Shown piece after piece: positions 1 through 45,900 of a DNA stretch of 45,900 bases (its first letter is position 1; every line of letters starts with the position of its first letter). The DNA lies in NCBI GenBank assembly GCA_028284905.1, contig JANQQU010000079.1, forward strand, positions 1 through 45,900, read 5' to 3'. Both the position numbers and the translations under genes were made by a program. The notes below the pieces were generated by a model. It searched no databases. It was given only the letters and a program-made list of their open reading frames with translations, and was not told the DNA's origin. The stretch comes from Calditrichia bacterium (GTDB lineage: Bacteria; Calditrichota; Calditrichia; RBG-13-44-9; J075).

Positions 1-89
1 CAATGGCCGCCAAAATTACTGATCACCAATGGACTGTTAGAGAATTGCTAAAAACGATACCTATTAAAAAACAACAGCAAAACGGGTGA
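1..89 (+). CDS. C-terminal end of an IS1-like transposase (5' end outside the window)
   Basis: The frame starting at base 3 is open from the window edge to the TGA at 87-89. It encodes about 28 residues beginning MAAKITDHQWTVRELL. This resembles the C-terminus of IS1-type DDE transposases, where a TPAMAAG-(I/V)-(T/S)DH-x-W-x-x-(E/D)-LL pattern is common. The match comes from memory of the family and the fragment is short, so the family is likely but not certain. The rest of the gene, including the catalytic residues, would lie left of the window. It could be the end of an intact IS or of a decayed copy. No terminal inverted repeat is obvious in the bases that follow, only short tandem repeats. 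Confidence 0.55.
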   Translation, partial: MAAKITDHQWTVRELLKTIPIKKQQQNG

Positions 90-94
90 CTACC

Positions 95-148
95 CAAATG
101 GGCAAATGGGCAAATGGGCATTTTTGAAATTTTGCTCATCTGCTCATC
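95..148. repeat. Two short 8-bp tandem repeats
   Basis: Bases 95-118 are three exact copies of caaatggg followed by a partial fourth copy. Bases 133-148 are two copies of tgctcatc followed by a partial copy. They lie between the transposase tail and the stop codon of the permease gene. No function is evident; slippage-generated microsatellites are the simplest explanation. Confidence 0.7.
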
Positions 149-151
149 TGC

Positions 152-1651
152 TTACTTATTCTGTAACGTATCCATCAGCGTGCGCAGAGATGCTTTTTGG
201 GTATACATGATACTGGCGATCCGGAAAATCTTCCCTCCCAATAATGCCGTTAACACAATAAACAGCAGCATAATTCCAGCCGAGATGTAATAGTCGATCA
301 TCGGTGGTTGCGCCAATGGTGTACGTAGCACCATAAAGGTTGGTGTGAGTACCGGAATAAAAGATAAAAAGCGGATTAAGGCAGAGTTAGGTGCCAGTAA
401 TACTAAAACGATCAGTGCCAGGGGAATGATCGAAATGATCCGCACGGTTAAACCCAACTGATGGGCATCCTGGTAATCGGCAGATAACGATCCCACCGCA
501 ACGAAAATTGAGGCAAAGAAAAGATATCCTAAAAAGTAGTAAAGGATGTAGAGTCCGGCATTATTCAGGTTGAGGAAACCAATGTCTTCGGCAGGAATGA
601 TATTCGCAGCCATCAGCAGGAATGTAATGAACATCCAGATGAGAATCTGGAAAAGACCGAGCATACCGAGACCGAACATCTTGCCGCCGATTAACTGGAA
701 GGTGTTTACCGAAGAGACCAGTATCTCGAGGATGCGCGACGATTTTTCACTGACGATGGACGTGAATAGAAAACCGCTGTTGGAGATAATGCTGACAAAG
801 AGCAATAACACCGCCACGACCGGCGCGATGTAGGTAATCAAAAATTTGAATTCCCGCTTGTTACCGCCTTCGATGAGCAATTGCTGAATAACTAACGGCT
901 GGAGCATCTCCTGAATTTTCGTAACGGTAATTTCTTCCTGGCGCATTCTCTCTTCCACAAGCATCACCTGCAGTGCTTGTTTCAGTGGTTGAATGTGCAG
1001 GAAGTTCACCGGTTGGAGGGAATGGAACTCCACGATGCCTCTTTCGAAGGTGCGGGCATCCAGCAGCAGATAGCCGGAAATCCGCTTGACGCGCAGCAAG
1101 CTGTCTGCCTTGTTCATTACCGCTTTTTCCACCAGGGAATCGAGGCTGGTTTGCATGCGATTATAGTCGATCTCGGCAAGATCACGCTGTTCGCGGGTGC
1201 TGATCATTTCTTCATATGATTCGCTTAACAGGCGGGTTTTTGTCCGGGAATTTGGTCGCTGAAAGTGATATTTCCGGCGCTCTTTCACTTTATTGTAGGC
1301 TTCGTCCAAGCTATCCAGACTTTCCCGGGTCGAAATAAGATTAATAATATCCCGGCGCATCCGCGATGAGGTATCGGGAAGGATTGGCTCCAGCAGAATG
1401 CGTGGCTGCATATCATCCTCTGCCAATGCTGCAGAGAGACGCTCTGCTAATAACTGGCTATAGGAGGTCGTATCTACTTCTACGCAACCGATTACCTGGT
1501 CCTGCGTCAGCCGGGTATTCTCATAGTAGAAAGAAGGAATAAGAATAAATGCCGTAAAGATCAGCGGCGAGAGAAAAGTTGCCAGCAGGAAGCCACGAGA
1601 CTTCAGGTAGCGCATAAATTCCCAGGCTGCAATCACAAAAAATCGAATCAT
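152..1651 (-). CDS. ABC-2 type transporter permease, NatB-like
   Basis: Membrane subunit of an ABC-2 exporter, 499 residues. It has one N-terminal transmembrane helix (about residues 20-42), then a long soluble, helix-rich extracytoplasmic region (about 50-265), then a C-terminal block of five or six hydrophobic helices (about 270-485). This is the architecture of NatB/YhaP (COG1668-type) permeases. The phrase SEKSSRILEIL just after the first C-terminal helix is characteristic of the family. The ATG at 1651 overlaps the stop of the upstream ATPase gene by 4 bp, so the two are translationally coupled and almost certainly form one complex. The substrate cannot be told from sequence; Na+, drugs and peptides have been suggested for relatives. 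Confidence 0.85.
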   Translation of the reverse strand: MIRFFVIAAWEFMRYLKSRGFLLATFLSPLIFTAFILIPSFYYENTRLTQDQVIGCVEVDTTSYSQLLAERLSAALAEDDMQPRILLEPILPDTSSRMRRDIINLISTRESLDSLDEAYNKVKERRKYHFQRPNSRTKTRLLSESYEEMISTREQRDLAEIDYNRMQTSLDSLVEKAVMNKADSLLRVKRISGYLLLDARTFERGIVEFHSLQPVNFLHIQPLKQALQVMLVEERMRQEEITVTKIQEMLQPLVIQQLLIEGGNKREFKFLITYIAPVVAVLLLFVSIISNSGFLFTSIVSEKSSRILEILVSSVNTFQLIGGKMFGLGMLGLFQILIWMFITFLLMAANIIPAEDIGFLNLNNAGLYILYYFLGYLFFASIFVAVGSLSADYQDAHQLGLTVRIISIIPLALIVLVLLAPNSALIRFLSFIPVLTPTFMVLRTPLAQPPMIDYYISAGIMLLFIVLTALLGGKIFRIASIMYTQKASLRTLMDTLQNK

Positions 1652-2559
1652 GCATTTCCTTTCCGGCTTTTCGGTGCGGTTATATCTGCATAGATATCCT
1701 GCAGATTCGGACGGTGAATTTCCAATTTCTTAACATCAACCGCCCGGATGACGCTATCGAGCACTTTTTGCGGGGAATGTTTACCATCGACGTAAAGCCG
1801 GACGCCCTGGTGATTCTGGGTGATTTTCTTCACGCCAAAGATATCCTGCAAGGCCTGAAGATCATCCGGGGTTTCCAGGTAAATCATATGCTCCCGAAAT
1901 TTATCGCGGATGTTACTGAGCGTATCCTGCATAACCACCCGACCTTCATTAAGCATCAGGATTTCGTCGCAAACTGCTTCTGCTTCGTCCATTTCTTCCG
2001 TGGCGAGAACAATCGTTTTTCCCTCTTCTTTCAAATGAAGCACCAGTTTTCGTATCAAGGTTTGATTACTGGCATCCATTTTGTGAAAAGGTTCGTCGAG
2101 AATAAGCAGATCGGGATTGTGTATAATCGCGGTCATTAGCTGCACCTTTTGCCGGACTTCTTCGGAAAGATGCAGCACCGGTGTATCCATCTGTTCGATA
2201 ATATTAAAGCGATCCATCAGGCGGACGGCTTCGACCTGTGCTTTTTTGCGGGAGAAGCGCTTCAGGCGGGCAAAGTGAACCAGCACCTGGTTGACGGTGT
2301 ATTCACTATAAAGGCCGCGCTCTTCCGGGAGATAGCCAATTGCGTTGCGGATTTTTGCATTTACGGGTCGGTCGTCATAAAGAATAAGACCGCTGGTGGG
2401 GCGAACGATATCCATTAACATTCGCAGCAGGGTTGTTTTTCCGGCTTTCTTCGGACCCAGTATACCTAAAATAAAACCGGCACGTGCTTCAAAGGAAAGA
2501 TTGTGAAGAATCGTATTGCCGGAAAATTCTTTCGAAAGATTGTCGACTTTTAGGTGCAT
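1648..2559 (-). CDS. ABC transporter ATP-binding protein, NatA-like, with degenerate signature and H-loop
   Basis: Nucleotide-binding subunit for the adjacent NatB-like permease, 303 residues. Walker A is GPKKAGKT (35-42) and Walker B is LLILDEP (151-157) with the catalytic Glu156. The segment IGYLPEERGLY (74-84) is typical of the NatA/YhaQ branch. The signature motif reads LSEEV (131-135) instead of LSGGQ/LSGGM. The switch histidine expected after Walker B (S-T-H-x-M) is replaced by Glu188 in ATEEM. Walker B is intact, so the protein probably binds ATP, but hydrolysis could be impaired or differently organised. The C-terminal ~80 residues match the accessory domain of this branch. It overlaps yigZ upstream by 10 bp. 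Confidence 0.85.
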   Translation of the reverse strand: MHLKVDNLSKEFSGNTILHNLSFEARAGFILGILGPKKAGKTTLLRMLMDIVRPTSGLILYDDRPVNAKIRNAIGYLPEERGLYSEYTVNQVLVHFARLKRFSRKKAQVEAVRLMDRFNIIEQMDTPVLHLSEEVRQKVQLMTAIIHNPDLLILDEPFHKMDASNQTLIRKLVLHLKEEGKTIVLATEEMDEAEAVCDEILMLNEGRVVMQDTLSNIRDKFREHMIYLETPDDLQALQDIFGVKKITQNHQGVRLYVDGKHSPQKVLDSVIRAVDVKKLEIHRPNLQDIYADITAPKSRKGNA

Positions 2560-3167
2560 TTTTCCTTCGTTGCTATAATTTGAATGTTTCCGTCGCCTGC
2601 ACCAAGCAATGCCTGGGTGAGTTCCTGCTGGCGATCGGATGGAATTTTTATGACCGAAGTAATACTGGTATCAAATGTCTGTTCGTCTAATTGTCCCTGG
2701 AATTTTCCAACGATGTAGTGTATCTGTCGCGTGAGATTATACGGATATTGCAGCGTTATAAAATGATAACGAACAAATTTTTCCAATTTACATTTTTGAA
2801 CCGTCTCTTCCGCGCATTGTCCGTAGGCTCGCATCAGGCCGCCGGTGCCGAGTTTTACACCGCCATAATAACGGGTAACAACGAGGGCAGCTTTAATCAG
2901 ATTGAACTTGTCGATGCTAAGCAGAATCGGTCTTCCGGCAGTGCCGGATGGCTCCCCGTCATCTGAATAGCGAAATATCTGTTGATCGATCCGGTAGGCG
3001 TAGCAGTTATGAGTCGCATTATAATGCTGCTGCCGGATCTCATCAAGAAATTGCTCTGCGGCCGATTTACTTTCTACCGGCGCGATTGCACCAATAAAAA
3101 GCGAGCGCTTGATTTTTATTTCATGAACAACCGGCGCATTAATAATGAATAGTTGATTCTCTGACAT
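2550..3167 (-). CDS. yigZ: YigZ/IMPACT family protein (UPF0029)
   Basis: A 205-residue protein of the YigZ/IMPACT family. The N-terminal domain (about 10-115) carries the family blocks KRSLFIG, ATHNCYAYRI, YSDDGEPSGTAGRPIL and RYYGGVKLGTGGL. A smaller C-terminal domain (about 130-200, DUF1949-like) follows. The biochemical role of bacterial YigZ is not settled; eukaryotic IMPACT regulates GCN1/GCN2, and a ribosome or translation link is inferred for bacterial members. It is the first gene of a three-gene (-) operon with the NatA/NatB-like exporter, overlapping the ATPase gene by 10 bp. Such pairing may only reflect cotranscription. The ATG at 3167 gives the usual family N-terminus. Confidence 0.9.
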   Translation of the reverse strand: MSENQLFIINAPVVHEIKIKRSLFIGAIAPVESKSAAEQFLDEIRQQHYNATHNCYAYRIDQQIFRYSDDGEPSGTAGRPILLSIDKFNLIKAALVVTRYYGGVKLGTGGLMRAYGQCAEETVQKCKLEKFVRYHFITLQYPYNLTRQIHYIVGKFQGQLDEQTFDTSITSVIKIPSDRQQELTQALLGAGDGNIQIIATKEKCT

Positions 3168-3433
3168 AAAATTTTTTCGTTATGTGCCGCGTTTTATTTC
3201 GAAAACCAGCACCGAAAAATATACCGATTTGGGTTTTCTTTGTCAATAGTGGCTTTATGAGAGCGGGATAATCGCCGGTTTTTGTTCGGGGGAAAAGTCT
3301 GATTCTTTTGAGTTTGGAATCGTTTAAAAATTGCTGATAATTGTTCAGTTCCGTGCGGCATTTTGCCGCCCCGGGGGGAAAGTATGATTTCGAGAAGTTC
3401 TGTTTATTAACGCTTATATCAATCGGATGTGGA

Positions 3434-4264
3434 TTATTCCTCGGGAGAATCGAGCACTTCACCAAATAAGCGATGGTAACTGAGAATGTTCTTATGAATA
3501 TTGAATTTCTCTTCCACTATTTTTCGGCCATTTTCGCCAAAGCGTTTACGTAACGCAGGATCTTCCAATAATTTTATTACTGCTGCCGCCAGTTCACTTT
3601 CATTTTTTGGTGGAACCAACAGGCCACTGGTTTGATGATCTACCATTTCCGGCAGCCCGGTGATAGTGGTTGAGATGACCGGCAGCTTCATTGCCATCGC
3701 TTCGATAACAACATTGGGAATAATATCCCGCCCGCCGTTTTCCGCAATGACACAGGGAAGCACAAAAATATCGCTCTTGCGGTATTCATCTAAAATTTCC
3801 GCGAATGGTAATGCGCCCCGAAATTTAACCGTTTCTTTTAGGCCGAGTTCATGATACAGCTGTTTTATTTGAATATAATAGACCCAACGTTCGGAGTTCG
3901 GTGCCCCAATGATATGCCATTCAAACCGGTAGCCTTGATCGAGCAAAATTCGGCATGCATTTAACAGATAGGTAATTCCTTTTTGTTCTGTTAAACGAGC
4001 GACAGTGATTAATCGAATGATGCGCTTGCTTTGCGTGGCTATTTTTTCCTTCGGTTTAAATTGGCTGATATCGATGCCGTTATAGACCCGGTGTATGTTA
4101 TTTCGGGTGTTTTTTGTCATCAGGCTATTGATGTAATTTCTGTTGTAATTGGTATTGGTGATGATAAAGGCGGCGTTGTCAAATTTTTCTGTCAGGGCAA
4201 ATGCCGTATCCTTTTTATGCAAGTCGAATGCCCGGGCCTGAATCGAGAACGTAATGCCGAGCAA
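3434..4264 (-). CDS. GT4 glycosyltransferase, C-terminal half of a frame-split GT2-GT4 fusion
   Basis: This reading frame holds the C-terminal half of a GT-B fold glycosyltransferase of family 4. It contains VYNGIDISQFKP, VARLTEQKGI and the nucleotide-sugar site E-NGGRDIIPNVVIEAMAMKLPVIST. It lacks a credible start: the 4264 codon is TTG with no ribosome binding site. The frame stays open upstream to the poly-T run (9 A on the + strand, 4427-4435), and that stretch encodes a typical GT4 sequence (ITHLHSPWANQHAFVALIAA). The matching GT4 N-terminal domain lies in the preceding frame, which ends at 4420. This is therefore best read as the distal part of one protein, not an independent gene. It is the last gene of the (-) glycan cluster. 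Confidence 0.75.
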   Translation of the reverse strand: MLGITFSIQARAFDLHKKDTAFALTEKFDNAAFIITNTNYNRNYINSLMTKNTRNNIHRVYNGIDISQFKPKEKIATQSKRIIRLITVARLTEQKGITYLLNACRILLDQGYRFEWHIIGAPNSERWVYYIQIKQLYHELGLKETVKFRGALPFAEILDEYRKSDIFVLPCVIAENGGRDIIPNVVIEAMAMKLPVISTTITGLPEMVDHQTSGLLVPPKNESELAAAVIKLLEDPALRKRFGENGRKIVEEKFNIHKNILSYHRLFGEVLDSPEE

Positions 4265-4419
4265 ATACGCAGCAATCAGGGCAACAAAAGCATGTTGATT
4301 GGCCCAGGGTGAATGCAGGTGGGTGATGCCGTTTGCCGATAATTCTCCGGCAAGTTGTATGGCTCTCTGAAATGTGGCTTTGTCGATATCGATGGTTTTT
4401 GTCGGTTTATAGCGGCATT

Positions 4420-5649
4420 TCAGGACAAAAAAAAAGCGTTGAGATATTTTAAAGGGTGATTCCGAATCAATGTTTTTCGATAGCCTTGCAGGCGGATTGG
4501 GTCAATGCTCCCGAGGTACTGTGTCTGGTTCATCAGGGTGCGGGCAGATTCGTCCAGGCGCGAGACATCCTGCGGCTCGTTGGCAAATACTTTTGCCGAG
4601 GCGTATTTCTGCTTTACTGCGATTACTTCCCGCTGGATGAAGGTTTCGCTTAACACCGGGAACCAGGCCAGGTAATATCCGAGACGCCTTTCGCGCTCTG
4701 CTGATTTTGCTTTTTGGGTGGTTGAGAAAAACAACGTCCAGGGAGGGAAAAATCGTAATTGGAATTTATATAAAGCATCTTTGGCAGCCAGGTAAATTTT
4801 CCGTCGCCAAATTCGCCTCAGCCTTTTGGCAAATTCGCGAATCTTTACTGAACGAATACCGGCGTGCCGGAAGGCGCGCAAAATATTTCCCCGGACGATG
4901 TTTGAGAAAGATGCATCCTGCCCATTAAGAAAAGACAAAAAGTTTTGCCGCCGCAGAGACATTAAGAGCAATACGCTTTCTTTAGCGGTCTTAAAGGCTT
5001 CAATTTTACTCTCCGGTTGCCTTCTGTGACCATATAGCATTTGTGGGATGATTTTTATCGGGTGGCGTTGAGCGATCCTGATGGCCATTTCGGTGTGCAG
5101 ATTGCTGGTCAATGTTTCATTAAATACTCCGGTCTCTTGTAATATTGCCCTATCATACATATGGCATCCGATGCTACTCGGATGCCCGGCAATAATGCTG
5201 ATTAGATAGTCCTCGCGGGTATGTGCCATCCGGGAAATTTTCTCCGACACCCACTGACAATGTTTGCGATAAATCTGCCCGGCATTGTCGGTTTTGAAAG
5301 TGAAGCAACAGGCATAACCCACTTTTTCCTGAAGAAATATTGCCGGCACCTTAGATAGCGCACGCGGAAAAAGAACGCCATTCGGGTCGATAACAGTAAT
5401 TATTGGCGCGCTGCACTTCTCCAGGGCGATGTTAAGACACTTCGCCACACCTTCTTTCTTCTGCGTGGAGACAACGGTCAGCCGATCGTCTGTAAAGGCA
5501 CGGAGAATTTCCGGAGATTTATCCGTAGAGTGGTCATCAACAACGATGAGTTCCAACTCTATATCCGCTTGTGCTAATATAGATGTTATCGTCTCTTGGA
5601 TAAATTCTTCCTGATTGCGAGAGTGGACAATTACCGATAGTTGTGGCAT
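4420..5649 (-). CDS. GT2 glycosyltransferase plus N-terminal part of a GT4 domain (5' part of a frame-split fusion)
   Basis: The N-terminal 240 or so residues are a GT-A family 2 glycosyltransferase. They start MPQLSVIVHSRNQEEFI and include LIVVDDHSTDKSPEIL and, at the metal-site position, VIDPNG. After a basic linker comes FPVLSETFIQREVIA, a hallmark of the N-terminus of GT4 enzymes of exopolysaccharide pathways. The frame stops at 4420 right after the nine-base homopolymer. Adding one base there (or removing two) continues the GT4 domain into the next frame, giving about 738 residues from this start. I prefer the ATG at 5649 over the upstream TTG at 5685, because it gives the standard GT2 N-terminus and follows the upstream stop by 13 bp. 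Fusions of this kind probably add two successive sugars to a glycan. Confidence 0.8.
   Translation of the reverse strand: MPQLSVIVHSRNQEEFIQETITSILAQADIELELIVVDDHSTDKSPEILRAFTDDRLTVVSTQKKEGVAKCLNIALEKCSAPIITVIDPNGVLFPRALSKVPAIFLQEKVGYACCFTFKTDNAGQIYRKHCQWVSEKISRMAHTREDYLISIIAGHPSSIGCHMYDRAILQETGVFNETLTSNLHTEMAIRIAQRHPIKIIPQMLYGHRRQPESKIEAFKTAKESVLLLMSLRRQNFLSFLNGQDASFSNIVRGNILRAFRHAGIRSVKIREFAKRLRRIWRRKIYLAAKDALYKFQLRFFPPWTLFFSTTQKAKSAERERRLGYYLAWFPVLSETFIQREVIAVKQKYASAKVFANEPQDVSRLDESARTLMNQTQYLGSIDPIRLQGYRKTLIRNHPLKYLNAFFLS
4427..4435. other. Nine-base A homopolymer that breaks the GT2-GT4 frame
   Basis: The + strand has nine consecutive A, read as nine T in the gene. Upstream codons read AAC GCT TTT TTT TTG TCC TGA. 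With one extra T they read through as NAFFFVLKCRYKPTK and join the downstream GT4 frame without any stop. Deleting one base instead gives an immediate stop. Confidence 0.85.
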
Positions 5650-5662
5650 TATTCCAGAATAT

Positions 5663-6787
5663 TTAAATGAACGAGATAATCTCAATTAGTTTTTTATACG
5701 GATCATCCTTGAGGAAAAAGTTTAGATTATCACTGAACTTTTCTGATAAGGCTGTCCGGATTTTTTCTGTAAATATATTCAATTTATAAGGATCAACCAA
5801 AAGCGCTTCATGGCAAATTTGCCAGTTGCCGCAATTTTTCGAAGCGACGAGATTGCATCCCATTACCGAGGCTTCATATAAAATCCCCGGGGCAGAGTCA
5901 AACGCGGAAGGGCAAACAACAGCCTTGCAATTTCCCATTAGCTTAAATAATTGTGCCCTCTCGGTTAGCAGACCATGATGGGTGGCATGGGGAGTTTCGC
6001 TATCTTGTTCTACCTGTCCGACGATATGGATATTATACTTTTTGCATTTGGCGGCAATCTCTTTTAATAGCTGATAATTTTTTTCTTTTCTATCCCAATC
6101 GCTCGCTACAAACAGTATGTCTATTTCGCGATCGTTGAACGCTTTATTGTATTCTTGATAGCCAAGCGGTTCTTTAATAACCCAGGAGGCTTTCCATAAA
6201 ATGTCCGGTAATAGTTTTCCGGAAACGCTCGGGAAGAATTTTTCAGTTATATAGCGGATGGATGCCGAATGGGTGATAATAAAATCCGCTTTTTTGATAG
6301 CATCGCCCTCTTGTTTATGAACAACTCGCATGCCGCCGTGGATTTCCAGAGATTTTTTCAGACTGGTATAATCTTTAAAAAGCCCTTTCTGCAAATATAC
6401 TTTTGTTTGCACACTGCCCCCGGTAAGGTAGATCAGGGGAATGGTAGATTCGGCCTGTTTGAATAAATAGGCGGCAATGTAGCCGGAGCCAATTATAACG
6501 TCAGGTTTGATTTTACGAATTAGATCAGCCAATCCCGGTTGATTACTGAACAAATTCCCTTCCGTTATGTAGTTATGTACCTGGGGGAGGTTATCCGGAT
6601 TTCCGAAATTATCGCCAAAGGAAAATTGAAAATACGCTTCGTCGCGCCAACCAATAATGTTCACGAAGTGAACGTCATAGCCGTCTGCCCGGAATTGCTT
6701 GAAAAGGTTATATGTGGATGTGTTTGTACCACCGATGCCGGGAACTTCAAAGCATCCGATAAGAATCTTTTGTGGGCTATCCGTCAT
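5663..6787 (-). CDS. Glycosyltransferase family 4 (GT-B fold)
   Basis: A 374-residue putative glycosyltransferase. The N-terminal domain starts ILIGCFEVPGIGGTNTSTYNLF, with the glycine-rich loop typical of GT4 acceptor domains. The C-terminal domain contains DILFVASDWDRKEKNYQLL, then VVCPSAFDSAPGILYEASVMGCNLVAS, equivalent to the E-x7-E donor-binding region of GT4 enzymes. Such enzymes transfer a sugar from a nucleotide-sugar to a growing glycan on the cytoplasmic side of the membrane. The gene sits in the (-) cluster, 13 bp after the GT2 gene upstream and just before the fusion GT gene. Donor and acceptor cannot be predicted. Confidence 0.8.
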   Translation of the reverse strand: MTDSPQKILIGCFEVPGIGGTNTSTYNLFKQFRADGYDVHFVNIIGWRDEAYFQFSFGDNFGNPDNLPQVHNYITEGNLFSNQPGLADLIRKIKPDVIIGSGYIAAYLFKQAESTIPLIYLTGGSVQTKVYLQKGLFKDYTSLKKSLEIHGGMRVVHKQEGDAIKKADFIITHSASIRYITEKFFPSVSGKLLPDILWKASWVIKEPLGYQEYNKAFNDREIDILFVASDWDRKEKNYQLLKEIAAKCKKYNIHIVGQVEQDSETPHATHHGLLTERAQLFKLMGNCKAVVCPSAFDSAPGILYEASVMGCNLVASKNCGNWQICHEALLVDPYKLNIFTEKIRTALSEKFSDNLNFFLKDDPYKKLIEIISFI

Positions 6788-6800
6788 TACTGCTGTTCGC

Positions 6801-7796
6801 CTAATTAAGTAATTTCGTCAGCATATGAAATTTATTTTCAAACTCTTTTTGGTTGTAGCAACCGGATGTATATCCTGCCCCTAATCCTGCTTTTGCTACC
6901 CACTTGTGGCGATGCTTGTAATTAGAAAGGCTCTGCAGGTATAATATCGGCTGTATGCTATCCTGAGATCTGCGAAAATCGATGCCCATCTGGTAATATT
7001 TTAAGAACGTTTCTCTCGGATCATTTTTCAATTTTACTTCCGGCAGTTTTGGCGTGGAGGTAAAGCTGTTACTGGTCTGCAGTAATGGGGCCAGCACATT
7101 TTGTTGAATGCCAACGGAAAAATCCGGTGTAAGCAGGTCCCGGTCACCCTTCATAAAGAGGCCATTGGCGAGGGCAAATTGGGCGATCGGCGACATTGGG
7201 TGGTAACTATTTTCCAACAGCCTGAACATATGTTTTAAGCCACCGGGGCTTACCCGATAACGGTAGCGGCATCCCAATCGCAAAAACTTGGCAATAATAT
7301 ATTCCAGATGATAATGCGGCCGGTGATCTCCCAGGGTATGCCAGTAGAGAGGGTTGTTACTATAAAAATTTAAAGCCAAAACCATATTCCAGCCATGGTC
7401 GCCCATTGCCTTATAAAAATCGGTATCCGGAGAGATTGTATTTGGAAACGGCACCATTTGGCAGCAATCATGACGGAACAGTTTGATGCCGCGGATACGG
7501 CCTAGCAGGGGATCCCGAAGGTGGCCAACAGCCAGACCGGTTGTTGGGGTCATGCAGGCGTGCAGCTTTTCAAAACAATTTTCATCCAGCAACATATCCG
7601 CATCCACCTGGACGAAATAACGGGTTTTTACTTTTTGCATCCCGGTATTCCAGGCTTTGTAAAACGGACTGATATTTTTTACATAAATGATTTCGTCCGG
7701 TGCCAGGGTTTGTTTCTTAACGCTGTCTACGCACTTCGGCAGCGTCGCTTCTCCCATCGATAAAATAACTGCAGTAATATCACTATTCTTTTGCAT
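6801..7796 (-). CDS. Glycosyltransferase family 2
   Basis: A 331-residue GT-A glycosyltransferase. It opens with DITAVILSMGEATLPKCVDSVKKQT, has the metal-binding motif VDADM (D65-A-D67) and continues to a family-specific C-terminal part with no visible membrane helix. It is shortened around the first strand compared with canonical GT2 enzymes, which is common among exopolysaccharide transferases. The ATG at 7796 is preceded by 226 bp without a gene, so a promoter for this gene and those downstream may lie there. The next gene starts 13 bp after its stop. Substrate unknown. Confidence 0.8.
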   Translation of the reverse strand: MQKNSDITAVILSMGEATLPKCVDSVKKQTLAPDEIIYVKNISPFYKAWNTGMQKVKTRYFVQVDADMLLDENCFEKLHACMTPTTGLAVGHLRDPLLGRIRGIKLFRHDCCQMVPFPNTISPDTDFYKAMGDHGWNMVLALNFYSNNPLYWHTLGDHRPHYHLEYIIAKFLRLGCRYRYRVSPGGLKHMFRLLENSYHPMSPIAQFALANGLFMKGDRDLLTPDFSVGIQQNVLAPLLQTSNSFTSTPKLPEVKLKNDPRETFLKYYQMGIDFRRSQDSIQPILYLQSLSNYKHRHKWVAKAGLGAGYTSGCYNQKEFENKFHMLTKLLN

Positions 7797-8022
7797 TTAT
7801 CATCATCCTTGATTCAATTTGCAATCTTTGTAAAGTCTAAATTTCGGAAAATAAACATTCATGCCAGGGTCACTTTAGTCGGTCGTTTTCAATCTTAGGC
7901 GCAATTAATAATTCCGGTCGCTCGCAGCAATTGGCAATTGTGACTATAGAATGCCGTAAGAATTATTATACAAAAAAAAATTGGAAAACCGCATGCATTC
8001 TTTTCGAAGCCGCATCATCTGT

Positions 8023-8883
8023 TTATTTTCGATAAGTTTGTCTCCAGCCGTCTTCGGCAGAATAATTCGCCTTTTCTTTGGCGATTTTGTCTTTCGAATC
8101 TTTATAGATAGCCTGTTGTAAATAACGCGAAGTTCTGATTTCGATTTGCAGCGCTATTTCATCCGCGCTCATGCCGTGTTTTTTCCAGATCTTTTTTAAC
8201 TCGGTAATTTGATCTTCCAGCGGAATATGCGTCGTCAAGCGAAAGTGGCTGCGATGGTCCCGATAATAATAGAGACATTCCTGGATCGCTTTAAAAGTTG
8301 CGCCGGCTTCCGCCATCGACCAGGGAAAATCATAATCATCCGCGCCATGAGGGCCGAGCGATTCATCCATCCCGCCGATCTGGTTTGCAAAAGCGACCCG
8401 CCAGCAATGGAGGTGCTTCGCCTGACCCCTGTGTTTAAAATCCTCAAGTGTAAACGATTCGATGGCATCATATTGCCCGCTGATAATCTCTCCGTTATCG
8501 TCGATGTGTCGCCGGGCGGAGTGAAAATAATCGACCTCGGGAAAAGCCTTGATGGAGGCCGATAGCACTTTGATGGCTTGTTTATCCAGCAGATCATCAC
8601 AATGAAGTGCGCAAACAAAAGGCGTTTCCGCGGCCGCCATGCCACTGTTCAATGCACCGGTTACCATGGGCGATTTGCTCTTGATAACTTTTATGCGCGG
8701 ATCATCCAACCGGCGCACGCTGTCTATTTTTTCCAGCGAATGAATATCCGAGCTACGATCGTCTATGACGATACATCGCCAGTGCCGGGATGTTTGGGCA
8801 AAGACGGAATCTATGGCTAGCTGGAAATAATCCGGCTGCGGTTCTTTGCAGGGGATGAGAATTGTTATATCAATTGTGTCCAT
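8023..8883 (-). CDS. Glycosyltransferase family 2
   Basis: A 286-residue GT2 enzyme. Visible elements are ITILIPCKEPQPDYFQLAIDS at the start, CIVIDDRSSD (nucleotide-binding strand), NSGMAAAETPFVCALHCDD (metal-site motif C-D-D at 95-97) and HGADDYDFPWSMAEAG (about 180-195, acid/base region). No transmembrane segment is seen. It follows the SGNH hydrolase gene by 53 bp on the same strand and probably belongs to the same polysaccharide transcription unit. Donor and acceptor are not predictable from sequence. Confidence 0.85.
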   Translation of the reverse strand: MDTIDITILIPCKEPQPDYFQLAIDSVFAQTSRHWRCIVIDDRSSDIHSLEKIDSVRRLDDPRIKVIKSKSPMVTGALNSGMAAAETPFVCALHCDDLLDKQAIKVLSASIKAFPEVDYFHSARRHIDDNGEIISGQYDAIESFTLEDFKHRGQAKHLHCWRVAFANQIGGMDESLGPHGADDYDFPWSMAEAGATFKAIQECLYYYRDHRSHFRLTTHIPLEDQITELKKIWKKHGMSADEIALQIEIRTSRYLQQAIYKDSKDKIAKEKANYSAEDGWRQTYRK

Positions 8884-8936
8884 TATATTAGATCCTGTTT
8901 AACCGGTTCGGAAAGCGTTCCCCTAAAATGTGATTT

Positions 8937-10121
8937 TTAATCACCTGAATTTTCAGATATCCTTGAAAATTCAGTATGCTTCAGCAGAATCTTTTCTGCG
9001 ATGAAAGTTGCGGTCAGCTTATTGGCGAGTGCATTTGGATGAGAATCTAATTTATGTACTCTGAAATGCTCGGCATAAGGAGCGGGATCAGAAAGGATCT
9101 CGTTCATTAAGAAAATCGTCAACGCCTTTTCTTGCAATGCTGAAAGCAGCTGCTTTGATAATTCTGTTTGCCGGTCGATGAAAAGGACGTAAAACTTTCC
9201 ATTGGGATAAATTTCCTGAAACCTCGCTGCCGCTGCTGCAATAATTTCCGCATATAATTTGATCTCTTCGCTGCCGACATTGTGATAGTTAAGGAAAAGC
9301 CAGGGCAATGTTTTTGAAAGTTGTATCCATCTGATAAGATTATTGTCGTTCAGCGTCCCGTTTAAAGAAACGCCTCCATCGCTGTTTAAAAGATAACGCG
9401 GACCGCGCTTATCCCATTTTCTCCAGCCAACTGCCCGGAGCACGTGATCCGGAAATGTCAGGAAAAATCCGTACTTCGCTTTTTCATCGTTGGGCACAAT
9501 CTCTTTCACATTGCCATATTCCAATGCGGCCAGCATTTGGTGAGGGCCATAGCCGTCATAGGCAAAATTGAAAATACGATATCGCCCATTCGTTAACTTT
9601 CCCACTTGATACGGGTATGTCGCCTCGTCTGCAACACCTTCTCCAAACGTATAAGAACAGCCAAAAAATAAGCAATCACCAATTAGCGAATCTTTCTTAA
9701 AAGACGGACTTGTCCGTAAACCATATTCGTTGAAGGAATAAGTGGCGTTAAAAAGCATCTGGTCTTTGTAATATTTCTTTTCTGTTAACTGGTTATTGCT
9801 TATCGGGGAATATCCGAGGACTTTGTCTTTTTTCAGGTATTTGCCGGATTTGATCAGTTCTCTTCGGGAATCGCTGCCTTTAATTGAGAGATATACTTCA
9901 TAGCCGCTAAAAGTAATTAGAACGACGGAAATGTATAACCAAAGTAAGCGCCAGTGCGAGCCACGACGGGCAATAATAACAGCACAAACACTTACCAGTA
10001 CCCAAATAAAACCCAATACATAAAATGGTACGTCTTTTATTTGGGGCCAGTAAAATGATATAGTGATAGTTGCGCCGGATATAATAGTCCATACCAGCCA
10101 TTTAAGCCAATTGTGCTTCAT
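8937..10121 (-). CDS. Membrane-anchored SGNH/GDSL-type hydrolase
   Basis: A 394-residue protein with three N-terminal hydrophobic helices (about 8-24, 31-51 and 58-76) followed by an extracytoplasmic SGNH domain. Block I is FFGCSYTFGEG with the putative nucleophile Ser156, NFAYDGYG is the Gly block, and LDSHPNA provides Asp359 and His361 of the triad. This is the arrangement of AlgX/AlgJ-like or other acyl-ester hydrolases and transferases that modify surface polysaccharides. O-acetyl removal or transfer is therefore the best guess, not proven. It is the first gene of the (-) glycan cluster. A similarly built but diverged protein is encoded at 38490-39863 next to the second glycan cluster. 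Confidence 0.75.
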   Translation of the reverse strand: MKHNWLKWLVWTIISGATITISFYWPQIKDVPFYVLGFIWVLVSVCAVIIARRGSHWRLLWLYISVVLITFSGYEVYLSIKGSDSRRELIKSGKYLKKDKVLGYSPISNNQLTEKKYYKDQMLFNATYSFNEYGLRTSPSFKKDSLIGDCLFFGCSYTFGEGVADEATYPYQVGKLTNGRYRIFNFAYDGYGPHQMLAALEYGNVKEIVPNDEKAKYGFFLTFPDHVLRAVGWRKWDKRGPRYLLNSDGGVSLNGTLNDNNLIRWIQLSKTLPWLFLNYHNVGSEEIKLYAEIIAAAAARFQEIYPNGKFYVLFIDRQTELSKQLLSALQEKALTIFLMNEILSDPAPYAEHFRVHKLDSHPNALANKLTATFIAEKILLKHTEFSRISENSGD

Positions 10122-10573
10122 TCTAATTATTTCTCACGAAAGTTTTAGGCACGTGGGGTTATATAGGATAATTCAGAAAAGCATAACCAGGGAAATTTTT
10201 AGCCACGTCATGATCCCAATGTCAATAAGAGGATTCGGAAAATCAGCGGATCATCGAAAATTTATTTGTCCGTTTATATCTCACCCCGTTTAAGAAAACC
10301 GGATAGTATTGTAAATAAAGGATTGGAAATGAATAGTGCGTTGACTTTTGCCATATTTCAATTCTTCTTTTTTCTAATGAGATTGGGCGAAATGCATACG
10401 TTGCCTGTAAAACCAGATGTTTCTCCTGCTGAAAAAATGTATGGTGTGGGAATTTAAGGGGAGTTAGGTCATGCGCCGGAACGTTAACTCTGGCACATGA
10501 TTACAAGCTGAGAAGAACAATCGATTATCACCTGTCTGACAGATCAATTTGTAGTTGCCAGTAACCAGCTAAA
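10122..10573. other. Intergenic region without a recognised gene
   Basis: The stretch should contain the promoter of the SGNH-glycosyltransferase cluster at its left end. No tRNA, terminator or known element was seen. An AGGA-preceded ATG at 10329 (+) opens a 42-codon frame with one hydrophobic segment (TFAIFQFFFFLMRLG). It is a possible small membrane peptide, but nothing else supports it. Confidence 0.5.
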
Positions 10574-11845
10574 TTACGAGGGAGATGCTTCCGTTTGAAA
10601 ATCCCAACGGCTGGCCGCCGGTTCAGCGCTATAAATATACTCCCTGGTTAGCGGGCGGGCAGGATCCGCTCCCGGGGTAATAATCAATTGAAATAATTCA
10701 TTACGGCCGTAGTTCATCATAGGAACAGCGTTACTAAGATAGATATCGAACATTCGGAAAAACTGTTCATCGTACATCTCACAGATTTGATCTCGGTGCG
10801 CGTGGAATTTATCCAGCCAGCGCTGCGCGGTAAGCGAGTAATGGCGATGCAGATTTTCGACATCATATACCCGCATATCGAGATTCGCGAGCGATTGACA
10901 GATTTCGGCCAGGGTGGGAATATAGGCGCCGGGGAAAATGTATTTATTGGAGAAGGCCCCGGGACGTCCCGGTGTCAATTTCCCAATGGTATGAAGGAGA
11001 AATGTACCGCCGGGTTTGATTGCCTGCCGGGCAATCGAGAGAAATTGCTGATGGTTGGATTTTCCGATATGCTCAAAACAGCCGACCGATGCAACCTTGT
11101 CGAAAACTTGACCAAGTTTGGGAATATCCCGATAATCGGAATAGATCACCCGGATGCGATCCTGTAGGCCGGCATCGCTAATCCGGCGATTCGCTTCACT
11201 CGCTTGTTCTTTGGAGAGAGTGACGCCCAGACCGCTAATGCCATAATTCCGGGCGGCATAGATCATTAATCCTCCCCAGCCGCAGCCGATATCCAGCAGT
11301 GTTTCACCGGGCTGCAATTGCAGCTTGCGGCAAACATGGTCACTTTTCTGCTGCTGTGCCTGATCGATCGTATCCTGCGGTGTTTTAAAGTAAGCACAGG
11401 TATAATGCATATCCCGGTCCAGCCATAAAGCGTAGAACTCATTACCAAGATCATAAGTGCTGGAGATAAATCGCTTGTCATTCTCATAAGTGTTGGGCTG
11501 ATAGAAATACTGCCAGGCCAGCCGCAGGTGGCTGGGTAAATGACGCAGTACATTTAACGGATGGAACATCACCTTGCGAAAATCACTGATCAAATCGCTG
11601 GTCATTACCATTGTCATCAGGTCACTCATTTTACCATCTAGCTGGATGTCCCCAAGCATATACGCTTCACCGAAACCCAGGTCTACGCTAACCAACATGG
11701 CGCGCATCGCTTTTTCGGTTTTGAAAATCAGATTAAACTTGGGGGGACCGTCACTTCCGTAGTGGTGTGTAGTTTCATCCGGGTAGGTAATGCTGAAGGG
11801 CATGCCGTCTGCCTGCAAAAACAATTTGTGAAAAAGCGCCTTCAT
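10574..11845 (-). CDS. cfa: Cyclopropane-fatty-acyl-phospholipid synthase
   Basis: SAM-dependent enzyme that adds a methylene bridge to cis double bonds of membrane phospholipid acyl chains. The N-terminal lipid-interacting domain (about 1-130) includes DLGFGEAYMLGDIQLDG. The Rossmann domain has the SAM motif LLDIGCGWGG (about 184-193), GVTLSKEQ, SVGCFEHIGKSN and the family segment YIFPGAYIP. The ATG at 11845 was chosen over a longer frame from 11920 because AAAGGAGG lies a few bases upstream and the 423-residue product has the family's usual length. It is a single gene; a MITE-like repeat lies 60 bp upstream of its start. These enzymes usually act in stationary phase or acid and solvent stress, but regulation is not visible here. 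Confidence 0.93.
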   Translation of the reverse strand: MKALFHKLFLQADGMPFSITYPDETTHHYGSDGPPKFNLIFKTEKAMRAMLVSVDLGFGEAYMLGDIQLDGKMSDLMTMVMTSDLISDFRKVMFHPLNVLRHLPSHLRLAWQYFYQPNTYENDKRFISSTYDLGNEFYALWLDRDMHYTCAYFKTPQDTIDQAQQQKSDHVCRKLQLQPGETLLDIGCGWGGLMIYAARNYGISGLGVTLSKEQASEANRRISDAGLQDRIRVIYSDYRDIPKLGQVFDKVASVGCFEHIGKSNHQQFLSIARQAIKPGGTFLLHTIGKLTPGRPGAFSNKYIFPGAYIPTLAEICQSLANLDMRVYDVENLHRHYSLTAQRWLDKFHAHRDQICEMYDEQFFRMFDIYLSNAVPMMNYGRNELFQLIITPGADPARPLTREYIYSAEPAASRWDFQTEASPS

Positions 11846-11905
11846 AGTGCCTCCTTTTCGCCAATGTTTGTAATACAGTGTCAGATGCTGCGAATATATT
11901 TTTTT

Positions 11906-12062
11906 GGCAGTGTTAAACATTTAATTCTATATGTGCTGTCATTGCGAGGCGTTTTTTGCCGAAGCAATCTCAAAAGTTGCATCTACAAAGGGATCGCTTC
12001 GGCAAAAAACGCCTCGCGATGACAGATAAAACGGCACTTAGCATTACTTCTTTAGCACTACT
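11906..12062. repeat. MITE-like palindromic element, copy 1
   Basis: The element is about 157 bp with ends ggcagtgttaaa and (reverse complement) agtagtgctaaa. Its core is a near-perfect inverted repeat, 11936-11965 against 11996-12025, with one mismatch in 30. The arms read ctgtcattgcgaggcg and so on, forming a large hairpin. Copies 2 and 3 share ends and core. It lies between the cfa start and the APC-EIIA gene. Confidence 0.8.
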
Positions 12063-12214
12063 ATTTTCTCAAAGTATATGACTGATCGGTAGGATTCCAT
12101 GCTTTTTTACTTTAGCGGGTAAGTGTTGAACGAAGCGAAAAACAATGGATACCTTCTGCAATATTTACAGAAGATAAAGTGATGAAGAGGGGTGTGATTA
12201 TTGTTTACAACTAC

Positions 12215-12242
12215 TCTGGCGGGGAACTGTTTCCGCGCCAGA
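12215..12242 (-). terminator. Possible terminator hairpin after the APC-EIIA gene
   Basis: tctggcg pairs with cgccaga, extended by ggaa/ttcc across one mismatch, 10 bp after the stop of the (-) permease gene. There is no clear T-run on the (-) strand, so termination is uncertain. Confidence 0.35.
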
Positions 12243-12251
12243 AGTTACAGA

Positions 12252-14090
12252 TTAACGGGGGCGGGAGAAAAGTAAAACATCGCGCAGTTGCTCTGCATTA
12301 CGCGCATTTTTCCATCCTTCCTGGAATTTCGGATTCTCTACCAAATGGGCGATGCTCATCAATGCCCGGAGGTGATAGTTGCGCTCATCGGGGGAGCCAA
12401 CCAGGGCGATAACCGTTTTAACCGGCTGATTCAGCTCGGAGAATATCGCACCTTCCCGGCAACGCACCGGCAGAATATCAAAAACGTTCTCCCCTTCGAC
12501 AATGACATGCGGAATTGCTAATCCGGGATGAATAACCGTGCTCGATTCTTTTTCCCGGTCGATAAACGATTGATAAACGACCTCTTCATCAAGATTGAGG
12601 CGTTTGGAGAGCGTCGCCGCCATTTGATGAAATAAGTCTTTTGCGCTAATCGATTCCTCGATGTCAAGAATGTCGCATTCCTGTAATAAATGATCGAATC
12701 GATCCAGCTCTGTGCCACTTCTTTCCAGGGAGATATGGCGCAATTCATCTTCCAGGTTACTTCGGTCAATCTCCTTGGAAGTGATCGATTTTACCAGGTA
12801 GACAAACGCCGACTCACGGTCAATTTTCCTCCAGACGTAACCAATATACCAGGCACCGGCGAGCAGCCCAAACGCCGCTGTTAAGAGCAGCGGTATCATC
12901 CCCATTTCAAAAATCAGGAAAAAATAGAGCACAATGGCAATAATTTGCAGCCAGGGGTAGAAGGGCGAGCGATAAACCGGCCGATAGCTTTGCAGCTTGC
13001 TGCTGCGCATAACGATCACCGAGATATTTACCAGAATGAACATCAGGATCATCATCGTTGAAGCGGTTTTTACCAGATCTTCAATGGATAGGGCAGCAAC
13101 GACAACAATAATAAATGTAGAAGTTAGGAGAATCGAGGTATGGGGCGTGTTGAATCTTTTACTGGTATTTGCCAATGCTTCCGGCACCAGCCCGTCCCTG
13201 CTCATCGCCATGGGGGAACGGGAGGCGGATAAGATACCGGCATTTGCGGTAGTAACGAACGCCAACAGCGAGGCAGCTTCAATCGCAAGAATTCCCCATC
13301 GGCCGAAAATTTGTTCCGCACTGAGAGCGACGGGAATCAGGGAGCCGGCCAGTTGCTCCGGCGCAACGGTGCCAATCGTTACAAAAATTACCAGCAAGTA
13401 AAGTATACTAACGACAAAAAATGCCAGGAACATGCCTTGCGGCAAATTGCGCCCGGGGTTTTTTACCTCTTCGCCCATGCTGGCCACTTTTGTGAGTCCG
13501 CCGAATGAAACGAAAATCATTCCGGCAACCCCGAATATTGTTTCGATATCGACGGTCATAAACGGGCTGAAGGAAGTAGGCATCACCGCCTGGATCCCAA
13601 CGAAACTATGCAAGAGTAAAATGCCCAACAGTCCAAACACCAACAAGGTTTGCAATACCCCAACGCTTTTAACGGATAATAAATTTATAATCGTAAAGAT
13701 GACACAGCTGACAATCGCAACCAGTTTGATGCCAAACTCCAGGGGAAAGGGCAGGAAAAGCGCGCCGACAGTGCCAATACCGATTAAAGCAAAAGCTGCT
13801 TTTAGGGCAATGGAAAGCCAATTTAAAAATCCGGCATAAGTGCCCAGCAGCGGTCCAAGGCTGCGCTCAATGAAAAAATAGCTGCCACCGGCTTTTGGCA
13901 TTGCAGTGCCCAGCTCTGCTTTGGAAAGCATTGCAGGGATAATAAACAAACTGGCTAGTCCATAGGCTAAAAGCACAGCCGGGCCAGCTTTCGCGAAGGC
14001 AATGCCTGGTAATACAAATAAACCGGAACTAATCATCGCTCCGGAAGCGAGGCAGAAAACGTCTAAACGACTGAGCTCTTTTTTCAGCAT
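12252..14090 (-). CDS. APC-family amino acid permease fused to a PTS EIIA-type domain
   Basis: A 612-residue protein. Residues about 8-425 form an APC transporter: SGAMISSGLFVLPG near the N-terminus is the substrate-site loop of helix 1, and about 12 hydrophobic helices follow. A linker leads to a C-terminal domain (about 465-608) like PTS EIIA of the fructose/nitrogen type. It has SSTVIHPGLAIPHVIV with the candidate phosphorylated His528, and a second conserved His in RNYHLRAL. EIIA domains usually receive phosphate from HPr or NPr; here the domain may gate transport by phosphorylation state or by binding. That role is inferred. Amino acid specificity is unknown. No PTS EI or HPr gene is in the window. 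Confidence 0.88.
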   Translation of the reverse strand: MLKKELSRLDVFCLASGAMISSGLFVLPGIAFAKAGPAVLLAYGLASLFIIPAMLSKAELGTAMPKAGGSYFFIERSLGPLLGTYAGFLNWLSIALKAAFALIGIGTVGALFLPFPLEFGIKLVAIVSCVIFTIINLLSVKSVGVLQTLLVFGLLGILLLHSFVGIQAVMPTSFSPFMTVDIETIFGVAGMIFVSFGGLTKVASMGEEVKNPGRNLPQGMFLAFFVVSILYLLVIFVTIGTVAPEQLAGSLIPVALSAEQIFGRWGILAIEAASLLAFVTTANAGILSASRSPMAMSRDGLVPEALANTSKRFNTPHTSILLTSTFIIVVVAALSIEDLVKTASTMMILMFILVNISVIVMRSSKLQSYRPVYRSPFYPWLQIIAIVLYFFLIFEMGMIPLLLTAAFGLLAGAWYIGYVWRKIDRESAFVYLVKSITSKEIDRSNLEDELRHISLERSGTELDRFDHLLQECDILDIEESISAKDLFHQMAATLSKRLNLDEEVVYQSFIDREKESSTVIHPGLAIPHVIVEGENVFDILPVRCREGAIFSELNQPVKTVIALVGSPDERNYHLRALMSIAHLVENPKFQEGWKNARNAEQLRDVLLFSRPR

Positions 14091-14257
14091 TTAATCACCG
14101 AATTTTGTTGTATTTGTGTTTACTAAGAGAACCGTTGAAGATAGAGAGATAATACTTTCGATTTGGGAATTATCATAATGCTTTATGAAGAATTATTAAT
14201 TTGTGGACTTTTTATTCGATTCAATTAAGAAGGGAAGAGAGAAAAACTTGGAAAGAG

Positions 14258-14293
14258 AAAAAGGCTGATCGGAAAATGCCAATCAGCCTTTTC
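14258..14293 (-). terminator. Rho-independent terminator after the M50 protease gene
   Basis: A perfect stem, aaaaggctgat against atcagcctttt, with a 12-base loop. On the (-) strand it is followed by a T-rich tract (cctttttctcttt). It lies about 50 bp beyond the stop of the site-2 protease gene. Confidence 0.75.
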
Positions 14294-14343
14294 GGATGTT
14301 TCCGGCAGTCGCCAGGAAATAATTTTATGAACTAAAACTCTCT

Positions 14344-15438
14344 TTAAGCCGTCCGGGCATGGATATTTCTTAACGCCGACTGGATCGTTAAAAATTTATC
14401 AATATTATCTTTTGTCAATAACCCGACCAGGCGGTCATTCTTTACAACCGGCATAAAGTTGAAGGGACTGCTTTGTAGTTTGTTGAAAACCGATTGTAAT
14501 TTTTCACCGGCGCTGGCCAGCGCAAAAGAACGCTGCATTATTTCTCCCACCAGAACATTGGGACCCTGAGAGGCCAGGGCGTTCACAATCATCTTGCGGG
14601 TTAGCACGCCAACCAGCCGATCTTCTTCCATTACCGGAAAATCTTGCTGAGCACCAGCCAGGGTATGCTCCACAGCACGATATAAGCTGTCGCTGACGTG
14701 TAATACATTGAAACGGGTCATCATCGCGGAGTCGACCAGGGTTCCTTGAAACGCCGCGCGCATGCTTACCATTTTTGCTTCCTGGGCGGCACCCATCCAG
14801 ACGAAGAAGGCAATGATTATCAGAAATGGATTACTGAATACGCCGAGAATGCCAAAGAGAACTGCCATTCCCTGCCCAAGCCTGGCAGCAATTTGAGTGG
14901 CCCGGCGGTAATCCATTCGCATGGCCAGTAAGGCGCGCATCACGCGACCACCGTCCATAGGAAAAGCCGGCAGCATATTAAAAAATACCAGCAAAATATT
15001 GATAAACATGAGCCGCTCCATAAAGGTGCCATTGACGAAGGCTAAGAGCTCTGATTGCTGAAAACCGCCGGTTACGCTTAACCAGAGGTAAATAGCTGCT
15101 GCGATGACCAGGTTAACTGCCGGACCTGCCAGGGTAATCCAAAGCTCCTGACGAGGCTCCTCCGGCATGCTCTCCAGGCGAGCAACACCACCAATGGGAT
15201 AAAGAATGATATCTTTGGTCTTTATGCCGTATTTTTGTGCCATTAATGCATGGCCGAATTCGTGTAGTACCACACATGCAAAAATGGCCAGTACAAAAAT
15301 GATACCTGATAAAATAAATCCCAGGTTGGGATTTTGCTGCCAATACGTCAAAGCGACCCAGGCAATAATCAATGCAAAGGTACTGTGAACATAGACGGCA
15401 ATGCCGCGATATTGACCAAGTTTTAAGGACCACTTCAT
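14344..15438 (-). CDS. Site-2 protease-like M50 metallopeptidase with two CBS domains
   Basis: A 364-residue intramembrane zinc protease of the Rip3/SpoIVFB-like class. HEFGH (H59, E60, H63) gives the zinc site in the second hydrophobic helix. NMLPAFPMDGGRV supplies the third zinc ligand at Asp162. Five or six hydrophobic helices span about 12-225. Two CBS domains follow (about 235-355), containing DFPVMEEDRLVGVLTR and FMPVVKNDRLVGLLTK; CBS pairs usually sense adenine nucleotides. Such proteases cleave membrane-bound regulators such as anti-sigma factors, but no substrate gene is recognisable next to it. The gene stands alone with a terminator behind it and a MITE-like element just upstream of its start. 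Confidence 0.9.
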   Translation of the reverse strand: MKWSLKLGQYRGIAVYVHSTFALIIAWVALTYWQQNPNLGFILSGIIFVLAIFACVVLHEFGHALMAQKYGIKTKDIILYPIGGVARLESMPEEPRQELWITLAGPAVNLVIAAAIYLWLSVTGGFQQSELLAFVNGTFMERLMFINILLVFFNMLPAFPMDGGRVMRALLAMRMDYRRATQIAARLGQGMAVLFGILGVFSNPFLIIIAFFVWMGAAQEAKMVSMRAAFQGTLVDSAMMTRFNVLHVSDSLYRAVEHTLAGAQQDFPVMEEDRLVGVLTRKMIVNALASQGPNVLVGEIMQRSFALASAGEKLQSVFNKLQSSPFNFMPVVKNDRLVGLLTKDNIDKFLTIQSALRNIHARTA

Positions 15439-15466
15439 AATTGTTTCTCCAACTATTAAAATTACT

Positions 15467-15623
15467 GGTAGTGCTTCATCGTAATGCTGAATGTTCTTTT
15501 CGCTGTCATCGCGAGGAGTGCAGCGACGAAGCGATCTCTCTTTAAATACTCATACTAGAGATTGCTTCGGCAAAAAGATACCTCGCAATGACATTTCAGC
15601 CAGAATTAACCATTTATCTCCAA
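15467..15623. repeat. MITE-like palindromic element, copy 2
   Basis: The left end reads ggtagtgcttcatcgtaatgct, resembling the ends of copies 1 and 3. The core runs from ctgtcatcgcgagg at 15503 to cctcgcaatgaca at 15593. The right-hand end is diverged, so the boundary near 15623 is estimated from the length of the other copies. It begins 28 bp upstream of the M50 protease start. Confidence 0.65.
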
Positions 15624-15675
15624 CAAATTGCTTTATAAAACGCTAAAAGATTTTTCTCAGGAAGACAAATGCCAC

Positions 15676-16368
15676 CTAGCCGGCTAGCATTTCTGCCACG
15701 TCACTATTGTGAAAATCCGTGCTGTCCGCTTTTCCGGATAGACCAGTGCTTACTGCGTTTGCCCAAAAGGTAGTCATTTGATCGGCATATGCAGCAGTCT
15801 TTTCAAAGTCGTTACTATAATCATCAAGCCAGAATTTGAACAATTCGATATATGTATTAACGAGCAGTTGAATATTGATGTATTCTAAAAAACCCTGGTA
15901 AATCTGCGTGCTCTGATTGTTCTTCAGGATTTCCCATGGTGTGGATGAATTCTCTTTTTGATGATTGTTCGCCTGAATAAACATGCTGAGAACATCTTCG
16001 ATCGCCCGATAAAAATGATTTCCAGAAGTCCATTGGGATATAACTTGCTCAAATGTTGCCTTTACGAACGCTCTATCCTTTTCCAGTATGCCGAACATTA
16101 CATAAATAAAATTGGACAATTTTTCTTCCAGCGTGCATTCGTTAAATCCTTCAACTTCGGGAAGCATATCTTTATATTGTTTTATGTAGCCGGCATAAAT
16201 GCTTTCCAAAATGTCGGTTTCGCGATCGAAAACCAGCTGAATATCCTCCTGATCAATATCCAGGGCAATACTAAGTTCCTGGAATGTTGGCAACTGCTTT
16301 TTCCGGGAAAACAAATCAAGAAATGCTTCTTTCGTCCGATTTTCCAAATCAAAATAATATGTTATCAT
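15676..16368 (-). CDS. TetR-like transcriptional regulator (tentative)
   Basis: A 230-residue all-helical soluble protein. The first 60 residues (RTKEAFLDLFSRKKQLPTFQELSIALDIDQEDIQLVFDRETDIL) fit a TetR N-terminal helix-turn-helix pattern in spacing, although the recognition helix is atypical and the usual glycine after the turn is missing. The remainder resembles a TetR ligand-binding domain: long helices and no membrane segments. The call rests on pattern and length only. The gene is isolated, with 341 bp upstream before the divergent LOV phosphatase gene, so it could regulate that promoter. There is no direct evidence for a target. Confidence 0.5.
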   Translation of the reverse strand: MITYYFDLENRTKEAFLDLFSRKKQLPTFQELSIALDIDQEDIQLVFDRETDILESIYAGYIKQYKDMLPEVEGFNECTLEEKLSNFIYVMFGILEKDRAFVKATFEQVISQWTSGNHFYRAIEDVLSMFIQANNHQKENSSTPWEILKNNQSTQIYQGFLEYINIQLLVNTYIELFKFWLDDYSNDFEKTAAYADQMTTFWANAVSTGLSGKADSTDFHNSDVAEMLAG

Positions 16369-16709
16369 TTTCAGTCTTTACCTTTTTATATTGCATCTTT
16401 GTGTTTAAAAAACGCTCAAAACGCTCGCACTTGGATCATACGCCTGACCGGACCACAGGTTTCAAAAAAAGATGAAAAGCGTATGGCAATGACAGTCGAG
16501 ATATTTCATAATTAAGATTACTAATATTTGCTGTCTAGATTGAACAAGAAATTGGAAAGCTGGGAATAGTTTTATAATTTGTTAAGCCAGATATTATTCA
16601 TAAATGATCAGGTTGTTTGATCATCTTTTACTTGACCAACGCTCTATAAGCCTGGTTATGGCGTTTCTGAAAAATTGCCTTCGATGATGTCATAGAAAAA
16701 GAGAAAGTT
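16369..16709. other. Divergent intergenic region upstream of the LOV phosphatase
   Basis: TTGGAA at 16552 and TATAAT at 16573, separated by 15 bp, could be a (+) promoter although the spacing is short. An inverted repeat atgatca (16604-16610) / tgatcat (16618-16624) lies just downstream and could be an operator or a small hairpin. No gene was recognised. Confidence 0.35.
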
Positions 16710-17906
16710 GTGAAGAAAAAAATAACCGACCTGGATAAAGTTCTCCTTTTGGCTGACAGGCCGATCAAAGATCAACTGCTTTTAAAAGACAGGGCGCTTG
16801 CTGCAACGGCCGAAGGAATTACCATTTCCGATAACTTTCAACCGGATAATCCCATTGTCTATGCCAATGAGGGATTCGAGCGATTAACCGGATATTCCAT
16901 TGAGGATGTCCTCGGTAAAAATTGCCGCTTTCTGCAGGGGGAACAGACAGATCAGAATACCATTGATGAGATTAGACGATCGGTAGAGGAAGAAAAACCG
17001 TGTTCAGTCGAAATACTTAACTATCGCAAGGATGGCAGCACATTCTGGAATTTGCTTTCAATTACTCCGATTCGTGACGACTCTGGACAGGTGACCAATT
17101 TTCTCGGCATTCAGTCCGACATTACCGAACGCAAAAAATATGAAGCGACGCTGTATAATGTTCTGGCAAAATTGAAAGCGCAAAATCAGCGGATGGTAAA
17201 GGACCTCGAGGATGCCCGGAAGTTACAACTTGCCATGCTGCCGGCAGATCTGCCAGAATTGCCTCACCTGGAGATAGCGGTTGAAATGCGAACCGCCCAG
17301 GAAGTTGGCGGCGATTATTATGATTTTCACCTGAATGGGGATCAGCTCACATTTGCCATCGGAGATGCAACCGGACATGGCCTCAAAGCCGGCACTATTG
17401 TTACTGCAACCAAAACGCTTTTCAATTCTTTTTTTACCCTGGATACTCCCCAGGAAATTCTCACTGAAATTTCCAAATCGCTAAAGATGATGGGATTCCG
17501 CAATATGTATATGGCGATGCTCCTGGCAAAAATATCTGACAAGGATATGGTGATTTCCTCTGCAGGTATGCCCTTTGCCTACTATTTTAAAGCGTCAGAT
17601 AAAACAGTCATAGACATTGAATTAAAAGGAATGCCGTTAGGTGGTTTTCCCGAATTTAAGTATCAGTCCAGGAAGATCAATTTTTCCCAGGGAGATACCT
17701 TTTTATTTCTGAGTGACGGGCTTGCCGAGTGTTTTAATCCTGCTGGAGAAGCCTTTGGCGAGGAGCGAATCAAAGACTTGTTTGAGCAAATGGCGCCCCA
17801 ATCAGCGGAGAGAATTATTGCAGAAATGACGCAGGCGGCGAAGGAATGGGTCGGCAGCTCTCAACCGCAAGACGATAAGACTTTGATCGTAATGAAGATT
17901 AAATAG
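16710..17906 (+). CDS. LOV-domain PP2C/SpoIIE-type serine phosphatase (blue-light sensor)
   Basis: A 398-residue protein with a LOV sensor (about 28-140) and a PP2C-type SpoIIE/RsbU phosphatase domain (about 185-397), joined by a helix (about 140-180). The LOV flavin motif GKNCRFLQG is complete, with Cys72 as the photoadduct cysteine. The FMN-contacting Asn104 in NYRKDG, Asn114 in FWN and Gln135 in FLGIQ are also present. Phosphatase metal motifs are VGGDYYD, GDATGHG, LSDGLAE and DDKTL. Proteins of this design dephosphorylate an anti-sigma-factor antagonist in response to blue light, turning on a general stress response. No partner STAS or anti-sigma gene is in the window. The start is GTG at 16710 after an A/G-rich stretch. 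A Gcr-family gene follows 92 bp later. Confidence 0.92.
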   Translation: MKKKITDLDKVLLLADRPIKDQLLLKDRALAATAEGITISDNFQPDNPIVYANEGFERLTGYSIEDVLGKNCRFLQGEQTDQNTIDEIRRSVEEEKPCSVEILNYRKDGSTFWNLLSITPIRDDSGQVTNFLGIQSDITERKKYEATLYNVLAKLKAQNQRMVKDLEDARKLQLAMLPADLPELPHLEIAVEMRTAQEVGGDYYDFHLNGDQLTFAIGDATGHGLKAGTIVTATKTLFNSFFTLDTPQEILTEISKSLKMMGFRNMYMAMLLAKISDKDMVISSAGMPFAYYFKASDKTVIDIELKGMPLGGFPEFKYQSRKINFSQGDTFLFLSDGLAECFNPAGEAFGEERIKDLFEQMAPQSAERIIAEMTQAAKEWVGSSQPQDDKTLIVMKIK

Positions 17907-17998
17907 ACACCCTTAAACAAGATAACTGTTTTAACACCTGAAATATCATCCACTCCTATGATGCTGGACACCCTGCCGGTTTAAAAACGAGGACAATA

Positions 17999-19987
17999 AT
18001 GGACAATCTTGGGCTTTTTCTTGATAAACTGGCACAGTCGGATGACGAACTCACCCTGCTTTGTGATTTATTCGATTGGTTACGTCCGGAGGATTCTTCG
18101 CAAATTGATAGGGTTCAGGATAAAGTCCATCGGTTTGTCGAAGCTATGGATGCGAATCCCGGGCAAGCGACCATCATTCGCGAGAAAGTGCATACATTTA
18201 TTCTTGATATGCGCTTTTTACCGCTCTACAGTGACACGGGTATTTTGCCGCGCCGTAGTTTTGCAAATGAATTTTGGCGCCGGGTTTATGACCTGCTTAT
18301 GCCGAAACCGCCGGTCATTTTCAGTGCAAAAAATCTACTGGAACAAATTTTCAATAAACCAGCTGATCACAAATGGGTGCAGGCGTTGCCGGATGATGTA
18401 TGGATGGCACTTTTCTTTGCTTTCATCCCGGAAGCTAACAATAAAAAAGTGAAGGACCATTTGCTGAGCGAGGCACTGTATGCGTTGGAAATGCTTTCTA
18501 TCTGGTTGGCGGCGGAAGAAATGGAGGATGAACTGCTGCGTTTGAATCCTGCCATTGTTGAATATGATTCGAACTTTATCGCCCAGGAACGGGAAATCAG
18601 CCAGTTTGTGGCGGCATATCGCTCCCGGTTAATCCCGACCGCCAAGGAAAAGCAGACAGATGCCGCCCATGCCTGGATTATGCTGGATCAATGTGATGAG
18701 CAGTTACAGGGATTTCGGCAACTGGCGCTCAGCAAAGGGAGTGATCTTAAACTAACCTACCTGCTGGAACGCCTGGAACAGGTTCTGACGCGTATCCAAA
18801 AACTTCTGGACATTCTTGATGAAGAAAAAGAGGGAGTGTTCAGAACGAAATGCCTGGCGCTTTTCCGGCAGTTTGTGGGAGAATTAAATACTGAGCGTAG
18901 CGTCACCAGCTTAATTCGGCAAACGACTTATCTGCTGGCGAAAAGCGTAACCAATCATGCCAGTGAAACCGGCGAGCATTACGTTACCGAAAACCGTCGC
19001 GAATATATTCGCATGCTCGGTAGCGGATTTGGGGCCGGGGTATTCATTGCAATTATGGCGTTTATTAAGATTCATATTTCGACGCTGGATTTGACGATGG
19101 AGTGGAACACATTTTGGGTGAGCATGAACTATAGTCTGGGGTTTGTGCTTATTCATATGCTGCACTTTACTGTTGCAACCAAACAACCGGCAATGACCGC
19201 TGCTTATATTGCCAAAAAACTGGAACATGCCGATCACGGTGCAATCGATCGGCAAGAACTCGCTCAGCTTACTATCAGAGTGGGGCGTTCTCAATTTGCA
19301 GCGATTTTGGGGAATGTCGCGGCGGCCCTACCTTTTGCGCTGCTTATTGGGGCTGGTATCAATGCATTTCTTGGCAACCCGCTCATCGATACGGGAAAAG
19401 CGGCGTCCCTCATGCAGGAACAAAATCCGATAACCAGTTTGGCACTTTTTTATGCGGCAATTGCCGGTGTGTGGTTATTCCTCTCCGGTTTGGTTGCCGG
19501 TTATTTTGACAATCGCTGCCTCTATCTGGATCTTCCGGGTCGTATTCGGGAACATCCATTGCTAAAACGAATTATGCCAAATAAGCTGCGCAATCGCTTC
19601 GCCGATTATATTGGTGAACACCTTGGGGCGCTTTGGGGGAACTTCTTTTTCGGGGTGATGCTTGGCGCGACTGCCTACCTCGGCTACATACTTGGGTTGC
19701 CTTTGGATATCCGTCACGTTGCTTTCTCGGTTGCCAATGTTGGATTTTCATCAACCGTTGCCTGGCCGGGAATATGGATCTTTCTTGAGTTTGTTTTATT
19801 TGCGCTGCTAATCGGTGTGGTAAATTTAACGGTAAGCTTTATTTTTGCGTTAAATGTCGCGGTACGTTCGCGGGGAATACGAATCGGTAAACCTGGCGCT
19901 ATTGCCAGCGCATTCTGGAAAGAAATGCGCAATCGGCCCTGGGCACTTTTTCTGCCAACGGCGATAGAATCCCAGCGTCGTCATTAG
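17999..19987 (+). CDS. Gcr-family membrane protein (annotated as 'site-specific recombinase')
   Basis: A 662-residue protein resembling the SpecificRecomb/Gcr family. The N-terminal half (about 1-330) is soluble and helical, including MDNLGLFLDKLAQSDDELTLLCDLFDWLRP and FLPLYSDTGILPRRSF. The C-terminal half contains six to eight hydrophobic helices (about 342-362, 372-392, 435-455, 475-505, 545-570 and 590-635). The recombinase label is historical, from a Neisseria gene; no integrase or resolvase catalytic motif is visible and the membrane topology argues against a recombinase. Its true function is unknown. The ATG at 17999 has GAGG about 8 bases upstream. It may be cotranscribed with the LOV phosphatase gene. 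Confidence 0.7.
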   Translation: MDNLGLFLDKLAQSDDELTLLCDLFDWLRPEDSSQIDRVQDKVHRFVEAMDANPGQATIIREKVHTFILDMRFLPLYSDTGILPRRSFANEFWRRVYDLLMPKPPVIFSAKNLLEQIFNKPADHKWVQALPDDVWMALFFAFIPEANNKKVKDHLLSEALYALEMLSIWLAAEEMEDELLRLNPAIVEYDSNFIAQEREISQFVAAYRSRLIPTAKEKQTDAAHAWIMLDQCDEQLQGFRQLALSKGSDLKLTYLLERLEQVLTRIQKLLDILDEEKEGVFRTKCLALFRQFVGELNTERSVTSLIRQTTYLLAKSVTNHASETGEHYVTENRREYIRMLGSGFGAGVFIAIMAFIKIHISTLDLTMEWNTFWVSMNYSLGFVLIHMLHFTVATKQPAMTAAYIAKKLEHADHGAIDRQELAQLTIRVGRSQFAAILGNVAAALPFALLIGAGINAFLGNPLIDTGKAASLMQEQNPITSLALFYAAIAGVWLFLSGLVAGYFDNRCLYLDLPGRIREHPLLKRIMPNKLRNRFADYIGEHLGALWGNFFFGVMLGATAYLGYILGLPLDIRHVAFSVANVGFSSTVAWPGIWIFLEFVLFALLIGVVNLTVSFIFALNVAVRSRGIRIGKPGAIASAFWKEMRNRPWALFLPTAIESQRRH

Positions 19988-19992
19988 CAGTG

Positions 19993-20157
19993 ATGATTTC
20001 ATTCAACTTTTCGTTACAGGCTGATGCGGATTCTTTTGATGGCCTCACGGTCAATGAACTGGCAACGGAATCGATTGTTTATGGCGTTGCAGCGGTTAAC
20101 GGGGTGCTGCTTATCCGCACCGGTGATCAGCTGACCAAAATCCGTGCTGGTCAGTAA
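19993..20157 (+). pseudogene. Fragment of a beta-propeller protein (last blade)
   Basis: A 54-codon frame ending in GVAAVNGVLLIRTGDQLTKI. This resembles the last blade of PQQ-like/BamB-type beta-propellers, where an A-x-x-x-G-x-L-x-x-R-T-x-x-x-L motif closes the ring. A whole propeller needs at least 300 residues, and none is encoded upstream, where the Gcr gene ends 6 bp earlier. It is therefore most likely the 3' remnant of a deleted gene. The family match is from pattern memory. A (-) frame over the same bases overlaps the fbpC-like stop but has no recognisable content. Confidence 0.45.
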
Positions 20158-20207
20158 AGCATTAATGAGGGGATTGTTGCTGAGGGGGTAAACCGATTTC
20201 TTCATTG

Positions 20208-20966
20208 TCATTTCTGTCGCATCATTTCCAGAATGCGTTGAGAGGCAGATTTTAAATCACGAAAGGTTTGTTCCACTTCGCTGTTCTGAACATCTTTAAA
20301 AATCATCTCGATGGGGCGGTGTAATAGAATTTCCCCGGCTTTCAGGAAAATGAGTTCGTCTGCGATATCGAGTGCATCTAAAAGATCATGGGTGATAAAA
20401 ACCATGGTCATGCCGATTTCCTTGACGATCTGGCGAATTTCCTGTCGTAGCCCTGCCTTTAAGCCGGCATCCAAATTACTAAAAGGTTCATCCAGTAGTA
20501 GAATATCCGGATTCATCGCCAAAGTTCGGGCCAGGGCGACTCGTTGCTCCTGGCCGCCGCTCAGCTCCCCGGGAAAGCGGTTGGCGTACTCCTCCATTTT
20601 GATCAATTGCAGGAGATCATTCACTTTTTCTGCTTTATCTTTTTTCAGGCCGTAGCCAACATTTTGCGCAACAGTCAAATGGGGGAAAAGGGCAAAGTCC
20701 TGAAAAACCATCCCGACGTTACGTTGCTGGGGCGGGAGAATATGTCCGTCGTTACTAACTTCCTTCCCCTTGATTCTTATGATGCCCTGCGTCGGTCTTT
20801 CCAACCCTGCTATTAAGCGAAGGATCGTAGACTTTCCGCTGCCGCTTTCACCGACAATTGCCAGAATATTTCCCGGGCTGACCGAAAAGCTGCAATCTTT
20901 CAACGCAAAGCTTTTTCCATCAAAGGTTTTCGAAAGATTCAGTAACTCTAAAATCTCCATGTTCAT
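20208..20966 (-). CDS. fbpC: Ferric iron ABC transporter ATP-binding protein, FbpC-like, short form
   Basis: ATPase energising the FbpB-like permease, 252 residues from the ATG at 20966. That start is preferred to the ATG at 20984 because GAAGAAGG lies upstream of it. Walker A is GESGSGKST (39-47), the Q-loop is VFQDFALFPHLT, the signature LSGGQEQR (135-142), Walker B ILLLDEP, and the switch histidine is in FITHD. All catalytic elements are intact. It is about 100 residues shorter than typical FbpC/PotA ATPases because the C-terminal TOBE-type regulatory domain is missing. It is the last gene of the operon and is separated from fbpB by about 235 bp holding a MITE-like repeat. Iron as substrate is inferred from the FbpA-like binding protein. 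Confidence 0.85.
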   Translation of the reverse strand: MNMEILELLNLSKTFDGKSFALKDCSFSVSPGNILAIVGESGSGKSTILRLIAGLERPTQGIIRIKGKEVSNDGHILPPQQRNVGMVFQDFALFPHLTVAQNVGYGLKKDKAEKVNDLLQLIKMEEYANRFPGELSGGQEQRVALARTLAMNPDILLLDEPFSNLDAGLKAGLRQEIRQIVKEIGMTMVFITHDLLDALDIADELIFLKAGEILLHRPIEMIFKDVQNSEVEQTFRDLKSASQRILEMMRQK

Positions 20967-21036
20967 TATGTTGCCTTCTTCCATTAAAACAGATGCCCTA
21001 ACTTAACATATTTAGCCGAACCTGCCAACTTTCTCT

Positions 21037-21194
21037 GGCAGTGATAAATAAGTAATGCTAAAAGGTGTATTAGTTGTCATCGCGAGGCGCTTTTTGCCGA
21101 AGCGATCTCCTGATTGCATGCACCTTTGAGATTGCTTCGGCAGAAAACGCCTCGCAATGACGAGGTCAAATAACATTGATTCTTTAACACTACC
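21037..21194. repeat. MITE-like palindromic element, copy 3 (inside the fbp operon)
   Basis: About 158 bp. The left end ggcagtgataaataagtaatg and the reverse complement of the right end, ggtagtgttaaagaatcaatg, form imperfect terminal inverted repeats. The core palindrome runs from gtcatcgcgaggcg at 21076 to cgcctcgcaatgac at 21161. The loop sequence is inverted relative to copy 1, so the copies lie in opposite orientation. Confidence 0.8.
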
Positions 21195-21201
21195 CTCTCC
21201 A

Positions 21202-22881
21202 TTAATGTTCAACCAACTCAGCCGGGTTCTTTTTTGCCCTGGTCTTATTATGGAGATTATTTACAAACAGCAGCAGGGAAGCGACTACCAGAATTAATAA
21301 TAACGCCGGGAGGGCAGCTTCTGCTACCCGTTCGTCTTCGGCATATTCATAGGCTTTTACTGCCAGGGTCTGCACCTGATAAGGTTTTAAAATAAGGGTT
21401 AGCGGTAATTCTTTCATCGTGTCGATAAATACCAGTATCATGGCGCTCAGTGCCGTGGGCTTTAGCAGGGGAAGTTCGACTTTCAGCAAGGTTTTAAGAT
21501 TCGAATGCCCCAGTAAGTAAGACGATTCGGCCAGGTCCTTGCCGATTTTCAGGGAGTTTGCCTCAAGAGGATTATAGGCCACCGCCAGAAACCGGAAAAT
21601 GTATGCATATATCAGGATCACGCTGCTGCCGTAAAACAGGTAGCCAATTTTTATCTGAAGAAGATCATAAAAAAAATCGATCACCAATTGGCTGCTGCTA
21701 ATGATCCCAATGCCAATGATTGCCCCGGGAATGACATAGCCGACCGTAGCGATCTTCGGGAAGAAAGCTACCCCACGCAGATGATTCCATTTATTGAAAT
21801 AGATCAGCAACAGGGAAAAAATGACTACCAAAACTGCGCTGAGAGATGCGATACCGAAACTCTGTATTGCCATCCAGAAAAAGTCAGGGCGAAAAATATC
21901 ATTAAAGGTGAGAACGGCCCAGTATAATAACTGCAACAGCGGTAGTAAAAAGCCGAACAAAACCGGAACGGATAAAATACCCAGGTTAATAACTTTGCGG
22001 GAACCACTCACTTGTATTTTCCGGTTTGTTGCCGAATCCGGCTGCTTGATTCTAATCGAAAATGATTTTTTCCCCCGTTGTAATTTCACCAATGCCATCA
22101 ATAAAAATACCAACACTGTTAACATGCCGGACAAATAAATAGCCGATTGCAAATCTTCCAGGGCGGTCCAGCTACGGAAGATGCCGGTAGTAAAGGTATT
22201 AATACCATAATATTTAGCGGCGCCATAATCATTGAGCACTTCCATTAATACCAGGAATAATCCCCCGATAACTGCCGGGAGGGCTAGCGGGAGTGCGACG
22301 GTAAAAAAGTAGCGCCTTTCTGAAGCACCGAGCAGCATTGCCGCATCGCGTAATACCTGCGGCTGACTCTGAAACATCGCCCGGGCACTGGCATAAACAT
22401 AAGGGAAAAGCGACATGCTTAACACCCAGATGAGACCATAGATATTCATCATCTCGATTCTTTGTATATCCAGTCCGATCGAGCGGAGGAGAACGATCAG
22501 GGTCCCACCATTTCCGAGCATGCCGACGTAAGTATAAGCAAGAATGTAGGAAGGGATCGCCAGCGGCAGAAACAGCAACCATTCGATGAGGCGATGGCCG
22601 GGGAATTGATATCTACTGACCAGCCAGGCGCAGTATGTACCGATCAGACAGGTTATAGTACCGGTGCCGATTATCAAATATATCGAGTTAAGGATATAGT
22701 CTGTCAAAAAATGGGATACAATATGATCCCACATTTCTCCGGTGCCGCCGAATAAATTCAGAATGATGGCGAAGAGGGGAATGGCAATTGCGAAACCCAG
22801 GGCCGCTGTAAGCAGCGACCACTGGTTAAAATCTCTGCGGAAGTGTGTAGTCTTAAGACGCTTTTTTTTTCTTACTTCCAT
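21202..22881 (-). CDS. fbpB: Ferric iron ABC transporter permease, FbpB-like (two fused permease domains)
   Basis: A 559-residue inner-membrane permease made of two homologous BPD-type halves (about 15-275 and 290-550), each with about six hydrophobic helices. This is the usual FbpB/SfuB arrangement. EAA-type cytoplasmic loops that contact the ATPase are visible: DAAMLLGASERRYFFTVALPLALPA in half one, and DLAESSYLLGHSNLKTLLKVELPLLKP in half two. The start overlaps the 3' end of the fbpA-like gene by 10 bp, indicating coupled translation. A repeat element separates it from the ATPase gene. Its job is to move Fe3+ delivered by the binding protein across the inner membrane. Confidence 0.88.
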   Translation of the reverse strand: MEVRKKKRLKTTHFRRDFNQWSLLTAALGFAIAIPLFAIILNLFGGTGEMWDHIVSHFLTDYILNSIYLIIGTGTITCLIGTYCAWLVSRYQFPGHRLIEWLLFLPLAIPSYILAYTYVGMLGNGGTLIVLLRSIGLDIQRIEMMNIYGLIWVLSMSLFPYVYASARAMFQSQPQVLRDAAMLLGASERRYFFTVALPLALPAVIGGLFLVLMEVLNDYGAAKYYGINTFTTGIFRSWTALEDLQSAIYLSGMLTVLVFLLMALVKLQRGKKSFSIRIKQPDSATNRKIQVSGSRKVINLGILSVPVLFGFLLPLLQLLYWAVLTFNDIFRPDFFWMAIQSFGIASLSAVLVVIFSLLLIYFNKWNHLRGVAFFPKIATVGYVIPGAIIGIGIISSSQLVIDFFYDLLQIKIGYLFYGSSVILIYAYIFRFLAVAYNPLEANSLKIGKDLAESSYLLGHSNLKTLLKVELPLLKPTALSAMILVFIDTMKELPLTLILKPYQVQTLAVKAYEYAEDERVAEAALPALLLILVVASLLLFVNNLHNKTRAKKNPAELVEH

Positions 22882-23921
22882 CCTGCTTCATCAAAAGTAA
22901 TGACTGCTTTTTTATTGAGCTCACCGAGTTTCGGTAGCGGAAGTTCATCTTCTTTGAATTCGCCCCAGGAAATTAACAATTCCGAAGGACTGGCTGCCGG
23001 ATTGACCGGATATTCGTAATTGGTGCCGGCAAAAGTTTCCTGCACGTCTTTTCGGGAGAGATACTCAATAAAGCGAACTGCATCCGCTTTATTGGGCGCG
23101 TGAGCAGCAACCCCGATACCACTGACATTAATGTGAGTGCCACGGCCATCCTGGTTCGGGAAGAATATCTGCACCGCCTCCCCGGCCTTAACTTCCTCTG
23201 GATCCTTGGAGTTCAATAGTTTCCCTAAATAATAGGTGTTGATAACAGCAACTTCTCCCTCGCCGGCGAGAATCGCTTTCACCTGGTCGCGATCATTACC
23301 ACGGGGCGAACGGGCCATGTTCTTGACCATCGCGGCAGCCCATTCTCCGGCCTTTGCTTCTCCATGATGGGCGATAATTGAGGCAAGTAAAGACTGATTA
23401 TAAATATTTCCGGAAGAACGAATCAATACTTTTTTATTCCATTCCGGCGCTGTTAATGCTTCATAAGTAGAAAGATCGGCAGGATTCACCTTATTTTTAT
23501 CATAAGCAATAATCCGCGCTCTCTTGGTAATTCCGAACCAGTTATTTTCCGAATCCTTGAGATAGCCGGGAATATTCTTTTCGAGAACAGATGATGTAAC
23601 CGGCTGTAAAAGGCCCTTGGCCTTGGCGCGAACCAGGCGTCCGGCATCTACGGAAATCAGCAGATCCGCCGGGGATTGCTCCCCTTCACTTTCCATTTTT
23701 TGGATCAATTCATCAGCGCTGGCCTTAACAACCCGAACTTCAACGCCGGTCTCTTCTTCGAATGTTTTAAAGACGACTTTGTCCGTATCATAGTGACGAT
23801 GGGTGTAAAGAGTGATAAAGGCATCTTTTTTTTCTATTTGATCGCCAGATGCGGCTGGCTGGTTCTCCTGGCAGGAAAGTGTTAAAAGCGCAAGCAAGAA
23901 AATCGCAATAAATTTGTTCAT
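22872..23921 (-). CDS. fbpA: Ferric iron ABC transporter substrate-binding lipoprotein, FbpA/FutA-like
   Basis: A 349-residue periplasmic binding protein. The N-terminus is a lipoprotein signal (hydrophobic stretch 4-15, lipobox LTLSC with Cys17), so it is membrane-tethered. The mature part matches the Fe3+ class of type II binding proteins: YTHRHYDTDKVVFKTFEEETGV near the start, ADLLISVDAGRL, ARIIAYDKNKV, and the paired tyrosines in NTYYLGKLL that bind ferric iron in FbpA/FutA. First gene of fbpABC. The ATG at 23921 has GGAG about 10 bases upstream. A good sigma-70-type promoter lies about 120 bp upstream. Ferric specificity is inferred from family features. Confidence 0.9.
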   Translation of the reverse strand: MNKFIAIFLLALLTLSCQENQPAASGDQIEKKDAFITLYTHRHYDTDKVVFKTFEEETGVEVRVVKASADELIQKMESEGEQSPADLLISVDAGRLVRAKAKGLLQPVTSSVLEKNIPGYLKDSENNWFGITKRARIIAYDKNKVNPADLSTYEALTAPEWNKKVLIRSSGNIYNQSLLASIIAHHGEAKAGEWAAAMVKNMARSPRGNDRDQVKAILAGEGEVAVINTYYLGKLLNSKDPEEVKAGEAVQIFFPNQDGRGTHINVSGIGVAAHAPNKADAVRFIEYLSRKDVQETFAGTNYEYPVNPAASPSELLISWGEFKEDELPLPKLGELNKKAVITFDEAGWK

Positions 23922-24039
23922 TGGGCGGACATCTCCATAAATTTAAGCGTCATAGTCATTTATTTTCAGTAAGCTGATCCTGTTAGCAAAGCATTACTAA
24001 CAAGGGATACAAATAGATTACTTCAGCAAAAACAAGCCG

Positions 24040-24068
24040 ATTATACAGCAGAGATTATCTAAAATCAA
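24040..24068 (-). promoter_or_regulatory. Sigma-70-type promoter of the fbp operon
   Basis: On the (-) strand TTGATT (24068-24063) and TATAAT (24045-24040) are separated by exactly 17 bp. The predicted leader to the fbpA start is about 110 nt. GATAAT/ATTATC-like half sites lie inside the spacer and could be part of a Fur box, but a full 19-bp box was not found. Confidence 0.5.
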
Positions 24069-24207
24069 CAGGATAGAAAATGGAGAATTACTATCAAGAA
24101 ATAAAGACAATTTCTGAAAACGTCTAAAGAATACCAGTGTAAGCGCATTAAAAACAATCACTAAGGTGTGATGGGAGTTGCTGCTCGGTTTTAGTTGCGG
24201 TAATAAT

Positions 24208-24242
24208 AAAAAAGTCGTTCCTGAAACAGAAACGACTTTTTT
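24208..24242 (-). terminator. Terminator hairpin between the monooxygenase gene and the fbp promoter
   Basis: A perfect stem, aaaaaagtcgtt against aacgactttttt, with an 11-base loop. A-run and T-run flanks make it usable in both directions. It lies about 70 bp beyond the stop of the (-) monooxygenase-type gene. Confidence 0.75.
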
Positions 24243-24313
24243 GAAATCCCATTTGACTTACAACGGCCAGTTGCTTGTTGATTTTATCTGCCTAATATTT
24301 AAGAGACGCTAGT

Positions 24314-24685
24314 TTAATCCCGCTCAAATCCAAACGCATAAGTACCAAACTCCGCGCCCATTTTCATTCCCTGCGCCGCCTGCATCAATTCTTCCGGTAC
24401 ATCGCCACAAAAGAAGAAAGGACCCGGTATAGCGATTTCAGCCAGTTGGGGAAAATGTTTGGCAGCGGTAACGCCGAGATGCATACCTAATGCCCCACCA
24501 TCCTTAAACAGATCGTGTACGTAAATGGCATTCTCTTCATCTGCAAAATAGGTGGCCATTTTCAGCGTGCCCGGTTCGTTCGCTTCCATCTCTTTCAGTA
24601 CTTCTGCGTAGATTGCTTTCAGTTCATCCAGTTTTCCCGGCTGGGCAGTCCACTTATAAAATACGGTGATTTCTTGATTCTTCAT
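24314..24685 (-). CDS. Antibiotic biosynthesis monooxygenase (ABM)-like protein
   Basis: A small 123-residue protein of the dimeric alpha+beta barrel type. It has ITVFYKWTAQPGKLDELKAIYAEVL at the start, EPGTLKMATYFADEENAIYVHDLFKD in the middle and HFPQLAEIA later, the pattern of ABM/YgiN-like proteins. These act as quinol monooxygenases or related cofactor-free oxygenases, or as non-catalytic relatives; the exact reaction cannot be read here. AAAGGAG precedes the ATG by about 6 bases. It is divergent from a GlxA-type AraC regulator across a 143-bp region with well-formed palindromes, which suggests that regulator controls it. A terminator follows. Confidence 0.7.
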   Translation of the reverse strand: MKNQEITVFYKWTAQPGKLDELKAIYAEVLKEMEANEPGTLKMATYFADEENAIYVHDLFKDGGALGMHLGVTAAKHFPQLAEIAIPGPFFFCGDVPEELMQAAQGMKMGAEFGTYAFGFERD

Positions 24686-24723
24686 TGTTTTCTCCTTTGT
24701 GATTGTTAATTGTTGTAATCAAG

Positions 24724-24789
24724 ATATGGCACAAAAAGCCCTTTGAAAAGTGTGTATTCCGACACAGTCCGGGGTTGTTTGTGCCACAT
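24724..24789. promoter_or_regulatory. Nested palindromes, candidate operator between the ABM gene and the AraC regulator
   Basis: The outer inverted repeat is atatggcacaaa (24724-24735) / tttgtgccacat (24778-24789), 11 of 12 pairing. Nearly centred within it is tgtgtattccgacaca (24751-24766), with matching tgtg/caca ends. The two centres differ by 2 bp. This is a typical location and layout for a regulator of both divergent genes; the binding protein is inferred. Confidence 0.6.
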
Positions 24790-24828
24790 TCTTTGTTTAT
24801 CTTAAGAGAAAAACGAGGATGAGCGGAG

Positions 24829-25821
24829 ATGAAACATATTAGTATACTGGTGCCGAGAGGGGATGTCGTTCCGGATACTATCATGGGTGCCCGAAATATG
24901 TTCCGGATGGCCAATGCCTATCTGCAGCGCAGCGGGCAACTGGATGTGGAAAAATATAAAGTAGAATTAGTAGGTCTTAGCCGGGAGCCGGTTTCTTACG
25001 GCGGGGTTTTTCAGGTGACGCCGGACAGGACCATCGAGCAAATCAGCAAAACGGATTTGATCATCGTTTCTGCCATTAGCGGAGATCTGGAAAAGGGATT
25101 GGAAAAAAATGCTCCTTTTATCGATTGGATCAAAAAACAGCGCATCGAAAATGACAGCGCTATTGCCAGCTTGTGCAAAGGGGCGTTTCTGCTGGCAGAA
25201 ACCGGTTTACTAAACGGTAAAACCTGTGCGACGCACTGGACGGTGCACGAGTTGTTTCAGCAGAAATATCCCCAGGTCAAACTGTTAGCGGAAAATATAA
25301 TCAGTGAAGATAATGGCATTTACTCCAGCGGCGGGGCCTATTCTTTCCTGAATTTGCTACTTTACCTGGTGGAAAAATATTATGGGCGAGAGACAGCGAT
25401 ATGGTGCTCGAAAGTCTCGGAGATCGATTATGACCGCAGCGATCAGCGGCATTTTGTTATCTTTAACGGGCAGAAAGAACACACCGATGAGGCGATTAAA
25501 AACGCGCAGATATTTATCGAGAATAATTTTGCCGGCAAACTGAGTATCGAAGAGATCGCTCGAAAATTTGCCATCAGCAGACGCAATTTTGTACGCAGAT
25601 TCAAAAAGGCTACTTTTAATACCCCTTTGGAATATATTCAGCGAGTGAAAGTAGAAGCGGCGAAAAAGAGCCTGGAATCATCCACACAAAATATCTCCGA
25701 AGTAATGTATAGTGTCGGTTATAATGATGATCGGGCCTTCCGGAAAATCTTCAAAAAATATACCGGATTGTCGCCGTTGGAATACCGGCGCAAATATAAC
25801 CGGGAAATGGCCTTGTCATGA
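24829..25821 (+). CDS. GlxA-type transcriptional regulator (DJ-1/PfpI-like domain plus AraC HTH)
   Basis: A 330-residue activator-type regulator. The N-terminal domain (about 1-190) is DJ-1/PfpI-like, with the nucleophile-elbow segment ASLCKGAFLLAETG (Cys116) and GKTCATHW. The C-terminal domain (about 220-322) has two AraC helix-turn-helix motifs: SIEEIARKFAISRRNFVRRFKK and NISEVMYSVGYNDDRAFRKIFKKYTGLSPLEYR. Members sense small molecules through the first domain; the ligand is unknown here. The ATG at 24829 has GGAG immediately upstream. It is divergent from the ABM-type gene, with a palindromic operator between them. The convergent TetR gene ends 15 bp after its stop. Confidence 0.9.
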   Translation: MKHISILVPRGDVVPDTIMGARNMFRMANAYLQRSGQLDVEKYKVELVGLSREPVSYGGVFQVTPDRTIEQISKTDLIIVSAISGDLEKGLEKNAPFIDWIKKQRIENDSAIASLCKGAFLLAETGLLNGKTCATHWTVHELFQQKYPQVKLLAENIISEDNGIYSSGGAYSFLNLLLYLVEKYYGRETAIWCSKVSEIDYDRSDQRHFVIFNGQKEHTDEAIKNAQIFIENNFAGKLSIEEIARKFAISRRNFVRRFKKATFNTPLEYIQRVKVEAAKKSLESSTQNISEVMYSVGYNDDRAFRKIFKKYTGLSPLEYRRKYNREMALS

Positions 25822-25836
25822 TAAGGCAAACTAACT

Positions 25837-26418
25837 TCAATCCAAAAGGGAGAGCACTGCGTCCACCGAAGCGATGGATTCGGACAGTTCAGGTTTGGTC
25901 TTATTGACGACTCTTAAGCCGGTCATGAGGATATAAAGCAGATTGGCAATCATATTTAGATTTTTCTCCGTGGAGATTTGCCCACTATCCTGCCCCTTTT
26001 TTAGAAAAGCTAAAAAGAGCGTTTCAATCTTCAATTTATGTTCGTTGATTATCGGCTGTAGTAGTGGATCCGCAGGAATCAATTCCGTCGTTGTATTGAC
26101 GATAAAGCAGCCTTTACAATCCGGATCCGCATGATCGTCCCGGATCATTTTCTCAAACAATATCCGCAGTCCACTTTTTACATCATCCTGACGCTGCAAA
26201 AAATTATCAAGCCCCTGGCTCATATTGGATCGATAAGCGTCGAAAGCTTTGTCAAACAGCTTCTTCTTTCCTCCAAAGGTATCATACAGACTGGCCCGGT
26301 TGATACCCAGGACATCGACTAAATCCTGAACAGAAGTATTGTAATAGCCCTCTTTCCAAAAAAGATGCATTGCTTTTCTGAGGACTTCTTCCTGGTCAAA
26401 TTTTTTTGTTCGCGGCAT
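25837..26418 (-). CDS. TetR/AcrR family transcriptional regulator
   Basis: A 193-residue repressor. The DNA-binding domain (about 8-55) reads FDQEEVLRKAMHLFWKEGYYNTSVQDLVDVLGINRASLYDTFGGKKKLF, a textbook TetR helix-turn-helix. The C-terminal part has PDCKGCFIVNTTTEL, the sequence seen in the branch whose members respond to electrophiles or oxidants through cysteines; that sensing role is inferred. A perfect palindromic operator pair lies about 620 bp away, upstream of the next (-) gene (start 26999). That gene, or the two-gene set with the DUF4345-like gene, is the likely target. The ATG at 26418 gives the standard N-terminus. Confidence 0.9.
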   Translation of the reverse strand: MPRTKKFDQEEVLRKAMHLFWKEGYYNTSVQDLVDVLGINRASLYDTFGGKKKLFDKAFDAYRSNMSQGLDNFLQRQDDVKSGLRILFEKMIRDDHADPDCKGCFIVNTTTELIPADPLLQPIINEHKLKIETLFLAFLKKGQDSGQISTEKNLNMIANLLYILMTGLRVVNKTKPELSESIASVDAVLSLLD

Positions 26419-26525
26419 CTTGAAATATAAATTAGAAACGTTTGTCGACCAAGGACGAAACTACTGCCCATTGAGTTTAATCGATGAAAAAAGCATGAGG
26501 TGATAAGCCCCAGCACCCGGCGACG

Positions 26526-26999
26526 CTACCTGGCTTCTTCAAACAAAACCAATTTATCACTTTTGAAATAGGCCCAAAAGCTGAGGATTATCGCGCTGGC
26601 GGAAAAAATCGTCATTAAAGTTCCCGGTATAAAATTAACATATCCGCCCAAGTCAAGGAAAAGAAAATACCCGAGATCCGCCAGTCCGCCGGTAAGTGCT
26701 GCGAGAAAAATCGCATTTTTGTTTTTCTGCCAAATATAGAAAGCACAGATTAAGGTTACGATGCCGATCCAGAATAAATTAAAACCGTGCTGTCCCAGTA
26801 TCGCCCCGACTGCGTTGGGATAATCCATTTTTAACGAGATCGGATCCATCGCGTCTGCAATGCCAGCAATAGAAGCAGTAATGTCCCCGCTTAATGGACC
26901 CTTCATCACCAGAATACCGGCTAAAATGTGAACGAGTCCCCAAATTATCCATAAGACTGCTGAGATTTTTAATAAATTCGCTAAAAAACGTGAGTTCAT
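26526..26999 (-). CDS. Four-helix integral membrane protein of unknown function
   Basis: A 157-residue protein with four hydrophobic helices (about 9-32, 72-90, 97-116 and 122-146). The first two are separated by a soluble loop containing MDPISLKMDYPNAVGAILGQHGFN. I do not recognise the family with confidence. GAGG lies about 8 bases before the ATG at 26999. The operator-like repeat at 27036-27082 is directly upstream, so it is probably controlled by the TetR-family gene downstream. The next gene upstream on the same strand is also a small membrane protein, which suggests a shared physiological role such as membrane stress. Confidence 0.75.
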   Translation of the reverse strand: MNSRFLANLLKISAVLWIIWGLVHILAGILVMKGPLSGDITASIAGIADAMDPISLKMDYPNAVGAILGQHGFNLFWIGIVTLICAFYIWQKNKNAIFLAALTGGLADLGYFLFLDLGGYVNFIPGTLMTIFSASAIILSFWAYFKSDKLVLFEEAR

Positions 27000-27035
27000 A
27001 TTGAATTCCTCTGCTGTAATTTAGTTTAACTATGT

Positions 27036-27082
27036 TTTGGAATGATCGTTCCATTATAAATATTTAGAACGATCATTCCAAA
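27036..27082. promoter_or_regulatory. Candidate TetR operator: two inverted copies of TGGAATGATCGTTCCA-like sites
   Basis: tttggaatgatcgtt (27036-27050) and aacgatcattccaaa (27068-27082) are perfect inverted repeats of 15 bp. Each half is itself a near-palindrome (ggaatgatcgttcc; gaacgatcattcc). The spacing places two dimer-size sites about 27 bp apart centre to centre, just upstream of the 26999 start. This is typical of TetR-family operators. Confidence 0.7.
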
Positions 27083-27089
27083 TAAAAAA

Positions 27090-27527
27090 TCAAATATTGG
27101 ATACTGAAGAATTGGGAGGGGAATTGGTCGGATTATTTCCCGGGCGATATTTCAGTAACACGAAAGCGCCTGCCAACCCGATGACGATTTCCAGGACAGT
27201 GGCTATCACCAATGATTTGCCGGGCATGCCATCAACGGCCATGCTGAGCATGCGGGAAATGCCGTAGGAGAGATAGATTAAGGTAGAGAGCACAAGCGCA
27301 GTAAAAGTGAATCTGGATAAAAAAGCGCCGAGCAGCATCAACAGGCCACTGAGAAATAACATGCCGCCGGGCGCTCTCGTTTCACTTAACAAATTGATAT
27401 TATTACCGAGGACGATGCCGCTTGCTGCCTGGAATGCTACCGGAAAAAACAATAAGGATGCGCCAATACCGCTGGCAATAATACCGGATATGATTAATAC
27501 CGTTTTGATCATTTTTGAATTTTGCAT
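27090..27527 (-). CDS. Small integral membrane protein, DUF4345-like
   Basis: A 145-residue protein with four hydrophobic helices (about 6-28, 46-68, 73-93 and 105-126). FFPVAFQAASGIVLGNNINLLSETRAPGGMLFLSGLLMLLG resembles DUF4345-type small membrane proteins, whose function is unknown. The ATG at 27527 was chosen over a longer frame from 27599 because AGGAGG sits 5 bases before it and the shorter protein starts just before the first helix. It precedes the 26526-26999 gene on the same strand; the candidate TetR operator lies between them, so the two need not be cotranscribed. Confidence 0.7.
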   Translation of the reverse strand: MQNSKMIKTVLIISGIIASGIGASLLFFPVAFQAASGIVLGNNINLLSETRAPGGMLFLSGLLMLLGAFLSRFTFTALVLSTLIYLSYGISRMLSMAVDGMPGKSLVIATVLEIVIGLAGAFVLLKYRPGNNPTNSPPNSSVSNI

Positions 27528-27699
27528 GATGCCTCCTGAATGGATTTTGTTATAGATTCGGCGAATTTTTAATTCACCATTGTTTATTGACAGGGGCAAG
27601 ATGGGGAAAACGGCGGGGTGGATCGTCCGGGATTATAATCAGGGACCTCCGGATGAGAATCCGCACTTTCGATGAAATTCCGGATTCTCGGAGGAAAAA

Positions 27700-29514
27700 C
27701 TACTTTTCGGATTTTAGCCAGGCACTCGGAGTCATGCCGGTGGCTTTTTTGAAGAAGGCATTAAAAACAGTTTTCGAATTAAACCCGCTTTCGAATGCGA
27801 GGCCTAGTAAACTGAGATGACTGTTGGCGGGATCCCGGGACATAGCCATAAAAGTATCGAGTCGATGGCCGTTGATGAACTCGTTGAAATTCTGAGCAAA
27901 GTGTTCGTTGATCAGCCAGGAGAGTTTATTGGGATGAATGCTTAATTGATCTGCCAGAGACTTAAGGGATAGTGCCGGATCTAAAAATGGTTTTTCATCC
28001 GTCAGTAGTGTGGTTAATGCAGACACGATCGCTGATGCTTCCGCTTTATCCATTTTGGCTGTTCGGATGGTCGTTTTCTCAGGAGCAGCGTTTTCCAGTA
28101 CTGTGCCGGAGGATATATCCGCAACCAGTTTCCGGAATCTGCGATCTTCCCGTATTGGTATCAGAAAGGGATCGTTGCGGAAGTTGATGAGCTGCCCCAT
28201 TCGGTTTTGGACACTCTCTTGGAGAATGGCGAAAGCGGTATCGATGTTGCCGAGGTAAACCTGCAGGTAAAGATGCCAGGGAATAAAACTGGCTGCTCCC
28301 TGCGCTTGCAACATCGTGTGGCTGGCGGCACGCACTTCCTCCAGATCCAATTCGATATCATCTCTCTTATGGATTAATCGAAAAAGTAATCTGCAGGTCT
28401 GGGAGTGCCCTGCCAGCGGAGTTTGGGAAAGTTGTGTTTCAAGATTTTGATAGTCCCTCAGGAGAATATAACATGCCGCTTTAACTTCAAAGGCGATGGC
28501 AAAGCTCGGGTCAATTTTTAGCGCGGCGTCCATACACTCAATGGCTTTCCGGTATTCCTTACGGAGATAATGAAGATTGCCTTTGGTATAATAATGATTC
28601 GGTGATAATGGATTCAGCGAGAGCATTTTTTGAATGAGTGCCGTAGCTTTCTCAAAATCGCCGTTGGCGGTATGAATCTCGGCAACCGCTTCCAGCGATT
28701 CCGTATGGGTCGGGTTTACGGCCAGCGCGCGGGAGATATGATGGTGGGCATCGGCGAACTGCCATTCGCCCCAGAGGCTGCGGACCGCCTGAACAAAATG
28801 GCCACTGGCCAGGTTGTTGTTTAGCTGAACACCACGATCCAGGTACTTCACCGCTTTTTGCATGCCCGTTGCCCGCGGCATAAATGCCCAGGCACCGAGG
28901 ATGATGTAACACATGCCAGCAGCGTAATAGGGATGGGCAAAGGTTGGATCGGCCTCAATACTTTTATCATAAAATTCAATTGCCTTAAAGAAGCCGGCAC
29001 TACTCCATTGCAGCTCGTGGTAACGCCCTTTCAGATAAAGATTATAGGCGCTAATCTCTTCCGTGGAAGCCTCGACCAGATGATCCTGAATATCGAAGTG
29101 ACCAAAATTCTCCCACACCTGATCAGCGATTAACAAACTGATCTCATCCTGCACGGCGAAGATATCTGCCAGCTCCCGATCGAATTTCTCCGACCAAAGA
29201 TGGGTACCGTCATCGCTGCGAATCAATTGGGCGGTGATGCGCACTTTACCCTTGCCCTTGCGAACGCTCCCTTCCAGAATAGAGGCTACATTCAATTGCC
29301 GGCCAATCGTCCGCACATCGATATTTCTTCCCTTAAACGCAAAAGCGGAAGTTCGGGCGGTCACCCGCAGGCCTTCTATCGTCGTTAGGGCATTGATGAT
29401 CTCTTCAGTAATGCCATCGCTGAAATATTCGTTCTCCGGATCAGCACTCATATTCACAAAAGGAAGGACGGCGATCGATTTTTCAGTTTGTATGCTTTCT
29501 GGATTTCCGAGCAT
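27700..29514 (-). CDS. TolB-like/TPR regulator with a C-terminal AraC DNA-binding domain
   Basis: About 604 residues. The N-terminal domain (about 12-145) has SIAVLPFVNMSADPENEYFSDGITEEI and ILEGSVRKGKGKVRITAQLI, typical of the TolB-N/FlgO-like domain found after CadC-type or adenylate-cyclase domains. A TPR array follows (about 165-430), with repeats such as AIEFYDKSIEADPTFAHPYY and AIECMDAALKIDPSFAIAFE. The C-terminal ~100 residues are an AraC-type HTH (LSLKSLADQLSIHPNKLSWLINEHFAQNFNEFING and GFNSKTVFNAFFKKATGMTPSAW). No membrane helix is visible. This puts the DNA-binding domain at the opposite end from the usual CadC-like layout. Start: the frame opens with TTG at 29544, but ATG at 29514 is more likely. 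Confidence 0.85.
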   Translation of the reverse strand: MLGNPESIQTEKSIAVLPFVNMSADPENEYFSDGITEEIINALTTIEGLRVTARTSAFAFKGRNIDVRTIGRQLNVASILEGSVRKGKGKVRITAQLIRSDDGTHLWSEKFDRELADIFAVQDEISLLIADQVWENFGHFDIQDHLVEASTEEISAYNLYLKGRYHELQWSSAGFFKAIEFYDKSIEADPTFAHPYYAAGMCYIILGAWAFMPRATGMQKAVKYLDRGVQLNNNLASGHFVQAVRSLWGEWQFADAHHHISRALAVNPTHTESLEAVAEIHTANGDFEKATALIQKMLSLNPLSPNHYYTKGNLHYLRKEYRKAIECMDAALKIDPSFAIAFEVKAACYILLRDYQNLETQLSQTPLAGHSQTCRLLFRLIHKRDDIELDLEEVRAASHTMLQAQGAASFIPWHLYLQVYLGNIDTAFAILQESVQNRMGQLINFRNDPFLIPIREDRRFRKLVADISSGTVLENAAPEKTTIRTAKMDKAEASAIVSALTTLLTDEKPFLDPALSLKSLADQLSIHPNKLSWLINEHFAQNFNEFINGHRLDTFMAMSRDPANSHLSLLGLAFESGFNSKTVFNAFFKKATGMTPSAWLKSEK

Positions 29515-29544
29515 TGTTTGGTGATACTCTTCAGTTGGTTGCAA

Positions 29545-30102
29545 AGATTGTTTTCAATATAAAAATCGGTTTGGAACAGATTTAATCTAAGCGGCAGTGC
29601 TTAAATGAGTCAACTATTTTTTTGTGGTTGTCGAATGGGAGAGCACTGCAAATGCAATATCTCTGACAAACAATAATAATGAATGTATACGAGCAGATCG
29701 GTTCCGCGGACCTAACGACGAGATAGTTTTTTACCTGCACAAATAAGTGGTATTTCAAGCAGCTGTTTAATCGTCATCGCTCCCTGTTTACCGCTAGAAA
29801 TCTTTGGGCATAAAGTGCCGCTTTTTTAAAACTTTTTTTTTCAGTAAATTAATAAAATTGGAAAATAGCGGTGGTTTTCAGCGTTTCTGTTTTCAAAAGA
29901 AATTGGCGTTGTAATCGAGAGATTTATTAATCATAATAGCAGCAGTCGTTTTCATAAAATAAGCATTGTTATGTAGTTGAATATTTATTGTCGCCGGGCA
30001 GCGCAAATACCCGATAAAAGGAATCGAGTCGAGTCAGGAAAACTTCAAGAACTGACAGGCGAACAATCATGAAAAGGGCAGTTTCAACAGAAAAAATTAA
30101 TA
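29545..30102. other. Long intergenic region upstream of the NQR operon
   Basis: AT-rich, with no recognised gene, tRNA or riboswitch. ggcagtgct (29593-29601) faces agcactgc (29642-29649) across 40 bases. The first of these resembles the terminal repeat of the MITE-like elements, so this may be a decayed remnant. Confidence 0.4.
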
Positions 30103-30132
30103 TTGGCTAATTCGGAAGTCGTCTCTTATATT
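30103..30132 (+). promoter_or_regulatory. Possible promoter of the NQR operon
   Basis: TTGGCT (30103-30108) and TATATT (30127-30132) with 18 bp spacing, about 100 bp before the nqrA ATG. ggctaa / ttagcc inverted repeats overlap the two boxes and could form an operator. Consensus agreement is moderate. Confidence 0.35.
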
Positions 30133-30237
30133 TTAGCCGATTTTCCGGTGAAGCTGATCTGTCCGGTAATTTGTGAGAAATTTATCAATTACATATTGAA
30201 GTGAATACGATAACAGGTAATCTGAGGAAGCTTAAAA

Positions 30238-31581
30238 ATGATCAAATTAAAAAAGGGGCTGGATCTCCCTATTACCGGCGCGCCGGAACAAGTGATCCGT
30301 GATCAAAAAGACACTTCCACGATCGCGGTTTTAGGGATCGATTATGTAGGGATGAAACCTACCATGATGGTCCGGGTGTCTGATGAAGTTAAGCTTGGGC
30401 AAGTACTGTTCACGGATAAGAAGAACCCATCAGTGAAATATACTTCCCCGGGCAGCGGGAGAGTGATTGCAATTCGCAGAGGAGAGAAACGAGCGCTTCT
30501 CTCTGTTGTTATTGAACTTTCCGGAGATGAGGAAATAACCTTTAATTCTTACTCGCCCGATCAGCTGGTTTCTCTGGAGCGTGAGAAGATCGTTGAACAG
30601 CTTTTGGAATCCGGTAGCTGGACCGCTTTGAGAGCCCGGCCGTTTTCAAAAGTTGCCGACCCGGATACTACCCCCCATTCCATTTTTATTACTGCTATGG
30701 ATACCAATCCGCTGGCGCCGAGTATCGAGAAAATCCTCGAAGGCCAGGACGAAGACTTTCGGAACGGTCTGCAAATTCTCTCTAAATTAACCGATGGTAA
30801 ACTACATTTATGTAAATCTCCTGGTGCAAATATTCCCAGTGCGGATTTGGATAATCTGTCGGTAGAAGAGTTTTCCGGGCCGCATCCGGCGGGACTGGTT
30901 GGCACTCATATCCATTTTTTGGATCCGGTTGGCCGGCAGAAAACGGTTTGGTATATCGGCGTGCAGGATGTTGTCGCATTTGGTAAGCTTTTTACCACCG
31001 GCAAGATCGCTGTCGAACGCATTGTAGCCCTTGCCGGTCCGGCAGTAAAAGAGCCTCGTTTAATCAAAACTCGTATCGGCGCTTCACTCGCTGATGTGAC
31101 TGCGCGGGAATTGAACGGTGATGACAACCGGATCGTATCCGGGTCAATTCTTTCCGGACATGCGGCCGATGAGGCTGTTGGCTTTCTCGGCAGATATCAC
31201 CAGCAAATTTCTGTATTGGCGGAAGATCGCGAGAGACGCCTGCTTGGATGGCTGGACCCGGGACTGAACTTATTCTCTGTAAAAAATATCGTCCTTTCGA
31301 AACTGACCCCGAAAAAGAAGTTCAACTTTTCCACTTCGACGAATGGTGAGCATCGCCCGATTGTTCCCAGTGGGAATTACGGACAGGTAATGCCGCTGGA
31401 TCTCTTGCCTTTATTCCTGATGCGGGCATTGGCGGTCGATGACGTTGAGGAAGCAGAAAGACTGGGCTGCCTGGAATTAGATGAAGAAGATCTGGCTTTA
31501 TGTGCCTTTGTTTGTCCTTCGAAACTGGACTTCGGTCCGTTGCTCAGAAGAAATTTAACGATTATCGAAAGGGAAGGATAA
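30238..31581 (+). CDS. nqrA: Na+-translocating NADH:quinone reductase subunit A
   Basis: Peripheral quinone-site subunit of the Na+-NQR complex, 447 residues, the same length as the Vibrio protein. Family blocks seen: [16 protein letters not shown] at the start, [26 protein letters not shown], and [19 protein letters not shown]. No membrane helix, as expected. First gene of a tight operon of six subunits plus maturation factors. The ATG at 30238 follows GAGGA at a spacing of about 9 bases. Confidence 0.97.
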
Positions 31582-31585
31582 TATT

Positions 31586-32809
31586 GTGAAATTCTTGAGA
31601 CAGATCCTTGATAAACAAGGAAAACTTTTTGAAAAAGGCGGTAAGCTGGAAAGGTTATACCCACTGTATGAAGCTGGTGATACCTTTCTATACTCCCCGG
31701 GGATGGTTACCCGCAGCGCACCGCACGTTCGGGATGGGATGGATTTAAAGCGAATGATGATTTTCGTCGTTTTAGCGCTTACTCCGACAATTCTTATGGC
31801 GTTCTACAATACCGGCTACCAGGCAAATCTGGCTTTACAAAGTTCTGGTCTTGCCGCTGCCGCCGGATGGCGAGGCGAGTTGATGGCGGCACTGGGAGTG
31901 GGTATCGATCCCACCAGCCTTTTTGATAATTTTGTGCATGGCGCACTTTATTTTCTACCGGTATATATAGTAACGTTGGCAGCGGGCGGATTATGGGAAG
32001 CGGTGTTTGCGACCGTAAGACGTCATCCTATCAGTGAAGGATTTTTAGTTACCAGCATGCTTTTCCCCCTTATCCTGCCGCCAGATATTCCTTACTGGCA
32101 GGTCGTCATCGGTATCTCATTTGGTGTAGTCATTGGTAAAGAAGTCTTCGGTGGTGTTGGGATGAACATTCTTAATCCCGCATTAACCGGCCGCGCTTTT
32201 CTCTATTTTGCCTACCCCGCTCAAATTTCCGGGGACCAGGTCTGGGTCGCGGTAGATGGATACAGCCGGGCAACCCCGCTGGCAGAATTTGCCGATCCGA
32301 AGTTTGCCGATGCAGCGGTCAGTTATTCCGATACTATGATGGATGCATTTTGGGGCTTTATCCCCGGTTCCATGGGCGAGACCTCGGTGGTGGCTTGTTT
32401 GATCGGCGCAGCTATTCTGATCGGTTCGAAAATCGGATCATGGCGGATTATGCTCGGATGCGTTGTCGGAATGATCGGCACGGCGTTTCTGTTTAATGCG
32501 ATTGGTAGCGATACCAATCCGATGTTTGGTGTAACCGCGCTGGAGCATTTTGTCATTGGTGGATTCGCTTTCGGCACCGTCTTTATGGCGACCGACCCGG
32601 TGAGCGCCTCGCAAACCCGGCAAGGGCAGTACTGGTATGGTATTCTCATCGGACTGCTAACGGTAATGATTCGGGTGATCAATCCCGGATATCCGGAAGG
32701 CATCATGTTGGCAATCCTGTTCGCAAACGTCTTTGCCCCGGCCATCGATAAAATTTTTGTAAATATGCACATAAAGAGAAGGCAGTTAAGATATGGCGCA
32801 ACAAGATAG
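31586..32809 (+). CDS. nqrB: Na+-translocating NADH:quinone reductase subunit B
   Basis: Integral membrane subunit, 407 residues, carrying covalently bound FMN and part of the Na+ path. Eight to ten hydrophobic helices are visible. Family segments include [27 protein letters not shown]. The FMN-acceptor motif is DGYSRATPL with Thr230 as the attachment residue. The usual S-G-A-T is read here as S-R-A-T, a departure from the ApbE consensus that deserves checking. GTG start at 31586, 4 bp after the nqrA stop, with AAGGA upstream. It overlaps nqrC by 17 bp. Confidence 0.96.
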
Positions 32810-33584
32810 TGTTAAAAAAATCGTTTTAGTCGCGCTGGGTGTCTGTCTGGTTTGTTCCCTGTTGGTTTCTTCTGTTGCTGTTGGCTTAGCTGCCCGCCAG
32901 GATGAAAACCGGCGGTTGGATAAAATCAAAAATATCCTGCGTGCTGCCGACCTGTATAGTGACGGCGTCGATGTTGGTAAAACCTACGCGGAAAAAGTAG
33001 AACCGGTCTTGATTGAGTTGAGTTCAGGAGAAACTGTCGGGGAAGATCAGTTTAATGAATTCCTGAACATCGAAAATTTTAATATGGACGAGGTTACGAA
33101 TCACCCCGAGTATGGCGAAGCAATTCCCAGGGACGAAGACATTGGTGGTATTAGCCGGAAGCCGAAGTACATGGTGGTTTACCTGGTAAAAGAGAACGAT
33201 CAGCTCAGTAAAGTGATCTTACCGGTTCATGGTAAAGGACTGTGGTCTACATTATACGGATTTCTTTCCCTGAATAATGACCTGAAGACCGTTTCCGGTA
33301 TTACTTTCTATCAACATGCGGAAACGCCCGGTCTCGGTGGCGAAGTGGATAATCCCCGCTGGCAGGCTATCTGGAAAGGCAAAAATGCATTTGATGAAAG
33401 TGGTGGATTGATTATCCAGGTCCTTAAAGGACAGGTAGATCCGTCCAGCCCGAATGCCGGCCATCAAATTGACGGACTGGCGGGGGCAACCATCACCACT
33501 CGTGGGGTAGACAATTTTGTGAAATATTGGTTAACCGAAAATGGATATGGTCCGTTTTTGAACAAATTACGTGAGGGAAATTAA
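32793..33584 (+). CDS. nqrC: Na+-translocating NADH:quinone reductase subunit C
   Basis: Subunit with one N-terminal membrane anchor (about 9-32) and a periplasmic FMN-binding domain, 263 residues. The covalent flavin motif is DGLAGATIT near the C-terminus (acceptor Thr233), matching the ApbE target consensus. [36 protein letters not shown] is the conserved FMN-domain core. FMN is attached by the ApbE encoded at 36648-37709. The ATG at 32793 lies within the end of nqrB (17 bp overlap), so the two are translationally coupled. Confidence 0.96.
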
Positions 33585-33585
33585 C

Positions 33586-34206
33586 ATGAACGAATATAAA
33601 AAGGTCCTGCTGGATCCTTTGTTCAATAACAACCCCATCGCGCTACAAGTTTTGGGGATCTGTTCAGCACTGGCGGTAACCACGAAATTGGATACCTCGG
33701 CAGTGATGATACTGGCAGTGATATTTGTAGCGGCATTTTCCAATTTATCGGTAAGCTTGGTAAGAAATCACTTACCGAGCAGCGTGCGTATTCTGGTAGA
33801 AATGACCATCATTGCTTCCATGGTAATCGTTGCGGATGAATTCATTCAGGCGTTTGCCTACGATATCAGTAAGCAGCTGTCGGTATTCGTTTCGCTGATT
33901 ATTACCAATTGTATCATTCTGGGAAGAACCGAAGCATTTGCGTTGAAAAACCCCCCGTTGATCAGTATGATGGATGGGATTGGAAATGCCCTCGGATACG
34001 GAGTGGTGTTACTTTTCGTAGGATTTTGCCGGGAACTGTTTGGCTCCGGGAAACTTTTCGGAATGCCCGTTCTGGCCCTGAATACCGAAGGCGGCTGGTA
34101 TGTGCCCAACGGTATGATGCTATTATCACCCAGCGCCTTTATTTTAATCGGCCTGTTTATCTGGGCGGTAAGAACCTGGAAACCCGAACAAGTAGAGGAA
34201 GATTAA
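33586..34206 (+). CDS. nqrD: Na+-translocating NADH:quinone reductase subunit D
   Basis: Integral membrane subunit of 206 residues with six hydrophobic helices, homologous to NqrE. Conserved cysteines are in [17 protein letters not shown] and [17 protein letters not shown]; with the NqrE cysteines they hold the intramembrane iron centre. The ATG at 33586 follows GAGGGA and gives the family N-terminus [21 protein letters not shown] at 33571 would overlap nqrC and is less likely. It lies 1 bp after nqrC and 1 bp before nqrE. Confidence 0.96.
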
Positions 34207-34207
34207 A

Positions 34208-34819
34208 ATGGTAGAACATTATCTGAATTTATTTTTAACATCGGTGTTTATCGAGAATTTGGCCCTGGCTTTCTTTCTGGGAATGTGTACTTTCCTGGCA
34301 ATCTCCAAGGAAGTAACCACTTCTTTTGGCCTGGGAATCGCCGTTGTGGTTGTGCAGTCCATTACGATCCCGGTAAATAACCTGATCTTTCAAAATCTGT
34401 TGAGGGAAGATGCCCTGGCATGGGCCGGACTGGAAGGCGTCAATCTTACCTTTCTGGGCGCGGTTACCTACATTGGGGTAATTGCTTCGATGGTGCAAAT
34501 TCTGGAAATGACCCTGGATAAATTTGTGCCCAAGCTATACAATGCGCTGGGAATATTTCTTCCCTTGATCACTGTAAATTGTGCAATCCTTGGTGGATCT
34601 CTATTTATGGTAGAGCGTAATTATAATTTCGGCGAAAGTGTAGTTTATGGCTTTGGCTCTGGTGTTGGCTGGGCGTTGGCAATTGTCGGCCTGGCTGGTA
34701 TTCGTGAAAAAATGAAATACAGTAATGTGCCGCCCGGCCTGCGGGGATTAGGTATTACCTTTATCGTCGTTGGTTTGATGGCGATGGCATTTATGTTGTT
34801 TTCTGGTGTCCAACTGTAA
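34208..34819 (+). CDS. nqrE: Na+-translocating NADH:quinone reductase subunit E
   Basis: Integral membrane subunit of 203 residues with six hydrophobic helices in inverted topology to NqrD. The conserved cysteines are in [18 protein letters not shown] and [14 protein letters not shown], the ligands for the iron centre shared with NqrD. GAGGAAG precedes the ATG. nqrF starts 10 bp after its stop. Confidence 0.96.
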
Positions 34820-34829
34820 AGAGGAAATT

Positions 34830-36065
34830 ATGAGCGAACTGAACTTGATCTTGTTAGGCTCCTTTATGTTCATTCTGATTGTCCTGGCACTGGTAGGAGT
34901 TATTCTATTTGCCCGCTCCCGCCTGGTTGCCAGTGGTAATGTTAAAATAAATATTAATGATGACCCGGAAAAAGCCCTGGAAGTGCCGGTGGGTGACAAA
35001 TTATTGAGCGTGCTGGCAGATAACGGCATTTTCTTATCTTCCGCCTGCGGCGGTGGTGGCACCTGTGCCCAGTGCAAAGTCGTCTTAAAAGAAGGCGGCG
35101 GTGATGTACTGGCCACCGAGCGTTCCAAATTAACCCGTGGGGATATTCGCGAGAAATGGCGCCTGTCCTGCCAGGTAGCGGTAAAAGAAGATCTTAGCAT
35201 CGAAGTACCGGCAGAGATGTTTGAAATTAAGAAGTGGGAATGTACTGTGCGTTCCAATAAAAACGTCGCTACCTTTATTAAAGAATTGATCCTGGAACTC
35301 CCGGAAGGAGAAAATGTCGACTTCCGCGCCGGAGGATATATCCAGATCGAAGCCGACCCGCATACCGTTAAATACAGCGATATGAAGGTCGAAGCGGAAT
35401 ACAAGGGCGATTGGGATAAGTTTGACCTTTGGCAGTATGTTTCGGAAGTGAAGGAGCCGGTGGTACGTGCTTACTCCATGGCGAATTATCCGGAAGAGAA
35501 AGGCGTCATTATGCTTAATGTGCGCATCGCCTCTCCGCCTCCGCGTATGCCCAATGTGCCTCCCGGACAGATGTCTTCTTTTATCTTTGACTTACAGCCG
35601 GGCGACAAGGCAATTATTTCCGGGCCATTTGGCGAGTTCTTCGCGAAAGACACCGAAGCAGAAATGATCTTCATCGGTGGTGGCGCCGGTATGGCACCGA
35701 TGCGTTCACACATTTTTGATCAGCTGCGCCGCTTGCACTCGAAGCGGAAGATATCTTTCTGGTATGGTGCAAGAAGCTACCGCGAAGCTTTCTATGTAGA
35801 AGACTTTGACGAGCTGCAGAAGGAAAATGATAACTTTAAATGGCACCTGGCCCTTTCCGAACCGTTGCCGGAAGACAACTGGGAAGGATATGTCGGCTTT
35901 ATTCACCAGGTGTTGTTTGATAATTACCTGAAAGATCACCCTGCACCGGAAGATTGTGAGTATTATATCTGCGGACCCCCGATGATGAATAGTGCTGTTT
36001 TTAAGATGCTGGATGAGCTGGGCGTTGAGCCGGAAAATATCCTCTTTGATGATTTTGGCGGTTAA
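34830..36065 (+). CDS. nqrF: Na+-translocating NADH:quinone reductase subunit F
   Basis: NADH-oxidising subunit, 411 residues. One N-terminal helix (about 5-28) anchors it. A 2Fe-2S ferredoxin domain follows with cysteines 73, 79, 82 and 114 ([12 protein letters not shown] and RLSC). The FAD domain contains RAYSMANYP, and the NADH domain has [14 protein letters not shown] and [14 protein letters not shown]. All cofactor motifs are intact. The ATG at 34830 has AGAGGA before it; a GTG at 34806 lies inside nqrE and is unlikely. Electrons go from NADH through FAD and 2Fe-2S to NqrD/E, then to the flavins of NqrC and NqrB. Confidence 0.97.
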
Positions 36066-36174
36066 CCAAGCTTGGATAAACGAGCGTAAAGGTAATCGAC
36101 TTATAAATACAGGGATGTAGATTTATTCGTATTCCTAAAACCTTAACTGCGTATCATAACAATGGAGTAACGGC

Positions 36175-36651
36175 ATGATAAAATCACTAACAGCAGAATC
36201 AATTCTCGAAGAGAAGGGCAGTGAGATGCATTGTGTAGCACCGGATACTACCATATCAGAAGCGTTAAAGGTGATGGTTGAGAAAAGAATCGGGGCCTTG
36301 CTTATCAAAGAAGAAGAGCAGATTGTCGGCATCTGGACGGAGCGGGATCTCATGTATAATACCGCCGATGGTATTGATCCACAGTCTGCGAAAATCGGCG
36401 ATCTGATGACTAAAGGACTTATTACCGCTCCGCACAACGCGCCCGCGCTGCAACTGGCCGATCAGTTTATCGGTCGACGTCTGCGTCATTTATTGATTGA
36501 ACGCGACGGCAAGTATATCGGACTGCTCTCCGCCGGTGATGTCTTAAAAGCGAGTCTTCGTAATAAAGCAGAGGAAGCGGATGAGCTGAACGCCATCGTT
36601 CACCTGCAATTTTATGATGAGTGGAAGTGGAAGAAAAAGAAGAAGCGATGA
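36175..36651 (+). CDS. Protein with two CBS domains
   Basis: A 158-residue soluble protein with a CBS pair (about 8-65 and 74-135). Typical segments are TTISEALKVMVEKRIGALLIKEEEQIVGIWTERDL and RRLRHLLIERDGKYIGLLSAGDVLKA. The C-terminal tail is charged (EWKWKKKKKR). CBS pairs usually bind AMP, ATP or other adenosyl compounds and act as energy sensors; that use here is inferred. The gene lies 109 bp after nqrF. Its stop overlaps the apbE start in ATGA, so it is part of the NQR transcription unit and might tune NQR function. Confidence 0.85.
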   Translation: MIKSLTAESILEEKGSEMHCVAPDTTISEALKVMVEKRIGALLIKEEEQIVGIWTERDLMYNTADGIDPQSAKIGDLMTKGLITAPHNAPALQLADQFIGRRLRHLLIERDGKYIGLLSAGDVLKASLRNKAEEADELNAIVHLQFYDEWKWKKKKKR

Positions 36652-37709
36652 AGCAGTTTAGTACCGATGTCGTTTTTAAGAGATTTTCACTGTGCTTAAT
36701 CATATGCTTTTTATTATGCTTTCTGCCCGGGTGCACCGGGCAAAACCAGCCTGCGGTCCTGGAGCAAATCCAGGGCCGTACTATGGGCACTACCTTTGTG
36801 GTCAAATATAAGAATACCGCTCTTTCCCATACCGTTCCTCCCTTGCAACAGGTTGAAAAAGAAATCAACGATTTGTTGGTCGAAGTTAATCGCCAGATGT
36901 CAACCTACATTAGCGATTCCGAGATTTCGCAGTTCAATCAGTTTGCAGAGACGGATTGGTTTCCGGTCTCGGAAGACTTTGCCAAAGTCGTACAACTCGC
37001 CCTGAAAATCAGTGATGATTCCCGCGGCGCTTTTGATGTGACCATTGGGCCCCTGGTGAACCTCTGGGGATTCGGACCGAAAAAGCAAGAAGATGTTGTG
37101 CCGGATGAAACAGAGATCGAAAAGCTCCTGTCCGAAGTAGGCTACAGCAAGCTTGCGGTTAGAATGACACCGCCGGCAATAAAAAAGGAGTCCCATCCGT
37201 TGTATTGCGATTTATCCGCGATAGCCAAAGGTTTTGGTGTAGACAAAATTGCCGATTACCTGGACAGTCTGGGCATTGAGGATTACATGGTGGAAATCGG
37301 CGGCGAGGTCCGGGTAAAAGGGAGCAATCAGCAGGGGCTTTCCTGGAGAATCGGCATCGAAGTACCTAACGTCGGCGGTGGTCAGCAAAGCGTCGTCGCT
37401 CTGGAGGATGTTGCCATGGCTACCTCCGGAGATTATCGGAATTATTTCGAAAAGGATGGAGAGCGCTACTCCCATACGATCGATCCGCGCAATGGCTGGC
37501 CTATTCGCCATACCCTGGCTTCGGTAACGGTTATTCATCCTTCATGTGCAATCGCCGATGCGATCGCGACGACGATTAACGTGCTGGGTCCGGAAGCGGG
37601 ATTGCAGTTTGCACAGGAACAAAAACTGCCTATATTTATTATAATTAAAGAAGAAGGGGAATTTGTGGAAAAGATGACCCCTTCTTTTAAAAAATATTTA
37701 TTAAACTAA
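36648..37709 (+). CDS. apbE: FAD:protein FMN transferase (ApbE), lipoprotein
   Basis: Enzyme that transfers FMN from FAD to threonines of target proteins, here most likely NqrB and NqrC. It has 353 residues, with a lipoprotein signal (hydrophobic stretch ending LPGC). Motifs are RTMGTTFVVKY, GAFDVTIGPLVNLWGFG, DLSAIAKGFGVD, EIGGEVRVKG, YSHTIDPRNGWP and CAIADAIATTINVLG, as expected for the FAD/Mg2+ site. I take the ATG at 36648, which overlaps the CBS gene stop by 4 bp; a GTG at 36621 gives a longer frame. The location right after nqrABCDEF fits flavinylation of the complex outside the cytoplasm. Confidence 0.95.
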   Translation: MKQFSTDVVFKRFSLCLIICFLLCFLPGCTGQNQPAVLEQIQGRTMGTTFVVKYKNTALSHTVPPLQQVEKEINDLLVEVNRQMSTYISDSEISQFNQFAETDWFPVSEDFAKVVQLALKISDDSRGAFDVTIGPLVNLWGFGPKKQEDVVPDETEIEKLLSEVGYSKLAVRMTPPAIKKESHPLYCDLSAIAKGFGVDKIADYLDSLGIEDYMVEIGGEVRVKGSNQQGLSWRIGIEVPNVGGGQQSVVALEDVAMATSGDYRNYFEKDGERYSHTIDPRNGWPIRHTLASVTVIHPSCAIADAIATTINVLGPEAGLQFAQEQKLPIFIIIKEEGEFVEKMTPSFKKYLLN

Positions 37710-37733
37710 ACGACTAAAAATTAGAGTGCTATT

Positions 37734-37919
37734 ATGATGACATATATATTTCTTTTTATTTCGATGATCGTCGTTTTTTCCTTTATGGCTTTCGGATTAC
37801 ACTTTAGCCGCTATCGGCAGGACGGCCGCTGCTGCACCGGTGGCATGGAAGGTATTGGAACGAAAAAGGAATCCTGCATGACCTGTCCTTTAAAGGAAGA
37901 AACTGCAAATGGTGCATAG
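37734..37919 (+). CDS. nqrM: Na+-NQR maturation factor NqrM (DUF539)
   Basis: A 61-residue protein with one N-terminal membrane helix (about 4-24) and a cysteine-rich tail (Cys at DGRCCTGG, ESCMTC), the DUF539/NqrM pattern. NqrM is needed for NQR assembly and is thought to deliver iron for the NqrD/NqrE centre. It is the last gene of the operon, 24 bp after apbE, and is followed by a strong terminator at 38018-38051. Confidence 0.88.
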   Translation: MMTYIFLFISMIVVFSFMAFGLHFSRYRQDGRCCTGGMEGIGTKKESCMTCPLKEETANGA

Positions 37920-38017
37920 ATGATTTTGTCGATTCTATAGCGCTTATTCATCAACAGCTTCGATTTTTTGATGGGTTAAGTGTCAGAAGTCCGTCGTTTA
38001 AATAAAACTTGTTTGAT

Positions 38018-38051
38018 AAAAAGCCGTTTCAGGAAAAGAAACGGCTTTTTT
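38018..38051 (+). terminator. Terminator of the NQR operon
   Basis: A perfect 13-bp stem, aaaaagccgtttc against gaaacggcttttt, with a 7-base loop and a T-run. It lies about 100 bp after the nqrM stop. Confidence 0.85.
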
Positions 38052-38489
38052 GATATTTGGTAGCTTTCGTGGGACGTGTCGCGATTTTTTTTATGAATCC
38101 GATACTATCAACTTTTTCAACTTACCCTATCGTGATCTATTCCACTGCTTAAAGTCAAAATATTGCCTTCTTGTTTATATGGTAAACCTTGGGCTGGAAA
38201 TGTTTTGAAATAGGTGCGTTTTGAATTGGATAGATAAGCTTGATGCCTGACCTGTGCGCTTTGCTGCGTGTTGCTGCTAGTGAGACGTTGTAATTGCATT
38301 TGAATCTTTGCAGAAAAGCACTACTTCCCAGTATCTGGTAATAGATTCGACCATCTGATGCTAATCTTGGAAGTGTTGCCGGGATTAAATGATCAGTCTT
38401 GAAAACCACCCGTCGAACCCCCTTTTCACCCCTTATTTTTTGAGATTCTGAACCGCTGCAGAATCCATCGCTTTAAATGGAGGAATAAA
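38052..38489. other. Intergenic region between the NQR terminator and the SGNH hydrolase gene
   Basis: Apart from the ribosome binding site GGAGGA just before the ATG at 38490, no gene, RNA or repeat was recognised. Short frames on the (-) strand have no recognisable content. Confidence 0.5.
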
Positions 38490-39863
38490 ATGACTTTCCA
38501 ATGGAAGAACCAGCGTTCTTTAATTTGGATGCGGCTATTGCCAACGCTGCTTTTATTAGCCCTTACGCTTTGCAGCATTATTTGGTACGGTGCTTATTAT
38601 TCGAACCAGCCAGCCGAATTTTTTCGACGCTGGCCATTTATCCTGTGGATTGCCACATCTTTCCTTTTTGCTGTTTACTTCTTCGTGTCTTTATTTCGAA
38701 GACGTTTGCAGAATGCCAATAACTATTTCTGTTATCTCTGCATCGTTTTGTTCGTTGGGCTGGAAATGACTCTACAGATAAAACCTGAGCTGACACCGGG
38801 CCGGCTAATGCCTTATTTACCCAAAAAAACCGTCGAGAAAATTCGCATTGCAATTGCACACAAGTGGGGTTACTACACTGGCGAGAACATGATCTTTCAC
38901 TACGTACCGTCACAACAATTAAACTATGGGCAATTGAAGCGACCCTGCATCTTTATTGATGAAGAAGGATTTAGAAATCCCAACCAAAATGCCAAAAAAT
39001 ACGACTTCGTCCTGCTGGGAGATTCAATGATTTTCGGCCTTGATGCGTGTAAAGACCTGGCTGATCGGTTTAAAGCGATTGGCAACTCGGCGATAAATCT
39101 TGGCATGGAAGGTTATGCACCTCAGCAGTATAGAGATGTTTACAAGAAGTATATCATTGAGAAGAACGTTCAGCATAAAAATGTGCTGGTGTTTCTCTAC
39201 ATCGGTAATGATTTTACTGATGCCGAGGAATACCAGCGGATCCAGGATGAAAATGGCGACTATACAGATTATGTTATCGGGGAGACATATGGCAATCCCC
39301 GGTTGCCATTAGTTCTCAATCTGCTGAAAGGGTTACCCCATTATCTCTTACAATCCTGGCAAGCCGAATTCGATGACGGCGACTTCCCGGGGAATTCCAC
39401 GGAAGATACGGAAGATATGATAGATGGGCGGGTAATTGAATTGCCATATACAACCTTCGGGGTAGACGATTGGTTATGGCCACCTCCGGCAATTAATGGT
39501 GATGACGCAAAATGGGCACTGGTGAGAACAGCGCTTGACGAAATTATTTCGCTCGCGGTGCAGTCCGAGGCAACCCCCTGGCTGTTTTTACTGCCCTCAC
39601 CGCTTACCGTTTATTCGGAGTTTGAACTTAATCCTCCCCCCAATAATAGCTTGCATAAGTTCGATCGACGACATGCCGCCATCCGGAATCTGCTCGAAAA
39701 ATATGCCAAATCAAAGAGCGTTACGTTTTTTGATTTGGATACGCCACTCAAAGTTGAAATCGCAAACAAATTCCTGTTCGTGGCGAAAAATGACGGTCAT
39801 TTTAATGACAGCGGATTCGATAAAGTCTTTGAACAGATCACTGCCGTGCTCGGCATTCGATAA
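38490..39863 (+). CDS. Membrane-anchored SGNH/GDSL-type hydrolase
   Basis: A 457-residue protein with three N-terminal hydrophobic helices (about 12-35, 47-69 and 78-95), then an extracytoplasmic SGNH domain. Block I is VLLGDSMIFGLD with Ser179, block II GMEGYAPQQY, block III YIGND, and block V NDGHFNDSG with Asp435 and His437. All four SGNH residues are present. It is similar in layout to the 8937-10121 product but more canonical. It sits convergent to the CesA-like GT2 gene 46 bp away, next to the second polysaccharide cluster, so removal or transfer of acyl groups on that glycan is the likely role. The ATG at 38490 follows GGAGGA. Confidence 0.78.
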   Translation: MTFQWKNQRSLIWMRLLPTLLLLALTLCSIIWYGAYYSNQPAEFFRRWPFILWIATSFLFAVYFFVSLFRRRLQNANNYFCYLCIVLFVGLEMTLQIKPELTPGRLMPYLPKKTVEKIRIAIAHKWGYYTGENMIFHYVPSQQLNYGQLKRPCIFIDEEGFRNPNQNAKKYDFVLLGDSMIFGLDACKDLADRFKAIGNSAINLGMEGYAPQQYRDVYKKYIIEKNVQHKNVLVFLYIGNDFTDAEEYQRIQDENGDYTDYVIGETYGNPRLPLVLNLLKGLPHYLLQSWQAEFDDGDFPGNSTEDTEDMIDGRVIELPYTTFGVDDWLWPPPAINGDDAKWALVRTALDEIISLAVQSEATPWLFLLPSPLTVYSEFELNPPPNNSLHKFDRRHAAIRNLLEKYAKSKSVTFFDLDTPLKVEIANKFLFVAKNDGHFNDSGFDKVFEQITAVLGIR

Positions 39864-39909
39864 TTTCGATCAAATTGCTCAATTCTTGAAATATAATTCC
39901 TAGCGCACT

Positions 39910-41541
39910 TTACCTTTTTTGATGTTCCGGATTGAAATGGTCCGGAATCAGTTTCGGATTAAAAGGTGCGGGAAATTGCATAAAGGAGCTTAGGAGAATC
40001 GTAGTTAAAAACAGAAGGCTAATTATCGCCGATAAATGAATCCAGGAATTTTGTATGTTGCCGCTCAGGTACCCATAAATCCAACTAAAGCCTAAAAGAA
40101 TCATCAGTACGAAATGCGGCCAAAGGGAAGTATCTAGCTTCCGGCTTATTTTCACTTTAGGGGTAAGCGTATACTGCGTTGCGCGATTTCTGAAAACATC
40201 AACCAGGGCCATAATAAAATAAGGCCATTTTACCAATTGAAGCATGGCGATTTGCCAATGGAGGCCGACTTCGTTTTTCTGATCCAGATAAAAACGTTGT
40301 CGATAAAAATCACAAAGTAGCAAAGCCCCGAAAACAAACAGGCTGCGCGTGACCGTTTCTTCCGTGAATAAATCGACGGTATTTCCTGTCGCCAACAGGC
40401 ATAGGTATAAAATGGTGCCCATGGCAATTACAATTGTTTTGTATAAATAGGTAAACCCATGAAGAAAGCTGATTAGTCGGGTTCGAAAAGGATATTTCTG
40501 CGATAATTTATTAAAATAGAAAAATTTTAAGTCAATGACAGAGCGTGCCCAGCGGCGTTGCTGGACGAGATATCCTTGCCAGTCTACCGGTGTAAGGCCC
40601 TTCACCAGAATTTCCGGCACATAAACCCCTTTCCACTGAAGAGAGCGATATATCATCGTCGCTAAAAGATCATCTGCATCATGTGCCGCAAACCCCCCGA
40701 CTGCTTTTAATGCACTTACCCGATGGGTATTATGACTGCCGATAATTATTGGATATCCCATTGAAAAAGCAGCCATCTGCAGGGATGAATTAAATGCGTA
40801 GGTTTCCTGAGCTGCGCCGTTGGCGATCACGCTTGCTTTTTGATTATAATAGATAGGCGCAACCTGAACGTAACCTATCTGCGGGTCGGAAAAATAACCT
40901 AATATCCGGTCAAGAAATGCCGGGTCAGGGATATGGTCAGGATCAAATCCGCTTATAAAGTCATATTGCTCGTAGGCGACCTCATTGAGCCAGGCATTAT
41001 AATTGCCCCACTTCGTTTTCGCTTTATAAGTTCCCTGCTGCTGTTGATATTGCGGTAGATGCTTCCGGCTAAAATGATAGACGCCTAACTCTTCACAAAG
41101 TGATTTTACCTGTGGATCATCGTTCTCATCCAGTACCCAGGTATCATGCGGGTATTGGACGTTTTTCATCGCTTTTAGGGTGATTGCCAACATTTCCAGC
41201 GATTCCACATGCGATACAAATGTTGTCGCAATTGCAACTCGCAAACCTTTTGGGGCCGGGATAGGTACCGGTTTACGCATTTTTGCCAGAAACATCCATC
41301 GACCCAGGTAATTGCCAAGGGTAATAATTATCAAAACAGAAATGATGCTGTAAATAATTGGATAGTTAAGCCAGCCTTCTAATGTAAACCAGTATCTTAA
41401 AGCATCGAAGATGATGCCAAGTATTATTATCGTTAAGCTGGCATAAAGCAGGTAATCCCACCAGCGAAAAACCTTTTCAGTGACTACCGGTTTACTAACG
41501 GCATCAGTCTTTTCCTTAAGTACTTGATCTTTGCGTACCAC
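39910..41541 (-). CDS. Membrane GT2 glycosyltransferase, cellulose-synthase-like
   Basis: A 543-residue processive-type glycosyltransferase. Two N-terminal membrane helices (about 29-47 and 60-80) and about four C-terminal ones (about 350-375, 390-410, 465-485 and 500-520) flank the catalytic domain. Catalytic elements are VLDENDDP, GFDPDH (D200, D202), HDADD and the QxxRW motif QQRRW (327-331). Enzymes of this kind polymerise beta-linked glucans, hyaluronan or chitin-like chains and extrude them. The substrate is undetermined. It starts with GTG at 41541, with GAGGA upstream, and is the last gene of the second (-) cluster, 111 bp after the triple-domain gene. It could polymerise a chain that the deacetylase modifies. 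Confidence 0.88.
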   Translation of the reverse strand: MVRKDQVLKEKTDAVSKPVVTEKVFRWWDYLLYASLTIIILGIIFDALRYWFTLEGWLNYPIIYSIISVLIIITLGNYLGRWMFLAKMRKPVPIPAPKGLRVAIATTFVSHVESLEMLAITLKAMKNVQYPHDTWVLDENDDPQVKSLCEELGVYHFSRKHLPQYQQQQGTYKAKTKWGNYNAWLNEVAYEQYDFISGFDPDHIPDPAFLDRILGYFSDPQIGYVQVAPIYYNQKASVIANGAAQETYAFNSSLQMAAFSMGYPIIIGSHNTHRVSALKAVGGFAAHDADDLLATMIYRSLQWKGVYVPEILVKGLTPVDWQGYLVQQRRWARSVIDLKFFYFNKLSQKYPFRTRLISFLHGFTYLYKTIVIAMGTILYLCLLATGNTVDLFTEETVTRSLFVFGALLLCDFYRQRFYLDQKNEVGLHWQIAMLQLVKWPYFIMALVDVFRNRATQYTLTPKVKISRKLDTSLWPHFVLMILLGFSWIYGYLSGNIQNSWIHLSAIISLLFLTTILLSSFMQFPAPFNPKLIPDHFNPEHQKR

Positions 41542-41652
41542 CTTTTTTCCTCAACATTTCTAATGAAACCGCGCCCACTTCGGCACATCCTGAATACTTA
41601 CTTCCTATACCTATGTTGCTGCTTTTAAGCATTTTAAGCCTTCTTTTCCTAT

Positions 41653-44343
41653 CTATTGTGAATCCGCCAATAGAGGAACAGGCGTCTTTACCGGTCCCTT
41701 CCCAACTTTAGCGGCAAAAGTTATATCTGTATCTGCACCACCAATTTCGATCCTCGGTAAAGCGAGGGGCGCATGATGTTTATTTATCCGACCCGGCTCA
41801 CTGGTAAATGCCAATTGGTATTGACAAAACCCGGTCAGGTACATAATTCTTCGGTTAAATTCACCATATGGGTAAGCCATGTTTTTTATCGATATATCGA
41901 GGTTTTTTTCAAGCAGTGAGCGGGAGTCTTCCAGTTGTTTTACAGCGTCCCGCATTGGCAGATTGGTTAATATCGGATGAGTGCGAGTATGTGCGCCAAA
42001 GGTAACGCCTTCTGCCTGTAACTCCCTGATGTCTTCCCAATCCATCAGCTTTATTTCTTCGCCAAATTCCCGATCCCACAGATTTGTCTTACCAATCAGA
42101 TCACTGACCAGAAAGACATGTGCCGAAAACCCGTATTTTTTTAACAGCGGCCAGGCGTATTCTTTAAAATCGCTATAGCCATCATCAAAGGTAATCAATA
42201 TTGCTTCTGCCGGTATGGGAGTCGATTCATTTAACCAGCTCAGGCAATCATCGATTGTAATGGAAACAAAGCCTTCATCTCTCAGATAGCGTAATTGTGC
42301 TTCGAAATTTTCCGGTGTTACACGATATTCGTCCAATGCGCCTACTGCATTCGGCGAAACGCTATGGTATAGCAGTGTTGGGAATTCATCCGTACAGCCA
42401 TGCCAAAGCACCTGGGATGAAATGAAGGGATCTAATTCAGTGGGCTGAGCCATTTGAATAATTTCCGGGGCTGTATTGCCATTCACCGGTGATTTTTCCG
42501 GCGCCTTTTGAAACAGTTGCACCCGGTAAAGCGGTGTTTGAATTTCTTTCAGAAAAGTTAAATTTGGCAGGCTGGAAAACGTTTCGCCAATTCCCTTGGC
42601 GCCGAACGAATGCTCCCAGTTAAAACCGGTTTTGTGAACATCATCGATAACAACATTGCCATGGACCATAACCAGATATCCATCCGGCAGTATACTATTT
42701 GCCATTTTTTGAGCTATTTTTCGTAACCTTTTCCGGGAGCCGGCATAATAGAGCACTTCGCTGCAAATCATTAATTGATAGCGGCCGTCTATTTTTTCAC
42801 TGACCAGGTCGAGCCGCTGGTATTGGATGTTTTGATGTTCGCTGCAGCGTTCGGCGCATCTTTTTAAGGCGATTTCTGAAACATCGGTGGCCAGGAGATT
42901 TTTAACTCGCGGCGCCAACTGAACTGTGAAATGGCCTTCGGCACAAGCCAGCTCAAGCGCATTATCAATTTCTATATCCGGAATGATTTCCAGGGTTTGT
43001 TCATATTTCTTTTGTTCATATTCACTGGTATATCCCCAGGGATCTACCTCTTGATCAAACAGGTCTTCAAAGAAATGGGTATCTTCCGAAGGGAACAAGC
43101 GGCGGTTGACTCGATGCGCCAGCCGATAAAGACTGCCATTCAGTTTAAGGGTGCTTTCCACATGCCGCTTGACATAGTGAATGACGATCCACGCTTGTCG
43201 TTTCCCCCAACTTTTCGCACGAGGGTAAAGTAGTGTCTTTTTATAAAACGAAGCCATTACTCGGTTAAGCCCCCCGGTGTCCCCCATATAGATACGGGTT
43301 ATCCTTGCCGGATACCGAATAACCCGATCGGCCATGCCAACAGCTGAAGAATGTTTTTCCAGATTCCGGAGAAATGTTAATGTTTTTTCTATCATTGGCG
43401 GCCATATTTCCGACCATTGCTTAAGTGGTTGGGAAGCCGATAATAGTGCAGCTAAAGTAATGCATTCTGCGATGGCCAGCGGATCCCAGCCCAGCCAGCG
43501 CTCTTCATCCAGCAGTTCCAACAAATAACTGGGATCTTCACCACGGCCAATCAGCAATCCGGCAGCGGAACAGAGTAAATAATACTTTTTCGAAGTCAGA
43601 TCTTCATCTGGTAATCCGGCAACATATTTCGGGTGTTGCTTCGCTAAGCGCCAGTCAGATTTATGACCTTGTTCGAGCACTTTTAAGCCATCCTCTAAAA
43701 TTCGCCGCCCGTCCATAGAGGCGGATCCGGCTCGCATCCTGGCCGGTGCCAATATTTGCGGCACTCTGCCAAACAAGGTGCCTGCTCTTGAAACACGCTG
43801 CCATAAGTCCCAATCCTCGCATGTCGCTAAAGTCGGATCAAATCCACCGACCTCGCGGAGGATTTCTGTTTTTACAAGATAAGCATGGATGGCAAAGGGG
43901 CACTCTACAGCATGCAATGGAAAAAGATCCCCCTTATCTCTGCCGATATCTTTGAAAAAATAATAATCGTCCGGGGAATACCAGCACCATCCGCAATATA
44001 CTGCGCCTAATTGGGGATCATTATTTAATACTGCGGTCATTAATTCCAAATGTTTGGGTAAAATCCAGTCATCCCCATCAAGAAAAAGGGTCCAGTCGTA
44101 TTTGGCTTCCGCAAGACCTCTGTTTCGGGCTTCGCTAACGCCGGAATGATTTACTTGAATAATGCGAAAACGGTCATCTTTCTGCGCAAATCCCTGCGCA
44201 ATCTCCAACGTGGCATCTGTAGATCCGTCATCGATTAATAATGCTTCCCAATGCTGATAAGTTTGCTCGCTAATTGACTGCAATGTCTTTTCTAATGTCT
44301 CAGCGATATTATACATCGCAACGATAATGGTTACTTTAATCAT
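41653..44343 (-). CDS. Trifunctional GT2 glycosyltransferase / NodS-like methyltransferase / NodB-like deacetylase
   Basis: An 896-residue fusion. First domain: GT2 glycosyltransferase (about 1-215) with VTIIVAMYNIAETLEKTLQSI, LLIDDGSTDAT and FLDGDDW (metal-site D89, D91). After a helical linker comes a SAM methyltransferase (about 425-615): DPWGYTSEYEQKKYEQTL, then ALELACAEGHFTVQLAP (motif I, near 461). Together these match NodS-like enzymes. The third domain (about 650-880) is a polysaccharide deacetylase with ILITFDDGYSDF (near 716), GAHTRTHP (near 784) and MAYPYGEF, the metal and catalytic motifs of the NodB family. The ATG at 44343 shares one base with the upstream stop and follows GGAGG. 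It probably modifies an aminosugar glycan made by the flanking GTs. Confidence 0.9.
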   Translation of the reverse strand: MIKVTIIVAMYNIAETLEKTLQSISEQTYQHWEALLIDDGSTDATLEIAQGFAQKDDRFRIIQVNHSGVSEARNRGLAEAKYDWTLFLDGDDWILPKHLELMTAVLNNDPQLGAVYCGWCWYSPDDYYFFKDIGRDKGDLFPLHAVECPFAIHAYLVKTEILREVGGFDPTLATCEDWDLWQRVSRAGTLFGRVPQILAPARMRAGSASMDGRRILEDGLKVLEQGHKSDWRLAKQHPKYVAGLPDEDLTSKKYYLLCSAAGLLIGRGEDPSYLLELLDEERWLGWDPLAIAECITLAALLSASQPLKQWSEIWPPMIEKTLTFLRNLEKHSSAVGMADRVIRYPARITRIYMGDTGGLNRVMASFYKKTLLYPRAKSWGKRQAWIVIHYVKRHVESTLKLNGSLYRLAHRVNRRLFPSEDTHFFEDLFDQEVDPWGYTSEYEQKKYEQTLEIIPDIEIDNALELACAEGHFTVQLAPRVKNLLATDVSEIALKRCAERCSEHQNIQYQRLDLVSEKIDGRYQLMICSEVLYYAGSRKRLRKIAQKMANSILPDGYLVMVHGNVVIDDVHKTGFNWEHSFGAKGIGETFSSLPNLTFLKEIQTPLYRVQLFQKAPEKSPVNGNTAPEIIQMAQPTELDPFISSQVLWHGCTDEFPTLLYHSVSPNAVGALDEYRVTPENFEAQLRYLRDEGFVSITIDDCLSWLNESTPIPAEAILITFDDGYSDFKEYAWPLLKKYGFSAHVFLVSDLIGKTNLWDREFGEEIKLMDWEDIRELQAEGVTFGAHTRTHPILTNLPMRDAVKQLEDSRSLLEKNLDISIKNMAYPYGEFNRRIMYLTGFCQYQLAFTSEPGRINKHHAPLALPRIEIGGADTDITFAAKVGKGPVKTPVPLLADSQ

Positions 44344-45647
44344 CACTTACCTCCATGTGTACTTCTATTCTGGAAATAGAAGTTAATTCCTGAAAAACAT
44401 CCGCTTATTTCTGAACGTATTAAGCGGGATTGAAAAGCCGGGTCACCGGAAAAAATCCGAATTATATTTTTTAGATAAACCAGGGGAAGAACTACAAATA
44501 GCCGAAAAAGATTACCAAAATCACGGTAGCGTTTGAACTGAAAAAGTAAGGCTGTTACATGCCCACGCATATAGAAATGAAGCTGACTGGAAAGGCTCTC
44601 GATATCAGAACGATGGGTGTGAAAAACGACGGCTCTTGGTTCATATTGGCATTCCCATCCATTTGCCAGTGCGGCATAAAACAATGCGCTATCCTCACTA
44701 CAACCTGCCTGGCCCGCGCCGAGCCGTTCATCGAATCCGCCAATCGCATTAAACACAGATTTTCGAATGGCCATATTTCCGCTGCCGCCGATATCCCAAA
44801 CCGGCACTCCGGTTTTACGGTGCTCCTGGTAGTAGGCGCTGTCAAATGTAAATGGGGTATAGCCGCGCACGAAGCTGAATCGTTTTTCGAACATATATTG
44901 AATTTCATTCTGTAAATCGCCGGGCAGCACTAATCCCGTTGCTAAGCCAGTGCTCTTTTCTGTAAAACAATTTACCAGATGAGATAGCCAGTTTGGATGA
45001 ACAACTTCATCGTCGTCGACAAAAGCAATTAGATGTCCTTTGCTCTGCCGCACTCCAGTATTTCTAGCGGCACTGGACCCCCGTTTTTTTTCGGATAAAT
45101 ATCGGACCGCTGGAAATTGCTGAACAACTTCCCGGGTGGCGGGATCGCCAGCGGAGTTATCAACAACGATGATCTCGTATGGTTTTAGTTTTAGCGCTTG
45201 GAGGGATGTCAGGCATGCAAAAAGTTTCTTCGGGCGTTGGCAGGTCGCCAGAATTACGCTGACTTTAAAAGACGAACTCTCTGGTTCCTCTGCGGATGCT
45301 ATACCGAGTTTTGCAAATGCATTTAGTTGATCTCTTAATTGCTGAATGCCTTTGCCGGCGGTGCTGATATTGTTGCTTTTAAATAAAGAATCTTCGTTTA
45401 AGTTCTTATTTAACAGCAGTTTTGAGTATTTTAGATAGGTGTCGCTTACCCGGGTCTGTACAAGAGAGATAAGTTCTGAAGCAGACTGAGGGAAATTTTC
45501 CGGACGTAGATACATTTGCCCAAGCGGGATTTTTCGCCACCAGAAAATTAAGAGTGTTGTTGCATCCCGCCTGATTGTCGGAATGGAAATTTCTCCATCA
45601 AGATGCCAATTTAATAGATGATATTCCTTTGCATTCATCGCAGCCAT
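44343..45647 (-). CDS. Glycosyltransferase family 2 with N-terminal extension
   Basis: A 434-residue protein. Residues 1-125 form an extension rich in helices and loops, with no clear domain. The catalytic GT2 domain (about 127-350) has VSVILATCQRPKKLFACLTSL, EIIVVDNSAG, KKRGSSAARNTG and FVDDDEVV (D211-D213). NMAIRKSVFNAIGGFDERLG and EDSALFYAALANGWE give the acceptor/base region. The C-terminus has one or two hydrophobic segments (about 385-400). It is first in the second (-) glycan cluster and translationally coupled to the trifunctional gene. The ATG at 45647 is used; a second ATG at 45638 is possible. Confidence 0.83.
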   Translation of the reverse strand: MAAMNAKEYHLLNWHLDGEISIPTIRRDATTLLIFWWRKIPLGQMYLRPENFPQSASELISLVQTRVSDTYLKYSKLLLNKNLNEDSLFKSNNISTAGKGIQQLRDQLNAFAKLGIASAEEPESSSFKVSVILATCQRPKKLFACLTSLQALKLKPYEIIVVDNSAGDPATREVVQQFPAVRYLSEKKRGSSAARNTGVRQSKGHLIAFVDDDEVVHPNWLSHLVNCFTEKSTGLATGLVLPGDLQNEIQYMFEKRFSFVRGYTPFTFDSAYYQEHRKTGVPVWDIGGSGNMAIRKSVFNAIGGFDERLGAGQAGCSEDSALFYAALANGWECQYEPRAVVFHTHRSDIESLSSQLHFYMRGHVTALLFQFKRYRDFGNLFRLFVVLPLVYLKNIIRIFSGDPAFQSRLIRSEISGCFSGINFYFQNRSTHGGK

Positions 45648-45732
45648 TCATCCTTGAATGTTCGCTAATTATTCTTTTTTTAGTTAACTGACATATTTTG
45701 TGATTAAGTATTATTTGTAGCATTTTTTATGT

Positions 45733-45900
45733 AACCCTTTCAGGGTAAAGTTTTTTGGGATTTTAACCCTGGGCTGAAAAGCACGTCAGCCCAGGGTTAA
45801 AATCTGTAACCGGTTCTCCCTTCGGGGCTTTGCGGTAGTAATACGCCGAAGGCGTTACAGATCTCAACCGGGGGCGTTGTATTTTCGCGCCCCCGGTTGA
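45733..45900. repeat. Cluster of perfect hairpins, REP-like, running to the window edge
   Basis: At least four inverted repeats lie within 168 bp. 45759-45777 pairs with 45786-45804 (19 of 19). 45864-45876 pairs with 45888-45900 (13 of 13). ctgtaac (45804-45810) pairs with gttacag (45854-45860). There is also a small acgcc-gaa-ggcgt hairpin at 45843-45855. The pattern suggests a REP or IS200/IS605-related element whose other end is outside the window. Confidence 0.65.

Follow-up and report, generated by a model that had tools for sequence, protein, structure and literature searches.

The stretch of DNA that was analysed (hereafter the window, 45,900 nucleotides) encodes a single protein in which a glycosyltransferase of family GT2, a NodS-family methyltransferase and a polysaccharide deacetylase are joined in one chain. 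We propose that this trifunctional protein is a cytoplasmic multi-module enzyme of glycan assembly, which would add an N-acetylhexosamine (HexNAc) to an ABC-exporter-dependent surface glycan, deacetylate it and N-methylate it, a proposal to which we give an even chance. A widespread three-domain enzyme, already named in databases, may in that case be the source of N-methylated amino sugars at bacterial surfaces; the finding has no bearing on symbiosis signalling.

Domain composition of the trifunctional protein

The sequence-only reading had placed GT2, NodS-like and NodB-like domains in one chain, and this composition was confirmed within a single open reading frame (ORF). Pfam assigned, in that order, a GT2 domain (PF00535, 1.7e-30), a NodS domain (PF05401, 1.3e-20) and a deacetylase domain (Polysacc_deac_1, PF01522, 3.1e-24), all exceeding their gathering cut-offs. 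The ORF extends over 41653-44346 (-), with an in-frame GTG at 44346; the ATG at 44343, six bases 3' of a GGAGG ribosome-binding site, is the likely start codon, and residues are numbered from it (Table 1). The AlphaFold2 model, obtained with a 40-row alignment, has a mean pLDDT of 86 and three well-predicted domains, only residues 345-419 and the final 14 being poorly predicted, and one Foldseek search of the PDB with the full-length model returned matches for all three. The catalytic motifs are intact in each domain and conserved across 40 diverse homologues. Hydropathy analysis revealed neither a membrane helix nor a signal in the protein, and deacetylation is accordingly expected in the cytoplasm, ahead of export. 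A chance or artificial fusion, or an assembly error, was ruled out by the E-values and by at least 76 full-length homologues having the same architecture in a single ORF.

Table 1. Features of the trifunctional gene and its surroundings (window positions).
Feature	Positions	Strand	Description
Upstream GT2 gene	44343..45647	-	434 aa; Pfam
Trifunctional protein gene	41653..44343	-	896 aa; ATG start, stop 41653-41655
GT2 catalytic domain	43666..44343	-	Residues 1-226; Pfam, motif conservation, Foldseek
Helical region	43312..43665	-	Residues 227-344; modelled with fair confidence, without Pfam family
Low-confidence linker	43087..43311	-	Residues 345-419
NodS-family SAM methyltransferase domain	42505..43086	-	Residues 420-613; PF05401, motifs, Foldseek, tree
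CE4 deacetylase domain, NodB2 type	41704..42396	-	Residues 650-880; Pfam, motifs, Foldseek
Downstream CesA-like membrane GT2	39910..41541	-	543 aa; QxxRW at 327
60-bp contig-end sequence	45841..45900		Same sequence as the C1 contig end

In the GT2 domain, the motifs DxDD (89-92) and ED (176-177) vary little or not at all among the 40 homologues, and the fold matches in Foldseek were WrtF, chondroitin polymerase/synthase and heparosan synthase. The parallel previously drawn with NodC did not hold, given that the NodC model (TIGR04242) yields 26 bits over about 113 residues against a cut-off of 550 and that NodC itself is a weak BLAST match. Between this domain and the methyltransferase lies a spacer (residues 231-424) of about 195 aa, compared with about 250-310 or 440-530 aa in other homologues. 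The spacer falls into three length classes, the short one being common to the window, two Acidobacteriota, one genome assigned to Myxococcota and one cyanobacterium.

The methyltransferase domain has motif I (ELACAEG, 464-470) and D487, both conserved in the 40 homologues. Its best solved match is NodS itself (3ofk, E 5.1e-15, TMt 0.86; Foldseek, predicted model), and a place in the NodS group is thus not contradicted by the fold search. What stands of the NodS-like label is the fold and the family PF05401; membership of the true NodS clade does not. The NodS equivalog model (NF041650) gives 82 bits for the domain against a cut-off of 300, with 342 for R. etli NodS, and free-standing NodS-like proteins of Acinetobacter and Rubrobacter score 77 and 75 bits, close to the trifunctional methyltransferase. 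In a tree of 51 domains, where free-standing relatives are thinly sampled, the trifunctional group (86/98), NodS (100/100) and the free-standing NodS-like proteins form three separate groups.

For the C-terminal domain, the NodB-like assignment was half right: it is a CE4 domain with its metal ligands present (D721, H785, H789), so the active site does not refute a Nod-like reading, but it is not of the NodB subtype. Its conserved catalytic residues are D720/D721, H785, H789 and H660. The motifs LLYH (657-660), TFDDG (718-722), HTRTH (785-789) and AYPYG (823-827) follow the published NodB2 consensus in order, that is, a VLMYH-type motif first, then a two-Asp motif, HTx2H and AYPYG, with no motif 4 (PMC10967932). 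The features of NodB1, RPPYG as motif 3 and a C-terminal motif 5, are not found, the domain having AYPYG and an N-terminal YH motif. Taken alone, it scores 97 bits with PgaB and 64 with IcaB, below their equivalog cut-offs (TIGR03938, 321.9; TIGR03933, 248), and 16.4 with NodB, where the cut-off is 240 (TIGR04243) and R. etli NodB reaches 320. The deacetylase folds matched in Foldseek were PplD (TMt 0.86), IcaB (0.85) and PgaB (0.73-0.76). On the match of its motifs to the NodB2 consensus, the domain is of the circularly permuted NodB2 type, that of PgaB, IcaB and PplD and of PNAG deacetylases, and not a NodB. Two of the 40 homologues (L015 and L044) have lost the metal ligands and kept the GT2 and methyltransferase motifs, which suggests that deacetylation is not essential everywhere. 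These two genes are intact ORFs (L015:9974-12721 and L044:7120-9837) in which H660 is lost too, and both lie near Wzm/Wzt genes.

Operon, neighbours and distribution

As read from the sequence, the gene is located between a GT2 gene and a CesA-like GT2 gene. The TGA stop of the former and the ATG of the trifunctional gene overlap (TGATG), and a 48% identical homologue occupies the same position in an Acidobacteriota genome (L052). The latter matches GT2 families, scores 57.7 bits with the CelA model, far under the cut-off of 699, and gave no match to PilZ; judged by these scores, the label "CesA-like" denotes a distant resemblance. Homologues of this enzyme are found at the same position in two Acidobacteriota (27-28% identity), one of which (L016) retains the trifunctional - CesA-like GT2 pair, while the order in L052 is ABC exporter - GT2 - trifunctional - CesA-like GT2.

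The window is a complete contig (C77), with 253 bp between its end and the start codon side of the upstream GT2 gene. The gene order of L052 was used to predict an ABC exporter past this end, and the L052 exporter was searched against the window's own genome. The best match (C1:136791-138524 (+), 42% identity; next best 35%) leaves 174 bp to the end of contig C1 and is oriented as the operon requires. The final 60 bases of C1 are the first 60 of the reversed window, and among the five exact copies of this 60-mer in the genome only these two are at contig ends, the other three being internal. The repeat (C1:138639-138698 for the copy in C1) is hairpin-like, has two near copies in addition to the five exact ones, and probably broke the assembly at the window end. 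From the exporter match near the C1 end and the shared terminal 60-mer, we infer a C1-C77 join and, most likely, an operon ABC exporter - GT2 - trifunctional - CesA-like GT2. What is new here is that the window is a whole contig whose 60-bp overlap with C1 points to an exporter-led operon.

Several other genes of the window may be mentioned. The product of a convergent gene (38490-39863 (+)) is predicted to have three membrane helices at its N-terminus and weakly matches SGNH hydrolases, with a score short of the Pfam cut-off; it could be an esterase or acetyltransferase acting on glycans. Five glycosyltransferase genes of the GT1/GT4 and GT2 types form a second run at 3434-8883 (-), the one at 6801-7796 having a partial GT2 match only. 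A fusion of an amino acid permease with a PTS EIIA type 2 domain is encoded at 12252-14090 (-), a full-length match to the "site-specific recombinase" family PF10136 (705 bits) at 17999-19987 (+), and, as read from translations, an Na+-NQR operon followed by an ApbE-like gene at 30238-37709 (+).

The fusion is not unusual, and the architecture itself is not new, since RefSeq already names it "trifunctional glycosyltransferase/class I SAM-dependent methyltransferase/polysaccharide deacetylase" (e.g. WP_013334356.1, WP_243254667.1, WP_094088823.1), and the window protein, a single ORF, agrees with it in its three domains and their order. Gloeothece, Sulfitobacter and Rhizobium all have plasmid records with proteins so named. 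When 84,980 species genomes were scanned, 243 relatives were obtained; 76 of the best 80 loci have the full architecture in one ORF, across 12 named phyla; hosts of homologues include anammox planctomycetes, acidobacteria and cyanobacteria. In 59 other genomes, 39 of them from the same class, no match to the gene was obtained at E <= 1e-60. Despite this absence, a recent acquisition is unsupported, as the GC content of the gene (0.458) equals that of the contig (0.45), and the sporadic distribution could reflect loss or old transfer. A literature search found no functional paper on the trifunctional architecture or on NodS-like fusions; an Azolla-Nostoc paper treats NodB-like deacetylases in cyanobacteria and nowhere mentions NodS or the trifunctional fusion.

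Neighbours were compared at 52 loci, most Mesorhizobium copies being excluded. At 26 of the 52, an exporter with ABC_membrane + ABC_tran domains lies within 9 kb; nine have a Wzm/Wzt pair, which makes 35 of 52 together. With 13 exporter-like genes in the 8.55 Mb of the window's genome, the chance expectation is about 3% per 18-kb stretch, a figure that is a guide only, the loci being related. Rhizobial loci show the order epimerase - GT - trifunctional - GT2 - ABC exporter - GT2, and a CesA-like neighbour is absent at most loci. Separate-gene versions also occur, in which NodS-like methyltransferases accompany GT2s and deacetylases; the deacetylase is a CE4 enzyme in Rubrobacter, whereas Acinetobacter and Deinococcus have one of PIG-L type. 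As these two kinds of deacetylase are unrelated in fold, the recurring association is consistent with methylation of a free amine. The loci L096:3225-6235, L125:881-5694 and L099:2957-7608, from Acinetobacter, Deinococcus and Rubrobacter, hold these genes as a cassette that also includes an acyl-CoA dehydrogenase.

Proposed function and alternatives

We propose that the N-terminal GT2 would add a sugar, probably N-acetylhexosamine, to a lipid-linked glycan, in whose synthesis the upstream GT2 and the membrane-bound CesA-like GT2 would also take part. The NodB2-type CE4 domain would then take off the acetyl group, the NodS-type domain would methylate the freed amine, and the product would be flipped by the ABC exporter whose gene heads the operon. 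This order follows that established for NodB and NodS, the latter N-methylating only after deacetylation in a rhizobium (PMC5080398). We infer the donor, the acceptor, the order of the steps, N- over O-methylation and export by the ABC protein from the predicted folds, the intact catalytic motifs, hydropathy, the operon layout and the conserved neighbours. The earlier suggestion of an N-modified amino sugar as part of a surface glycan stays the best reading.

It can also be hypothesised that the domains act at different positions, the methyltransferase O-methylating a hydroxyl (or acting on another residue) and the deacetylase releasing an amine at a different site; the two decorations would then be independent. 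MMAR_2193, an O-methyltransferase of polyketides that its authors align with NodS-like methyltransferases (PMC8730385), shows that NodS-family resemblance does not fix which atom is methylated. The position of the domain outside the true NodS clade and the two homologues that keep the methyltransferase despite a degenerate deacetylase site point the same way. However, the nearest solved structure is NodS, and the repeated association of NodS-like methyltransferases with two unrelated deacetylase folds also speaks against this reading; separate decorations are somewhat unlikely, while being a serious alternative.

The PNAG-deacetylase type of the CE4 domain and the adjoining CesA-like GT2 could instead suggest a PNAG-like or cellulose-like system, in which the CesA-like enzyme would make and extrude a polymer that the trifunctional protein then modifies. 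The characterised NodB2 deacetylases PgaB and IcaB work outside the cytoplasm, on the extruded polymer, whereas the trifunctional protein is predicted to be cytoplasmic. Most homologues, moreover, are accompanied by an ABC exporter or Wzm/Wzt and have no CesA-like neighbour, which makes this alternative doubtful.

Another possibility, which we likewise consider improbable, is that the enzyme caps the chains of ABC-exported glycans, the single HexNAc that it adds, deacetylates and N-methylates stopping growth and marking the chain for export. A capping role is conceivable, since multi-module methyltransferase enzymes are known in ABC-exported glycans, and, if true, it would represent a new terminator chemistry in at least 12 phyla, used instead of WbdD-type methyl-phosphate caps. 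No kinase was matched by Pfam in the trifunctional protein, which thus differs from a terminator of the WbdD/O7 type, and a long helix (381-416) is predicted with very low confidence, no coiled coil being demonstrated.

Lastly, a pathway like that of Nod factors, with modified chitin oligosaccharides as signals, shares the same three enzyme classes but is highly improbable, a Nod-factor origin being rejected on the lack of a NodA acyltransferase match in the window's genome (PF02474, E<=1), the NodB2 deacetylase and a GT2 unlike NodC, with homologues in anammox planctomycetes, acidobacteria and cyanobacteria also speaking against it.

Comparison with known systems

The comparison with Nod factor synthesis is retained for the methyltransferase fold and the logic of deacetylation followed by methylation, and abandoned for the deacetylase subtype and the GT2. 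Rhizobial NodS shares its fold and sequence family with the trifunctional methyltransferase; it is, however, free-standing, in a clade of its own and about 30-33% identical, whereas the window methyltransferase is fused. PgaB, IcaB and PplD resemble the window deacetylase in motif order and consensus and in metal ligands, and are its best fold matches, but the latter is predicted to be cytoplasmic and is fused to a GT2 and a methyltransferase.

The trifunctional proteins of RefSeq have the same domains in the same order, with 30-43% identity, and often adjoin a GT2 and an ABC exporter. The window protein differs from them by its short spacer and CesA-like neighbour, both common to two Acidobacteriota. 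The window contributes a member that is short, well modelled and set in a clear operon, in which concerted modification, a cap and separate decorations are testable in one protein.

Multi-module enzymes with a methyltransferase are already known in the synthesis of ABC-exported glycans, namely ORF6 of Klebsiella O7 (PMC11231755) and, as outlined in PMC3482155 (see also PMC11231755), WbdD of E. coli O9a, where methyltransferase and GT modules are combined in one protein or complex. The window protein resembles these systems in combining GT modules with a methyltransferase and in the predicted export of the glycan by an ABC transporter; theirs is a kinase-methyltransferase terminator on a coiled coil, whereas the window protein has a deacetylase instead.
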